Part shown: positions 1-64,000 of the stretch, one piece after another | How the letters are laid out: the number at the start of each line of letters is the position of its first letter | How positions within the stretch are numbered: position 1 is the first letter of the stretch | Origin: Amyelois transitella | Taxonomy: Eukaryota; Arthropoda; Insecta; Lepidoptera; Pyralidae | Direction of reading: 5' to 3' | DNA length: 64,000 bases | NCBI RefSeq assembly: GCF_032362555.1 | Contig: NC_083525.1 | Location: 853,501-917,500 of the forward strand | The notes under the pieces: generated by a model | The model's database searches: none | What the model saw: the letters and a program-made list of their open reading frames with translations, nothing else | What the model was told of the DNA's origin: nothing | Translations under genes and position numbers: made by a program

Positions 1-786
1 TACACTGACATAAAAGAACAGTTTTGTGTAATCAGTGACGATACACATCCTAACCAAGCTCCATCCTAACATTAGCACTTGAGTCATGTATGAGTCATTA
101 ACGTATCCTGGCAAGTTGAGCTCGCAATATGTGTCCAGTGGCCAAGTTTCGTAATAACCACGCCAAGGCGGGCCGGGGGCTAAGCTTAGTGCGGATGTTT
201 GCTACGATGGACATAAATTACTCAATAAGGCATTGGAAAATATGTTTTAATTTGTTTTTACTAAAAAAAACTATGGTCGCGTTGAGTAATTTGAAAGATT
301 AATAAAAAAACGTGACTTATCCGTCTTTTCAAGAATGTTGGCTTTGTCTAGCCCGCAAGGGATATAGTCGTGATTATATGTATGTCTGTTTAAAGTTTCA
401 AATGACAAATTACGAAGTTATGTATAACCCTGTGACTGATGACTTTCCTGGTCTACGCCCAGATTCAAACCTAAAGCTATTAGAATTTGAGGAGTAAATT
501 ACTACGACATTTTAATTATTTGGCCGGTTATAACGACTAAGTTATGATAATCACATCTTCCTTGCCAATGTGGGTGTAGCATTAACACTTGTCGCCACAC
601 GGTAATAAGACCTAACGCGACGAGGTCTTGTCCCATCATTCACTTGGACCATAGTTAAATTTCAAGATCTTGTCGATCACCCACTTAGACCAGAGTTCAA
701 TTCCGAGGCATCATGTTTTTCCCAGAGGTAGTCTTCAAAAACAGACGTCATAGCGATAGTTAACTAAAGTTCAGACATATTACATA

Positions 787-1050
787 CATACATACATATG
801 ATCACGTCTATATCCCTTGCGGGGTAAACACAGCCAACAGTCTTGAAAAGACTGAATGGCCACGTTCAGATATTTGGCTTAATGATAGAATTGAGATTCA
901 AATAGTGACAGGTTGCTAAGCCATCGCCTAAAAAGGAATCCCAAGTTTGTAAGCCTATCCCTTAGTCGCCTTTTACGACATCCATGGGAAAGAGATGGAG
1001 TGGTCCTATTCTTTTTTTTTTATTGGTGCCGCGAACCACACGGCACCATT
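787..1050 (-). repeat. Family B retroposon, near full length
   Basis: Runs from a (CATA)n tail complement, through the conserved block 'gggtagacagagccaacagt'-like sequence (here with small changes), to the head 'ccacacggcac'. It is one of about 30 copies in the window. Confidence 0.8.
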
Positions 1051-1726
1051 GAGACATATTCTTTGCAATATTAGGCTTAAAATAGCATTCCTTAATATAA
1101 TCTAATGTTTAATTAACATGTCCTGGACACAGGGAGACAATGGCTGGATGGAGTGCTTTCACTCATCAGGGGGTCAACGCACCGGCCGCGCGCAGAGGTG
1201 TCGCGTTACAGAGCCACCGCTGAATTCTTTGTGAAAGTCTACCTTTTTGTATTAGATGGGGTTTTTGTACAGGTGAATTTGATACGAAATGTATACTCCC
1301 GATCTTTTTAGGAGTACTGGTGCATTGTTTTACGGTACAGTGTTCGAATAAACAGGAAATTCATTGTAACTCGTCTTGCCAAAAACGTTAAGTGTCGCTC
1401 ATTCTTTTTGATTCACCAAATTGCAGTCATGTACGCGGGTTGAAACTGTTGTGATACACAAATAGAAATTATTATTTAAAATAATCAAACGAGAAATTGG
1501 ATCTAAGTGATAAAGATTCAGCTCTCGCTTCCAGAAAAATACATACTTAAGTAAAAACATCATTCATACGTTGTGAATTAATGATGATGTGAGTGCGTAC
1601 TTGTAGGTGTTTAGAAGTTCCACCAACGACCAAGTTGTACCACGTTTTACCAACCAAAAGATGTTGGGACCAAGATCTTTTCATGAGACAGCTTACTTTT
1701 ATACTTTTGTGGTAGCGCTTGGAGAT

Positions 1727-1968
1727 AATAAATATATACGGGACAAATTACACTGATTGAGTAAGCCTCGAAGTAAGTTCTTTGAGACTTGTGTTACGAG
1801 ATACTAACTCAACGATACTATATTTTATAATAAATACTTAATATAGATAAACATCCAAGACCCAGGCCAATCAGAAAAAGTTCTTTTCCCATCATGCCTT
1901 GGCCGGGATTCGAACCCGGGACCTCCGATGTCACAGACAAGCGTATTACCGCTGCGCCACAGAGGCCG
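1727..1968 (-). repeat. SINE-T, tRNA-derived SINE
   Basis: On the minus strand it starts with a tRNA-like head: A-box-like 'tggcgcagcgg' and B-box 'gggttcgaatccc'. A tRNA-unrelated body ends near an 'aataaatatata' stretch. The rest of the cloverleaf is degenerate and the body is repeated elsewhere, so this is a SINE and not a tRNA gene. Confidence 0.85.
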
Positions 1969-4045
1969 TCAAGATCAAGATCCCATAGTATCAGAATCTA
2001 TAATCTAATCATGGAGTTTGAGTGAAGCACTCCTCTGGCATGAATAGCGACAGTCCGCATTGGGTTCTCCAACCGCCACAAGCACGTTATCAAAGCGATA
2101 ATCATCAAGAACGCAGCTACATCCTATTCCATTTCTACTGTCTCGGGACGGATATGCACGAAACCTTCACGAGCCCAAAATGAGAATACAAACTTCGCAT
2201 TGACCGCCGCGACGACCTCCATGTCAATCAAGGCGGAACAATTAGTGTTTAATTCCGGTAATGAACGCATAATAAATTTGCAACGTGTTCGAAATTAACA
2301 CATTCCATTTTGTACAGTCAGAAGCGGTAAAATCTGAATAAAATAGACACTTATCACGTCTTCACCCTTATATACGAGGTAGGCAGAAACAATAGTCACA
2401 AGACTGCAGAGGCTAATATTAAGATGGATGGCTATATGTTGGAATTAAAATTCAGTTATTGCTAGTCGATCGCATAAATAAATCGTACATATTCTGAGTA
2501 AACTTTCTTCAAAATTATGGCAACAAAAATGTAGCTTGCTATTCTCGTGAATCCAACATGCCTAGTGGACTGTTGGCATAGGCCGAATGTCTAGTATTTT
2601 AGCAGTTACGCTTGATCGGTCGCTCTGCCTGGCCGCGAGACCGGCTCAGGTTGCTAATGACGTGCTTGCATATATTCCGTTTCTCGACGAAGGTAATTAA
2701 GATAAGTCAGTCGATGAGGAAGACTATTTACTCTAGATTTGAGAATTTATCGGGTATAGACAACATATTTTTCGATTCACCTCTCCAATCGTTATCTAGC
2801 CTTGGTGAGAAAGAGTCCTCGACCTCCTCTTCCAGAAAGTAGCAACGTCACGTCGCCCACAGGGAAAAGCTCTACTAGGAATACCGAGGACTCTTCAATA
2901 CAAAGACCGTAAGAGTCCCTACCTCATAAATCTCCGATTTCCGCTCATTGATTCCTCAATTATTTCAACACGACTCCACGTGGTAACGGGTGATCCAAGG
3001 GCCCAGAGAATCTCTTTTGTAGTGCAAAGAGACAATTCTGATAGCTTGCTGGACATCCTGCCTCGCGAAAAGGTGTTAGAATCTTTATTTAATTTGTAAA
3101 TAATATTGTGTTTATTATTGTGTGTGTTATTTTGTTTATTGATTATATATTCAATTTCTTAAATTAATATATAGGTCCTTAAATAATCAATTAAGTCAAA
3201 ATCGAAAACTATAATAACTGTAGCAAAACCTATGGATTTCAGTCTGCGCCTACGCACGTTCAGTCCAATTTAGTCTAAGTATATTGCCGTTACTATCACT
3301 ACCGTTACAAGCGATATTGGGATGCGGCGGTCGTGCGTTCACCGCACCATCATGACCTTGAGACATGCAAATCACATACAATTTTACTATACAAGTACCA
3401 TCAATGCGTCAATACATTACACACAGCGAATGTACGTAGTATGTAGCCGAAGATAAGACACCAATTTGCGTGACAATTTTATTTCTTTGAAAGTTCGTCA
3501 CATATAAGACCTGTAGTCCTCAAAACATGTCACATATATCAAGATTTTATAGATTACGGAGTAACGTCTACGTCTAAGGCAGTCAGGTTGCCATACCCTT
3601 ATGCCAGGACAAACTTAGGATTTCAGCCTATCATTTTTGTAAAGAGTACCTTGCATTGTTGACCATTTTTGTTTCTTTATGTAAAATAATGATTATGAAA
3701 GGAATCTTTTTTTATTCATTACCTACTTTAAAGTGTAATGCGAATTTATTGCATTAACACCTCATCGAATTCTAGGTACATAAACTCGTACAATAAGATC
3801 GGATCGAGTCCAAACGCACCAACTACTTAATCAAATTAATCATCGGCGAGTCATCAGTGTAATCAACATGATTTAAGTACGATAAGCCTCCGCACTGGCT
3901 CCACAAGGTGTTCCAGCGCCACAGACAATGTCACGAATGTGTGCAATCGGTTGAATTGATAATTGTCATCTACATACAGACAGTAGGCGTGCTTATAATG
4001 GCCATATTAGTAAAGTACAGTCAACAGCATATCAACCTACACACG

Positions 4046-4213
4046 TAAATCACGCCTCTTTCCCGGGGCTGTGTAGGCAGAGACTACATCTTTCCACTTG
4101 CTACGATCCCTGCACACTTTCAGATGACATTCATAAGTCTCTTCATGCAGGCTCGTTCGGAGAAGACTTTGCAAAAGGTTAGGTCGAAAGTACCCGAAAC
4201 CGACGAGCTTGCA
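4046..4213 (-). repeat. LINE-A 3' fragment
   Basis: The minus strand encodes a degraded reverse-transcriptase C-terminal tail (…[15 protein letters not shown]…) that matches the better copy at 19565-19880. It is 5'-truncated, as is usual for LINE insertions. Confidence 0.75.
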
Positions 4214-4489
4214 TATCAACCTATCTAAATATCTAAATTCAATGCAAATTCGCCTCTTTTACCGCATCATAGAATAATAATGGGTAACTTGATATGCTGT
4301 TTACTGTACACGTATCATTGGTTAATGCACACTGCAGGAAAAACCTGTACCATGGGTTTCATATTACAGACTTTAAATATGAATACTGCGAATTTTGCAT
4401 TCTATGAATTACACTACAATGTTTCAATAACAACGCTGTTTGTTATTGAAGCATTGATTAGATTACTAAACTTATAGGTATATAGGCAT

Positions 4490-4737
4490 GGAATAAATAA
4501 ATAAATTTATACGGAAAAAATTACACTGATTGAGTTAGCCTGAAAGTAAGTTCGAGACTTGTGTTACGAGAAACTAACTCAACGATAGTATATTTTATAA
4601 TAAAAACATATTATAGATAAACATCCAAGATCCAGGCCAATCTGAAAAAGTTATTTTCTCATCATGCCCTGGCCGAGATTCGAAACCGGGACCACCGATG
4701 CGTGACATGACAAGCGTACTACCGCTGCGCCACAGAG
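4490..4737 (-). repeat. SINE-T, second copy
   Basis: Colinear with the copy at 1727-1968 but more diverged: the B-box-like site reads 'gattcgaaaccgg', and two extra bases lie near 'cgtgacatgacaagcg'. Both copies point the same way. Confidence 0.85.
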
Positions 4738-5328
4738 GCAAGTTTGGTTTCACAATAACCAAAACATTGGTAAAATAATTGCATCAATAACCAAAACACT
4801 GCTTGTGTTATTATAACCAATTACATATCACATTATTTGGGCGTCCAAAAGGCCTCCAAAAAAATGATACCAAGTTGTGTGTGACATCACAGCTTGGTAT
4901 TTTGTTCGCGTCATGATCTTCATTTGGTAGGCAACTAACTCAATTATTGCGTTTATGGAAATGATGTCTTAATAAAAGTTGTTCCGTATTTTTTATATTC
5001 ACTGATGGTATAGTCATTTTTAAATAACTTAGAATTTTTATAATAGACTTTCCCACCACATTGAATGGCGTCAAAAAGAATATTGAAAATTCACGTTTTA
5101 TATTTAATCACGTGTATTCTATCATTTATCAACATTTTCAGACTAAAACTCGTACAAAAGGTCAATAACTTCTTGTAGAAACAGGGTTTAAACACACCCA
5201 ACGCAGATTTCGATCAAAATGGCCACACTTCATCGAACGGGGCACGCGACAGAAAAAGAAGTACATACTACAATAAAAAGTTTTGATTGCCTTTTTGCCG
5301 AGTTGGCCCACTAATGAGATAATACTGG

Positions 5329-5467
5329 GTGAGTCATTGGACCTCAGTCATTTCACGGCGCGTTAATTTGTTGTATGAGGACTTTCAAACGGCATCTGTG
5401 GGTGGAGACCAATGTCTTGACTACTTAACAGATTTTGATGACGCTTCATTGGTTTTACGTATAAAGG
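5329..5467 (+). pseudogene. Possible orphan CUB-like exon
   Basis: An open stretch ends exactly at a strong donor (aaag|gtgagt, GT at 5468). Its translation contains the segment RRVNLLYEDFQTASVGGDQC followed by LDYL. Alternating hydrophobic residues and a Cys then D-Y-L are typical of the middle of a CUB domain. A stop at 5320 and the lack of a good upstream acceptor argue that it is a relic, or that I misread it. No neighbouring exon was found. Confidence 0.22.
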
Positions 5468-6179
5468 TGAGTTCCTTAAAGTTAAGTTTTCGACTGAGGT
5501 TCACAAAAGAATCAAAGATAATCGTCATCAATCTTCTGCTACTAAAACAGCTCAACGTGGCCTACTTATCAGTCTTTTCAAGATTGTTGGCTCTGTCTAC
5601 CCCGCAAGGGATATAGATAGACTTGACTTTATCTTCCGCTCATGCTTTAAAAGAAGATTACACGAATTGACGACATGAAAGTTTATTAGTTATTATAACT
5701 TGTATGATCTAGTACCAAAGTCGGCTCAAATGAATCGATAAAAATCAAACTAGAAACGAGCAAAAGGTATTGGAATATACATATAAAGACATCTGTCACC
5801 GATATATCGATTCTACAAAGCGCCTACGACAAAGGCTACCTTGCCCTGTGCAACATTGATTTATTTTCCAACAAGAACTAATGTTATGCACGCGAATCGC
5901 TTGATGATGGCGCGCGAGTGTCATTTGCAAAACATGACACTTCACGTGGCGTGTAAGTTAGCCAAATTACGTCAGCCGTAGGATTCTAACTAATGATACC
6001 AATTCACGACCACGCCCGAATAGTAGGTTTTAAAACAACGCAGTCAAAACGTCTTAAGTACAGAAGTTTTATTGAGCAAAGATTTTTTCAGTATTTTCTG
6101 GTAATTATAATGTTGATAGGCAAACAAACGGTATTGTTCTTTTAGGTTAACGGGCTAACAATTAGTCACTATTTCAATC

Positions 6180-6279
6180 TCAATTTCACCATTATGGCAT
6201 ACAGCTGAAAGTGGCGTTTCAATCTCTGAGACTGTTGGCTCTGTCTACCCCGTAAGGGGTAAAGCTTGATTATATGTAT
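6180..6279 (+). repeat. Family B 3' half
   Basis: Begins inside the 'tcaatctcaattt' block and runs to the tail 'gattatatgtatgtat'. The 5' half is missing. Confidence 0.7.
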
Positions 6280-6944
6280 GTATTTTGGGTGAAAGAAAGA
6301 TTTTACAAATGATGCCAATCACTTTTTTCCAGTTATTCTAATATTTTTCATTTGTGATTTCTAAAATGAAACAACGTATAAACAAATTCCATCAATTCCA
6401 TTGTAAAGCTGAACGTGCCTAATTCTTTTCAAGACCGTTGGCTCTGTCTACCCTAAATTGGATATAGACGTGACTAAAAGTAAATACAGATCAACAAATA
6501 ATATACCACGTAACCCCTCGAAATGGTATAGTGAATCAATAAAGAATAGTCCGCAAGTGTGTACGCGGTACAATACGGAACAAATACATTCGATCGCAAA
6601 TATTTGTAGGTACCGCCGCGGACGCCATAGCGAGCTGTCAATTGTTCCGACCGGACCCTCGCGAGAGAAACCGGGTCATTCTATTATAACGTGCACTTGT
6701 TGGTCCGTTTTACGACCAAGGGGATTTGTATGCGCCTCCCTAAATTTAGCAACTAATGTATTAGTAGATTTAGTGGCCCTAAAACTTCATCAAATAATGT
6801 TGATGCTACTTAAGGGAGTTGTCATTTCATCGTTTATTTATTCCTTGAATATGTTCACAATATACATAGGTCTCAAGTATTCAAGCACAGTTTCTGTTAA
6901 CACACATGTCGTTCAAACCTGTGTTTTACAGTATTTCAAAAATA

Positions 6945-7205
6945 CATACATACATATGGTCACGTCTATATCCCGTGCAGGGTAGACAGATCCAACAGTT
7001 TGAAAAGACTGAATGGCTACGTTCAGCTGTTTGGCTTAATGATAGAATTGAGATTCAAATAGTGACAGGTTGCTAGCCTGTCGCCTAAAAGAAGAATCTT
7101 AAGTGTATAAGCCTATCCCTTAAGTCTCCTTTCACGACATCCATGGGAAAGAGATGGTAATGGTCCTATTCTTGTTCCTATTAGTGCCGGAAACCACACG
7201 GCACC
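6945..7205 (-). repeat. Family B retroposon
   Basis: Nearly full-length copy from 'catacatacatatggtcacg' to 'ccacacggcacc'. Confidence 0.8.
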
Positions 7206-7696
7206 AAAATGAAAATCAGGTTAGACTGTTATCCGTTAATTACTTTCAAATGACCACCGCGTCATATTATTATGCAAATGCAACGGAATTTCGTTCACTT
7301 ACAGTGACGTGGGTGTATTTGCGATGGCTTTGGGTGCGTATGTATGATAATACGTAATCGTAATCGACTAATTATAGTTTTATTTCACACGTATTGCTAT
7401 GACGTCTGTCGCTACGGAGGCCGGCCGAGAATCGGTCGACGGGGAAACCTGGGTTTACGATTCCGATATAGACGCGCGAGTAGGCCTAGTGCCATTTATT
7501 AACCGACTTTAATAAAAAGGGAGAAAGGTTTATATGTAATAGTTGTTGCCCGCGACTTCACCAGCTAAGTAGCCAGTAAGACTGTAACAAAAGCTGTGTC
7601 ACTGGCAAATTCATTTTAAACAATCTGATCCCCTGTATTCCGCCGCTTTTTTTATTCGTTTTATATTTCACGTATAATGTTGTATAGTATATATAG

Positions 7697-7930
7697 TGCC
7701 GTGTGGTTCTCGGCACAAACATAAAAAGAATAGGACCGCGACTAAGGGATAGGCTTATAAACTTGGGATTCTTATTTTAGGCGACGGGCTAGCAACATGT
7801 CACTATTTGAATCTCAGTTCTATCATAAAGCCAAACAGCTGTACGTGGCCTTTCAGTCTCTAAGACTGTTGGCTCTGTCTACCCACCGCAAGGGATATAG
7901 ACGTGACTTTATGTATATGTATGTATGTAG
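7697..7930 (+). repeat. Family B retroposon, internally deleted
   Basis: Starts at the head 'gccgtgtggttctcggcac' and ends in 'tatgtatgtatg'. The segment with 'tccatctctttcccatgg' seen in other copies is missing. Confidence 0.8.
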
Positions 7931-8398
7931 TAAAGTATACTAACCTAACATATTAATAAAAGTAGAGAAGATGTTCTATTCACGAACTTGTCATATGGGG
8001 CAATCTATGGAAACCGAAGAGATTGATAACGAAGTCATTAAAAATGCCTTATCATAATTCGTGAATCCATCTGTACATAACACCTGCCATGTCATGACCG
8101 GCGCATCCCGGGGAGCGTCTTTCTTGCAACGTGATAATGTTATCTCAAACAGACAAAACAATATAAACACAGACAGCAATATTAATTAAATCGAAATATT
8201 AACGCGTTTAAAGGTTTAGTGTGTAATCTTAAACAGAAACACGTTTATACGATATAAATACATGCAAAAAGCACAGCTATCTGAAACTCCTCTTCGTAAT
8301 TTCGTAAACAATACGTTTTGCCTAAAACTTTGTTGACAAAATTCACTGTAGGGTAGATATGTCGGTTCCTAGGTAGCAATATTGACAGAAATCATACA

Positions 8399-8552
8399 TA
8401 CATACATAAAACCACGCCTCTTTTCCAGAGGGGTAGGCAGAGACTACCTCTTTCCACTTGCCACGACCTCTACATACGGCGGTTTCGGATACTTTTGACC
8501 TGACCCTTTACCAGAACGTCCTTAATTTGATCAAGATACGATCGTCTAAAAA
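8399..8552 (-). repeat. LINE-A 3' fragment
   Basis: Contains 'cacgcctcttttccagagg', then 'tttccacttgccacgacctc', then the block up to 'cttaatttgatcaagata'. A stretch encoding the RT tail is deleted between 'ctctacat' and 'cggcggtttcgg'. Confidence 0.75.
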
Positions 8553-9289
8553 TCATTGATGGAAGTTATCTTGAGTAACGTTCTATTCTAATTCTCTAGA
8601 CGGGTTTTATAAGGCAAAATAGTTTAACATTTCACACGCTTTCACTGTGTGCATTTTAATTCAGACGTTTCTTCTAACAAAGTAAAAGTTTCTATAAAAT
8701 AAGATTTTTATCTCATCATAACACATCACAGCCCAGTCGAAGACATTATTATTTTAAAAGTCGAAATATTGGTTAAGATCAGTAAAAAAACCATACCGAC
8801 AAAATGGACCACCATCTCAAAGTTTCCGAATTGAACAAATTCATTCTTTTTTGTGAAAATGAGCGGATTTTTGTGTTTCAAAATTGTATAATTTCATTCC
8901 AATATTTCAAGATCTATCATACTTATTAATGATGTATTTTTAAAATGGCGTATGAAAGAGCGTACGTTTATTTTTGCTTTAATCTGTAAATGTATCTAAG
9001 TAGTATATATAATTGGATCGACTTCCCAACATGAATAAAATAAATACGCCACATAACAACAGGAGTACTCGGCGTGACCCAGACTAGTTTCGCTACCTAT
9101 CGCAACCTTGCCCCGGTGGCTTGAAAAAGTGACCCTCAAATTATCGAGCGAACCGAGAGGTCTTTCAACTGAGTCGACGATGGCTCTAGAATTATCGCTT
9201 TTATTTTATATCAATGTAGATATAGGTACAGTCAACAGCATATCGACATATCCAAATTCACTGCAGATTCTTCTTTATTAACACCAGAG

Positions 9290-9640
9290 TTCCATGGAGG
9301 AGAGCGTCGTTGGTTGAATCGGTAAGGTCCGCTTAAAATACGTGATATGTAAGGCACAGGTTAGAATCCCACCTCGGCGATGTATCAATTACCATTTACG
9401 AAAATATCGACGTTCTTACGGCGAGGGAAAACATAGTGAGGAAACCTGCACGTTCAACAAACTGAATGTGATCCAATACGGGTTAGGTTTACCTGCAAAA
9501 GTCTCGGAGGTCAGATGGGAGTCGCTTCCTATAAAAACCTGACTCACCCAAATCCAGGGTCAAAAGCATACCTCGGGCTCCTCTCCAAAGTGGTAAGGAT
9601 GCAACCGGGACTAAAGCACCAAAAAGAAGAGTTGCATGGA
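9290..9640 (+). repeat. SINE-E, tRNA-like SINE, near full length
   Basis: The head includes the B-box-like 'aggttagaatcccacc'. It is followed by the family block with 'gtgaggaaacctgcac', 'aaaacctgactcaccca' and 'cgggctcctctcc'. Matches 51365-51740 along its length. Confidence 0.75.
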
Positions 9641-9954
9641 GGGTAACTTGATATGCGGTTGACTGTATCGTTATTAATAATTGATCATAGCATTAAAAAT
9701 CTATAAACTGTCGACGAAAGTTAAAAGCTGCGGTATTTTGGGTTTAAAAATTGATGAACGACAAAGCGAAATCCCGCGCGCATCCGTCGCGCGCACACGC
9801 ACACAATGAAACTTAACATACACAACCAAGCGAATCGATATAAAATGTGACAACTTTTTTCATACATAGTTAATCTCCATTTGCATTAACTTCGCACTGA
9901 AAAGCCACGAATTCGTAACTTGATGAACAATAACATAGATTATGTAATACTAAC

Positions 9955-10092
9955 GACTCGCCCCTCGGCTTTGTACGATATTGCACTTTCTATTAAAAAA
10001 AACTGCATTAAAATCCGTTGTGAAGTTTTAAAGATCTAAGCATACATACAGACAGACGGGAAGCGATTTTGCTTTGTACTATGTAGCGATGC
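9955..10092 (+). mobile_element. LEP1-like short repeat (possible Helitron relative)
   Basis: Shares the '…aatccgttg…gaagttttaaagat' block and the end 'ttttgtactatgtag' with the element at 36731-36922. Its 5' part is degenerate. The Helitron assignment rests on recalled similarity to lepidopteran LEP1 elements and is not proven here. Confidence 0.45.
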
Positions 10093-10523
10093 AGCCTTTG
10101 AATTTATGAACAATGAATCCCAAAATTCTACTACTCCTTTGTCCTGGCGTTAACTCCGGCGTGAACCTCTTGTTCATGTTCCCGGATTGGGTAAGTTAAG
10201 TTTTTACACGGAGCGACTCACGTCCGAATGCCCTTCGTGTCCTTTTCAAGGGAACCCATATTGGTTCATGGCAAAAGCTGCGTTTGATGAGTGTAGCTTT
10301 CTTATTCCCTTAAATCCACCCAGAAGTTACCAGGAATAAACACCGTTTTACTTTATTTTAACTATCTATTGGGAGAAACCCTATTTTAAAGTACAGGAAA
10401 CCACACAGCCACCGTTAAATTTTTGACCGACTTCAAAAAGAGAGGTTCTCAATTCGACCGTATTTTTTAATCTATGTTCTCATTCTCACCATATTTCTAA
10501 ATAGGTTTAAACTAGACACTTAC

Positions 10524-13500
10524 CTTTGTTTCTTCCTTTTGTTCGATTGAGGATATAATCCGCCAAGAGGCCCGACGCGCTCCTATCACGTTCTTGTAAG
10601 CCACGGAGAGGAGATTCCGCTCCTCCACCGTCAGCTCGTTGTCAGAGACGTTGCGAGAGGCGACGTTCTTCATCGCCTCCACCATTTCTACAAAGAGAAT
10701 TATTTGTTAAAATTATTTAAATATACAAAAGACACTGATTCACTGACATACTTACATAGTCACGTCTTTATATTCCATGCAGGGTAGACGGAACCGACAG
10801 TCTTGAAAAGACTGAAAGGCCAGGTTCAGCTGATGGAATTGAAATTCAAATAGTGCTACATGTGGAATGTTATTGACTGACATATCGACGCAATTATCAC
10901 TAGAACGTGGATAAAGTGAAGAAAGTTTGCAGGGATTGTGGAAAGATGTCTGCTTTAACCCCCCGGGAAAGATGCGACATTTTATGTATGTAGGTAATCT
11001 GAATTCTCCACTTGACATTAGTCTTAGTTATAGGTAATCTGGGTAAACTCAAAAGAGTATTTCCCGAAATTTCCTCTGTACAGATATTGACGAGATTTAT
11101 TCTTTAGACGCAGACAGAGCTGCAAGGTGTGAGGGTTACTCTAGTTCATCTATACCTCAAGTATGGTCATGTCTTGAGCGTTGTCTGCTTCTACTAAGAT
11201 TTTAAATGAGGCATGTAGGTTCCCTATAAGGTCTTGTACTGCACTTGAAGTATTTCTCTGTGGGAACACAGGTCAAATTTTTTTTGACCTGTGTCCCCAC
11301 AGAGTCAGTCAGCCAGTCTTGAGCTCATTGCAGGACCAAATTATCTGGTTCCTGTTGCCAAATATTGTTCTGATAAAAACAGTGTTACTCTTGTGCAAAA
11401 GATCAACAGCTAAAGACTGTCTGTAATCACCGCTTAATGTTATTTTTGCTTTCATCATAGACTTTCCACCTTTCTGCTAAACAAAGAATCCATGACTAGT
11501 CCTAGATATAAGAAAAAAATCTTTAATTTGATTTTAGTTATCAGTACAGTGTGTCCAACATAGTCACACTGTTGCTGTCTCATCTTTCCTTCTTCTTTGT
11601 TGAGGACCTGGTTTCTCCAATAGATAGATAATTTATTTATTTATTTGATTTGCTACACACAATTTACAATGTTCTGTAATTTACAATAGGTACACTGTCT
11701 CAGTTCTTTTTGTGTTGAGGGGCTGGATTCTCTTCCCAGCTCCCACTGGAAGTGAAGCACAGCAAATGATGAGGAGCAGGCCTTGGTACAGGTTCGTAGG
11801 CTTCCAGGAATGTCCCACTTATCATCTCACCGTTAAACATCCTTTTAGGATAGATTATTGGATAATCTATCTGTTTTTTCATCTATGCAAGTTTCCTACA
11901 TTACACACAGTATAGACAAATAGCCCTGTCTTAGCTGTTGATGAAGTTTTTTGATACAATTTAACAGTTTTCAGTAGTAACATCCAAATCTAGTATTTTC
12001 TTTGTGCTATTTTCATAAAAAATCCCCGAAAAAGTACCTTGACATAGGTGCAGATGAATACTCATTCAGTGAGCGTAAAACAGGATCTCATTATCTCATG
12101 TTTTGTCAAAAGTTCTAATATGTACTTTTTATTTTGAGCTGATGCTAGCCACACCACTGGCTAACTCAACTTCAATGATAATCCTGTTTTTACGAATTAT
12201 TTAATAGAAATTAATCACAAAATCTTAATAAAAACAGATGCAAAATAATTTACTATAATACCATTGATACTATTATGCCACATCCAGATTGCGCTCTGTG
12301 AACTTTAGATCCGTGGTTGCCCGACGCGCAACTAGCAGTCGACGCAGATTTTTGTGACTCCTACCCTACATGGTTCCTTATTTTAATTTTTGTTTTATAT
12401 ACGCTCGCTGTCTTGCTATAATTATGATGTACATTGTTAGTTTCTCAGTAAGTGAATTGTTAATTCTTTATGAGGAAATAAAGTTCTTTAAACATTTTAC
12501 CCAAATGCCCAAAAAGTTCCGGAGCTCTGTATACTGACCATATTTCAGCATAGTTTAAGTCGACTATCTTGTTAATGACCATTAACTTGTTCTAAATAAG
12601 AATGAAGAAAGTCAGGGCATAAGCTTACCTCGATCTTTATAGTATCTTATGAGTAGTGAGTGAACATTTATTATCAATCTAGTAGCAAGAATGCAGAGTT
12701 CTTTATTAAAAAAAATACAAGGCAAGGTAATTTAATTATGAATTTATTTTGTAGTATGACTCTAGTTAAGTATTTTTTCAAAGATCAACTGAACTCCTTA
12801 AAGAGACATTCATTATTACAAATGGACAACTTAATGAGATCTAACTAGTTTCTATGTCCAAGTATCTCCATTCAATGTTTCTAGGTCACTTCAAGTTATG
12901 AGAATTTCATAAATTTAAACCACATTCCAGCACAGGTGTCTGTCAAAAAATGCAATAAAATGCATGTGGCTGAAAGCAGGTGCAAGAAAGCTCAATAGAA
13001 CACCCCTTTACATATCTACATAATTATTATTTATTACTAGAATTAAGGGGTCAATGTATTTATTGCTACTCAATATTCTTTTTCATTGATGATGCGAGTC
13101 AAGAACATGTGTAGGGCGAGTCTCAAGTTCAGTGATAATTTCATATGAATTTTAAGGTATTCTACAAATGCGGTCGTTGAACTTTACGTCAAATCAATGT
13201 GAAGGATAATGGAGATATGTGGTGCATACGCCTAGATACCGACAGCGGTCACAAAGAGCGCATTATCAAAAGATGAGAGCGATAACACGAATTCTTCTCA
13301 GGTGTATAGTTACAATGGGAGGAATAGGTAAAACTGCATAGGCGTCGGAAACTATTCATGATTATTCAGCCTGGAACGTTCTCCGTGGTTATAGCTAACA
13401 TTTGTACAGATCAACATGCTTCAGCAGAGTCGGTGACATCGATCGCAGTTTCACATCCTAAAGACGGGAAAATAGAGAAACGTTTCATACGATACTTGCT

Positions 13501-13950
13501 ACTATTCACACCGAACATGCACCTACTCGACCTATCTTTAGCCGGAGACGAAATATTTTCACGTTAGATGGCTTCTAGTAGTGATTACATGATATTCATC
13601 TTGTTTCATCACTACAAAAAATGTAAAGGGCATCCCACCGGCGGATGACGCATCGATCGCTGACCAAGCCTAACGAATGCCATTGATTTGTTACAATACC
13701 AATAAAATTGTGAGAATTGAATGCATTAGACCCATTTGATTACTCAAACAAGCAAGAAAATGGATAAACAACATGCTTCTGTCTAGATTTTTTCCAGACA
13801 AGCCCAAATCGTCTTTCAACTGTCGGCAAAAATAAGAAAGGTTTTTTCGTCCTAATACAAATGTTAAAGCAAAAATATACACTTACCATCATAGCGCTCA
13901 GCCTGTTCAGCGAGCTTTGCTTTATACACATTATCTTCCCTTTCCGACAT
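10524..13950 (-). CDS. 14-3-3epsilon: 14-3-3 protein epsilon, first two coding exons
   Basis: The product is a dimeric cytosolic adaptor that binds phospho-Ser/Thr peptides and acts in Ras/MAPK, Hippo and cell-cycle signalling. Exon 1 (13887-13950) begins at an ATG and encodes [20 protein letters not shown] plus D, the epsilon-type N-terminus. Exon 2 (10524-10687) continues in frame with EMVEAMK, then [19 protein letters not shown] and [12 protein letters not shown]. Those are helices alpha-A to alpha-C, including the amphipathic-groove Lys and Arg of YKNVIGARR. Splice sites: G|gtaagt after exon 1, ttgtag| before exon 2 and AAG|gtaagt after exon 2. The protein is normally about 250-260 residues; only the first 76 are here and the rest must lie left of the window. 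Between helices alpha-A and alpha-B this exon is three residues longer (SRNVSDNE against the shorter SMDVE of the fly). The intron between the two exons is 3.2 kb. Confidence 0.95.
10750..10860 (-). repeat. Family B fragment
   Basis: Only the 3' part is present, from 'acatagtcacgtctttat' through 'gaattgaaattcaaatagtg', in 14-3-3 epsilon intron 1. Confidence 0.7.
11256..11304. repeat. 22-bp-arm hairpin in 14-3-3 epsilon intron 1
   Basis: Left arm 11256-11277 (ctctgtgggaacacaggtca…) pairs with 11283-11304 (…tgacctgtgtccccacagag) across a T-rich loop, with one mismatch. The 49-bp unit sits in intron 1 (10688-13886), which otherwise shows only AT-rich single-copy-looking sequence. Confidence 0.75.
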
Positions 13951-14080
13951 CTTAGATGACAAATGATTTTTCACTAACTAAAACCGAATCGCCAGGTCAC
14001 TAATTCACCAAGATGGCCGCGCCCGCCAACCGAATCCGAATTCGATCTTCAACTAAACTCCGCCCATGACGTCATTGAAA
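13951..14080 (-). promoter_or_regulatory. 14-3-3 epsilon promoter/5'UTR candidate
   Basis: Directly upstream of the epsilon ATG are a YY1-like 'aagatggccgc' (14010-14020) and a perfect palindromic CRE, TGACGTCA (14067-14074). Both are common at insect housekeeping promoters. The start site itself is inferred. Confidence 0.45.
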
Positions 14081-14417
14081 TGGCAACTTCCGTTAATTTC
14101 ATTATTGCCATATCAAAAAATCAACATCTTTCAACCTCATAGTCAAAACTCTGAACCAATTTTAACAAACTATATTAACCCGCCTAAAATTAATCAAGAA
14201 CATTCCTTGACTAATTTATATTCCATACAAAGTAAGAAACAATCAGGTTATCTGTTCGGGAAACACCATGATACAGACAGCATTCAATATCCGGTATATT
14301 TGTTCGGCTGGAAAGTTGTGAATATGATTTCCGCTATCAAATAACCCTTAAAATTTATAATAAAGAACCCTTAAATTAAAATAGATAGGTACGGAATATA
14401 AAGTTCGTATTCCGTGT

Positions 14418-14586
14418 GTGGTAACTAGCTACAACTATTGTTAGGACTGTGACGGCCATAATCGCTAATCTGGCAACACTGCCGGTCTGTCAGGGCGCTT
14501 TGTACTGTGGGTATTGTACATTCTTGGTTTTCGGCAAGGGCCGTAGGACCTAGAAACATGGCGAGGGTGAGAAGTACAGGATACAT
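14418..14586 (-). CDS. Possible small secreted peptide, doubtful
   Basis: An ATG at 14584-14586 (read on the minus strand) opens a frame of about 53 codons. It starts MYPVLLTLAMFLGPTALA, which looks like a signal peptide ending in ALA, followed by a short tail with four Cys (QEC, QCC and SC). I recognise no family. It lies between the divergent 14-3-3 epsilon and PHF12 genes. Flanking GC-rich sub-repeats ('cgccttccctcg' twice, 14595-14660) suggest repeat DNA, so this may be chance. Confidence 0.18.
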
Positions 14587-14639
14587 TCGCTTATCCTCGC
14601 CTTCCCTCGCGCTGAAGTCGCCTTTTTGTGCACGAGACA

Positions 14640-15660
14640 AAGAGCCTCGCCTTCCCTCGTGAGTAGAAAAAAGTGCATGGCGCTTCGTTCTGCTATTAAT
14701 TCTATTGATTTTCCATCGAAGCTCTGTAATTTAAGCCACTAAAGCTTTGTAAGCAGCCGTTGCTTTTTCTCAATTTCATTAAATAGGTTCAGTGGTTTAG
14801 GCGTGAAAACGTAACAGACAGACAAAGTTAAGCACGGGCTCTACGACACCCAGTAAAAATATTATAAAATAATAAATAATTTGCAGTTATGTACGCAAAA
14901 TAAATTCTAAACTACATACTTTATTCATTAGTTTAACTTAAACATTCCCATAGACCAGTATCGATATCAATAAGGCAACACTGGTTTTTATAAAACACCA
15001 CATAACACAACACTACCCTATACTTTATGGAAGTGTACACTTCTTTTCTCCCGCTCTGCTCCTTTCACAGAGCTCTTCTATGCTGTTTTAGCGGGAGCGA
15101 TGATTCGGCTCGACCGCCACCAAAGGGAAGGTCTTCCGCCAGGCTAGGTGTTATGCCTGGGGAACCGCGGTTCGGACGATGTTGTGTCGGAGGTTGTATT
15201 TATGCTCCAATCTCTGAAATCTTTGAAATCGCTATTTAGATTTTTCGCTGCTATTGGTTGAGCGCGTCAATTTCTTCGCGATGATTGACAGTAGTTGTTT
15301 GATTTGATGTTGTGACGAGTGGCGTAGAGATGTCGCCACACTGTTATTTATGAATCCACATCCACAGTAATAATAAAGCTAAAATATTTTTATGTTTGTA
15401 AGGAATAAACTCAAAAACCGATTTCAAAAATTCTTTCACCTAGGGGTTGGCTCCATTTAAGAGATCTTCCTAATTATGAACAGCATTAAGCGTTTAAATA
15501 AAAAAAAACATTATATAGCGTTGTCAAAAACTAAATAGGTAGTGGCAATGTCAAGGATGTCTATTATCACTTTATGATATTAAATTAACCACTGAGATGA
15601 TCATAAGCAAATACAAATACGCATTTTACTGTAACTGAACTATGGAATATCCTGTATACT
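14640..15660. other. Intergenic AT-rich stretch with dispersed repeats
   Basis: Contains a degraded repeat at about 14690-14860 ('ttcagtggtttaggcgtgaa'), a DRE-like TATCGATA at 14959-14966, and a dispersed repeat at 15119-15220. The last has 'tatgcctggggaaccgcg' and recurs at 30716-30790. No gene was seen. Confidence 0.5.
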
Positions 15661-15680
15661 TTTGTATGCTTTTAATCAAC

Positions 15681-15753
15681 TATCGATATTGGACCATCGA
15701 TTGGCGACGGCAACACTAGTAGTGTCAAAATAACGTTCGGCCGGCCGCCATTT
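15681..15753 (+). promoter_or_regulatory. PHF12 core promoter motifs (DRE and YY1-like)
   Basis: A perfect DRE octamer TATCGATA (15681-15688) is followed by a YY1-like 'gccgccattt' (15744-15753), about 250-330 bp before the PHF12 ATG. The combination is typical of insect TATA-less housekeeping promoters. The start site is inferred to lie near 15760. Confidence 0.5.
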
Positions 15754-16007
15754 TTCACCTGAAAGTTGTCTGTTTATGTCGGAATATTGTTTAGTCTAAC
15801 TATAATTATCGAATTTTTTAAGTACTGTTATTAGTAAATTTAGGTCTATGCATAATGTAATTAGTATTTTTTGGCAAATTTGCTTGTCAAGCCTTTCTGA
15901 TACACAAAAAAATTCGTTTCATAGTACTTTTGTCAAATTGCATTATTTCTCTATATTTTGTTCTATAGCAATTAAATTACATATTAAGTGACATCAAGGC
16001 TTGCAAA

Positions 16008-19000
16008 ATGTCTAACGTAAGCTATGACTTGGATACTTCGGGTGGGCTTATGCCGGTTAGTATTAATTTTTTATGAGTTTTTGACATCGTGATTGTGCAG
16101 CGTTGGTTTGCTGGTTTACATAAAACCATTACCGTCCCAATTTCAGGCATGTAGCATCCAAACTGCTTTATTTTCCTTGCTATCACATTTACAGTGGTTA
16201 GACCAGAGTCACTCTCTGTAGTTAGCTAGTCTGAACTAATTCAAATTCAAACTTTTATTTGCATAATATGAGTACAACAAAGTACTAACGTGATATTAAG
16301 TAATATTCTTGAGCTTTTTTCATACATTGCATTTCTTTCAGCTCATTCGAGCCCTGATCAAGCCTCCAGATGAAGAAGTAAATGCCCCGAAGCCAAAGAA
16401 ACCTCAGCATCCATACTATAAGAGACCTGGTAAAGGACACAACCATGACTCTTGTGACGCATGCGGTGAAGGAGGAGATCTAATTTGTTGCGACCGATGT
16501 CCTGCTAGTTTCCATCTTGGATGCTAGTAAGTAGCCTATACAATAGCTTTTTAAGACTAACTATTTATTTTACAATTAAAAGAATTACTAATACTGGGAA
16601 AAAATGTGTCCTGAATTATATTGGGCTTAAAGTTACCCATTACTTTAAATGTACATGATTTGGCGGGATGTAGAAAACATAAATAATTAATAATAAATAA
16701 ATATATACTGATTACAAAGATTGAGTGGTAAAACTCTTGAAACGGGCCACCGCCGGAGAGGGTTGGGGAGGGGGAGGGGGTAACACCCCCCTCCCGTGAC
16801 CCCCCCTTGCCGGAAGCCTATAGTTTTTTTTTATGAATTTTTAAAGTTTTCATATAAAATGTGTAAAGAGGGATGAAGGGGTGAAGGGGAGTTGAACCTA
16901 ATCTAACCTATACTAGACTTTTTTGACTCAGTTTGAACACTCCGCTCGCTTTGCTCGCTCCGCTTTGGTGGTTTACACCAGACTAACCTAACCTAACCTA
17001 GTTTGATTTGTGACCAACTTGTTTTTTTCATTGCGGGGGGCGGTAGCCCCAACAACACCCCCTCTCCCGTGACACCCCCTTGCCGGAAGCCTATAGTTTT
17101 CTTTTACGAATTTTTAAAGTTTTCATATAAAAAGTGTGCTAAAGGTCATTAACCGCCAGATGGGCAAGGGGGGGGGGGAGTAAGAAGGGATGAAAGGGGT
17201 GAAGGGGAGTTAAACCTAACCTAACCTATACTAGACTTTTTTGACTCAGTTGGAACGCTCCGCTCGCTTCGCTCGCTCCGCTTTGGTGGTTTACACCAGC
17301 CTAACCTAACCCAGTTTGATTTGTGACCAATTTGTATTTTTCATTGCGGGGGTCTAACGCCCCCCGACCCCCCCGACAGCGACAGCTATTTTCGAAGTCA
17401 GTAGATAAGATGACAGTAGCACATAACCAAAACGGCGGATTGCGTTCTGTTCATAGTTAGTGTCTTTTTTGTTTTTACTTTTAAGCAAAGTTTTTGACAA
17501 AATTTTTAGTGCTAAAATATATTAATTAATGTATTGTACATGTTTAATGGACAAACTAATTATGTAATACTAAATTAACACAGTTTACAATGACAAACCG
17601 AAAATATTGCGTTTTGTTTAGTGCAATTTTTAAGATTTTCAAAAATTCATATAAAAAAAAGGGGGGGCTTCCGGCAAAAAAAAATACTTGGCCCCCAAGT
17701 ATTTTTTTTGCCGGTCATACAAACCCTCCCCCACCCTCCCCACCCTCTCCCCAACCTCTCTGGCGGTGGCCCGTTTTAAGAGTTAAGCCATAAATACTTA
17801 TATTGATAAACATCTATCAACCCACATTAATCTGAGAAAGTATTTTGAATGTTTTATTGTATTATTTTCCATTCTTATTATTATATCTTTAGTGACCCGC
17901 CTCTTGATGAGGATGACATCCCCGCGGGGCTGTGGCTGTGTCGGGAGTGCCAGGCCTCCGATGACAAGGCCCCTAGTTCCAGAAGCAGCCGGGCTCAGTC
18001 ACCAGCTGATAAATCTGACGCAGAGAAGAAAACTAGGCAAGTTTTAATTATTCGTCAATAATCAATAATTATGTATATATAATGTAACTGACAAACCACT
18101 TACTAAGTCTTAGTGCACAAGCAATCCTACAACACAATTTTTTGCCAAACTGTGTTGTGCAAATATAGAAATCTATCTGAGACAGTGATATAAGCTCCAA
18201 GTAAAAATTTTTTTAAATCTTCTAGAGAAACATTTGAAAACACATGTGAGTGATATACACGCATCAGCTTTTAGTTGCTAGTGTATAAAAAAATAAGGAG
18301 CACTCCATCTCTTTCCCACGAATGTCATAAAAGGCGACTAAGACTTACGCTTTATACACTTGTGATTCTTCTTTTAGACTATGGGCCAGCAACCTGTCAC
18401 TATTTGAATCTCAACTCTATCATTACGCCTATCGGTTGAATGTGGCCAATCACTCCTTCAAGACTGCTAGCTCCATCTACCCCGCAAGGGATAAAGACGT
18501 GATCAGAAAATTAAGTAATTTATCATCGTTACCAGGTCTCTCCGCAGCCGCGTCAACTCCAAACGCAGCAAGAGCCGTGACGACGAGGACAAGGAGCCGG
18601 AGAAGGAGCCCACACCCATGGAAATCTTGGTGCGGGCCGCCAAGATCATGAACCCCAGGCAGTTTGAGCTGCCCAGCGATATGAAGATCAAGTTTGCGTT
18701 CCCGGGAACTGAAAAAGGTTGGATCATGTTTCTTGTTCAGAAATGTTATGGTTTAAGGAAAATGTGCTGTGTGGTTTCACGGCATAAATAGGAAAAGAAT
18801 AGAACTCCACTTCATTTCGTTACGATATCCATGGGAACCGTCCCGTTCCTATACTCCTCTGAAATGGCTTGACCGATTCTCATGAAATTATGTGAGCTTA
18901 TTGAGTAGGTCCGAGAATCAGCCAACATCTATTTTTCATACCCCTTAGTGATAAGGGTTCTCCACCCTTAACATTTTTTTTATCTAGGAATTACGTTAAA

Positions 19001-22000
19001 ATATTTATATGGCATAACAATGTTTGCGAGGACAACTAGTTTATGGATAGAACTCTTAACCTTTCTAGTATTTATGTTATAGATATATAAGGGAGAAGGT
19101 TTGTTTTTTGCTTTTATTTAAAGCATTTTTGTTAGCTGACCTCTTACTTATTTTTATGCTGGCAACATTAGGATATAGAATAGGGAGTCTGTGGTAGGAG
19201 ATGTAAGACATTAAAAGATGTGTTTTGAAGAAGTCTAATAAAATAAGAAAATTTACGATGCCGAACTGTTTCACATACATACATACATACAAATGATCAC
19301 GTCTATATCCCTAGCGGGGTAGACAGAGCCACCAGTCTTGAAAAGACTGATAGGCCACGCTCAGCTGTTTGGTTAAGTGATAGAATTGAGATTCAAATAG
19401 TGACAGGTTGCTAGCCCATCGCCTAAAAGAAGAATCCCAAGCTTACAAGCCTATCCCTTAGGCGCCTTTTACGACATCCGTGGGAAATAGATGGGGTGGT
19501 CCTATTCATTTTTGTAACGGTGCCGGGAACTACACGGCACTGTTTCACATATATATTCATACATACATACATAAAATCACGCCTCTTTCCCGGAGGGGTA
19601 GATAGAGACTACCTCTTTCCACTTGCCACGATCTCTACATATTTCCTTCGCTTCATCCACATTCATAACTCTCTTCATGCAAGCTCGGCGGTTTCGGGTA
19701 CTTTTGACCTGACCCTTTACCAGGACGTCCTTAATTTGATCAAGATACGTTCGTCTAGGTCTTCCCACTCCGACCTTTCCCTCCACACTCTCCTTGTATA
19801 TCTGCTTAGTCAAACCGCTTTCATTCATCCTCTCCACATGACCGAACCATCTTAACATACCCTTTTCTATTGTTTCACATATGTATAAACAAACATACAT
19901 ACATATGGTCACGTCTATATCCCTTGCGGGGTAGACAGAGCCAACAGTCTTGCAAAGACTGAATGGCTACGTTAACGATAGAATTGAGATCCAACTAGTG
20001 ACAGGTTGTTAGCCCGTCGCCTAAAAAAGAATCCCAACTTTGTAAGCCTATCCCTTAGTCGCTTTTACGACATCCATGGGAAAGAGATGGAGTGGTTCTA
20101 TTCTTTTTGTATTGGTGCCGGGAACCACACGGCACTGTTTCACATATACATATATTCATACATACATACATAAAATCACACCTCTTTCCACTTGCCACGA
20201 TCTCTGCATACTTCCTTCGCTACATCCACATTCACAACTCTCTTCATGCAAGCTCGGCGGTTTCGGGTACTTTTGACCTGACCCTTTACCAGGACGTCCT
20301 TAATTTGATCACATATTTATTTATTTATTTTATTTATTTATTTATTTATTGTGACAAAAACGGTTTACACCTATTACAATTATCACACTTTACAATTTGA
20401 AACACAGGTATATCATATTAAGTTAACCATATTAAATCATATAAAAAATTTGAATAATGTAATTAAATTTGAATACACATAAATTGAAAACAACAAAAAT
20501 AATATTTTAAAAATTTTGTCAATAAAAGTTTTGTCCGTCAGATCTTATATTTAATACAATAATTAAGTTAATCACTTTCGTCAGTGTGAGTGTTATTGGT
20601 ATTAAACATATATATTTTATATATATGATAGATGGCACCAAGAACGGCACCTCGTCCCTGGTGACGGTGGACGCGTGGGGCTGCGTCCCGCTGCCGGCCA
20701 AGAGCTGCTACGTGTGCGAGGGCACCTGCAAGTCCGCACCGCTGCTGCAGTGCGACTACTGCCCGCTGCTGTTCCACCAGGTAACGGATACATACATACA
20801 TATAAATAAACTAGAGGCCGCCCGCGACTTCGTCCGCATGGAAACCCTATCAATCCCGCGGGAACTCTGGGATGAAAAGTAGCCTATGTGTTATTCTGGG
20901 TCTTCAGCTACCTACATACCAAATTTCATGGTGATCGGTTCAGTAGTTTTTGCGTGAAAGATTAACAAATATCCATACATCCATACAAACTTTCGCCTTT
21001 ATAATAGTAGTAGGATAAATAATAAATATATACGGGACAAATTACACAGATTGAGTTAGCCTCGAAGTAAGTTCGAGACTTGTGTTACGAGATACTAACT
21101 CAACGATACTATATTTTATAATATAAATACGTATATACATAGATAAACATCCAAGACCCAGGCCAATCAGAGAAAGTTCGTTTCTCATCATGCCCTGGCC
21201 GACATATAGTCACGTCTATATCCCTTACGGGGTAGACAGAGCCGACAATCTTGAAAAATTATCAGTTGTATGGCTTTAATGATGGATTTGACATTCAAAT
21301 AGTGACAGGTTGCAATAGGATTATTAGCCTTTCCCTTACTCGCTTTTCACGACGTCCATGACATTGTTCTCGTTATATTTTCAAAATACATATATTTGTT
21401 CCTTAAATAATGTACTGTATGCCTTTATTTTAGGCCTAATTATGATTCTTATCAACCAGCAGATTATTATTTTCTTTTTAAAAAATCCTTCTAAATATAA
21501 CACAAGACTTTTGAATGTATTTAATGTTGTTTGTCCAACCTCTTTAGGTAAAAAACATTGTTTGTTTGTCTCCAGGATTGCCTGGACCCGCCGCTGACAG
21601 CACTCCCGACTGGCAGATGGATGTGTCCCAATCACGTGGAACAATACATTGTGAGTTGTCTTTTGGTTTCTCTGTTTCATACATACATACATACATAAAA
21701 TCACGCCTCTTTCCCGGAGGGGTAAGCAGAGACTAACTCTTTCCACTTGCCACGATCAAGATTTCTGCATACTTCCTTCGCTTCATCCACATTCATAACT
21801 CTCTTCATGCAAGCTCGGCGGTTTCGGGTTTCGGCTGTTTCATGCATACATATATATATTCATGTTTGTATAAGGTGAAGACAGGGTCTTAAAAAGACTA
21901 AAATACCGCGTTTAGCTGTATGGCTCAGTGATAGAATTGAGATTAAAATAATGACAGGTTGCGAGCTCATCATCGCCTTTAAGAGGAATCTCAACGTTTT

Positions 22001-25000
22001 CTTAGTCGCTATACTTATAATATAAATGCGGAAACCACTGAACCGATTTGGATGAAATTTGGTATGGATATAGTTGGAGACCTGCGAAAGGAAATAGGCT
22101 ACTTTTTATCGTAGGAAACTAAAGCAGTTCGAGGAAAATTACATTTCGGGCATGCTGATTGTAACATCAATGATCTGGCACATTGATTGTTAGGTTGTAG
22201 GCTGGTTTCCAATCATTTTAAGAATAAAACTACTGGCCAAAGAAAAGAATACAATAATTTTTTTTTCAAAATTGGATACAAGGTATCACTTATTGACGTC
22301 ACATAACTTAAATCTAATTACAACTACTACCGCTTCCAAAGCGCATGCGTAGAAGAAGCAGCTGAACAAACTACACTGACGTCGATTTATAATCTTTCTG
22401 ATGCGGGCAATGTCGCAGGTAAAAGATAATGTTCCAAATTGGGAAAGGTTACACAGATCAGTCTGCCGTGTGGTTCCCGGCAGCAATATAAAAAAGAATA
22501 GGAACACTCCATCTCATTTCCCGTGGATGACGTAAGAGGCGAGTTAGAGATAGGCTTTTAAACTTGGGATTCTTATTTTAGGCGATGGGCTAGCAACCTG
22601 TCACTTTTTGAATCTCAATTCTATCATAAAGCCAAAAAGCTGAACGTGGCCTGTCAGTCTCTTCAAGACTGTTGGCCCTGTCCACCCCGCAAGGGAAATA
22701 GACGTGACTATATGTATGTATGTACACAGGTCAGATCGGAGTCTTTTCATGTAAAAACCTCAAAATAAAAACTTAAATTGTACACAGGACTGGAAATTGG
22801 TGAATTCTATATCGGCGACTGAACGCGTGGCATTGTGGGATAAGTTCTCCGGGCCCATTGACCAGCACACCATCAAGTTGGACTTCATCAGGCGAGCGAA
22901 GAACAGGGCTCCGTGCTTCAGGTAATCCCGGTTGAGTGGAACTTCTTTGTCTACCTCCTGGGATGTCTGTGAGTTTGTTGTATTCGTTCGTGCCATTTTT
23001 GAATTGCCGCTTCTCATTTGTAAACGCAAACTCAAAAAGGCCAATCGAGATTCATTCATATAATCACGTTTATATCGCTTGCGAGGTAGACCTTATTTTA
23101 TGTATTTAATAGTTAAATTTTATGTATTTAATAGTTAAATTTTATGTATTTAATAGTTAAATTTTATGTGTTTAATAGTTAAATTTTATGTATTTAATAG
23201 TTAAATTTTATGTATTTAATAGTTAAATTTTATGTATTTAATAGTTAAATTTTATGTATTTAATAGTTAAATTTTATGTATTTAATAGTTAAATTTTGTT
23301 TGCCTTTTTCTATTCTGACTGCTAGCTCTTAGTTTTTTGAGTTGGTCCTGTTGATATGGTGTCAAGTCAGCCTTTACTTTGATAGACAGAGCTAACAGTC
23401 TTGAAAAGACTTGATATTTCCCACTTTTAGCTGTTTGGCTTAAAATGATAGAATTGAGATTGAAATTGTGACAGGTTGCTAGGCCATCGCTTAAAAGAAG
23501 AATCCCAAGTTAATACGCCTATCGCATAGTCGCATTTTACGATATCCATGGGAACGTGATGGGAGTGTTCCTATTCTTTTTTTTTATTGGTGCCGCGAAC
23601 CGCACGGCACATTTTTTTAAACTTATGCACGTAAAATGTACAACAGGTGGACTTAATGCTACGAAGCATTCTCTGCCAGTCGAACCTTTGGACCAAACTG
23701 AGATGGACTTACGGGTGGTGCGATAACTGAAAATAATATGATTCACCAATCCATCTTGTTTCCATGAATGTCGTAAAAGGCGACTAAGGGATAGGCTTAC
23801 GAACTTGGAATTCTTCTTTTAGGCGATGGGCTAGCAACCACTGTCACTATTTGAATCTCAATTCTATCATTAAGCCAAATAGCTGAATGTGGCCTATCAG
23901 TCTTTTCAAGACTGTTGGCGCTGTCTCCTCCCACAAGGGATTTAGACGTGACCATATGTATGTATGTATGATTCACCAGCTATTCGAACCTCGCGTTATT
24001 GTTTGTTTGTTTGTAATATCATTATTGCATAGAAATTTACACAGTAACAAGAAAATATTACATACATAGTTATAAAAGAAACAAATTTGGTTGACTGGAA
24101 GAAATCCTATCGGGGATAAGTCCGCCATTGTACATATTCTTCTAAATCCAATAACTGTTTTGTAATTTGTTATATTTATTTTTATGTACTTACTGCACAA
24201 AGAGCAGAGCACAGAGTTTACAAACAAACAAACAATCACTTGCAATGGCGGACTTGTCCCATGAACCGATCTCTTCCAGTCAACCGGCATTATATATTTA
24301 TTTAACACATAGACTGCCATGTCAGTCACCGGTGACTGACAGGTATATAATCTTTGTATTAGCAAATCTACTATGGCACGCTACGTGTTAATAGTCAGTA
24401 TTGTGTTGTTGTCCATCCAGGGAGAAGATCCCCGAGGAGGAACGCCCCCGCGTGGCCGTCCCCAGCATGGTGAAGTACCACTACAGCAACCCGCCGCCGC
24501 TGCTGCCCAGTCGCAGGGAGCACGTGCGGTGCACTAACGGTAACTACTACACTACTACTGTACTGCTACTGTACTACTACTGTAATACTACTGCACTACT
24601 ACTGTACTACTACTGTTATACTACTGCACTACTACACTGCTACCTCACTACTACTGCACTACTATACTACTACTGCACTACTACTACTATACTACTTCTA
24701 CACGACTACTACTTACTATGTACTACAATGGTGAAGCTTACAATTGGCTAGTTGACTTTTCAAGTTGGTCTTATAAAGTTCATATTTGTTATTTCAGCCA
24801 AAAGAAAAATATAAAAATATATAATATATATTTTCTCTCGTCCACATTTCTCTTCATTGTGAAGTTGACGTAATTGGAGAAAATGCTGCAGTGCAGTTTG
24901 TTACCTCTCCTTCTGCACTGATACGGAAGCAACAGTAAACATCAGTTTTAAGTAATTTATTTGACGTTAACCAGTTTTGTAAAACCGAAAGATTTATGAC

Positions 25001-28000
25001 AATTATTAAGTGTGTTATTATTATTTCTAATAAAATACGCAGTTTTTAATTCTAATATAATAAGTTTATATTAAACTTTTACACAATGTTATAACATGCA
25101 TTACGTACGTACCTACCGCGACAAGACAACAACAGGAACTTAATAAATACCAACTGTCAAAAAAAAGTATTGCCAACCTTTTTCTTTTTTTTTTAAGCAT
25201 AAACATTGCATATACTTTAACAAAGTGATGTATGAAATTGCCCATAAAAAAGAAAAAAAATATTATTTGATGTTTCAGTGCTGAAGAGATTGAAACTGGA
25301 TCCGAAATACGACGCGGCGGACGAGGAAGACGACACACTGCCCAAGCATCAGATCTGTATGACTCTGTCATGCCCGCAGTACTCAGGTGGTGTGTGTCCA
25401 CATCAGAGCAACACGCTGAAAGGGGCAAGCAATGATGACGCCAATGACGACTTGAATGCTATATCGGCTAAGGTAAGTAGGTTGGTAGGATAACTAAGGT
25501 AGGTAAGTAATAGATAGAGTGTGTGATATATATGTTCAAAGAAGTTTGAAATGTTATACAAACTCTTTTTTGTTATGTTCTTGTTTATCTGTGGCGCGGC
25601 GTCCCATGCGCGCGCATCTTAAAAATACATGGCATTCGTGTCCAAGCTATCCTGTGGTTTTATTGTATGATTATTTATAAATATCTATAAATATTCCAGT
25701 GTGGTTTTCGCCTCTTTAGAATTGAACCTTGCCGTGTGGTTCCCGGCACCAATAAAAAAAAGAATAGAATCACTCCATCTCGTTCCGATGGATGTTGTAA
25801 AAGACGACTAAGGGGTAGGCTCTCCCTTGCGAAAGATATTGAGTGGTTCTTTTCTAATATACATATAATCAAGTTTATATCTCCTACGGTGTAGACAGAG
25901 CCAACAGTCTTGAAAAGGTTGATTTTGTTCAGCTGTTTGGCTTAGTGATGGAATTGAGATTCAAATAGTGGCAGGTTGCTAGCCCATCGCCTAAAAGAGG
26001 AATCCCAAGTTTATAAGCCTATCCCTATAAAACTAACCCGTATTGGATCAACCATGGTTACACATCCAGTTGGCTCAATATATTGCGTTACCTCGCGATG
26101 TTTTCCCTCACCATAAAAAAAGCTTTATACATACATATTTACATAAAATCACGCCTTTTTCCCGAAAGGGGTAGGCAGAGACTACATCCTTCCACTTGCC
26201 ACGATCTCTGCATACTCGTACTTCCTTCGCTTCATCCACATTCATAACTCTCTCTAGCTCGGCGGTGTCGGGTACTCTTGACCTGACCCTTCGCCAGGAC
26301 GTTCTTAATTTTAATGAAGCTTTATATTAACATAAACTCACGCCTCTTTCCCGGAGGGGTAGGCAGAGACTACCTCTTTCCACTTGCTACGATCCCTGCA
26401 TACTTCCTTTGCTTCATCCACATTCATAACTCTCTTCACGCAAGCTCGGCGGTTTCGGGCACTTTTGACCTGACCCTTCACCAGGACGTCCTTAATTTGA
26501 TCAAGATATCGCACATCCGATAAAATACTGTTACAAGTCGAAAAATCGTGATTTTGAGTTAAGTAAACCACTCGATCCATATTAAAATTCTCTATCAAAA
26601 TCAAATATCGTTGTAACTTTAGTTACAAAAATGTCCGCGTGAGGGCGTTGTGGCGGTTTATTACTAAGCAAGTTTTCGCATGACACGTCCTTGAATAGTG
26701 TTACGTGTCACATTGAAACGAGCGGTAGTGTTTGTCGTCCGCGTAAAAACCGTTGTAACTTGAAATAAGACACTAATACAGAAAAGGTAAGTGTATTATC
26801 CATTCAAGATTATTCTTATAAAATGTAATATTTTTTGTTACAACAATACTTGTCCTAACAATTTATCTTGTAGTTGGTTTATATTTGTAATATAATGTTA
26901 CATTTCAGTTTATAACAAATAAAATACCCAGTACTATCTTGAAAAGTGATACATTTTAATTTGCCACCTTATATCAGATAAAAATATTACAGTCTTCAAA
27001 TTCATTAATAGAAAAATATTGTAATATTATGAGTTGTTGCAGTTTTTAATAATTTGTTTGTTTGATATTTTTTGTAATTTAAGTAAGATAGAGATTAATT
27101 TTGCCATATTACCCTATTCAACATTTTTCCAAAAGATTTTTATTTATAATTTAAAACAACGTAACCGTTATTTAACTTTATTACCATATTTGAGAAACCA
27201 ATTTGTTTGCATTATACTGTTTGGTTTAATTTAAATAGAACGAATTGTCATTGTAACTATGTTTATGATGATAATGTCTTACATCGTATCATTAAAAGTA
27301 TCTAAATGTAGCATTGTTTGAAATTATAATGGTATATTCTACTTCATAAATTTTTAAATAAGTACCTACCTACCTCTTAGCTGCGACAAAAATATGTTGT
27401 ATCTGTATGTAGGTACTTAGCACTTAGTTACTGATTATGTCCATATTTTAAATAACACTTTCAGGCTTGAATAATGAGGAGAGTCGACAGAATATTGGAT
27501 TTGGCAAAAGCATTAAAGGACGAAGGTAAATAACAGTATAATAACAGATTCATCACTGGTTATTGGTTAACTATAATTAATAATTGGTTAAACATGAATT
27601 TAAAATTATTAATTTTGTCGATGTTATGTTGCTGACCAAATTGTTTTTTTCAGAATCCGATAATATACGAGAGAAAGAGAATATTGAGCCTACCGTTTCG
27701 CCTTCAATAATACGTAAGTAGTATTTGGCTTTAACCTTCTCTTTTAATTTTTCAGGATAAATGACTTATCATACACATAAACTTTTAACGCTTTTTTTAT
27801 ATTTGATTTCAGATTCTACTCATGGCGCTAATCCTATACAAGACAATATTTCTAAAGAAAAATCGTCATCAGATTCTTCAAACACATCGAGTTCCAGTTC
27901 GTCGTCATCATCCTCATCGGATACAGTATCTATCATAGAAGGCTCCGAAGCCAGCTTTATAGAAGACTCCGATGATTCCGTAAGAGATCCTGATTTTGTA

Positions 28001-31000
28001 AGACCAAATAATAAAGGAGTTGTTATAAGTGAAACCGATGATAGTGATCATGAAGATGCTTCTGGCCTATCAACTGTTGTTATAGAACCTGTACCAACAT
28101 CATCAAACAATTTGCAATCTCTAACTGGTTTAGATTCACAGAGGAAAAATACAAGGAAACGTGTAGCAAATCCTAAAGAGTGGAGGCAAAATAAAGCAAA
28201 GTTTCTTCGAAACGCAGGTTCTTGTTTTCTATTCTGATAATGCCAGTGGTCAGAATAAAAACCGCTTTATAACAGCAATTTACATGTATTGTGTAATTAA
28301 ATTTGATAATTTAAATTCCATTACGCACAAATTTCTCATTACCGGTCATACACAAAATGAAGGGGATGCCGTACATTCGGTTATTGAAAAGAGTATCAAA
28401 AGGCATCTCAAATCCGGGCCTATTTACGAACCTTCACAGTATATACAGATTATGAAAGGTGCTAAAAAATCTGGTGAGAAATATAACGTCAACGAATTGT
28501 CTTACCATGATTTTATATCTTTGAAAAAGTTGGCAAACGACTTGAAAATGAAAACAATAACAAAAATTTCTGAAATGAAAGTTATTAAAATTGAGGCTGA
28601 ATCCCCGGATATTTTGTACTACAAAAATTCTTTTGCTGATGAAGATTTTTCTACATTAAAACTATTAAAAACCATTCCTATATTACCTCCTTTGAAGCCT
28701 GCTTATTTGGGACCAATAGCTTTAAGTGAAAATAAAAAGTCTGATTTAAAAAGTCTGTTAAAGTCTAATCATATACCTAAGTTCTATGAAGGATTTTATA
28801 AAAGTCTTTTCCAAGATAATGATTAAGTGTTGTTTACTAAGTATGTTCTGTAGGCTGTGATTATTTTACTAAGATTACTAGCAAGGGTATTATTGATAAG
28901 AGGATTATTGATTATGTCATTAAGTACAAAAATTTTATTAGTTTCATAGAAGAGCGAAGTAATACCTAGTAATAAGGTATTTTTTTCGAAGTTAAAGATT
29001 GTTAAGTTTTTTTGTGTTCTCATAATTGTAGGTTGTGTTTTTTGTTACTACGAGTATTATTACTGTACGGGTATTGATTATAGGGTTGATTATGTGCCAT
29101 ATTTTATTAACGTACCAAATTGTCTCTCATTAGATTAAAGTGTAAAGTGTAGTTTACGGAGCTTGAGATAGAGAAACTATCTAAAGTAACGATTTATTAA
29201 TAATGTAAGTATAATAAATAATAATTTTGTTATATTCATTATTGTTTGCTAAACTATTTCATTAAACTGATTAAAAAATATATATTGCAACATTATTTGA
29301 CTAATTGTTTTATTTCTATTTTCTATTTTTTTTTCTCTAATATAACGTTATAAAGAAAGTCAGCTGTAGGGTAACTGACAAATATACATAAAAGTCTAAA
29401 AATACGCATTTTCAGCTTTCCAAACATATATATAACATGTAATTATTGTTAAGACAAAATGCGAAAAAAAGCTTTGATGTGACTTGAATAGTTTTTTGGC
29501 CTTCCTGAAAAAGGTTAAATTTTGACTTAAAACAGTATTTTATCGGATGTGCGATATGTTCGTCTAGGTCTTCCCACCCCGACCTTTCCCTCCACACTCT
29601 CCTTGTATATCTGCTTAGTCAACCTGTTTTCATTCATCCTCTCCACATGACCGAACCATCTCAACATACCCTTTTCTATTCCTGTAACTACATCTTCTTT
29701 CACATCACAACATTCCCTTATCACTTTATATTAACAATATTATATTTCCCAGATGGAAAAAACGGGGGATTCGAGCGAGCTGTCGGACTCGGACTGCGAG
29801 CACTTGACGGCGGCGGTGAAGAAGCGCTCGCCGCGGCGCCGGCGCAGGCTGTCGCTGCGCGCGGGCGCGGACGCCGCCAGCCTGCTGTCGGCCGTGGACC
29901 AGCAGCTGGGCCAGCTGGACCAGCGGCTGCTCAAGCTGCTGGCGTGGCAGCGGCTGCAGCAGGTACCCCCCCCTCCGTGCGCCCCCTCCTTGCCATTTTG
30001 AGAGCATCCTGGCATTTCACCACGATGCCCTATCCGGGAATCTTGCTGTAACAGGCGACCAGTAAGTAGCTGGCCAGGGTCGGGGAGTGACCCTGGTGAG
30101 GCAGTAGGTGCGCACGATAAAGAGCAGGTACCCCACCAGCTCGAATAGACGCTGCACATATTCCTTTGAATAGCTTAAATCTTATATTTTATGTTTGGTT
30201 AGCCGGCTTGTGCCGTGTGGTTGCCCGGCACCTATAGAAGAAAAGAATAGAACCAATCCATGCATTTCTCATGGATGTCGTAAAGACGACTAAGAAATGG
30301 GCTTATAAATATAGATTTATAGATAATATATAATAATAGATAAAGGCGTGATTGTATGTATGTTTATGTTTAGATAAGAAACAGAGGACCCAAAAGAGAG
30401 CCTTGTGGGACACCAAAAAACATTGGCTTTAACTGAGATGTTATTTCATATAAAATATCCCGTTTTTTTTTCACATTTTCCATTATTTCTTTGCCCCTTA
30501 TAATTGCAGCGTGATGTTTCATATCTGAAGCCTTCCTCGAAAAATGGTCTATTCAACGCAAAAAGAATTTTTCATTTCGGACCAGTAGTCCCTGAGATTA
30601 GCGCGTTCAAACAAAAAACAAACTCTTCAGCTTTATATTATTAGTATAGATTATGGAACATTTCAAATATCACATAATAATCATATCATTTGGTAACACA
30701 ACATTGGTTGACGTCAAAGGGACGCCAGGTTAGGTGTAACGCCTGGGGAACCGCGCGACAGACGTTGAGTCTGAGACTCCAATCTATAAAAATTTTAATA
30801 TCGCGGTTTAGACTCTCTCTCATCTCTGCGTGTACCCTCCACAAAATGTTTCTGGTCCCCGAGGTCCGCTTTCTGACTTCTCTCCACCTGGTCACGTACG
30901 TTACGGAGATGAAGAAAATATCAAAATCAAAAATCAAAAATGTTTTATTTTCTGAAACAGATAATGATCTTATAACTAGGTGTTGGAGTCTCCTTTTAAG

Positions 31001-34000
31001 CTATCAAAAGATGCTTGTGTCAGGAGGCTCCGCTCCTCTTATTAACATAACAGTAATTATGATCTAGTTACTTGTATTGAATTACAAAAAAATAAATAAA
31101 ATCAACTAAGAATACAAAAACTTATCCATGAACAATCCATGAACAGTTCCGCTTCAGAATAGGTAAGATTCAATAGCCATCTATTTAGAATATCTTTTAC
31201 AACATATTGAGTATATTTCTAGTTGTTTGTTAGCTTTGTTGTATAGATAACAAGACCGTTTATCATATTGAATACTGGCAAAATGGGTTTTTGTAATTGG
31301 TAACTCAACGACATTATGTTTTCGTAATTCACGTCACGTAAGGCTACCGCTGACATGGGAGTTCCTCCTTCCGTGATACTCCAGACACTCCAGCGCAGCA
31401 TGATCATTTTCGTGGCCACGTCTCGTTGCCATATTGTTATTAGGACATGCGTAATGATTGATTTAAGTCCCGCTCTTTTAGCCTGACCGGCATTTAGCGC
31501 GTGACGGTCTTGATTTCGCTTCATACATACATACATAAAATCACGCCTCTTTCCCGGAGAGGTAGGCAGAGACTACCTCTTTCCACTTGCCACGATCTCT
31601 GCATACTTCCTTCGCTTCATCCACATTCATAACTCTCTTCATGCAAGCTCGGCGGTTTCGGGTACTTTTGACCTGACCTTTTACCAGGACGTCCTTAATT
31701 TGATCAAGATACGTTCGTCTAGGTCTTCCCACTCCGACCTTTCCCTTCACACTCTCCTTGTATATCTTGTAGTCAACCTGCTTTCATTCATCCTCTCGAC
31801 CAAACCGTCGCTTCATCGTAATGATTTAGCTTCCTATGGCATAAGATCCCTGGTAATGCGTTCAGGTGCTAGTGGGCGAGCGTTGCTACGGGCCGTGGAA
31901 GGAGTCGGCGCTGAGCGGGCGCGCCGCCGCCGCCGTGCACGCCAGCGTGGACCGCGGCCGGCTCGCGCGGCTCGGCTTCCGGCCCTACACGCTGCCCAGC
32001 CAGCTGCTCAGCAGCCAGGACCGCGCCCACATCGCCGCCACAGGTACAGTGGCCAGCGTGGACCGCGGCCGGCTCGCGCGGCTCGGCTTCCGGCCCTACA
32101 CGCTGCCCAGCCAGCTGCTCAGCAGCCAGGACCGCGCCCACATCGCCGCCACAGGTACAGTGGCCAGCGTGGACCGCGGCCGGCTCGCGCGGCTCGGCTT
32201 CCGGCCCTACACGCTGCCCAGCCAGCTGCTCAGCAGCCAGGACCGCGCCCACATCGCCGCCACAGGTACAGTGGCCAGCGTGGACCGCGGCCGGCTCGCG
32301 CGGCTCGGCTTCCGGCCCTACACGCTGCCCAGCCAGCTGCTCAGCAGCCAGGACCGCGCCCACATCGCCGCCACAGGTACAGTGGCCAGCGTGGACCGCG
32401 GCCGGCTCGCGCGGCTCGGCTTCCGGCCCTACACGCTGCCCAGCCAGCTGCTCAGCAGCCAGGACCGCGCCCACATCGCCGCCACAGGTACAGTGGCCAG
32501 CGTGGACCGCGGCCGGCTCGCCTGCCACGGGTTCCGGCCCTACACTCTCTTCGTGTGTTTGAAATAACACTCGTCATGGCAATGTTTCGACTCCCGAAGA
32601 CCACCTTCCAGCTTTTTTCCAGCCAGCAAAGGTCGCGGAAGTCAGATGGAAGTCGCTTCGTGTAAAAACCTGACTCACCCAATCCAGGATTCATGTTATA
32701 TACTAGGGATTCCTCTTTTAAGTGATTGGCTAGCAACCTGTCACTATTTGAATCTCAATTCTATTATTAAGCCAAACAGCTGAACGTGGCCTTTTCAGTC
32801 TTTTGATGTCTGTTAGCCCTGTCAACCCCGCAAGGGATATAGACGTGATTGTATGTTATGTTATGTAAATAATATGTTCTCTTTCAGTATTCGGCGAGCC
32901 GAAATCATCTCCGCCTCGCGCGGATCTGAAGCTGTGTCCGGCGCCGCACGTGCCCGCCAAAGCGACGCTCTGCGAACTACTGAGACCAACCAGGTATTAA
33001 TCATTTCTACATTCATTCATGTTTTTTAATGTAGACAAAATTCAAAATTTTTATTCATTACTATAGGATATATCGCTTAATAATTGTCAAAACGTATGGT
33101 TTAACAACATTGGTTGACGTCAAATAAATAACTTAAAAACTAAGTTTATTGCCGCTTCCAAGGCTTCAGTGCAGAAGAAGCGGTAACAAACTGCACTGCA
33201 GCATTTTCTTCAACAACGTTAACTTCACAATATTACAATCACAATAAGACAATGTGCATTCGTCCACGATGTAGTTTTAAAGAGATCTATATTTGTAAAT
33301 TGACGTCCGATGAAAATGCTGCAGTGTAGTTTGTTCGCCGCTTCTTTTACACATGCCCTTTGGAAGTGGTAGTAGTTACTTATAATTAGATTTAAGTTAT
33401 GTGACGTCAATAAGTGATACTTTGTATCCAATTTTGAAAATAAATCTATTCTATTCTATTATAGTTACTATAGTTTAGTGTGTGTATACGGGGTGTGAAA
33501 TACTTCTATTGGATTCTGTTCCTGCCTGAAATGTTGTAAAGAGGGTTTTCCGAATCAGGTTTATATTTTACTAGCTGTGCCCGCAACTTCGTCCGCGTCG
33601 AATATTTATTATAGGCATCATTGAAGTCCTCAAGGATGACTCATTCTCCCCGTTTTTTTTTCACATTTTCCATTATTAATTGGCTCCTTATAATAGCAGC
33701 GTGATGTTATATAGCCTAAAGCCTTCCTCGATAAATGGTCTATTCAACGCAAAAAAAATTTTTCAATTCGAACCAGTAGTTCCTGAGATTAGCGCGTTCA
33801 AACAAACAAACAAACTCTTCAGCAGATATTCAACTAGCGACCTGAGTTTGAAGTAATGACATTAGTTTGAATACTAACCGATGCTCTTACGGTGAGGGAA
33901 AACATCGTGAGGAAACCTGCACATTCAGGCAACTGGATGTGTAACCATGATCGATTCAATACGGGTTAGGTTTACCTGCAAAGTTTGCAGAGGTCAGATG

Positions 34001-37000
34001 CAAGTCGCTTCGTGTAAAAACCTGACTCACCCAATCCAGGATCCATGGTCAAAGGCACACCCCGGGCTCCTCTCCAGAGTTGTGAGGATGCAACCTTGAC
34101 TAAACCACCAGGAGGAGGAAGGTCAACTTTGCAGTGCAGTTTGTTACCGCTTCTTCTGCACTGACGCCTTGGAAGCGGCAGTAAACTTAGTTTTAAGTAG
34201 TTTATTTGACGTCAACCAATGTTTTGAAACCAAACGTTTTGACAATTATTAAGCGATATGAAGTATCGTATAATAATGAATAAAAATTTTGAATTTGAAT
34301 TGAATTTGAACTAGCGACCCGCTCCGGCTTCGCACGTGTAGCATTTATAAAATATGTACATGATTCGGAAAACCCTCTACAACATTTCAGACAGGAACAG
34401 AATCCAATAGAAGTATTTGACACCACATCAAATAATTTTTATAAGTAGCTCAAATGTGTGGTATTTTCATGTAATGCAATCGATGTATATAAATTTGATG
34501 TCGTGTGATTTATTATATAGAACCACTCCGTATCTTTCACGTGGACGTCGTAAAAGGCGCTTAATAATATATGCTTGGGATATATACTTTGCGAGACTGT
34601 TGGCTCTGTCTACCCCGTAAGGAATAAAGACGTGATTATATGTTTGTATGTATACCTACAGAATAAGTACCTATCTGACATATTGTCTTATAATATTGCT
34701 AAAATTTGGTTTTTTCTTTGTAATATAATTTAATCTATTTAATATAAATTTCCAGCAAGCTGTCTTGGTATTGTTTTATCATATTGCTCAAATTTAGGTA
34801 TTTTCTTTGTAATATAATTTAATTAATTCAATATAAATCTCCAGCAGCGGCCTCGGAGATGCCCTGGGCCCCCCGATCGCGATGCGTCTCTCCTCGCTCT
34901 CGGTGGGGACCGACAGCGGCTGTGACGTCACGCTGTACAAGCCGGGCTGCCGGGCGTTGTCCAAGCGGCACGCCGTCATCTTCCTGGACGAGGTGAGCGG
35001 CGGGAATGGGGGGGTAGGCAGCGGTTATCGTCTCCCAGCGGGGACGGACAGTCTCTGAATCTTGACGGCCTCTGTGGCGCAGCGGTAGTGACACCGGAGG
35101 TCCCGGGTTGGAATCCCGGCCAGGGCATGATGAGAAACGAACTTTCTCCGATTGGCCTGGATTTTAATTTGCAATGCGATTCAGTAGAAACTTTGTATTA
35201 ATCATGTGAAGTTATATCTGTATAATGTGCCGTGTGGTTCCCGGCACTAATACAAAAAAGAATTGGACCACTCCATCTCTTTCCCATGGATGTCGTAAAA
35301 GCCGACTAAGGGGTAGGCTTATAAACTTGGGATTCTTCTTTTAGGCGATGGGCTGGCAACCTATCACTATTTGAATCTCAATCCTATCTTAAAGCCAAAT
35401 AGCTGAACGTGGCCTATCAGTCTTTACAAGACTGTAGGCTCTGTCTACCCCGTAAGGGATATAGACGTGATTATATGTATGTCTGTATGTGAAGTTATAT
35501 TTTCTTTTCAGAAGAGATATATAATTTTTTTTTTGTATTTCAATTGTTTCTAACAGGTGACGCGTCACTTCGAACTGATCAACTACTCGGAGTGGGGCTC
35601 CCTGGTGAACGGGGTGCTGTACGCGTGCGACGCCGCGCCGGAGCGCCGCGCCGCGCCCGCCGAGGCTGCGCACGCGCACACGGCGCACGCGCACGCGGCG
35701 GACACGGCGGACGCGCGCGGCGAGCCGGCCGCGCCCGACGGAGCCGCGGCCCGCGCGCGCGCCGTCAGGGAGCTCGTGGGGAGCAAGGCGCCGCTCAGGT
35801 CACTGATACGTACATCCTACTACTATTATAAAGGCGAAAGTTTGTATGGATGTTTGTTACTCTTTCACGCAAAAACTACTGAACCGATTACCATGAAATT
35901 TGGTATGTAAGTAGCTGAAGACCCAGAATAACACATAGGCTACCCCTTTTTATCCCAGAGTTCCCGCGGGATTTATAGGGTTTCCATGCGGATGAAGTCG
36001 CGGGCGGCCTCTAGTACATACATACATCTATATCTCTGGCGCGGTACGCACGAGTCAATACACTTGAAAACACTGGTGGGCCACGTTCAGCTATTTGGCT
36101 ATTATACAGGGTGACTTTTAATTCAACTGCATAATTTTAACTGTTAAGTGTACTCATCTAAAGGATATTTAAAAACGTTAAAAGAAAAATATCGGTTCAT
36201 ATTTCAGAAAGAACGAAAAAAAAGTATGAAAATCCATGATCCTAAATACGTCATATCACCCCGGCCGGCGGAAAAGCGACGCGTATGATTCAGAGGTCAA
36301 CGACACAATTCATTCAGCTGAGCGATCTCGACAAATATAATTTAATTTTCAGACATTTATTTACATGTTTAGTTTTAATTTCTTTTTGTAGTATTGGTCT
36401 TTAATAAAGCGTGTGACGTAGTTTTTGAGGGTTTTTTTAAATGTGAAAATGATGCGTTTAATTTAAATAAAAATAGGCTCAAACAGCTCAGAAGCATGGG
36501 TATAGTCTATGTTTAAAAGGATGCAGTTGTGAGGGTTTTTTTAAATGTGAAAATGATGACGTTTAATTTAAATAAAAATAGGCTCAAACGGCTCAGAAGC
36601 ATGGGTATAGTCTATGTTTAAAAGGATGCAGTTGTTTTAAAAGTCTCCCTGTATATCTCTGGCGCGGTACGCACGAGTCAATAGACTTGAAAACACTGGT
36701 GGGCCACGTTCAGCTATTTGGTTATTATATTTCACTAGCGACCCGCCCCGTCTTCGCACGGGTGCAAAATTATAAATGTTATTATATCTACATAAAAACC
36801 TTCCTCTTGAATCACTCTACCTGTTACAAAAAACCGCATCAAAATCCGTTGCGTAATTTTAAAGATTTAAGCATACAGACAAACAGGCTAAAATAGCGAC
36901 TTTGTTTTGTACTATGTAGTGATATATCGCACCTTTAGAATTATAGAGACCTTATCCAAAAAAAGTAGAAACAGCGAAAACCGAAACCGATCTCAAACCG

Positions 37001-37568
37001 AACGCACATTGGGTGATGGGAGGGCATGAAAGAGACCGAAATATACGCGTAGCTCATCTCACGCGAAAACAGGCCTTTGTTTTAATAAAAGTTGGTAGGT
37101 ATGGTCGTTTTAAGTCACTCTATGACTGAAAGTCAAAATCTCAAAATTTTGGATTACATACATACATACATATAATCACGTCTATATCCCTTGCGGGGTA
37201 GACAGAGCCAACAGTCCTGAGCGGACTGATAGGCCACGTTCAGCTATTTGGCTTTAAGATAGAATTGAGATTCGAATAGTGACAAGTTGCTAGCCTATCG
37301 CCTAAAAAAGAATCTCAAGTTTGTAAGCCTATTTTGGATTAGTTTTCTATAATTCTAAAGGTGCGATATCGTTGGTTCCAGGCCCGCGGAGCCGGCGGAG
37401 GGCGCAGCGCCGTGCGGCTGCCGGGCTCCGCTGGCGGCCGCGTGGGAGGGCTCCGCGCTGCTGCCGCACGGCGCTCTGCTGCAGTTCGGCTGCGCCGTCT
37501 ACGTGTTCAGCATCGCCGACGCCGCCGCCTGTCCCTACGAGGAGAACGAGCGCGATCCCGCGATATAA
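16008..37568 (+). CDS. Phf12: PHD finger protein 12 (PHF12/Pf1) homologue, 15 exons
   Basis: In mammals PHF12/Pf1 is a nuclear corepressor that bridges MRG15 and SIN3-HDAC complexes. Exons: 16008-16055, 16342-16526, 17893-18036, 18536-18717, 20632-20780, 21576-21650, 22788-22921, 24421-24539, 25279-25472, 29753-29962, 31866-32043, 32888-32993, 34845-34992, 35557-35798, 37382-37568. Joined, these give 2301 nt (766 residues); every junction keeps frame. The start encodes [10 protein letters not shown], as in vertebrate PHF12. PHD1 is at about residues 54-97 (CDAC…CCDRCP…FHLGC…WLCREC). PHD2 is at about 212-257 (CYVC…CDYCPLLFH…WMCPNH). The FHA-like region is in exons 13-14 ([18 protein letters not shown]). 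The C-terminus [10 protein letters not shown]…VYVFSI also matches the family. Human PHF12 is about 1000 residues; the insect protein lacks most of the Ser/Pro linker. Oddities: a GC-AG intron after exon 3, tandem copies of the exon 11 3' end (up to 914 residues if retained), and very GC-rich 3' exons. Confidence 0.95.
16056..16341 (+). other. PHF12 intron 1
   Basis: Donor 'ccg|gttagt' and acceptor 'tttctttcag|'. No repeat recognised. Confidence 0.8.
16690..16730 (-). repeat. SINE-T fragment, left of inserted element
   Basis: 'aataaatatatactgatt…gattgagt' matches the 3' end of SINE-T. The SINE resumes at about 17782-17850 ('ataaacatctatc…aatctgagaaagt'), so the element between the two pieces sits inside a SINE-T copy. 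About 60 bp of the SINE middle is missing. Confidence 0.65.
16731..17781. mobile_element. 1.05-kb inverted-repeat element in PHF12 intron 2
   Basis: The left end 'actcttgaaacgggccacc' and the reverse complement of the right end 'actcttaaaacgggccacc' form inverted termini of about 45 bp. Inside are two direct copies of a block of about 300 bp ('gccggaagcctatagtttt', then 'cgctcgcttcgctcgctccg', then 'ggtggtttacacca'), and a palindrome at 17671-17720 around 'aatacttggcccccaagtat'. There is no long reading frame, so it is non-autonomous. The family is not recognised. Confidence 0.7.
18296..18500 (+). repeat. Family B, 5'-truncated
   Basis: From 'gagcactccatctctttccc' to 'aagggataaagacgtgat', in PHF12 intron 3. 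It ends about 35 bp before the exon 4 acceptor at 18535. Confidence 0.75.
19273..19545 (-). repeat. Family B, full length
   Basis: Complete copy from '(cata)n' to 'ctacacggcac'. Directly followed by LINE-A at 19565. Confidence 0.85.
19565..19880 (-). repeat. LINE-A, longest single 3' fragment
   Basis: The minus strand encodes an open RT C-terminal tail: [20 protein letters not shown], then [19 protein letters not shown], then [20 protein letters not shown]. This is the C-terminus of an RTE-like endonuclease/reverse-transcriptase LINE polyprotein. The 3' end is 'cgtgattttatgtatgtatg'. Confidence 0.8.
19890..20140 (-). repeat. Family B, full length
   Basis: From 'catacatacatatggtcacg' to 'ccacacggcac', with a short deletion after 'gaatggctacgtt'. 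Confidence 0.85.
20165..20312 (-). repeat. LINE-A 3' fragment
   Basis: Lacks the 'cccggaggggtaggcagag' segment. Truncated at 'cttaatttgatca'. Confidence 0.75.
20809..21013 (+). repeat. Family C' retroposon
   Basis: Starts 'aaactagaggccgcccgcga', has 'accaaatttcatggtgatc' and ends 'cctttataatagtagtagg'. Inverted relatives lie at 35808-36015 and, as a fragment, at 50940-51030. Confidence 0.7.
21014..21203 (-). repeat. SINE-T lacking its tRNA head
   Basis: The body is intact up to 'catgccctggccga' and is then cut by the tail of a family B copy at 21204. The tRNA-like promoter half is gone. Confidence 0.75.
21204..21360 (-). repeat. Family B fragment
   Basis: From 'catatagtcacgtctatatc' to 'cacgacgtccatgac'. 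The 5' head is missing. Confidence 0.7.
21680..21835 (-). repeat. LINE-A 3' fragment
   Basis: Lies 30 bp after PHF12 exon 6. Contains 'cacgcctctttcccggaggg' and breaks off at 'cggcggtttcggg'. Confidence 0.75.
21870..22015 (-). repeat. Diverged family B copy
   Basis: Recognisable blocks: 'gacagggtcttaaaaagact', 'gatagaattgaga', 'gacaggttgcgagc'. Confidence 0.5.
22260..22400 (-). repeat. Family D retroposon fragment
   Basis: Contains 'gtatcacttattgacgtcac' and 'ctaccgcttccaaagcgc'. It is inverted relative to 33285-33470. Confidence 0.55.
22465..22720 (+). repeat. Family B, full length
   Basis: From 'gccgtgtggttcccggcagc' to 'tatgtatgtatg', ending 70 bp before PHF12 exon 7. Confidence 0.85.
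23055..23610 (-). repeat. Family B copy split by a minisatellite
   Basis: The tail part (23055-23092, '…tcacgtttatatcgcttg…') and body (23380-23610, 'gacagagctaacagtcttga' to 'cgcacggcac') flank a 22-bp tandem repeat and about 85 bp of other sequence. Confidence 0.7.
23093..23297. repeat. 22-bp minisatellite, about 9 copies
   Basis: The unit 'ttttatgtatttaatagtt' plus 'aaa' repeats almost perfectly; one unit has g for a ('tatgtgttt'). Lies in PHF12 intron 7. Confidence 0.95.
23745..23970 (+). repeat. Family B, 5'-truncated
   Basis: From 'ccatgaatgtcgtaaaaggc' to 'catatgtatgtatgtatg'. Confidence 0.8.
24541..24722. repeat. (TAC)n-rich microsatellite
   Basis: An interrupted run of tac/tgc/act triplets begins at the second base of the exon 8 donor (GT at 24540-24541) of PHF12. 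Confidence 0.9.
24880..25075 (-). repeat. Family D retroposon
   Basis: 'atgctgcagtgcagtttgtt', then 'agtaatttatttgacgttaa', then 'gacaattattaagtg'. Shares blocks with 34123-34300. Confidence 0.55.
25724..26025. repeat. Inverted pair of family B pieces
   Basis: A plus-strand head (25724-25830, 'gccgtgtggttcccggcacc') is followed by a minus-strand tail and body (25860-26025). Both are partial. Lies in PHF12 intron 9. Confidence 0.65.
26033..26105 (-). repeat. SINE-E fragment
   Basis: The complement of 'ggtgagggaaaacatcg' and 'atggttgatccaatacggg' is present; the rest is missing. Confidence 0.6.
26135..26310 (-). repeat. LINE-A 3' fragment
   Basis: Diverged copy directly left of a second LINE-A copy at 26330, in the same orientation. 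Confidence 0.7.
26330..26509 (-). repeat. LINE-A copy interrupted by the 3.0-kb transposon (3' part)
   Basis: Runs to '…cttaatttgatcaagatat'. The same copy resumes at 29554 with 'atatgttcgtctaggtcttc', so its two halves flank the DNA transposon precisely. Confidence 0.9.
26510..29553 (+). mobile_element. 3.0-kb DNA transposon with TIRs and ATAT duplication
   Basis: The left end 'CGCACATCCGATAAAATA…' (26510 on) is matched by the reverse complement of the right end (to 29553) for 23 bases without error, then with a few mismatches to about 37 bases. ATAT flanks both sides (26506-26509 and 29554-29557). The LINE-A copy around it reads continuously once the element and one ATAT are removed, which proves insertion. 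It holds an intron-containing transposase-like gene on the plus strand, internally deleted. A likely 5' non-coding exon ends at 26785 (gaaaag|gtaagt). It is in PHF12 intron 9, sense to PHF12. A Sola-like assignment is only a guess from the 4-bp ATAT and the protein motifs. Confidence 0.9.
27474..28826 (+). pseudogene. Transposase-like gene, internally deleted and frameshifted
   Basis: Exons 27474-27525, 27654-27713 and 27813 onward join in frame from [17 protein letters not shown]. An acidic, Ser-rich region follows (poly-Ser near 27890, then [11 protein letters not shown]). A basic block [20 protein letters not shown] comes next, and the frame stops at 28237. A second frame (open from 28218, stop 28826) starts [17 protein letters not shown] and continues with [20 protein letters not shown]. 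These blocks are the two ends of a large family of insect and cnidarian transposase-like hypothetical proteins. In that family SDNxxxQNKN and GHTQNExDxxHS look like parts of a metal-binding DDE/D-type core. The middle, a few hundred residues in intact relatives, is missing and the two halves differ in frame, so this copy is probably inactive. Family naming is from memory. Confidence 0.75.
29554..29725 (-). repeat. LINE-A copy, 5' part right of the transposon
   Basis: The minus strand encodes [20 protein letters not shown], then [20 protein letters not shown], continuous with the part ending at 26509. It ends 27 bp before PHF12 exon 10. Confidence 0.9.
30212..30365 (+). repeat. Family B, internally deleted
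   Basis: Head 'gccgtgtggttgcccggcac', then 'aatgggcttataa', then the tail 'gcgtgattgtatgtatg'. Confidence 0.65.
30375..30652 (+). repeat. Family C retroposon
   Basis: Shares 'cattttccattatttcttt', 'atggtctattcaacgcaaaa' and 'cctgagattagcgcgttcaa' with 33573-33832 and 38336-38573. Confidence 0.7.
30716..31080. repeat. Two further dispersed repeats
   Basis: 30716-30790 ('gtaacgcctggggaaccgcg') resembles 15119-15220. 30905-31080 begins with a (TCAAAAA)n-like run and 'tgttttattttctgaaacag', resembling an old retroposon 3' end. Confidence 0.4.
31524..31800 (-). repeat. LINE-A 3' fragment
   Basis: The minus strand encodes [20 protein letters not shown] and the following RT tail. It lies 65 bp before PHF12 exon 11. 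Confidence 0.8.
31942..32520 (+). repeat. 111-bp tandem repeat covering PHF12 exon 11 3' end
   Basis: Steps begin at 31942, 32053, 32164, 32275, 32386 and 32497. The first five are identical by eye; the sixth diverges after about 24 bp ('ctcgcctgccacggg'). Each unit contains the end of exon 11 (HIAAT, then G) and its donor ACAG|GTACAG. GT positions are 32044, 32155, 32266, 32377 and 32488. Since 111 is divisible by 3, all units are also open in the PHF12 frame. Confidence 0.97.
32628..32695 (+). repeat. SINE-E fragment
   Basis: 'gtcagatggaagtcgcttcg' then 'aaaacctgactcacccaatc'. Confidence 0.6.
32700..32875 (+). repeat. Family B, 5'-truncated
   Basis: From 'gggattcctcttttaagtga' to 'gattgtatgttatgttatg'; ends about 12 bp before PHF12 exon 12. 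Confidence 0.8.
33106..34430. repeat. PHF12 intron 12 block of families D, C, SINE-E and an inverted pair
   Basis: Family D at 33106-33205 (plus), 33285-33470 (minus) and 34123-34300 (minus). Family C at 33573-33832. SINE-E at 33880-34115. A further repeat at 33495-33562 ('atacttctattggattctgt') recurs inverted at 34363-34428. No exon was seen. Confidence 0.6.
34495..34660 (+). repeat. Family B, internally deleted
   Basis: From 'gaaccactccgtatctttca' to 'gattatatgtttgtatg'; the middle is lost. Confidence 0.7.
34683..34848 (+). repeat. Duplicated acceptor region before PHF12 exon 13
   Basis: 34683-34760 and 34771-34848 are tandem copies with an 88-bp period, each ending in a polypyrimidine-poor tract and 'ccag|cagc'-like sequence. 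The left copy ends 'tttccag|caagctg' and does not continue into the exon 13 sequence; the right copy is the acceptor used in my gene model. Confidence 0.85.
35066..35165 (+). repeat. SINE-T 5' half
   Basis: 'cctctgtggcgcagcggtag' then the B-box 'gggttggaatccc'. Truncated after 'ttggcctgga'. Confidence 0.8.
35228..35495 (+). repeat. Family B, full length
   Basis: From 'gccgtgtggttcccggcact' to 'tatgtatgtctgtatg'; ends about 60 bp before exon 14. Confidence 0.85.
35808..36015 (-). repeat. Family C' retroposon
   Basis: Inverted copy of 20809-21013, from 'tcctactactattataaagg' to 'gcgggcggcctctagt'. It begins 9 bp after the exon 14 donor. Confidence 0.75.
36029..36729. repeat. 78-bp direct repeat flanking a 545-bp element
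   Basis: 36029-36106 and 36652-36729 differ at about two positions. They derive from a diverged family B body ('acgcacgagtcaata', 'gggccacgttcagctatt'). The element at 36107-36651 sits exactly between them. Confidence 0.85.
36107..36651. mobile_element. 545-bp TIR element (CAGGG ends, TATA flanks)
   Basis: The left end 'cagggtgacttttaattcaa' and the reverse complement of the right end 'cagggagacttttaaaacaa' form inverted termini of about 35 bp with a few mismatches. TATA flanks both sides (36103-36106, 36652-36655). It contains a tandem duplication of about 104 bp (36427-36530, 36531-36635). No coding capacity was seen. Confidence 0.8.
36731..36922 (+). mobile_element. LEP1-like element (possible Helitron relative)
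   Basis: Starts 'tcactagcgacccgccccg', contains 'cttcgcacgggtgc' and 'aatccgttgcgtaatttt', and ends 'ttttgtactatgtagtgat'. The TC start would fit a Helitron. The class is inferred from memory. Confidence 0.5.
36928..37365. mobile_element. 438-bp MITE with CGCAC ends and ATAT duplication
   Basis: TIR of at least 20 bp, 'CGCACCTTTAGAATTATAG' at 36928 and its complement ending at 37365. ATAT flanks at 36924-36927 and 37366-37369. It carries a family B copy (37155-37335, minus) inside it. It ends 16 bp before PHF12 exon 15, so the branch-point region of that acceptor probably lies in the MITE. Confidence 0.85.
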
Positions 37569-37587
37569 GTTGTACTCGTATTGGACT

Positions 37588-37965
37588 TGGTGCCGTGTGG
37601 TTCCCGGTATCAATAGAAAAAAAGTATGGGAACATTCCGTCTCATTTCTCATGGATTTCGTTTAAGGCGACTGAGGAATAGGCTTATAAACTTGGAATTC
37701 TTATTTTAGGCAATGGGCTAGCAAGCTATTTGAATCTCAATTCTTGTCAATCTCAAGTCTTGATAGACTGACAGGCCACATTCACCTAATTGCTTGCAGA
37801 TGGTTTTGTGATTCGAACAGTATCAGGTTGCTAGCCCATCGCCTAAATGAGGAATCCTAAGTTTATAAGCCTATGCCTTAGTCGCCTTTTACGACATCCA
37901 TGGGAAAGAGATGGGAGTGGTCCTTTTATTTTTTTCTATTGGTGCCGGGAACCACACGGCACATG
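37588..37965. repeat. Head-out inverted family B pair in PHF12 3' flank
   Basis: A plus copy (37588-37750, from 'gtgccgtgtggttcccgg') is followed by a minus copy ending 'ccgggaaccacacggcac' at 37965. Lies 20 bp after the PHF12 stop, so it is probably in its 3'UTR. Confidence 0.75.
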
Positions 37966-39416
37966 CTAGTTTAATTTGTGTTATTTAGCGTTTTGTAGTT
38001 TTTAAAACAGCGATTATCAAGACTTGGTTTATTGCATCTCACCATTATGAAGCGAGAATTTAAAGTCTAATTCATAGTATATTATGGGTTGTAATAACAT
38101 AAATCTCTTTATTAAATTCTCGTATAGATAGATAAAACTGTAGTAATAATGGTTTGAACCTTACATACAGAAATGTTGAATTGTTTTATGTAAGAGCAGT
38201 TAAAGATTTGTTGCTATAAGAACATTTGTCAACGATATTATTTACTAAATAACATGTGGCCATTCAGTCTTTTCAAGACTGTTGGCTCTTTCTACCCCTC
38301 AAGGGATATAGACGTGACCTTATGTATGTATATTATTGACTAGCTGTGCCTTCGTCCGCGTGGAACAGTTATTTTGGGCATCATTGAAGCCCTCAAGGAC
38401 GAATAAGTTTCCCCGTTTTTTTCACATTTTCCATTATTTCTTGGTTCCTTATACATAGTTGCAGCGTGATGTTATATAGCCTAAAAGCCTTCCTCGATAA
38501 ATGGTCTATTCAACGCAAAAAGAATTTTTCGTTCAAACAAACAAACTCTTCATACTATTAGTATAGATTACCGATGTTTTCTTACGGTGAGGGAAAACAT
38601 CGTGAGGAAACCTGCACATTCAGAAAACTGGTTGTGTATAGGTAACCATGGTCTATTTAATACGGGTTATAGTTTACCTGTAAAGGTTGCGGAGGTCAAA
38701 TGGGAGTCGCTTTGTGTAAAAACCTGACTCACTCAATCCAGAGTCAGTGATCAAAGGCATACCCCGGGCTCCTCTCCAGAGTGGTGAGGATGCAACCGGG
38801 ACTAAAGCCAGGCGGAAGGAATGTTTATTATCGATCCAAAAAATTATAAGTACATGTAAATCAACCGCATATCAAGTAACGCAGTAATAGAGGCGAATTT
38901 GCAGTGAATTTGTTGAAATCCGGTTGTTATAACCAAGAGTTTGTCATTGCGGTAATCATGTCGGTACTTGATTGATCGGTACCGGTACTCTTTAAGGCCA
39001 GTATAATTCTGTACTTATACTGGCCTTAAAGAGTACTGGTACCGATTGAGGTACATAATGTGAGCGATGTTGTCACTTCGTGCAATTTTCGCGTGTTTTT
39101 TGACACAGTATTGTGTAATATCACTGCCAAGTTGTATAGTTTTTCAATTTATTGAAATATTTGAAAACTAGGCACGTTATTGTCATTTTTATTGTAGTTA
39201 ATGTATTTGACACGTTATAGTGTATTGAATAAATTGATTATGATATAAAATGTTTGTTTGCACTCATATGACCTGTACCTGTTATATATCACATAAAAAA
39301 ATATCTATCTAAATTTTATTAAACCCAGAATAAAGAAAAAACCAGAGGCCCCGTGAGACCAAACCACATCACGCCGCGTAGGCGCTAGCAAAACCACATT
39401 CGAAAGACATTAATAT
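37966..39416. other. PHF12 downstream region
   Basis: Holds a family B tail (38252-38330), family C (38336-38573), SINE-E (38570-38822) and the hairpin at 38977-39046. No gene was recognised. An AATAAA at about 39229 could serve as a plus-strand poly(A) signal. Confidence 0.55.
38977..39046. repeat. 31-bp-arm hairpin
   Basis: Arms 38977-39007 and 39016-39046 are complementary at 30 of 31 positions; the exception would be a G-U pair in RNA. The loop is 8 nt (ttctgtac). The core of the arm is 'tactctttaaggccagtata'. Confidence 0.9.
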
Positions 39417-39590
39417 ACGGCCTCTGTGGCGCAGCGGTAATACGCTTGTCTGTGACACCGGAGGTCCCAGGTTCGAATCCCGGCCAGAGCATGATGAGAA
39501 ACGAACTTTTTTTGATTGGCCTGGGCTTGGATGTTTATCTTTATAAGTATTTATTATAAAATATAGTATCGTTGAGTTAGTATCTCGTAA
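39417..39590 (+). repeat. SINE-T, 5' part, interrupted
   Basis: Complete tRNA-like head and body to 'gagttagtatctcgtaa'. The SINE resumes at 44746 with 'gtaacacaagtctcg', so a retrotransposon inserted here. Confidence 0.92.
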
Positions 39591-39677
39591 ATTCATTCGC
39601 CGTGAGGCATCTGTAGTAAGCGCACGCGCTTGTCTGTTAGAATTATAATTCCCAGTGCTTCCCAAACCTCGGTTACG

Positions 39678-40586
39678 ATGTTCACCTGTATCAGTTGCAA
39701 TAAGGAGCACTCAGATGGGCCGGTGTGCTGTGTTTGTAAGAACCAGTTCGACTTCGCATGTGCCGGCGTCACAGAAACCGGGTTTAGAAGACTGGGTGAA
39801 AGAAGAAATAACTGGCGGTGCCCTGGGTGTAAGTCCGGATCTTCACTTTCGCCTGCCGCAACATCCCCAATGCCTTCCCAGTTGGACAGTATACAGGAGC
39901 AGTTGAGTCGGATCACTTTCCAGCTGGAGCCGTTGAAGTCTCTCACGGCAGATGTTGCCGTTATCAAGGCCGAAATGTCAGATTTAAAAGCCTCTGTTGA
40001 AATGGCTCACTCGGCTTTTGCGTCTTTGGATGCTCGCGTCAAAAGTGTTGAAAAGGCTTTGACAGAGATCCCTGATTTGCAGGAGGAAGTATGCAGACTG
40101 CGGCAAGAGCTTGAGGATAGGGATCAGTGGGCTCGAGCGAACAATGTCGAGATCCGTGGGGTACCCTTAAGGAAGGGAGAAAATCTATATGAGATTGCGG
40201 AAAGGATAGGGGAGTTGAGTAATTTCCCTATAAGAAGGGAATCTATAAGCTACATTGCGAGGATACCTACTCGAGTGCCTGATGCTGAGAAACCTATAAT
40301 AATATCGTTTAATAATAGATATATTAAAGAAGATTTGGTGGCGTCCGCGCGTAAAAGCAAGCAGCTTACGCTCGCAGGTTTGGGTTTCTCTGCTACTGGT
40401 CCGTTCTACGTAAACGACCATCTGACCCAGAAGAATAAGACCTTGTTAAGTAAGGCGAGATCACTGGCTCGAGAGACGGATTTCAGATATGTTTGGGTGA
40501 AGCATGCAAAAATAATGGCCAGAAAATCCGACACGTCACCTGTTTTTATTATAAGAAACGAAAAAGACCTTTTAAAAATAGTTTAA
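39678..40586 (+). CDS. Non-LTR ORF1 protein: PHD-like finger, coiled coil, nucleic-acid-binding C-terminus
   Basis: 302 residues from an ATG at 39678. Residues 1-50 form a Cys-rich PHD-like finger (CISC…CCVC…DFACAG…WRCPGC). Residues of about 65-150 are a heptad-like coiled coil (LDSIQEQLSRITFQLEPL; ALTEIPDLQEEVCRLRQELE). Residues of about 150-300 resemble the FP/RRM-like C-terminal part of insect LINE ORF1 proteins (NNVEIRGVP; FYVNDHLTQKNKTLLSKAR). In this group ORF1p coats the element RNA. The frame is intact. An upstream TTG at 39630 would add 16 codons, but the ATG is preferred. Confidence 0.85.
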   Translation: MFTCISCNKEHSDGPVCCVCKNQFDFACAGVTETGFRRLGERRNNWRCPGCKSGSSLSPAATSPMPSQLDSIQEQLSRITFQLEPLKSLTADVAVIKAEMSDLKASVEMAHSAFASLDARVKSVEKALTEIPDLQEEVCRLRQELEDRDQWARANNVEIRGVPLRKGENLYEIAERIGELSNFPIRRESISYIARIPTRVPDAEKPIIISFNNRYIKEDLVASARKSKQLTLAGLGFSATGPFYVNDHLTQKNKTLLSKARSLARETDFRYVWVKHAKIMARKSDTSPVFIIRNEKDLLKIV

Positions 40587-40666
40587 CTTTGTTTCTTGAA
40601 TGCGTTAGACTCCCGAATTTGCAGTCTTTTAGATTTTGTTATAAACTTGTAAGCAGATTGAGAACC

Positions 40667-41638
40667 ATGCGTGCATTCCTTCCTTTGTGTTTTTATGTGA
40701 GTCGGCTCGGTGGAGCGGGCTACCTGTTTCCGCAGGTAAGTGCTCGTAGGCAACGGCAGTGCGCGCCGCAGCTTCGACTGTGCGCACGCGTTGCAAGAAA
40801 CACATTTGTATGTTGGAGATTTGACTGCGCACTTCGCAGTTTGTTTACATCGCATGTCATTATTTACGCTGAGCTTACGGTATTTCTTATAACTCTCCAT
40901 TCACTCGCCTGCGTTCTATGCAATTTATTCTTCGGCTTAAATTCCTTATTTGCATTTAGTTTTACCTGGATGCTAGGACACTTTTTTCGGCTAAATAGTT
41001 ATATTTATTTTGCATATTTCTCTCAGACTATTTTAAATCCTCATTTATCGCCAAACGTTAGTTTAATTTATCTTTGTTATAATTTGCTTAGTGCCAGTGC
41101 AGTATCTGTCAGTAATATTTTTATTTGTAGGTTTTTGATGTCATTGTTTATTTTAAGTATTAAACTGATAACGTACATAAATTATTTGCTATATGCAGTA
41201 CCTTGTGTCGGAACTGATAATATTATTATATATAGTTCGCATAAGTTACTTATGTTATATATAAATATTATAGCTATAGTTGATTATTTTTATTTTATCG
41301 TTAACGCATTCGGTACTATTTTTATTTTATGTAAGATTGTGACGTTAAGTAAAAGTAGATTGTCGTTTTTCGTTTATTTACATTATTTCCTTATATATTT
41401 TGCAATTGTTCACTGTAATATTATTATCAATTTCTTGATAATATCGATATTGATTAGAAGACTTGTATTGAATACATGTTATTTATACAGATTTCTGTAT
41501 AAATCGATTAGTTACAATGCTGACATTAATATTATTTTTATCTGGTATCTAGTACTGAGGTTCATTATATTATCTACTATAGTCTTTACAAAGTTTCTAC
41601 TTAGACTTATGTTGATTATTATTAATTGTGGATTCTAA
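40667..41638 (+). CDS. Extra hydrophobic ORF in the retrotransposon inter-ORF region
   Basis: A frame open from within ORF1 (about 40493) to 41638. From its first ATG (40667) it gives 323 residues. It overlaps the end of ORF1 in another frame if read from upstream, and overlaps ORF2 by 11-20 nt. The first 60 residues after the ATG are Arg/Cys-rich. The rest is almost entirely hydrophobic (for example FLIISILIRRLVLN; YFYFIVNAFGTIFIL), with Tyr and Ser between possible membrane helices. I recognise no family. T-rich DNA gives such a composition by itself, but more than 320 codons without a stop in AT-rich sequence is unusual. Confidence 0.4.
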   Translation: MRAFLPLCFYVSRLGGAGYLFPQVSARRQRQCAPQLRLCARVARNTFVCWRFDCALRSLFTSHVIIYAELTVFLITLHSLACVLCNLFFGLNSLFAFSFTWMLGHFFRLNSYIYFAYFSQTILNPHLSPNVSLIYLCYNLLSASAVSVSNIFICRFLMSLFILSIKLITYINYLLYAVPCVGTDNIIIYSSHKLLMLYINIIAIVDYFYFIVNAFGTIFILCKIVTLSKSRLSFFVYLHYFLIYFAIVHCNIIINFLIISILIRRLVLNTCYLYRFLYKSISYNADINIIFIWYLVLRFIILSTIVFTKFLLRLMLIIINCGF

Positions 41639-44525
41639 TATTAAAGTTTTTTACCAAAATACTCGAGGGCTTCGTACAAAGACACAAATATTTAAACGTA
41701 ATCTTTTATTAACATCTTTTGACATTGTTTCGCTGACAGAGACGTGGTTGCTTGAGGGTTTGGGAGACAGTGAGTTGTTTGATGATAGGTACGTAGTATT
41801 TAGACGGGATAGAAATTACGAAATGACTGGCGAAAAATATGGCGGCGGAACATTACTCGCCGTTCATAGGGACTTCGCAGCCATTGAACGACCTGAGTGG
41901 CGGTCATCTGCAGAGGATATTTGGGTGACAATTACGCTAAAAAATAACAATCTTAAAGAAAACATAAAACTACATGTTTGTACAATATACCTCTGCAAAG
42001 AAGCGCTTGGTAACTCTTTTAACATGCAGTTGAGTAATTTTTCAGAAAAGCTTTCGTCTATATTTGATACTTGCCCGAATGACTCGTTTTTAATATTAGG
42101 GGATTTTAATTTAAAAAATGTAGAATGGTGTGATGAAGGAAACTATCTGCGTCCTAGTGGGGTATCTGGGGTTTCTCAATTGTTATTTTTTGATACTCTG
42201 TCAGAATGTAACCTTAACCAATTTAATTATATTAGAAATTCCTCCTGTAATCGTATCCTGGACTATGTACTATCCAATGGGCCCGTAGTTGTCTCACACT
42301 GTGGGGATCCTCTGGTTCCTGAGGACCCACATCACAAATCGCTTGAGATCAAATTATCCTTCTTAACAAATGTTGTACTTAAGAGCAATCCTAGAATTAA
42401 ATTTGTGTACGAGAAAGCCGACTTTGAGGCAATAGTGAGTTCACTTAATGAAGTCGATTGGAAATTGTTGTTATATAATTGCTCCTTAGATGATGCTACG
42501 GATGCCTTCTATAATCACCTATATCGCTTGCGAGATTTATTTGTGCCTAGAAAAATAATTTCTTCAGGCAAATTTCCTGTCTGGTACACGTCCTCTTTAA
42601 AAAAATTACTTAAAGAAAAGCGTAAATACTTTATTAAGTTTAAAAAGTATAGAAATTTGAGTGACCGCGAAACTTTTAATCTTTTGAGAGAGAGGGCGAA
42701 AAGACTGGAAAAAGAATGCTATGATATGTATATTAAACGGTGCGAAGATACTATAATTGAGGAACCTAAATTATTCTGGTCTTTTATAAAATCTAATAGA
42801 CATGGTTCGAACTCTTTGCCTTCAACCATGTATCTTGAAGATCAATCAGCTGATACTAGTGATGATATTTCCAATCTTTTTGCTACATATTTCCATTCTA
42901 ATTTTCAAGACAATTCCACTGATTCTTCAAATTTTGTTCCTGCTGGTCATTTGCATGGATTTAATTCGATCTCGAATATTGAAATTGACACTGATTTTGT
43001 TCTCAAATCGTTAACAACTGTTGACATCTCTAAAGGTGCAGGGCCTGACCTGATTGATGCTAAATTTGTTGCTGGCTGTGCTGCTGGTTTATGTCATCCT
43101 TTATCGATTCTGTTTAGAAGGTCTATTGTTGAAGGGACTGTGCCTAAAATATGGAAGCAAGCATTTATTACTCCAGTACATAAAAATGGAAGCAAGAGTA
43201 ATATTAAAAATTATAGACCAATTTCTAAATTATGCATTTTCGTAAAAATTTTTGAGAAAATTATACATGATCAAGTGTACAATGCTTTGGCTTCATCATT
43301 TATCGAAGAGCAGCATGGTTTTCTAAGAAAGAGGTCGACTAACTCCAATCTTATTAGTTTTATTGATTATGTTACAGTTAATATGGAATCAGGTGGACAA
43401 GTGGACTCTGTGTTCACGGATTTTAGCAAGACATTCGATCGTATCGACCATGGAATCCTGCTAAAAAAACTTTACTTAGCCGGAATCCATGGAAACCTAT
43501 TTAGGTGGTTCAGCTCTTATATTGAAAACCGATCCCAAGCCGTAGCTATTAATGGCTCCCTATCTATTTGGAATGTGGTGCCTTCTGGGGTACCTCAAGG
43601 CTCATTATTAGGACCCTTACTTTTTAATATTTTCATAAATGATGTGCGCTCCTGCTTCTCAAACTCTCAGGTTCTCCTTTACGCGGATGATATGAAAATT
43701 TTCAGTAACATTTCTAGTGTGTCGGATTGTTTACTTCTTCAAGAGGATTTAAATAAATTTGCTGAATATTGCTCTAGTAATAAATTGGACTTAAACATTA
43801 ATAAATGCTACTATATTTCATTTACCAGAAAGACAAAACCGACGCATTACAATTATTGTTTATTAGGCAATGAACTAAAGAGAGTCGAAGAGATTCGGGA
43901 CTTAGGTATCATACATGATTCAAAATTAACATACGAAATTCATATCGATCACATAGTTAAAAAGGCCTCTAGATCTTTAGGATTTCTTAAAAGGTCGTGC
44001 TCTCAGTTCACTAATGTTAAACTGATAAAAATACTATACTGTGCCCTGGTTCGTAGCTCCCTCGAGTATTGCTCCCAAGTCTGGAATCCTCAGTACAATA
44101 TATATATTGATAGGCTTGAATCAATCCAAAGAAAATTTTTAAGGTACTTGCAATTTAAAACAAAGTGTTTTGATTCTTACTATAATTCTATGTGTTCAAG
44201 GTACCATTTTCTGCCATTATATATTCGCAGACAAACTGCCGATATTATGTTTTTAGTAAAAATTGCTCAAAGCCAGTTAGATACTCCATCTTTATTAAAT
44301 AAAATTTATTTGAAAGTGCCTACTAGAACTGTTAGGTTGCCCACATTTCTATATGTTCCATATAGTGCATGTAAATATAGACATAACTCTTTCTTTGTCA
44401 GATCTGCTATTGAGATAAATAAAATAGCTGCCCACCCAGATCTTGATTTATTCAATTCTAGTGTCAATAAATTTAAAAACACTTTATCTCAGGCATGGTT
44501 TAATGGTTCTCTCTCTGCAAGTTAG
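41628..44525 (+). CDS. Non-LTR ORF2: AP endonuclease and reverse transcriptase
   Basis: 965 residues from a GTG at 41628. The in-frame stop at 41613-41615 leaves no ATG before the conserved start (VFYQNTRGLRTK), and the first in-frame ATG falls at residue 66, inside the endonuclease. Endonuclease motifs: QNTRGL, SLTETW, LILGDFNL, then DPHH (residues of about 7-240). RT (about 440-760): [50 protein letters not shown] and the catalytic YADDMKIF. The C-terminal thumb region contains LGFLKRSCSQF and LEYCSQVWNPQ. The enzyme nicks target DNA and copies the element RNA in place. Initiation may use reinitiation after the overlapping upstream frame, or a non-AUG codon. Confidence 0.93.
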   Translation: MDSNIKVFYQNTRGLRTKTQIFKRNLLLTSFDIVSLTETWLLEGLGDSELFDDRYVVFRRDRNYEMTGEKYGGGTLLAVHRDFAAIERPEWRSSAEDIWVTITLKNNNLKENIKLHVCTIYLCKEALGNSFNMQLSNFSEKLSSIFDTCPNDSFLILGDFNLKNVEWCDEGNYLRPSGVSGVSQLLFFDTLSECNLNQFNYIRNSSCNRILDYVLSNGPVVVSHCGDPLVPEDPHHKSLEIKLSFLTNVVLKSNPRIKFVYEKADFEAIVSSLNEVDWKLLLYNCSLDDATDAFYNHLYRLRDLFVPRKIISSGKFPVWYTSSLKKLLKEKRKYFIKFKKYRNLSDRETFNLLRERAKRLEKECYDMYIKRCEDTIIEEPKLFWSFIKSNRHGSNSLPSTMYLEDQSADTSDDISNLFATYFHSNFQDNSTDSSNFVPAGHLHGFNSISNIEIDTDFVLKSLTTVDISKGAGPDLIDAKFVAGCAAGLCHPLSILFRRSIVEGTVPKIWKQAFITPVHKNGSKSNIKNYRPISKLCIFVKIFEKIIHDQVYNALASSFIEEQHGFLRKRSTNSNLISFIDYVTVNMESGGQVDSVFTDFSKTFDRIDHGILLKKLYLAGIHGNLFRWFSSYIENRSQAVAINGSLSIWNVVPSGVPQGSLLGPLLFNIFINDVRSCFSNSQVLLYADDMKIFSNISSVSDCLLLQEDLNKFAEYCSSNKLDLNINKCYYISFTRKTKPTHYNYCLLGNELKRVEEIRDLGIIHDSKLTYEIHIDHIVKKASRSLGFLKRSCSQFTNVKLIKILYCALVRSSLEYCSQVWNPQYNIYIDRLESIQRKFLRYLQFKTKCFDSYYNSMCSRYHFLPLYIRRQTADIMFLVKIAQSQLDTPSLLNKIYLKVPTRTVRLPTFLYVPYSACKYRHNSFFVRSAIEINKIAAHPDLDLFNSSVNKFKNTLSQAWFNGSLSAS

Positions 44526-44745
44526 GTGTTCTCCTTGTGTGATATATCTCTTTTTTTTCTGATTTCTCTCTTTTTTATGTTAGTTTTTTCCCCCTAAATT
44601 TTTCTTTCCTTCTCTTTCAGACAAGCTGCTTAGTTACTCATATGCGAGAACATGTTAATGGTCATTTGTTGTTTATTTCTTTGTTTATCTAGTTATGTAA
44701 GACTGTTTGTTCTCCAAAGAAAATAAAATAAAATAAAATAAAATA

Positions 44746-44798
44746 GTAACACAAGTCTCGAACTTACTTCGAGGCTAACTCAATCAGTGTAGTGTGTA
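44746..44798 (+). repeat. SINE-T, 3' part right of the retrotransposon
   Basis: 'gtaacacaagtctcgaactt' then 'gaggctaactcaatcagtgt'. Its end lies 45 bp from the GPN3 stop codon. Confidence 0.9.
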
Positions 44799-44842
44799 GC
44801 AAATATAAATAAAAAGCAAAAAAAATACATCAAACATTTTAA

Positions 44843-47580
44843 TCAATCGTAATTACTATCATTTTCGTCCGGATCCGCCTCTTCAAAGTCCCTGACCTTA
44901 ACATCAGCGTCTTCTGCGTATTGTAGAATGTTGTCTATGGTTAACAGTATATTCTCTATGCTCTCTTCCTCCTTTATGTTGAGTGGGTAGAACCTGACTA
45001 GACTGTAATTCTCTATGACATCCCCTATCGCCTCTGTGAGTTTCGCGTATTTTTCGTGCCATTTTGAATTGCCGTTTCTCATTTCTGCTAGCAGTATGTG
45101 GGGGTCTGGGTCCAGGTAACTGGGGGGGGGGAAAAATATAACATTAATGTTATTATAATTATGTGTATGCTGCCCACCCGGTTCCAGGATTTTACCTTTC
45201 ACTACCCAAAGGTTGGCTGGAAGAGATTGCTCAGCGATAAGTCCGCCTTTGTTCAACATATAATGTATGTTTCTACTACATATGTATTTTTTATGAGCAA
45301 CAAAGATAATTTGTATTGTATTGTGTCACATTACTATTTTTTTATAACTAGCTATTGCCTCCGGCTTCGCTCACGGTCATTGTTGTTGATTTCATTTCCT
45401 GGATAAGAGGTATGTTTTTCTTACTGCGAGACTAAAGTAGGTTTGTATGAAAAGTTGAGGGCAATTTTATCAATCTACATACATTCACGTCACGTCTTTA
45501 TCCCTAACGAGGTAGACAGAGCCAAAAGTCTAGGAAAGACTTGATGGCTCGATGATGGAATTGAGATTCAAATTGTTACATTTAGCTAGGAGTCCCATCG
45601 CCTAAAAGAGTATAACAAATATACAAACTCACTTGTCAATTTGACTCCTAGCTGATTTACTGAGCAGGTCCATCTTCGTGAGGATATTGACGTGCGGCAG
45701 CTCCAAGTTCACCATCACGCTGAGGGCCGCCATGGTGCCTGGAAACATTGATTAGCTAGGTATATCGCAGGGTTTTTACTGATATGGGATTTTTTTCTTT
45801 TTCTCATAAACATATCCCTTATTTTTGGCGATGGGCTAGCGACCTGTCACTACTTGATTCTCAATTCTATCATAAAGCTATACATTTGAATGTGGCCTGT
45901 CAGTCTTTTCAAGGCTGTCGGCTCTGTCTACCCGTCAAGGAATAGAGACGTGACCATATATATGTATGTATGTATCATGAAAAATTTTCACTGTTAAAAA
46001 GGTATTAATGTCTGCGGGTGTTACAGGTTTCAGGCTATGTATGTACTACCTGTGAACCGTCTCTAGTATACATACATACATAAGGTCACGTCTATATCCC
46101 TTGCGGTGTAGACAGAGCCAACAGTCTTGCAAAGACTGAATGGCCACGTTCAGCTATTTGGCTAAATGATAGAATTGAGATTCAAGTAGTGGCAGGTTGC
46201 TAGCCCATCGCCTAAAAAAGACTCCCAAGTTGGTAAGCCTATCCCTTTGTCGCCTTTTACGACATCCATGGGAAAGAGACGGAGTGGTCCTTTTCTTTTT
46301 TGTATTGGTGCCGGGAACCACACGGCACTCTCTAGTATAATAGAAAGAATTAACATTTACCTGACAGGAACTTAGCACCGTCAATCATAAACTGTGAATC
46401 GATCATGAACACAACGCAAATCCGAAAGTTCCACCGTTCCAGGGCTTCCACGAGCCTCTTCATCACGGGCAGGTGTGTGTACAGCTCTATCTGTCCCGGG
46501 CAGTCGAATAGGATGTAGTCGTCGTTCAGGTCTCCTAGTTGGGTCTCTAGCCAATCTAGGTTTTCTAAGAGAGTTCTGGAATAGACCGATAAATATTATT
46601 TTAATCTCGCCAAGAGCAAATAGGTTATCTTAAAACTAAAGTACACTATTCCTGTGCCAAATTTCAACGTAATTATTTTTACATATACTATATACATTGC
46701 CATTATAACAACTATAAATATAAATACATACTTTTTCTATTTATTAGAATGAAAATTGTTTTTGCCGCACTGAAACATTTACACTGAATGAAGTATATTG
46801 TATAGGTTTATAGGATCTAATCTAGAGTTGTGTGCGGCTTGTACATTGTAAGTACTTACATAAATCCATATACAATAAGAAAAAAAACTCAAGAACACTA
46901 AAATAACCCACGAGAACAGTTTCCACCTTTTTTTATCATCAAAAAAATAAATAAATCAACAAAGTCTTACTCCAAACAGAAGACAAGTCCGCCATTAGGC
47001 CCAAACTTCAACTCATCATCTTCCATCGCATCGCTCAAATGTATCAGCCCCCGGATATCCACGATCGGGTCGTAGGAAAAGTGTTCCGCAGCAGGATCCA
47101 AGTTAACTACATCTATTAGGCGGTTTGTGGTGCTGGCATGTTTCACCATAGTTGAGCAATATGTGGACTAAAACACAAAAAAAATCATATGTAAAAAAAT
47201 ATATTACATTTTTATCTTTTAGATTCTACTACGAGTTCTTAAAACATACAAACATAAACATAATTATGTCTTCATCCCTTATGGGGTACAGAGCAAACAG
47301 TCTTGAAAAAGACTGAAATTCCACGTTCAGCTGTATGGTGATGATGGAATTGAAATTCAAATAGATAATAATGTAGAATAGGAAATTTTCAGACACTTGG
47401 ATCAACAACAAACAATATTTTAAATATAAAAAGTTACTACTTTAAAAACATGATTAATTTTAACTCTATGCACGACTGCATAGAGTTCAATTAATCATGT
47501 TTTTAAATTCACTAAGAAATATAATTGGGGATTACCTTGCCACTTCCTGCGGGTCCAACAACAAATTGTGCGTATCGCAT
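44843..47580 (-). CDS. Gpn3: GPN-loop GTPase 3, five exons
   Basis: With GPN1, this small GTPase assists assembly and nuclear import of RNA polymerase II. Exons on the minus strand: 47536-47580, 46971-47167, 46361-46575, 45633-45738 and 44843-45119. They total 840 nt (279 residues; human 284), with all phases consistent. Motifs: P-loop GPAGSGKST (residues 9-17), [11 protein letters not shown] (35-45), the family-defining GPN loop FGPNGG (70-75), [14 protein letters not shown] in exon 3 and TKMDLLSK in exon 4. The C-terminus is acidic ([13 protein letters not shown]). The exon 5 acceptor has an all-C tract (ten G's on the plus strand from 45122). The last exon ends 45 bp from a SINE/LINE insertion, so the 3'UTR is short or runs into the repeat. 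Confidence 0.96.
45476..45615 (-). repeat. Family B fragment, GPN3 intron 4
   Basis: From 'tacattcacgtcacgtcttt' to 'ccatcgcctaaaagag'. A short 'agctattgcctccggcttcg' family C-like piece lies at 45350-45420. Confidence 0.65.
45820..45975 (+). repeat. Family B, 5'-truncated, GPN3 intron 3
   Basis: From 'ggcgatgggctagcgacctg' to 'tatatatgtatgtatgtat'. Confidence 0.75.
46066..46328 (-). repeat. Family B, full length, GPN3 intron 3
   Basis: From 'atacatacataaggtcacgt' to 'ccacacggcac', about 30 bp from exon 3. Confidence 0.85.
47240..47365 (-). repeat. Family B fragment, GPN3 intron 1
   Basis: 'cttcatcccttatggggtac' through 'ggaattgaaattcaaatag'. Confidence 0.65.
47441..47507. repeat. Long hairpin in GPN3 intron 1
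   Basis: Arms 47441-47472 and 47477-47507 pair as 19 bp (tttaaaaacatgattaatt), a small internal mismatch (tt against c), then 11 bp (aactctatgca), with a 4-nt loop (cgac). Confidence 0.9.
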
Positions 47581-48489
47581 GGTTTTTCCAAAAAAATTAC
47601 TTAAGCTCGAGCTAAAGGTTATATTTACATCCCTGTATTTTGTGAACTGCACGTTTTTTATAAGTAAAAAATTTCACAACCAATTACCAATTAGATTCAC
47701 AAAAACCATAGAATATCCTACAAGAACAATCAATACATGCCTATTATGGGATTTTCTCAAAAATTATCCTTGTTTTTGTTGTGTTTATTGTTGCCATTTG
47801 CCAATTTTATTTACACCGTATATAGTAAATATATTTTACAATGTTTTTTACAAACCTTTGTTTTTGCTATAAAGTATATATTACAAAATATAATTTTCAA
47901 TTGAACTTATTTAAGGGTTTTTGTTTATTTTCACGGGTTTTTCAATAAATGGTTTAAAATTTTTATGTAGCAAGAAGTGGTAACATTATGAAGATTTGAC
48001 TTTGACACGTGACATTTTTACATATGACGGTGACTTTGACGGTTACATTTTCTTTTTTTTTTGACTCATTAACCAATTACATATGTCGAAACTCTAAGAC
48101 ATTACCACACTTGGCACGGTTACTATTTTATTTTTACATACCTACATACCATAGATACATAGGTACAAGTACAAAATATTTCTTTCCCGGAGGGATGCAC
48201 TGACTGTATCTTTCCACTTGCCACGATCCCTGCGTATTTCTTTCCGTTATTCCACATTCATATCTCTCTTCATATAAGCTCGTCGGTTTTGGTTTTTTAT
48301 TTCAACGACATACAAAAATATACAACTGGCCGAAAATAGTATTATTTATTTTATTTTAAAATTATTTAGCTCGACAATTCATTCTACAACAATTGAAGTT
48401 TGACTGTTGAAATTGTAAGTAATAATTACAAGTGTTCTTGCCTTTATTTAAATCCAAGTTTATTCTGTTTGTTTCATGAATTGTGCACC
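47581..48489. promoter_or_regulatory. Divergent GPN3-Hsp70 intergenic region
   Basis: 909 bp, AT-rich, between the two ATGs. Contains a LINE-A fragment (48172-48292, minus: 'tttccacttgccacgatccc'). I see no clear heat-shock element (inverted nGAAn units) in the last 300 bp before the Hsp70 ATG, and no strong TATA box. Confidence 0.5.
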
Positions 48490-50373
48490 ATGCCAGCAAT
48501 TGGCATAGATTTGGGTACGACTTATTCTTGCGTAGGGGTCTTCCAACATGGTAATGTGGACATCATAGCCAATGAAATGGGTAATAGAACCACTCCATCC
48601 TATGTCGCATTCACTGACACCGAACGTCTTATCGGAGATGCTGCAAAGAACCAAGTGGCTATGAATCCAAATAACACAATTTTTGATGCCAAACGCTTGA
48701 TTGGCAGGAAGTATGATGATCCGAAAATACAGCAAGATCTGAAACACTGGCCCTTCAAGGTAGTAAACGAAGATGGAAAGCCGAAAATAGAAGTGGCGTT
48801 CAAAGGCAAGAAGAAGAGGTTTACTCCTGAAGAGATTAGTAGCATGGTACTCACCAAAATGAAGGACATTGCTGAAAGTTATCTAGGTGGATCGGTGAAG
48901 GATGCCGTGATAACAGTCCCGGCTTATTTTAACGATTCGCAAAGACAAGCGACTAAAGACGCAGGAGCTATTGCTGGACTTAATGTTCTTCGTATCATCA
49001 ATGAGCCCACAGCAGCTGCTTTGGCATATGGACTTGACAAAGACCTAAAGGGTGAACGGAACGTTTTAATTTTTGACCTGGGTGGTGGTACGTTTGACGT
49101 TTCAATTCTCACCATCGACGAGGGGTCCCTATTCGAAGTTAAAGCAACGGCCGGTGATACTCATCTTGGTGGAGAGGACTTTGATAACAGAGTTGTTAAT
49201 TATCTAGCAGACGAATTCAAAAGAAAGCATAAGAAAGACTTGAGGAATAATCCCAAAGCATTGCGTAGACTGCGCACCGCTGCTGAACGAGCCAAACGTA
49301 CTTTGTCTGCAAGTACAGAAGCTTCTATCGAAATAGACGCTTTGTATGAAGGCATAGACTTCTTTTCCCGTTTATCGAGGGCTAGGTTCGAGGAACTGAA
49401 TGCCGACCTTTTCAGAGTAACTCTAGAGCCTGTTGAAAAAGCCCTCAAAGATGCAAAGTTTGATAAATCATCCATTCATGATATTGTATTGGTTGGTGGG
49501 TCAACTCGAATTCCCCAAATTCAGAATTTACTTCAAAACTTCTTTAATGGTAAGAAGCTAAATTTGTCTATAAACCCTGACGAGGCTGTTGCTTATGGTG
49601 CGGCTGTGCAGGCAGCTATCCTTAGCGGGAACCGTCATTCAAGGATTCAAGACGTTCTTTTGGTGGATGTTACTCCACTATCGCTTGGCATTGAGACTGC
49701 TGGTGGGGTAATGACAAATATAGTAGATCGAAACGCAAAGATACCATGCAAGCATTCCCAAACGTTCACCACTTATTCTGATAACCAATCAGCCGTCACC
49801 ATTCAAGTTTACGAAGGTGAAAGGGCTATGACTAGAGATAATAACTTATTGGGAACGTTTGATTTGACTGGTATACCGCCAGCTCCACGTGGAGTTCCTC
49901 AGATAGACGTCACATTTGATCTTGACGCAAACGGAATTCTCAATGTTTCCGCCAAAGACAATAGCACTGGGAAGAGTAAGAATATCGTCATAAAGAATGA
50001 TAAAGGCAGACTGTCTAAAGATGAGATAGATCGCATGTTATCTGATGCTGAGAAGTATAAAGATGATGACGAGAGACAAAAGGAGAAGATAGCAGCTCGT
50101 AATAAATTGGAATCGTATGCTTTTAGTGTTAAACAAGCAGTTGATGGTTGCAATGGGAAGCTGAGTGAAGCAGAGTGTTCTAATTTGAGACGGAAATGTG
50201 ACGATGTATTGAAATGGCTGGAGAGTAATAGCTTGGCGGAAACAGATGAGTTTGAGCATAAGTATAAGGAGTTAAATGGGGTTTGTGCTCCGGCAATGAG
50301 AAAACTGCACTCGTCTGGTTCTGCTGGCAAGAAAGGAAGCTCTGACGGGCCGGTTATTGAAGAGGTGGATTAG
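48490..50373 (+). CDS. Hsp70: Cytosolic heat shock protein 70, intronless
   Basis: An ATP-dependent chaperone of the cytosol and nucleus that binds exposed hydrophobic peptides with J-domain and nucleotide-exchange partners. 627 residues from the ATG at 48490 ([16 protein letters not shown]). The same frame is open upstream to 48400, but only this ATG gives the family N-terminus. Nucleotide-binding signatures: IDLGTTYS (residues 6-13), [12 protein letters not shown] (194-205) and [16 protein letters not shown] (about 332-347). The substrate-binding domain is typical ([14 protein letters not shown]), and the C-terminus EEVD marks the cytosolic class that binds TPR co-chaperones. It is about 20-25 residues shorter than usual and lacks GGMP repeats before EEVD. 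The absence of introns fits a stress-inducible or retro-derived Hsp70. A possible poly(A) signal ATTAAA is at about 50633. Confidence 0.97.
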
Positions 50374-51850
50374 TTCTTTAATTTAATGTCAAAATTTAAT
50401 CTTGTTTGTTCGTTGAAGTAATTATAATTCTTGTCTTTAAATCGTGTGTTATCTTGATTCCCATGTCCTTTTAGATTCATAGTACTATAAGTACAATTTA
50501 ATAGGTATATAGGTAGTTGCGTTCTTCAATAGTATGCGTTAAATCCATTTAATTGTTTGTTGCAGGCCGTGGCTTTTTTAAAACTTTTACTGTTAGTGCT
50601 CCAGCGAGAACATTGATCGGAGCCATAGTCTATTAAAGTTTAACAAAAGAAAATCGTTTATTGCTCTTAGTCTATGCCTTTAGACAGTTACTTTATACAG
50701 AATCTGTACACATAAATGTCACGTCTTTATCGCTTACAAGGTAGACAGAGCAAGTCTATTGTTAATGGGCACTTTGTCTAGTTAATATTGGCGCCTCTTA
50801 TAAAGTTGCCATAAGTATTCCGTTTTGATATCTGGTTAAGTCTTTCTTCAACTAGAGACTTTGGATGGTTGTGAAGTTCAGTTTGTTGAAGAAAACGCCG
50901 CAGTGCCGTTTGTTACCGCTTCTTATACACTGACGCTTTGGAAGCGGTAGTAAACCAGACCAGACCCAGAATATCACAAAGGCTACTGATAGGGTTCCCA
51001 TACGGACGAAGTCGCGGGCGGCTTCTAGTTTTAACATAAAGTTATCTGTTCTTATTTTAGCGTAGGCTACCAGAATTGGTAGCTGTAGCAATATACCCAT
51101 CCACCCACCACATGGAGGTCGTAAAATGCGACCAAGGGAAACTTGGGATTCTAATTTAGGCGATGGGCTAGCAACATGTCACTATTTGAATCTTAATTCT
51201 ATCATTAAGCCAAACAGCTGAACGTGGCCTATCAGTATTTTTAAGACTGTTAGCTCTGTACTCCATAAGAGATATAGACGTGATATGTATGTATAAGCAG
51301 TGGTTCAGTTGTTAGTCTGGTATCCCCAGTGCCAGGGAAATTTTTGGATAGCAGTAGTTCGTTGGATTTGAGCGGTGGTCGAATGAGTAAGGTGCCCGGT
51401 TAAAATGCGTATGGCACAAAAAAGGCACAGGTTCGAATGGACATGTACCAATGACTATTTTCGAAGTTATGCATATTAGTTTAAATACTAAGCGATGCTC
51501 TTACGGTGAGGGAAAACATCGTGAGGAAACCTGCACATTCACGCAACTGGATGTGTAACCATGATCGATCCAATATGGGTTAGGTTCTCTTGTAATGGTT
51601 GCGGAGGTCGGACGGGAATCGCTTCGTGTAAAAACCGTACTCAGCTAATCCAGGATCCATGGTCAATAGTTTACTCCGAGCTCCTCTCCAGATTAGTAAG
51701 GTTGCAACCGGGACTGAAGTCAGGAGGAAGGAGGGTAGTTTGGTGGATATAAATAATCGACTATGAGAGGTATGTAAATAAGAAGCAGTAAAACAAACAT
51801 TGATTAGCAATTTCTTTATTTTTAATTTAATAACTTTAGAAATTGTTCGG
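50374..51850. other. Hsp70-cut intergenic repeats
   Basis: Hsp70 3'UTR, then a family B fragment (50705-50760), family D (50880-50960), family C' (50940-51030, minus), family B (51110-51290, plus) and SINE-E (51365-51740). No gene was seen. Confidence 0.6.
51365..51740 (+). repeat. SINE-E, near full length
   Basis: The tRNA-like head includes 'ggcacaggttcgaatgg', followed by 'gtgaggaaacctgcacattc', 'cgtgtaaaaaccgtactcag' and 'cgagctcctctccag'. Confidence 0.75.
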
Positions 51851-54800
51851 AAAGAAGACAATGTTTCAGCTTTTTTTTATTATTATTATGATATGAACAA
51901 TAATAATTATCGCTATAATATTTAATACTATTCATTATATTGAGATAACGTACCGTAGTTTTCTATGGCTACACCCTTATTTACATCCCTACCGCTGTCA
52001 ACGAAACAAAATGGCGGGTAGGATGAGTAGGTGCCTCGAATATTTTTAAAATACCCGCGCTTTTTATTTTTTCTAGTTTTTTTATTTGACTGGCCATGGA
52101 AATAACATTTAATTATTAGCGTGGAACACTGTAGGATATAAAGCAGTAAATGAACTAAAATCTGATGATTATTTCACTTTACGCCACAACCAGCCAATTA
52201 CAACGACGATTCTAAATCGCCCGATCAAATTTTCTATGGATTGGAGCATAAATATGTAAGTACAACTTCAGTTAGAGCCGCTACGTCTATCTTATATAGA
52301 GATGGTATTTTTTTTCTATATTCCTCACTAACGGTTTTTATTCTAAGCTTACGCATTATAGGTTGTACCTTTACCTACTAGTGAGTGCAGTCCACTCCAA
52401 TGTATGAGAGATTCAAATTGGTCTAATATAGGCTCACTTCACAGTCATAGATACTTTTTTATGATTTCCCCTGACCAGAATATCAATTAAATAGGCGATA
52501 ACGAAACCTTTTGAATTTCAAATGATTCTATTTTCGAATTAAGGCGCGTTCTATTTTTAAGTTTGTTTTTTTAATCATGGTTGTAAAAGGTGTGCAGTCT
52601 GAGTGGCGCTCTTATGATAATAATAAAATTTGACGTCGACCAATGTTGTGAGACCAAAAGATATGACAATTAAACATTGATGTTTGAAATGTCCCGAAGT
52701 AATGAATAAATATTTTGAATTATGAGCTGTTGTAACTTAGTCGCCATAATTTCTACAATCGGTAAGTCAGAAATTATTTCAGTATATTTTGTTGTTAAAT
52801 TTTTGTTCTGACGTCAAACCACAGTAACTTCGATCATACGAGGTTTTCTAAGTAGTTTGGATTTAGAAGTAGATATGAATTACAATTTTGCAAATAATTT
52901 CTGTTAAAATCTTTGACTATTACCAGGAAATACTTATAATTTACAGAGGTTTTGTTGCGTTACGTGCATTAACCTTACCGGACGGTAGATTTCCACGGCC
53001 TATAAACCTGTTCTAACTAAAAAACCTTGTTAATATTCCAAATATAATGTCAATTGGATCCTTAGACACTAAATTTGGACAAAATTGGCCGCGATCGACG
53101 GAAGGGGAAGCCGTAAAGAATGGCTCGACACTTATTGATGTAACATGTCCAATCGCGTAGGGTTCTGCATGCTAATGTCGTGTTTACTGTTATATCTGAT
53201 CGATAAAATTTGGTTTTTACGCCTATTGCATCGTATGTTAGCGCGAATTGCCTAAGCTACAAATTAAAAAAAAAATCTATTGTAAGAGTACTTATATAAT
53301 GCTATTAATTTTTTTTTGTCACGTAACAATAAAACCTATGTTCTATTTGGTCTACGAATAAGAGATTAAAAAAAATGTTTTTTTTTTGGATTGATTTTTC
53401 TAATGTTCAGTTGTTAAATTGCATTTGAATTCCCCAGTATGTATGTAATTCCTAAGTAAGTATTTTATTATATTCGAGGCACCTATCAAAAACAACAATG
53501 AATATATAATATACATATCCGTACATATTCCTTCAAGCTTTCAAATAAATTATCCAGATTATTAAAAGAAAAACATTAATTTTTTTTTAAGATCGAAAAC
53601 CAAAATTTAACTGTCAAACAGCCTAAATTGTATTGAACTATTATAAGCTAAACTTATTGGCTAGCTTAGTTTTATATTTAACATCGATATGTATGTAGTT
53701 GGTATTTCTAAAACTGTATTAAATATAGAAAGATCCGTGTAATGAAAAATTTTAAAACCGGCTCCTTTGAATTCCAAAATTGGGGTCTAAATTCTAAAAG
53801 ATAATTTCGTAATATTTCCGATACATTTTAAGAATGACGATAATTTTGATTAATCATGTTTTTTTTACCCTTTTTAAAAAGTATGTCTGGGTGTTCTATT
53901 CGTCTACTTATTTCTATATGAAATAGTACTAAATGTGGCATTTCACTTAATTATTTACATTAATTTTAAATAACTGTTTATAATTATGTACAGGATGCAA
54001 GGAATATGGTTCCTTTTTAATGTACAGTTTTCACTTAATATCTCCTAATAATGAGGGAACTAAAAAATAAAATAATGAAAAAAAAAACCAAAAAATAGAT
54101 TAAAAGCAAATTTATTGCTAAAATAAAATAAAACTATAACCACAAGCAATACAGTATTTGCTTAATCGTACGTTTCATTTGTTGCAAAATTTGTACGTCG
54201 TCTAAAAATGTAAAAAAAAAATGTTCTAAAGAAATAACGGAATTAAAATGTTGGAAATTGAGAAAATGAGCGACATCACAAACTTGAGCTACCCCGACAC
54301 GTATAAAATAGTCATAGAAAACATACAATAGTATAAAATAAACATTCATAATTTAATTATAAAACTTATAACCCAATTATAATAATATTTTAAACCTTAC
54401 CGGTTCATATAAACATAATAATACTTTTCAACTGGGGTCAGTATGTCATAGCTTAAATTTACATATGATTGCACTTTAAACTTTCATTAACAATAAATGA
54501 ACTCCTATCACTAAGATGCCGGCAACGAATACTTACAGTACAGTCTACCCTAGCTATATACAGTCCACGCATTTTTGGTATATTTATTTACATTCGAATA
54601 AAAAGCCGTAACTTAAAAATACTCAGATATTTGTACCAATCAGGGTACCGATTCGACCACTAAATAATATTAATAAAAAAAAAAAAAATTAAAGCAAAAT
54701 GCATATTTTTGTATCGTAAGGTTTTCTCGTCCGTCGGGACGTATGCCTGGCATATCACGATCTATGTACAAAAGTCTTTGGCCTTACAATCGAATTAACA

Positions 54801-54871
54801 AACTCCTACACATATTCGCACTGATCTACATCGTCCGGCCCTACAATAAATATATCGTCTATGTATGCACT
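51851..54871 (-). other. Probable long 3'UTR/downstream region of cut
   Basis: 3 kb of AT-rich sequence with one family D relic (52630-52730) and no other repeat recognised. It directly follows the cut stop codon on the minus strand. Several possible minus-strand AATAAA signals exist, so a long 3'UTR is plausible but unproven. Confidence 0.45.
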
Positions 54872-57800
54872 TCAATATTCCCATCGGTCGTCGTCGTTTT
54901 CCGTTTTGATTTTGTCTTCCGGGAGGACATCCTCCGGGGTGTGTGTGGCTCTCGGCGTGTGCGGCGTGTGGGGAGTGTGGGGTGTATGAGGAGTGTGAGG
55001 GGTGTGGGGGGTGCGGGGCGCCGGGGAGGTGGGGGAGGCGCCGCGGGCCACGGGCGCCGGCTCCACTCGCACCGTTTCCTCCGCCTCTCTTCTGAAGTCG
55101 TCGCTCCTCATCACGCAAACCCCATTGATGATCACCTCGTCAGGGTTCCGCGGCTTCTCGTCCTGCCAGTCCGGGTTGACCCACTGCGGCGCGGCGGGTT
55201 TCCGCCGGTTGGAGCGGCCGGCCGGCGTCGACGCCGCTTTGGGCTCCGTCTTGGATTCCCCGTCGTCCAGCGAGTCGTCCGACCCGAGGTTGCTCTCGAC
55301 ATCGTCGTCCTCGAAGTCGTCGCCGTCCGGCTCTCGCTTCAGAGGCATCGACAGGTCCAGCCCGCCGATCTGGTCTTTCACTCTTTCGTCGGGTGGGACC
55401 AGGCCGCGACCTATTAACGCGGCCAGGTTGGTATTCGCAGCGAAGTATGGAGGATACGGAAGAGGAACTCCTGCGAGACCCATCCTTTCTTTCTGCAGTT
55501 CCAGCAGTCTCTGGTTCAACAGCAACCTGAACTGGACCGGCTCGAAGGGCGCCGTGGACTGGTCTCTCGCCGGCGGCTCCGCGGGCAGACCGTGCGGCGC
55601 CTGCTGCTTTAATCGCATGCGGTGGTTGTGGAACCAGTTCGTGATCGTTCTTGTCGATAAACTCAATTCTCCCGCTAGGAATTCTATAGTGGGCATGTTG
55701 GGGTAGGGGTCGAGCGCGAACGCTAGCCTCAACGCTTCTTTTTGCTCCTCAGAAAACAGGACTCTCTGCTTCTTCGCTGATGGGACTCCCGAGGTGGGTC
55801 CGGGCGAGCTCGAGTGGTAGAACTCTGAAGTGTCATTGGAGGACGTGTCAGAGGAATTGTCCTGTCCTGGTCCGCTGGATCGCCGCCGCTTGTTGGCCTC
55901 ACGCCTCTCATTCTTCAGCGCTTGGAGTCGGTCAATATTGTGAGCGTCGCTGAGCCACAGCTGCATCCTTATGAACGGTTCCCTGCCTTTGATGCTGAGC
56001 ATGTGCCAGGGTTTAGGCTTGGATAGCAGCTCGCTGACGGATCCTTGCGAGAGGCCGAGCACGGCTTCTCCGAAGATCTTCTGTCCGATGTTGTTCGCGA
56101 GGAGAGCCTCCTTGATCTTGGTTGTGATAGTCTGCGTGTCGAGGTCCTGCGTGAGGGCGGCCATCTCGTAGACGCTGGGGGACATGTGGTGGTGCAGGTT
56201 GCGCATGGCGGGGTGCGGGTGCGGGTGCGGGTGCGGCGCGGGCGGCGGCTTGCGCTCCTTGTCGGGCTGCGGCGGCAGCGCCACGGCGTGGTGCGGCGGG
56301 AAGCCGGGCGGCGTCAGCAGCAGCGGCGCGGGCTGCGGCAGGTGCGGCAGGTGCGCGCCGCCCAGCAGCTGCTCCTGCTGCATCTTGCTGAGCAGCGACC
56401 CCGCCTCCGACAGCATCTTCTGCGCCGGCGCCATGGGCTTGTTCATGTTGGGTGGGCAGGCTGTGGACAACAGACATTCTGGGTTATCGATCAATTCTTG
56501 ACAGTAATTCATTTTGCTGTGTCAATTTAAAAACGAGGTGCGTTTTTTCAATGATTCGGTTTTCGAAAAGTTAAAGAGTGTAGGTGGTGGTAAAATATCA
56601 ATTAAAAAATACTTATTTCAAAGAAATTAAGTAGTACCTAACTGTTTTGGTTCTAAGTTCTAACATAAAACTAATTTGCACAAGACTAATATATTATGGG
56701 AAATCCATATATTAAAAGCTATATATAGTAGCCATAAATTTAAAGAATACTTACGAGGCGCTCCACTGTAGTTCCCGGTCCTCATCAGCTTCTCGGGCGC
56801 GATTTTGTACTGCGACGCGACCAGCTTGTGCACAGCGTTGTCGTCTTCCAAGAACATCTTCATCCTGATGAACGGCTCCCGGCCTTTCTGCGTCAGCATG
56901 TGCCAGGGCTTGGGCCTCGCCAACAGGTCACTCACTGAACCCTGAGACAGTCCTAACACCGACTCTCCAAACAGTCTCTGACTGATCGAGTACTGACTCA
57001 ACGCTTCCTTCACTCTTCTCACTATATCCTCAGTATTCAAATTGTTAAAGAGATCAAACTGCTGCTGAGTTATTGGCGGAAGAACAGCTTTCATCGAGCG
57101 CTGCGGTGGCGCGTGATGAGTGGGGTTCGTCGGCTGAGAAATGAGGCTGTTCGTGATCGAAGCCATCCTCTGCAAGGGACTCGCCGCTGCGGAACTACTG
57201 AAGTCATCGTTCGGCGTTATCGCCGGAGGTAAAATCGCGTTTCCCAGCGGACTCGACGCGGAAGACCCCGTCGACTGCTGTCCCGGTTCTAATTTTGGCC
57301 TCACTAACGAGAAAGCGCTGCCCGCGTGCCTTATAGCCTCTTCGGCGTCTATCGGCCTATCCTTATCACTATCAGTCATTCCATTCATTTTGGCGTTTTT
57401 GTCTTTAGGCAGGGAGAGATCCTGGACTGCGCCAGAGCCGTTCATGTGTTGGTTCTGGGCTTGCTGCATGGCTTGCTGCTGCAGCGCGAGGAGGTTGGGG
57501 AAGGGCGGCATCCCGGGCAGGTTGTGCAGGTTGGGGATGTTCCCCTGGGGCTGCAGCTTCGCGAGCTCCCGGTGGTAGGCCTCCAGCGCCAGGCGGATGT
57601 CCTCGGGCGGCCGCTCCATGTGTGGGGGCATCCCGCCGCTGAAAAAAGGTGGGAACATGCTACATTTTAGTTTTAGATTTGCTGTCCTCGTGCATATTAT
57701 TTTTATTAATTATTTTATGTCTATGAACAAGTTTTTCTTCTACACTAATAACATAACGTCTTAACATTTGAATCCTAAAACAGTCTGATGTCAGCGTCTT

Positions 57801-58891
57801 GAAAGTGAATATAGTCAAATTACATATGTAAGCATTTTTCTATAAACACGTAGTTTCTGTTTCGTAGTCACGTCTATATCCCTAGTGGAGTAACAGCGCT
57901 AACAGTAACTGAAAGTGGCCTTTCAGTCTTAAAAAGATTGAAAGCCTGCGGCTTCATGATGCAATTGAGATACAAATAGTGACAGGTTGCTAGCCCATCG
58001 CATACAAGAGGAATTCCAAGTTTATAAGCCTATCCCTAAATTGACTTTTACGACATCCATTGGCAAGTTATGAAGTGATTCCATTCTATAGTGTCGGAAA
58101 CCATATGGCATGAGCTCAATTACTCATGAGATAATCCTTTATTTGAAAGAAATCTGAACAAAATCAATGATGTTAATTATCAAGTGAGAACTGTATTCTT
58201 ACCCAGGGAAGCCATCGCGACTGTGCCTCATGTCCTCCACCCTCCGCGTCATGATCTTGGCCAGCTCCTCCTGGTAGATCCGCACCACCTTCTCCTGAGG
58301 AATGTCGTCGTTCTCATACTTCTTCAGTCTTCTGTTCTGGCTCGAGTCCTGGAATGATAAAACCGATGGATGCATAAGTGTCATTAAGCCATTTAGCTAA
58401 GTGGCCTTAAAGTCATAGGCCTGTCTTCCCCCTAAGGGATAAAGGTGTGATACCATGTGTATGTGAATGTAGAAGGCGCTAGACCGCGCGGGAGGTTGCC
58501 TACGCGTTTTACCGACCAATTAAAGTCTAAAAAAGGCCAGTCCATTAACCAGGATAGTAGACTTCGAGTAGAGAAAAATGGCGAAGCATCGTGCGTAATG
58601 CAGACTTTATAGAGCTCCCGGGCTTTGAAGAGGGACGCAGGGAAGACCACAGCGGCACAACGTCACAAGGAATACACGAAACTAGATCAAACTAATCACT
58701 TACCTTGGAATATGGCGATTGGCATTGCGTCCTGGGGGAGCTGGAGTCCTCGTTGCTTCTAGAGTCATCGTTGTTGGGTTGAGAGGGCTTCATGAGATGA
58801 GAGGCTTCGTTCAGGATGTGAGCCAGGCGGTCGTCGCCCTCGCCTTCCGACCTCCCGAACCCGGGGCCAAGGGTGCCATCTTTTGTGCCAA
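54872..58891 (-). CDS. ct: Homeobox protein cut, last four exons (5' end outside window)
   Basis: A nuclear transcription factor that sets external sense-organ, wing-margin and tracheal cell fates in insects; CUX in mammals. Exons on the minus strand: 58704-58891, 58203-58348, 56755-57638 and 54872-56460, with consistent phases. They give about 935 residues of the C-terminal part. The third encodes a CUT domain near 57040-56830 (RVKEALSQYSISQRLFGESV…SQGSVSDLLARPKPW). The last encodes another CUT domain (about 56152-55913, KIKEALLANNIGQKIFGEAV) and a homeodomain (about 55781-55610) with the cut-class His at position 50 (WFHNHRMR). A Gln-rich linker and LDLSMPLKRE follow. The tail has PHT tandem repeats and ends DDDRWEY. 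The first CUT domain and N-terminus are not seen; they should lie beyond 64000. Exon order and phase fit one gene. Confidence 0.97.
56461..56512 (-). CDS. Possible alternative first coding segment of cut
   Basis: An ATG at 56510-56512 in the last intron (context caaaATGa) reads MNYCQELIDNPECLLST straight through the acceptor into the last exon in the same frame. It would give a short isoform with one CUT domain and the homeodomain. Seventeen open codons can occur by chance. Confidence 0.3.
57862..58110 (-). repeat. Diverged family B, cut intron
   Basis: 'tagtcacgtctatatcccta', then 'gacaggttgctagcccatcg', then a damaged head. A short plus-strand tail is at 58385-58465. These are the only such repeats seen within the cut gene. 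Confidence 0.7.
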
Positions 58892-61800
58892 CTGGGAACA
58901 AGAAAAGAAGGGTGAAATTATGGTACGTTACGTGCGCGTTTAATACATGTATTATTTGTAAATAAGAATTGTAGAGATAGGATTTTGTGAGTAAAGTTAG
59001 TTATAATAGCTAGTTTTAAAGCTAGGAATTCATTGTTTTTTGTAACTTCACATGCCATGAAAAAATTAAGCTAAAGTTGCGAGTGGTCTGCTGCCTGATT
59101 GAAATCTGTCTTGTAAATAAAAGGCTGCTGTGCCTTACGTTAGTAATGTTTAAAAAATTAAATGCTGAGTCTAATATTAGAGACATTTCTTCTTCATAGT
59201 AGGTACCCGAGGTTTCAGGAGAATCTTTGATGTCCAAACATTTATATTCCACCCCAACGGAAACAATAAATTGACCTGCTTTATTTAGAAAGATCATAAA
59301 CGCTTCCATTAAAAATGTTCTATAATTTCGTAACAGTATTTAACGCTGGTTTTAATTGCAGTAAAATGGTCGCAAGTGTAACGGGCGAATCATGCGCATG
59401 CTTGCCAAGTAATAAATAAGGCAGTTATATTTGGCACAATTGAAATTAGGTGGATCATTAAAATGCTACACTGCAATGAATAGCATTATAAGATATAATC
59501 GCTGAATGGGACCACTCATCGCCTAAGCCAGTAATCCTAAAACGCCGCGAGCGCATCCATAAACAAGTGGAGTTACGCGCGAAAACCGACGGCCATCTTG
59601 TGGTCATTCATCCTGTCAACATATTGTCTTTGGTCTCACAATGAACGCTATTTAGATGCTGATATATGCACGACATTAGTTTAATTAAGACCAGTAATTA
59701 GGAGTGTTAGGGATAAATGTGGTTATAATGCTCGGATATGCGTTTAGGCGGCGTCCTGACGTTATTATAATATCAAAGAAGTGTTTTAACATGGCTGACT
59801 TTGCGGAAAATATGTGACATTATACCACAATCATGAAGAAACCTTTCAAGATCTCTTTCATGTTGAAGAACAGATTAAAAAAAGCTACATCAGATACAGC
59901 AATCAGTGCTTGGTTTTGGCACAATTAAAACGAAAATCCTATTTTCGTTCATAAATTTTCCTTTACCTTTTAATTCTAGACGTGATTATATGAATGAATG
60001 AGCAAAAATAAATGTAAAAATAGGTCGTTCTGTGGTGATGAGTAAAAAATTGTTATAGGTATATTTTCTGTAAGTAATCACGGACTAAATAGGTACGTAA
60101 TTACCGAAAACTATAAACTAGTTTAGTCGCTAAGCCTTGCGTGTCTTCGAACTCATATCAGTGACATAACAGCAAACATTATAAGCCAATAATCGTTATC
60201 ACATGATTTGCTATCAACGATTTCAAGGAAATTTGAATATTAAGCTTAATACAAACACCTCGACAGCTGATGGCCTCAATGTGTCATGTTATCTCAAAAA
60301 CAATGCGACGTGTCACAGACGGTCGTTAAATTAAATTTGTGTTTTAAGACAACTGACACGCGTTTTTTCCTCGAAGTTACGAAAAAATATATCTCATTGA
60401 TGCGGTCGGTTTTATCGCGAGGAAAGCAAGTAACGTTATTAATTTTATAAGGATCCACAAACGCTTTATCGCCTCCTTAATGTTATTTTAAAACCGACAA
60501 TATGTTCACTAATTTCTTCGCAAGTATTCGCGATCGTCGCTTATTTTAGATTCGAGGAACAGCCCAAGTTAAACCTTGATTAATTGACTGTAAAAAGCAG
60601 GATGCGTCGTTTGTTTTTCGAATTCTCTCAAATTTTATTAGCGTTTAAAGTGATTTTCTTTTAAAGGCTGGCCGCAAAGAAAACTTCAATTTTAGCGGCC
60701 AGTTGTATGTTATTTTCCGTAGTTGTTTCTTTTTTTTTTTGTAAAAAAGTGACCATGCAATACTTTGCATGATAGTGAGTGAAAATGATATCGTAACTTT
60801 CACTAACTGGACCTTACGTAAGGAGTTTGAATGACCATTAGTTCCCACGTTCCACTTTGGAGTCTGTGCGACATGCAAACATTGTCCTTCTGCGCTGTAC
60901 TCTACCATTTTTTTGTGAAACCGCCATTCACAGACATAACGACTTATGACTAAGGAGACGTGATCTAAATAAATTTTAAAAATGGTCGGATTTTGATTAT
61001 ATCGCATGATCATAACGTTCTCAAGTTCAAGCCCATAATAATAGCAGACAATAAGTCCATATACGTGATTTGGTGGCATAATTGCTTTGTTTACTTTTTA
61101 ATGACTTGTTAAATTGCCACTTTGTTTCGGCCATCTTAATTTTATGTTGATATAGACGTGCTCAAACTTTCGTGAGTTGCGCAAATGGTAGATATTGACC
61201 GTTTAGTATTTATTGTCGAGAATTTCAATTATTTAATATTTTCTAAGTAATATGTCTTACAATACAAATACTTTCTATAATTCGCTATTATAGTAGAAGG
61301 ATATAGAAGAAAACTTGAAATAAAAAAGACATTTCGACTTCGAGTGATTCTTATCGAGTTGATAGATTGCAGTCTACGCGGGCCCTTATATCAGACATTA
61401 GCATGTGCCGCGTGTGTCCGCGGTATAACATCACCAATTATATAGTTTATTCCAAATTCATTCTTCGAGATACGAAACGTCGATAAATTTCAACACACGC
61501 CTATTTATGCCTTTGATCTTGCAGACATTTTGTTATTCTGTGTGTAACACGCGGCCAATTACAGTTACGTGCCCAAAATGTTGTCAAGAAAAAAAATCCC
61601 GGTTTTACTCAGTGACAGTGACGTAATGCGCGCCATTTTGTTTAGATAAACGTCAGGCTTCGACATGGCCGCTGACCGATGGCGTACCTACCAAATTTGT
61701 CCTCATTTTTGTTCTTAAAATCTTTTTATCCAAGAGGTACCTTCGCTGACTCACTCTCTTATCTCTGCTGTCGTTGACTGTTAAAGCGATATGATCACTT

Positions 61801-64000
61801 TTTATTACAGCCATTACGATGTGCATTTTTGATGGATATTAAAAAAAAACCCGCTCGGCCAATTAATGTTGTCCGGTCACGGAACTCTTGTATTTATCGG
61901 ACACAGTTTGATTACAAAGGAGGGAGACGGGGGCGACATTGTAAATTCGACTAGTACAATCTAAGGATAATATATATAAAAAGAAAATTATTTGTTTATG
62001 CGACATAATATCGCGTGCGTGCACGCGAAAACTATTTCTTTGTGGCCGTTATTGATTGCTATTGCCGTATGAATATTCAAAGGCTTTGGAAAGTAAAGGG
62101 GGTGGTGCCCTAAATTATCGTGTCATTGTGACATAGTAAAAAAATTACCATTCGCCAGCGCCGTGCTGTAGCTAGTATGTAGAATTGGAACGGGGAATGT
62201 GTATCCGGGATTGTAAATCAAGCCGGCGGCGTGGGTAGTCGAAAGAAAGGGGTGAGAAGTGCGCGCTCCATACGTCTTGTAGATCGATGGTCATTTGCAT
62301 CGGGGCCGTCCTCGGCGGCGGACGTCAGCGCAGGTTGAAAGTGTTGCTCGAGGGAAAAAACACTATTTGAATTGTTAATGCTGTGCAAAAGAAATAGTTG
62401 CATAAACTGGCATCGGAGCTAAAATTAGGTGCCGACGTGTAACAATGAAATGCACAAATGAGGCCGCACTTGGCGCGTCTCGCATTAATTATCACTTAAA
62501 TAGAAAATATACCTACGTATTGTTGACGTTTATTTTAATTTTGTGGGATGTAAAAATTGTTTTAAACCTCGCATGCATCGGCCTCGACACGCTGAAATTT
62601 GAGCTTCGACCTAATTATAATTTCAAATGGGCGGCGATAAAATTTTCCGATATTTCTTTAGAGGCAACAATTAAGAATTAAATGAGGTATTGCATTTTTT
62701 TTTATTGATGTTGATTGCGGTGTTGTTTTTTTTAAAGCGGCGGTAGTTTTTTTTTGTAGGTGTGTTTGGTGGACAATGAGGCTTTCTTTTGTTCGATGTT
62801 CGACATTGCGTGCGGAGGATCGCGTGAGTCGATCACCGGTCACGCTGATGACATGGTACCATAGACTCAAGACTAGTGTCAGCCGGAAGCCGGTTACGCT
62901 ATATTATGTCTAAGACAAGTTTTGAGGTATATGTCGGTGTGAATGGTGTAAATGTGTCGAAACTAAAAAAAAATATATATACTTATTTAGATTATTTAAT
63001 ACGTTAAAAAGGGGTTAAATAATTAGGTATTATGAATAAAAGAGTTTGCAATTTAGTCATTACAAAAATAACTCCATTAGTAAAAAATATACTCAAGTAT
63101 GACATAAAATTGCTCTGATTGTCCCTTTGTAAGGCCATACAAAATGTCATAGAGAAGTAAGTACGAGTATTGCCATTGTTTTGGTCGCCTTTCTCTTTTG
63201 TGATGCAATCGTGATTAGAAGTCGGAAGCAATATCTTTTGAATGCATGACATTATTATTTATTTCAGCAGTTCTATTTTTAAATGTCTTCCAGATATTTT
63301 AAGAGAATAAAGTGTTCTTTATTAAACATTCGAAATTTAAATCACGAAAAGTTTTGAAACACAGATTTAATCACGTTCTGACGATGTGTCGGTTATATCT
63401 CACCGAACGCCATTACGACATTATCCAACTATGTTTTCATGATAAAATCTTACATCTTCGTCATATTACAATGCTGCATTATCTAATAACATAATTGTTT
63501 GTAGGTACTTTAAATTCCACCCTAAGTTTTTAGGTCAAGAACGTAATAAAAGTGATCAATGGTTAGTTCGTTTGAAAATAGTAACCAGCATTTCGCTGTG
63601 ACTAAAGTCTCTCTGTCAAAAATCCCCAGCGAAAAGGTAAAAACGTTAAGAGCACTCGTCGGCAGAGTCGCTAGTTGGTAACTAGATTCAATAATCAATT
63701 TTGCGAGCTCCGCAGAGACCGCCATATCGTAGTGTGGCAACTCGATTTTTGTCTTTGAAATGCAAATCAGTCGATGTAGAGTTTGAATTTAAAGGGTTGA
63801 TGATTCTATATTCGAAAAGAGCGAAATGGGATTACCAATTTTAAAAATATGTGATTAATACTGGTTTGATGACATATCATTTTGAATTTAGAATTTACTT
63901 ATTTTACCGTTGTAACGTAGTTTTTTCTTAAATATCGTGGCAAGACGGTTGCATCACTAGTGTCGCTCCCTGTATCGGCCCACGGGAGCTTACCCGAATA
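58892..64000 (-). other. Large cut intron, repeat-poor
   Basis: 5.1 kb without any recognised dispersed repeat, tRNA-like SINE or coding exon; open frames here are short and unlike known domains. GC-richer islands at about 59540-59600, 61600-61690 and 62200-62340 stand out from AT-rich surroundings. Interpreted as an intron with regulatory content. Confidence 0.5.

Follow-up and report, generated by a model that had tools for sequence, protein, structure and literature searches.

Sola transposons are described, in the passages of PMC10741241 that concern them, as having a DDD transposase, 4-bp duplications, a length of mostly 2-9 kb and terminal inverted repeats (TIRs) from 11 bp upwards (PMC10741241). 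Sola2 elements, as covered in the relevant passages of PMC3627910, have AWWT duplications, such as ATAT, AAAT and ATTT, and TIRs of 12-21 bp (PMC3627910).

The window analysed here, a stretch of 64,000 nucleotides from Amyelois transitella, contains an element with the remains of a gene of the Pfam family DUF7869 (PF25273). The explanation that we favour, at a probability of about 87%, is that this is a recent cut-and-paste DNA transposon, that DUF7869 is its transposase, and that Sola is the best fit, probably Sola2. The first-pass annotation had described the cargo as belonging to an uncharacterised transposase-like family, and this family proves to be DUF7869, whose Pfam entry names no function. 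A Pfam family of this kind, found here inside defined transposon ends, is now tied both to those ends and to a target rule.

Insertion site and ends

A complete, clean DNA-transposon insertion with a duplicated tetramer is confirmed at 26510-29553 of the window. Its features are as follows.

26386..26505, no strand: left flank, target high-copy repeat, tested length only (joined-flank match)
26506..26509, no strand: left target-site duplication, ATAT (single ATAT in empty sites)
26510..29553, plus strand: DNA transposon, internally deleted copy of 3044 bp (six other genomic copies)
26510..26532, plus strand: left TIR, 23 bp exact (end comparison and pattern search)
29531..29553, minus strand: right TIR, 23 bp exact (end comparison)
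29554..29557, no strand: right target-site duplication, ATAT (flank reading)
29558..29677, no strand: right flank, the same high-copy repeat continued, tested length only (joined-flank match)

The two ends are an exact inverted match over 23 bp, or 27 bp if ATAT is counted, in agreement with the earlier estimate of at least 23 bp. As a control for chance, 20-mer inverted repeats up to 5 kb apart were counted, giving 191 seeds in the window, compared with none in 19 of 20 mononucleotide shuffles and two in the remaining one. Because the 191 seeds include other repeats as well as the TIRs of the element, its genomic copies are the stronger evidence for the ends.

The insertion lies in a high-copy repeat, named LINE-A in the first-pass annotation, which had held that this repeat is colinear across the break and that ATAT is duplicated on both sides. 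Both points stand. A query made of 120 bp of left flank, one ATAT and 120 bp of right flank gave 1812 candidates in the initial search, and all 40 of the genomic places that were scored match it end to end, at 99% over positions 1-244. Two empty sites aligned base by base have no gap and one ATAT.

Copies of the window family

Further copies ending in these TIRs, which the earlier reading had predicted, are present in the host genome. Seven left ends and four right ends were recovered with a 201-base query taken from the left terminus, and a 22-base end pattern, with 3 mismatches allowed, matched at 21 places compared with one for the reversed control. In total seven copies of the window family were found, six of them with both ends, measuring 3044 bp (C21, the window copy), 2433 bp (C8), 2321 bp (C9), 2305 bp (C15), 2586 bp (C25) and 6522 bp (C32) between the duplications; the copy on C1 stops 9 bp short of the right terminus. 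Other end matches, on C30, C1 (2136268), C6 and C16 (4336604), are weak and unpaired, and when these loci were compared with the element by blastn only C30 gave a match (116 bp, 83%), the other three giving none.

Pairwise differences among the copies are low (0.1-1.2%), ranging from 0.15 to 1.17% in the left 1300 bp of all seven and from 0.13 to 0.90% in the right 800 bp of six (C1 omitted), and the family is therefore young. All seven copies are broken or deleted, so that those found in the host genome include no intact member of this exact family. One internal deletion junction is common to C8 and C1 and another to C9 and C15, with breakpoint overlaps of 7-8 bp; the internal deletion of the window copy was found in no second copy of the family. 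As C9 and C15 have the same junction in different flanks, the simplest reading is that the deleted form moved after the deletion occurred, using transposase supplied from another source. The common junction could also have arisen by repeated, independent deletion at these short repeats.

The DUF7869 gene and its fate in the window

The inferred gene model and the Pfam match place the following features within the window copy.

27474..27525, plus strand: exon 1 of the DUF7869 gene, with GT donor (inferred model)
27654..27713, plus strand: exon 2, with AG acceptor and GT donor (inferred model)
27813..28234, plus strand: exon 3, serine-rich N-terminal part, the frame ending soon after the deletion junction (inferred model)
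28206..28826, plus strand: C-terminal transposase remnant, DUF7869 (PF25273, E 4.9e-9; Pfam match of the stretch 28167-28823)
28220..28222, plus strand: internal deletion junction (comparison with the C32 copy)

Joined across their GT-AG introns, the inferred exons encode a truncated product of 178 aa, the frame being shifted by the internal deletion near 28220. The remnant keeps the second and third conserved acidic residues and has lost the first conserved aspartate. The proposal that this copy had lost its core is thus borne out, as is its description as a non-autonomous derivative, since the gene core is deleted and both ends are retained.

Compared with the C32 copy, about 3.5 kb is absent from the window copy, of which about 2.5 kb is a piggyBac element nested in C32. 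The C32 copy has parts of the gene that the window copy lacks, but also an in-frame stop and this nested piggyBac, which has TTAA ends at L035 2814-5304, a TIR matching at 15 of 16 positions and a 619-aa ORF (PF13843, DDE_Tnp_1_7, E 5.8e-67).

A sister family and the probable identity of the transposase

A sister family, with the end sequence CGCACCTCC, has TIRs related to those of the window family, and three of its copies have paired TIRs. Its C16 copy (3726 bp) contains an intact DUF7869 ORF of 772 aa, and at C32:5382817-5390786 paired TIRs surround an ORF (C32:5383775-5385922) that is 99% identical to it. Relatives of the gene are therefore flanked by such ends, as had been predicted, and four more DUF7869 families have sharp ends and 4-bp duplications. 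Both findings that could have refuted the earlier reading, a lack of further copies with these TIRs and relatives of the gene without such ends, thus turned out in its favour. The sister transposase (L037) is a single ORF, compared with two introns near the start in the window gene model.

An alignment of seven diverse long ORFs and the window remnant contains three invariant aspartates, the first in 7/7 of the proteins that reach it and the second and third in 8/8 each. The second lies in DxxxGQNKN and the third in GH[ST]xxxxD; a glutamate seven residues after the third is replaced by lysine in three of the eight. The natural reading of these residues is as a putative DDD catalytic triad, with catalysis predicted from sequence. 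Divergence is considerable, the aligned ORFs outside the subgroup of the protein P0001 being 16-29% identical to it. Since the genes lie inside defined ends, with 4-bp duplications and a shared D-D-D triad, DUF7869 is very likely a transposase.

It might instead be suggested that the DUF7869 gene is carried as a passenger and that an unrelated transposase moves the ends, and the lack of an intact gene in all seven copies found of the window family would agree with this. However, between the ends of the sister C16 element no ORF but that of DUF7869 exceeds 106 aa, DUF7869 ORFs carry the invariant acidic triad, and the sole other transposase encountered belongs to the piggyBac nested in the C32 copy, which has TTAA ends of its own. 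We regard the passenger reading as very improbable.

With DUF7869 as the transposase, a long protein supplied by relatives, its DUF7869 part and D-D-D triad forming the catalytic region, would recognise the TIRs and carry out insertion at A-W-W-T, the 4-bp stagger giving rise to the 4-bp duplication. The chemistry is presumably cut-and-paste rather than copy-paste. The window copy, with the middle of its gene lost and its frame shifted, would make no transposase; having kept both ends, it could be moved in trans.

Searches with the proteins were also made. PF25273 gave a significant match for the window remnant and six long ORFs, and DUF7869 was the only Pfam family over the cut-off in the six DUF7869 proteins. 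With NCBIfam nothing exceeded the cut-off in four DUF7869 proteins, the transposase-associated DUF2080 appearing as a weak match below it (E 0.16). The PDB sequence search gave no meaningful match, the best having an E of 2.7 and lying in the serine-rich part, and the fold predicted for the window remnant alone, without an alignment, had a pLDDT of 33.9, too low to be informative. DUF7869 was not mentioned in the literature searched, hence no link to Sola was found there.

DUF7869 elements across the host genome

In the host genome DUF7869 has 120 matches, compared with none in any of 14 control genomes, and many of the matches are stop-to-stop frames of 588-1084 aa. Pattern searches for relatives gave seven matches in viral contigs and 16 in prokaryote genomes, of which none was confirmed. 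Ends were examined at 30 loci (about 3.5 kb around the best of the 120 matches), at the window and sister loci and in six extra stretches. At L043, L044 and L047 copies match over the whole length, so that the ends lie outside the stretch examined. Six families have readable ends, namely the window and sister families and those of L042, L050, L059 and L067, and DUF7869 elements measure about 1.9-8.0 kb.

Across these six families, equal 4-bp flanks were found in 19/19 insertions with both ends readable. The tetramers were ATAT (13), ATTT (2), AATT (2), ACAT (1) and AAAT (1); because six of the 19 differ from ATAT, the tetramer must be duplicated and does not belong to the element itself. Insertions with one end missing were left out of this count, these being C1 (L034), L045, L048 and the C16 copy of the L067 family, whose left end was not found in L076. 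On the left side L045 is flanked by ATAT and L048 by AATT, and among ten further right-side flanks eight are AWWT, the others being ATTG and ACTT. AWWT fits 18 of the 19 duplications, the exception being the ACAT. AWWT, rather than ATAT alone, is therefore the target. The claim that the family could be tied to defined termini and a target preference thus holds for the ends and the 4-bp duplication, but strict use of ATAT does not.

In the L050, L054 and L065 groups, identity between copies is 99.3-100% across most of 3.4 kb. The near-identical copies (L050-L053; L054, L056, L057, L059, L060 and L062; L065-L068) have open frames of 697, 603 and 588 aa respectively. Such families, near-identical and with long open frames, are candidates for an active system. 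It would be better to treat DUF7869 genes, with their 120 matches, as mobile elements and mask them than to include them among the genes of the host.

The matches are unevenly spread, 27 of the 120 lying on C32 (12.4 Mb), a contig that makes up 3.8% of the genome (binomial p 7e-14, with copies that are not independent). C32 may represent a sex chromosome, or else some other chromosome rich in repeats.

Placement among known superfamilies

By structural features, as set out in published descriptions of Sola rather than in Sola protein sequences, the DUF7869 elements are probably Sola2. The 4-bp duplication of all 19 insertions is that of the Sola superfamily, and the three invariant aspartates (7/7, 8/8, 8/8) would correspond to its DDD transposase. 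Element size and the 23-bp exact TIR of the window copy fit the ranges given for Sola (PMC10741241), and the AT-rich AWWT duplication, in 18 of 19, is that of Sola2 in the relevant part of PMC3627910 (PMC3627910). The Sola2 elements of Dictyostelium and Polysphondylium treated there are alike in TIRs, AWWT duplications, a long transposase and internally deleted derivatives; those examples also carry Fanzor1 (PMC3627910).

The same features bear on whether these elements form a DDD superfamily separate from Sola that shares 4-bp AT-rich duplications by chance. Such a separation would be in keeping with the Pfam and NCBIfam results, in which there is no sequence link to Sola, and with the low identity (16-29%) outside the P0001 subgroup, but the AWWT duplication, DDD triad and size agree with what the sources, in the parts cited above, say of Sola or Sola2, and we consider it doubtful. 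It is also unlikely, and slightly more so, that DUF7869 defines a large non-Sola DDD superfamily of its own (D[NGA][CA]xGQNKN, GH[ST]xxxxD, AWWT) with several intact, near-identical families jumping now.

Within Sola, Sola3 uses TTAA, which would exclude it. Kolobok elements also target TTAA. A relationship to piggyBac or Kolobok would account for a 4-bp duplication, but TTAA occurs in 0/19 duplications and the six DUF7869 proteins have no DDE_Tnp_1_7 match in the scan that gave 5.8e-67 for the nested piggyBac ORF, making this relationship extremely improbable. Ginger elements combine a 4-bp duplication with a retroviral-type integrase; Ginger was rejected, since rve matched none of the six DUF7869 proteins even with E values up to 1 admitted.

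Setting of the element in the window

The element lies in or beside a PHF12 gene, as judged from a Pfam scan of ten window ORFs, and its placement in intron 9 by the first-pass annotation is a possible one. An ORF at 18519-18788, upstream of the element and on the same strand, contains the MRG-binding domain of PHF12 (PF16737, E 1e-17), and a PHD match below the cut-off is at 20526-20879. Six plus-strand ORFs downstream of the element, from 29509 to 37662, had no Pfam match.

Further along the window, long adjoining ORFs at 39606-44522, the first with a Baculo_FP_2nd domain, are probably a near-complete LINE; this domain occurs in ORF1 of some non-LTR elements. At 48397-50370 there is an uninterrupted ORF of 658 aa which, by eye, resembles an intronless Hsp70 gene.
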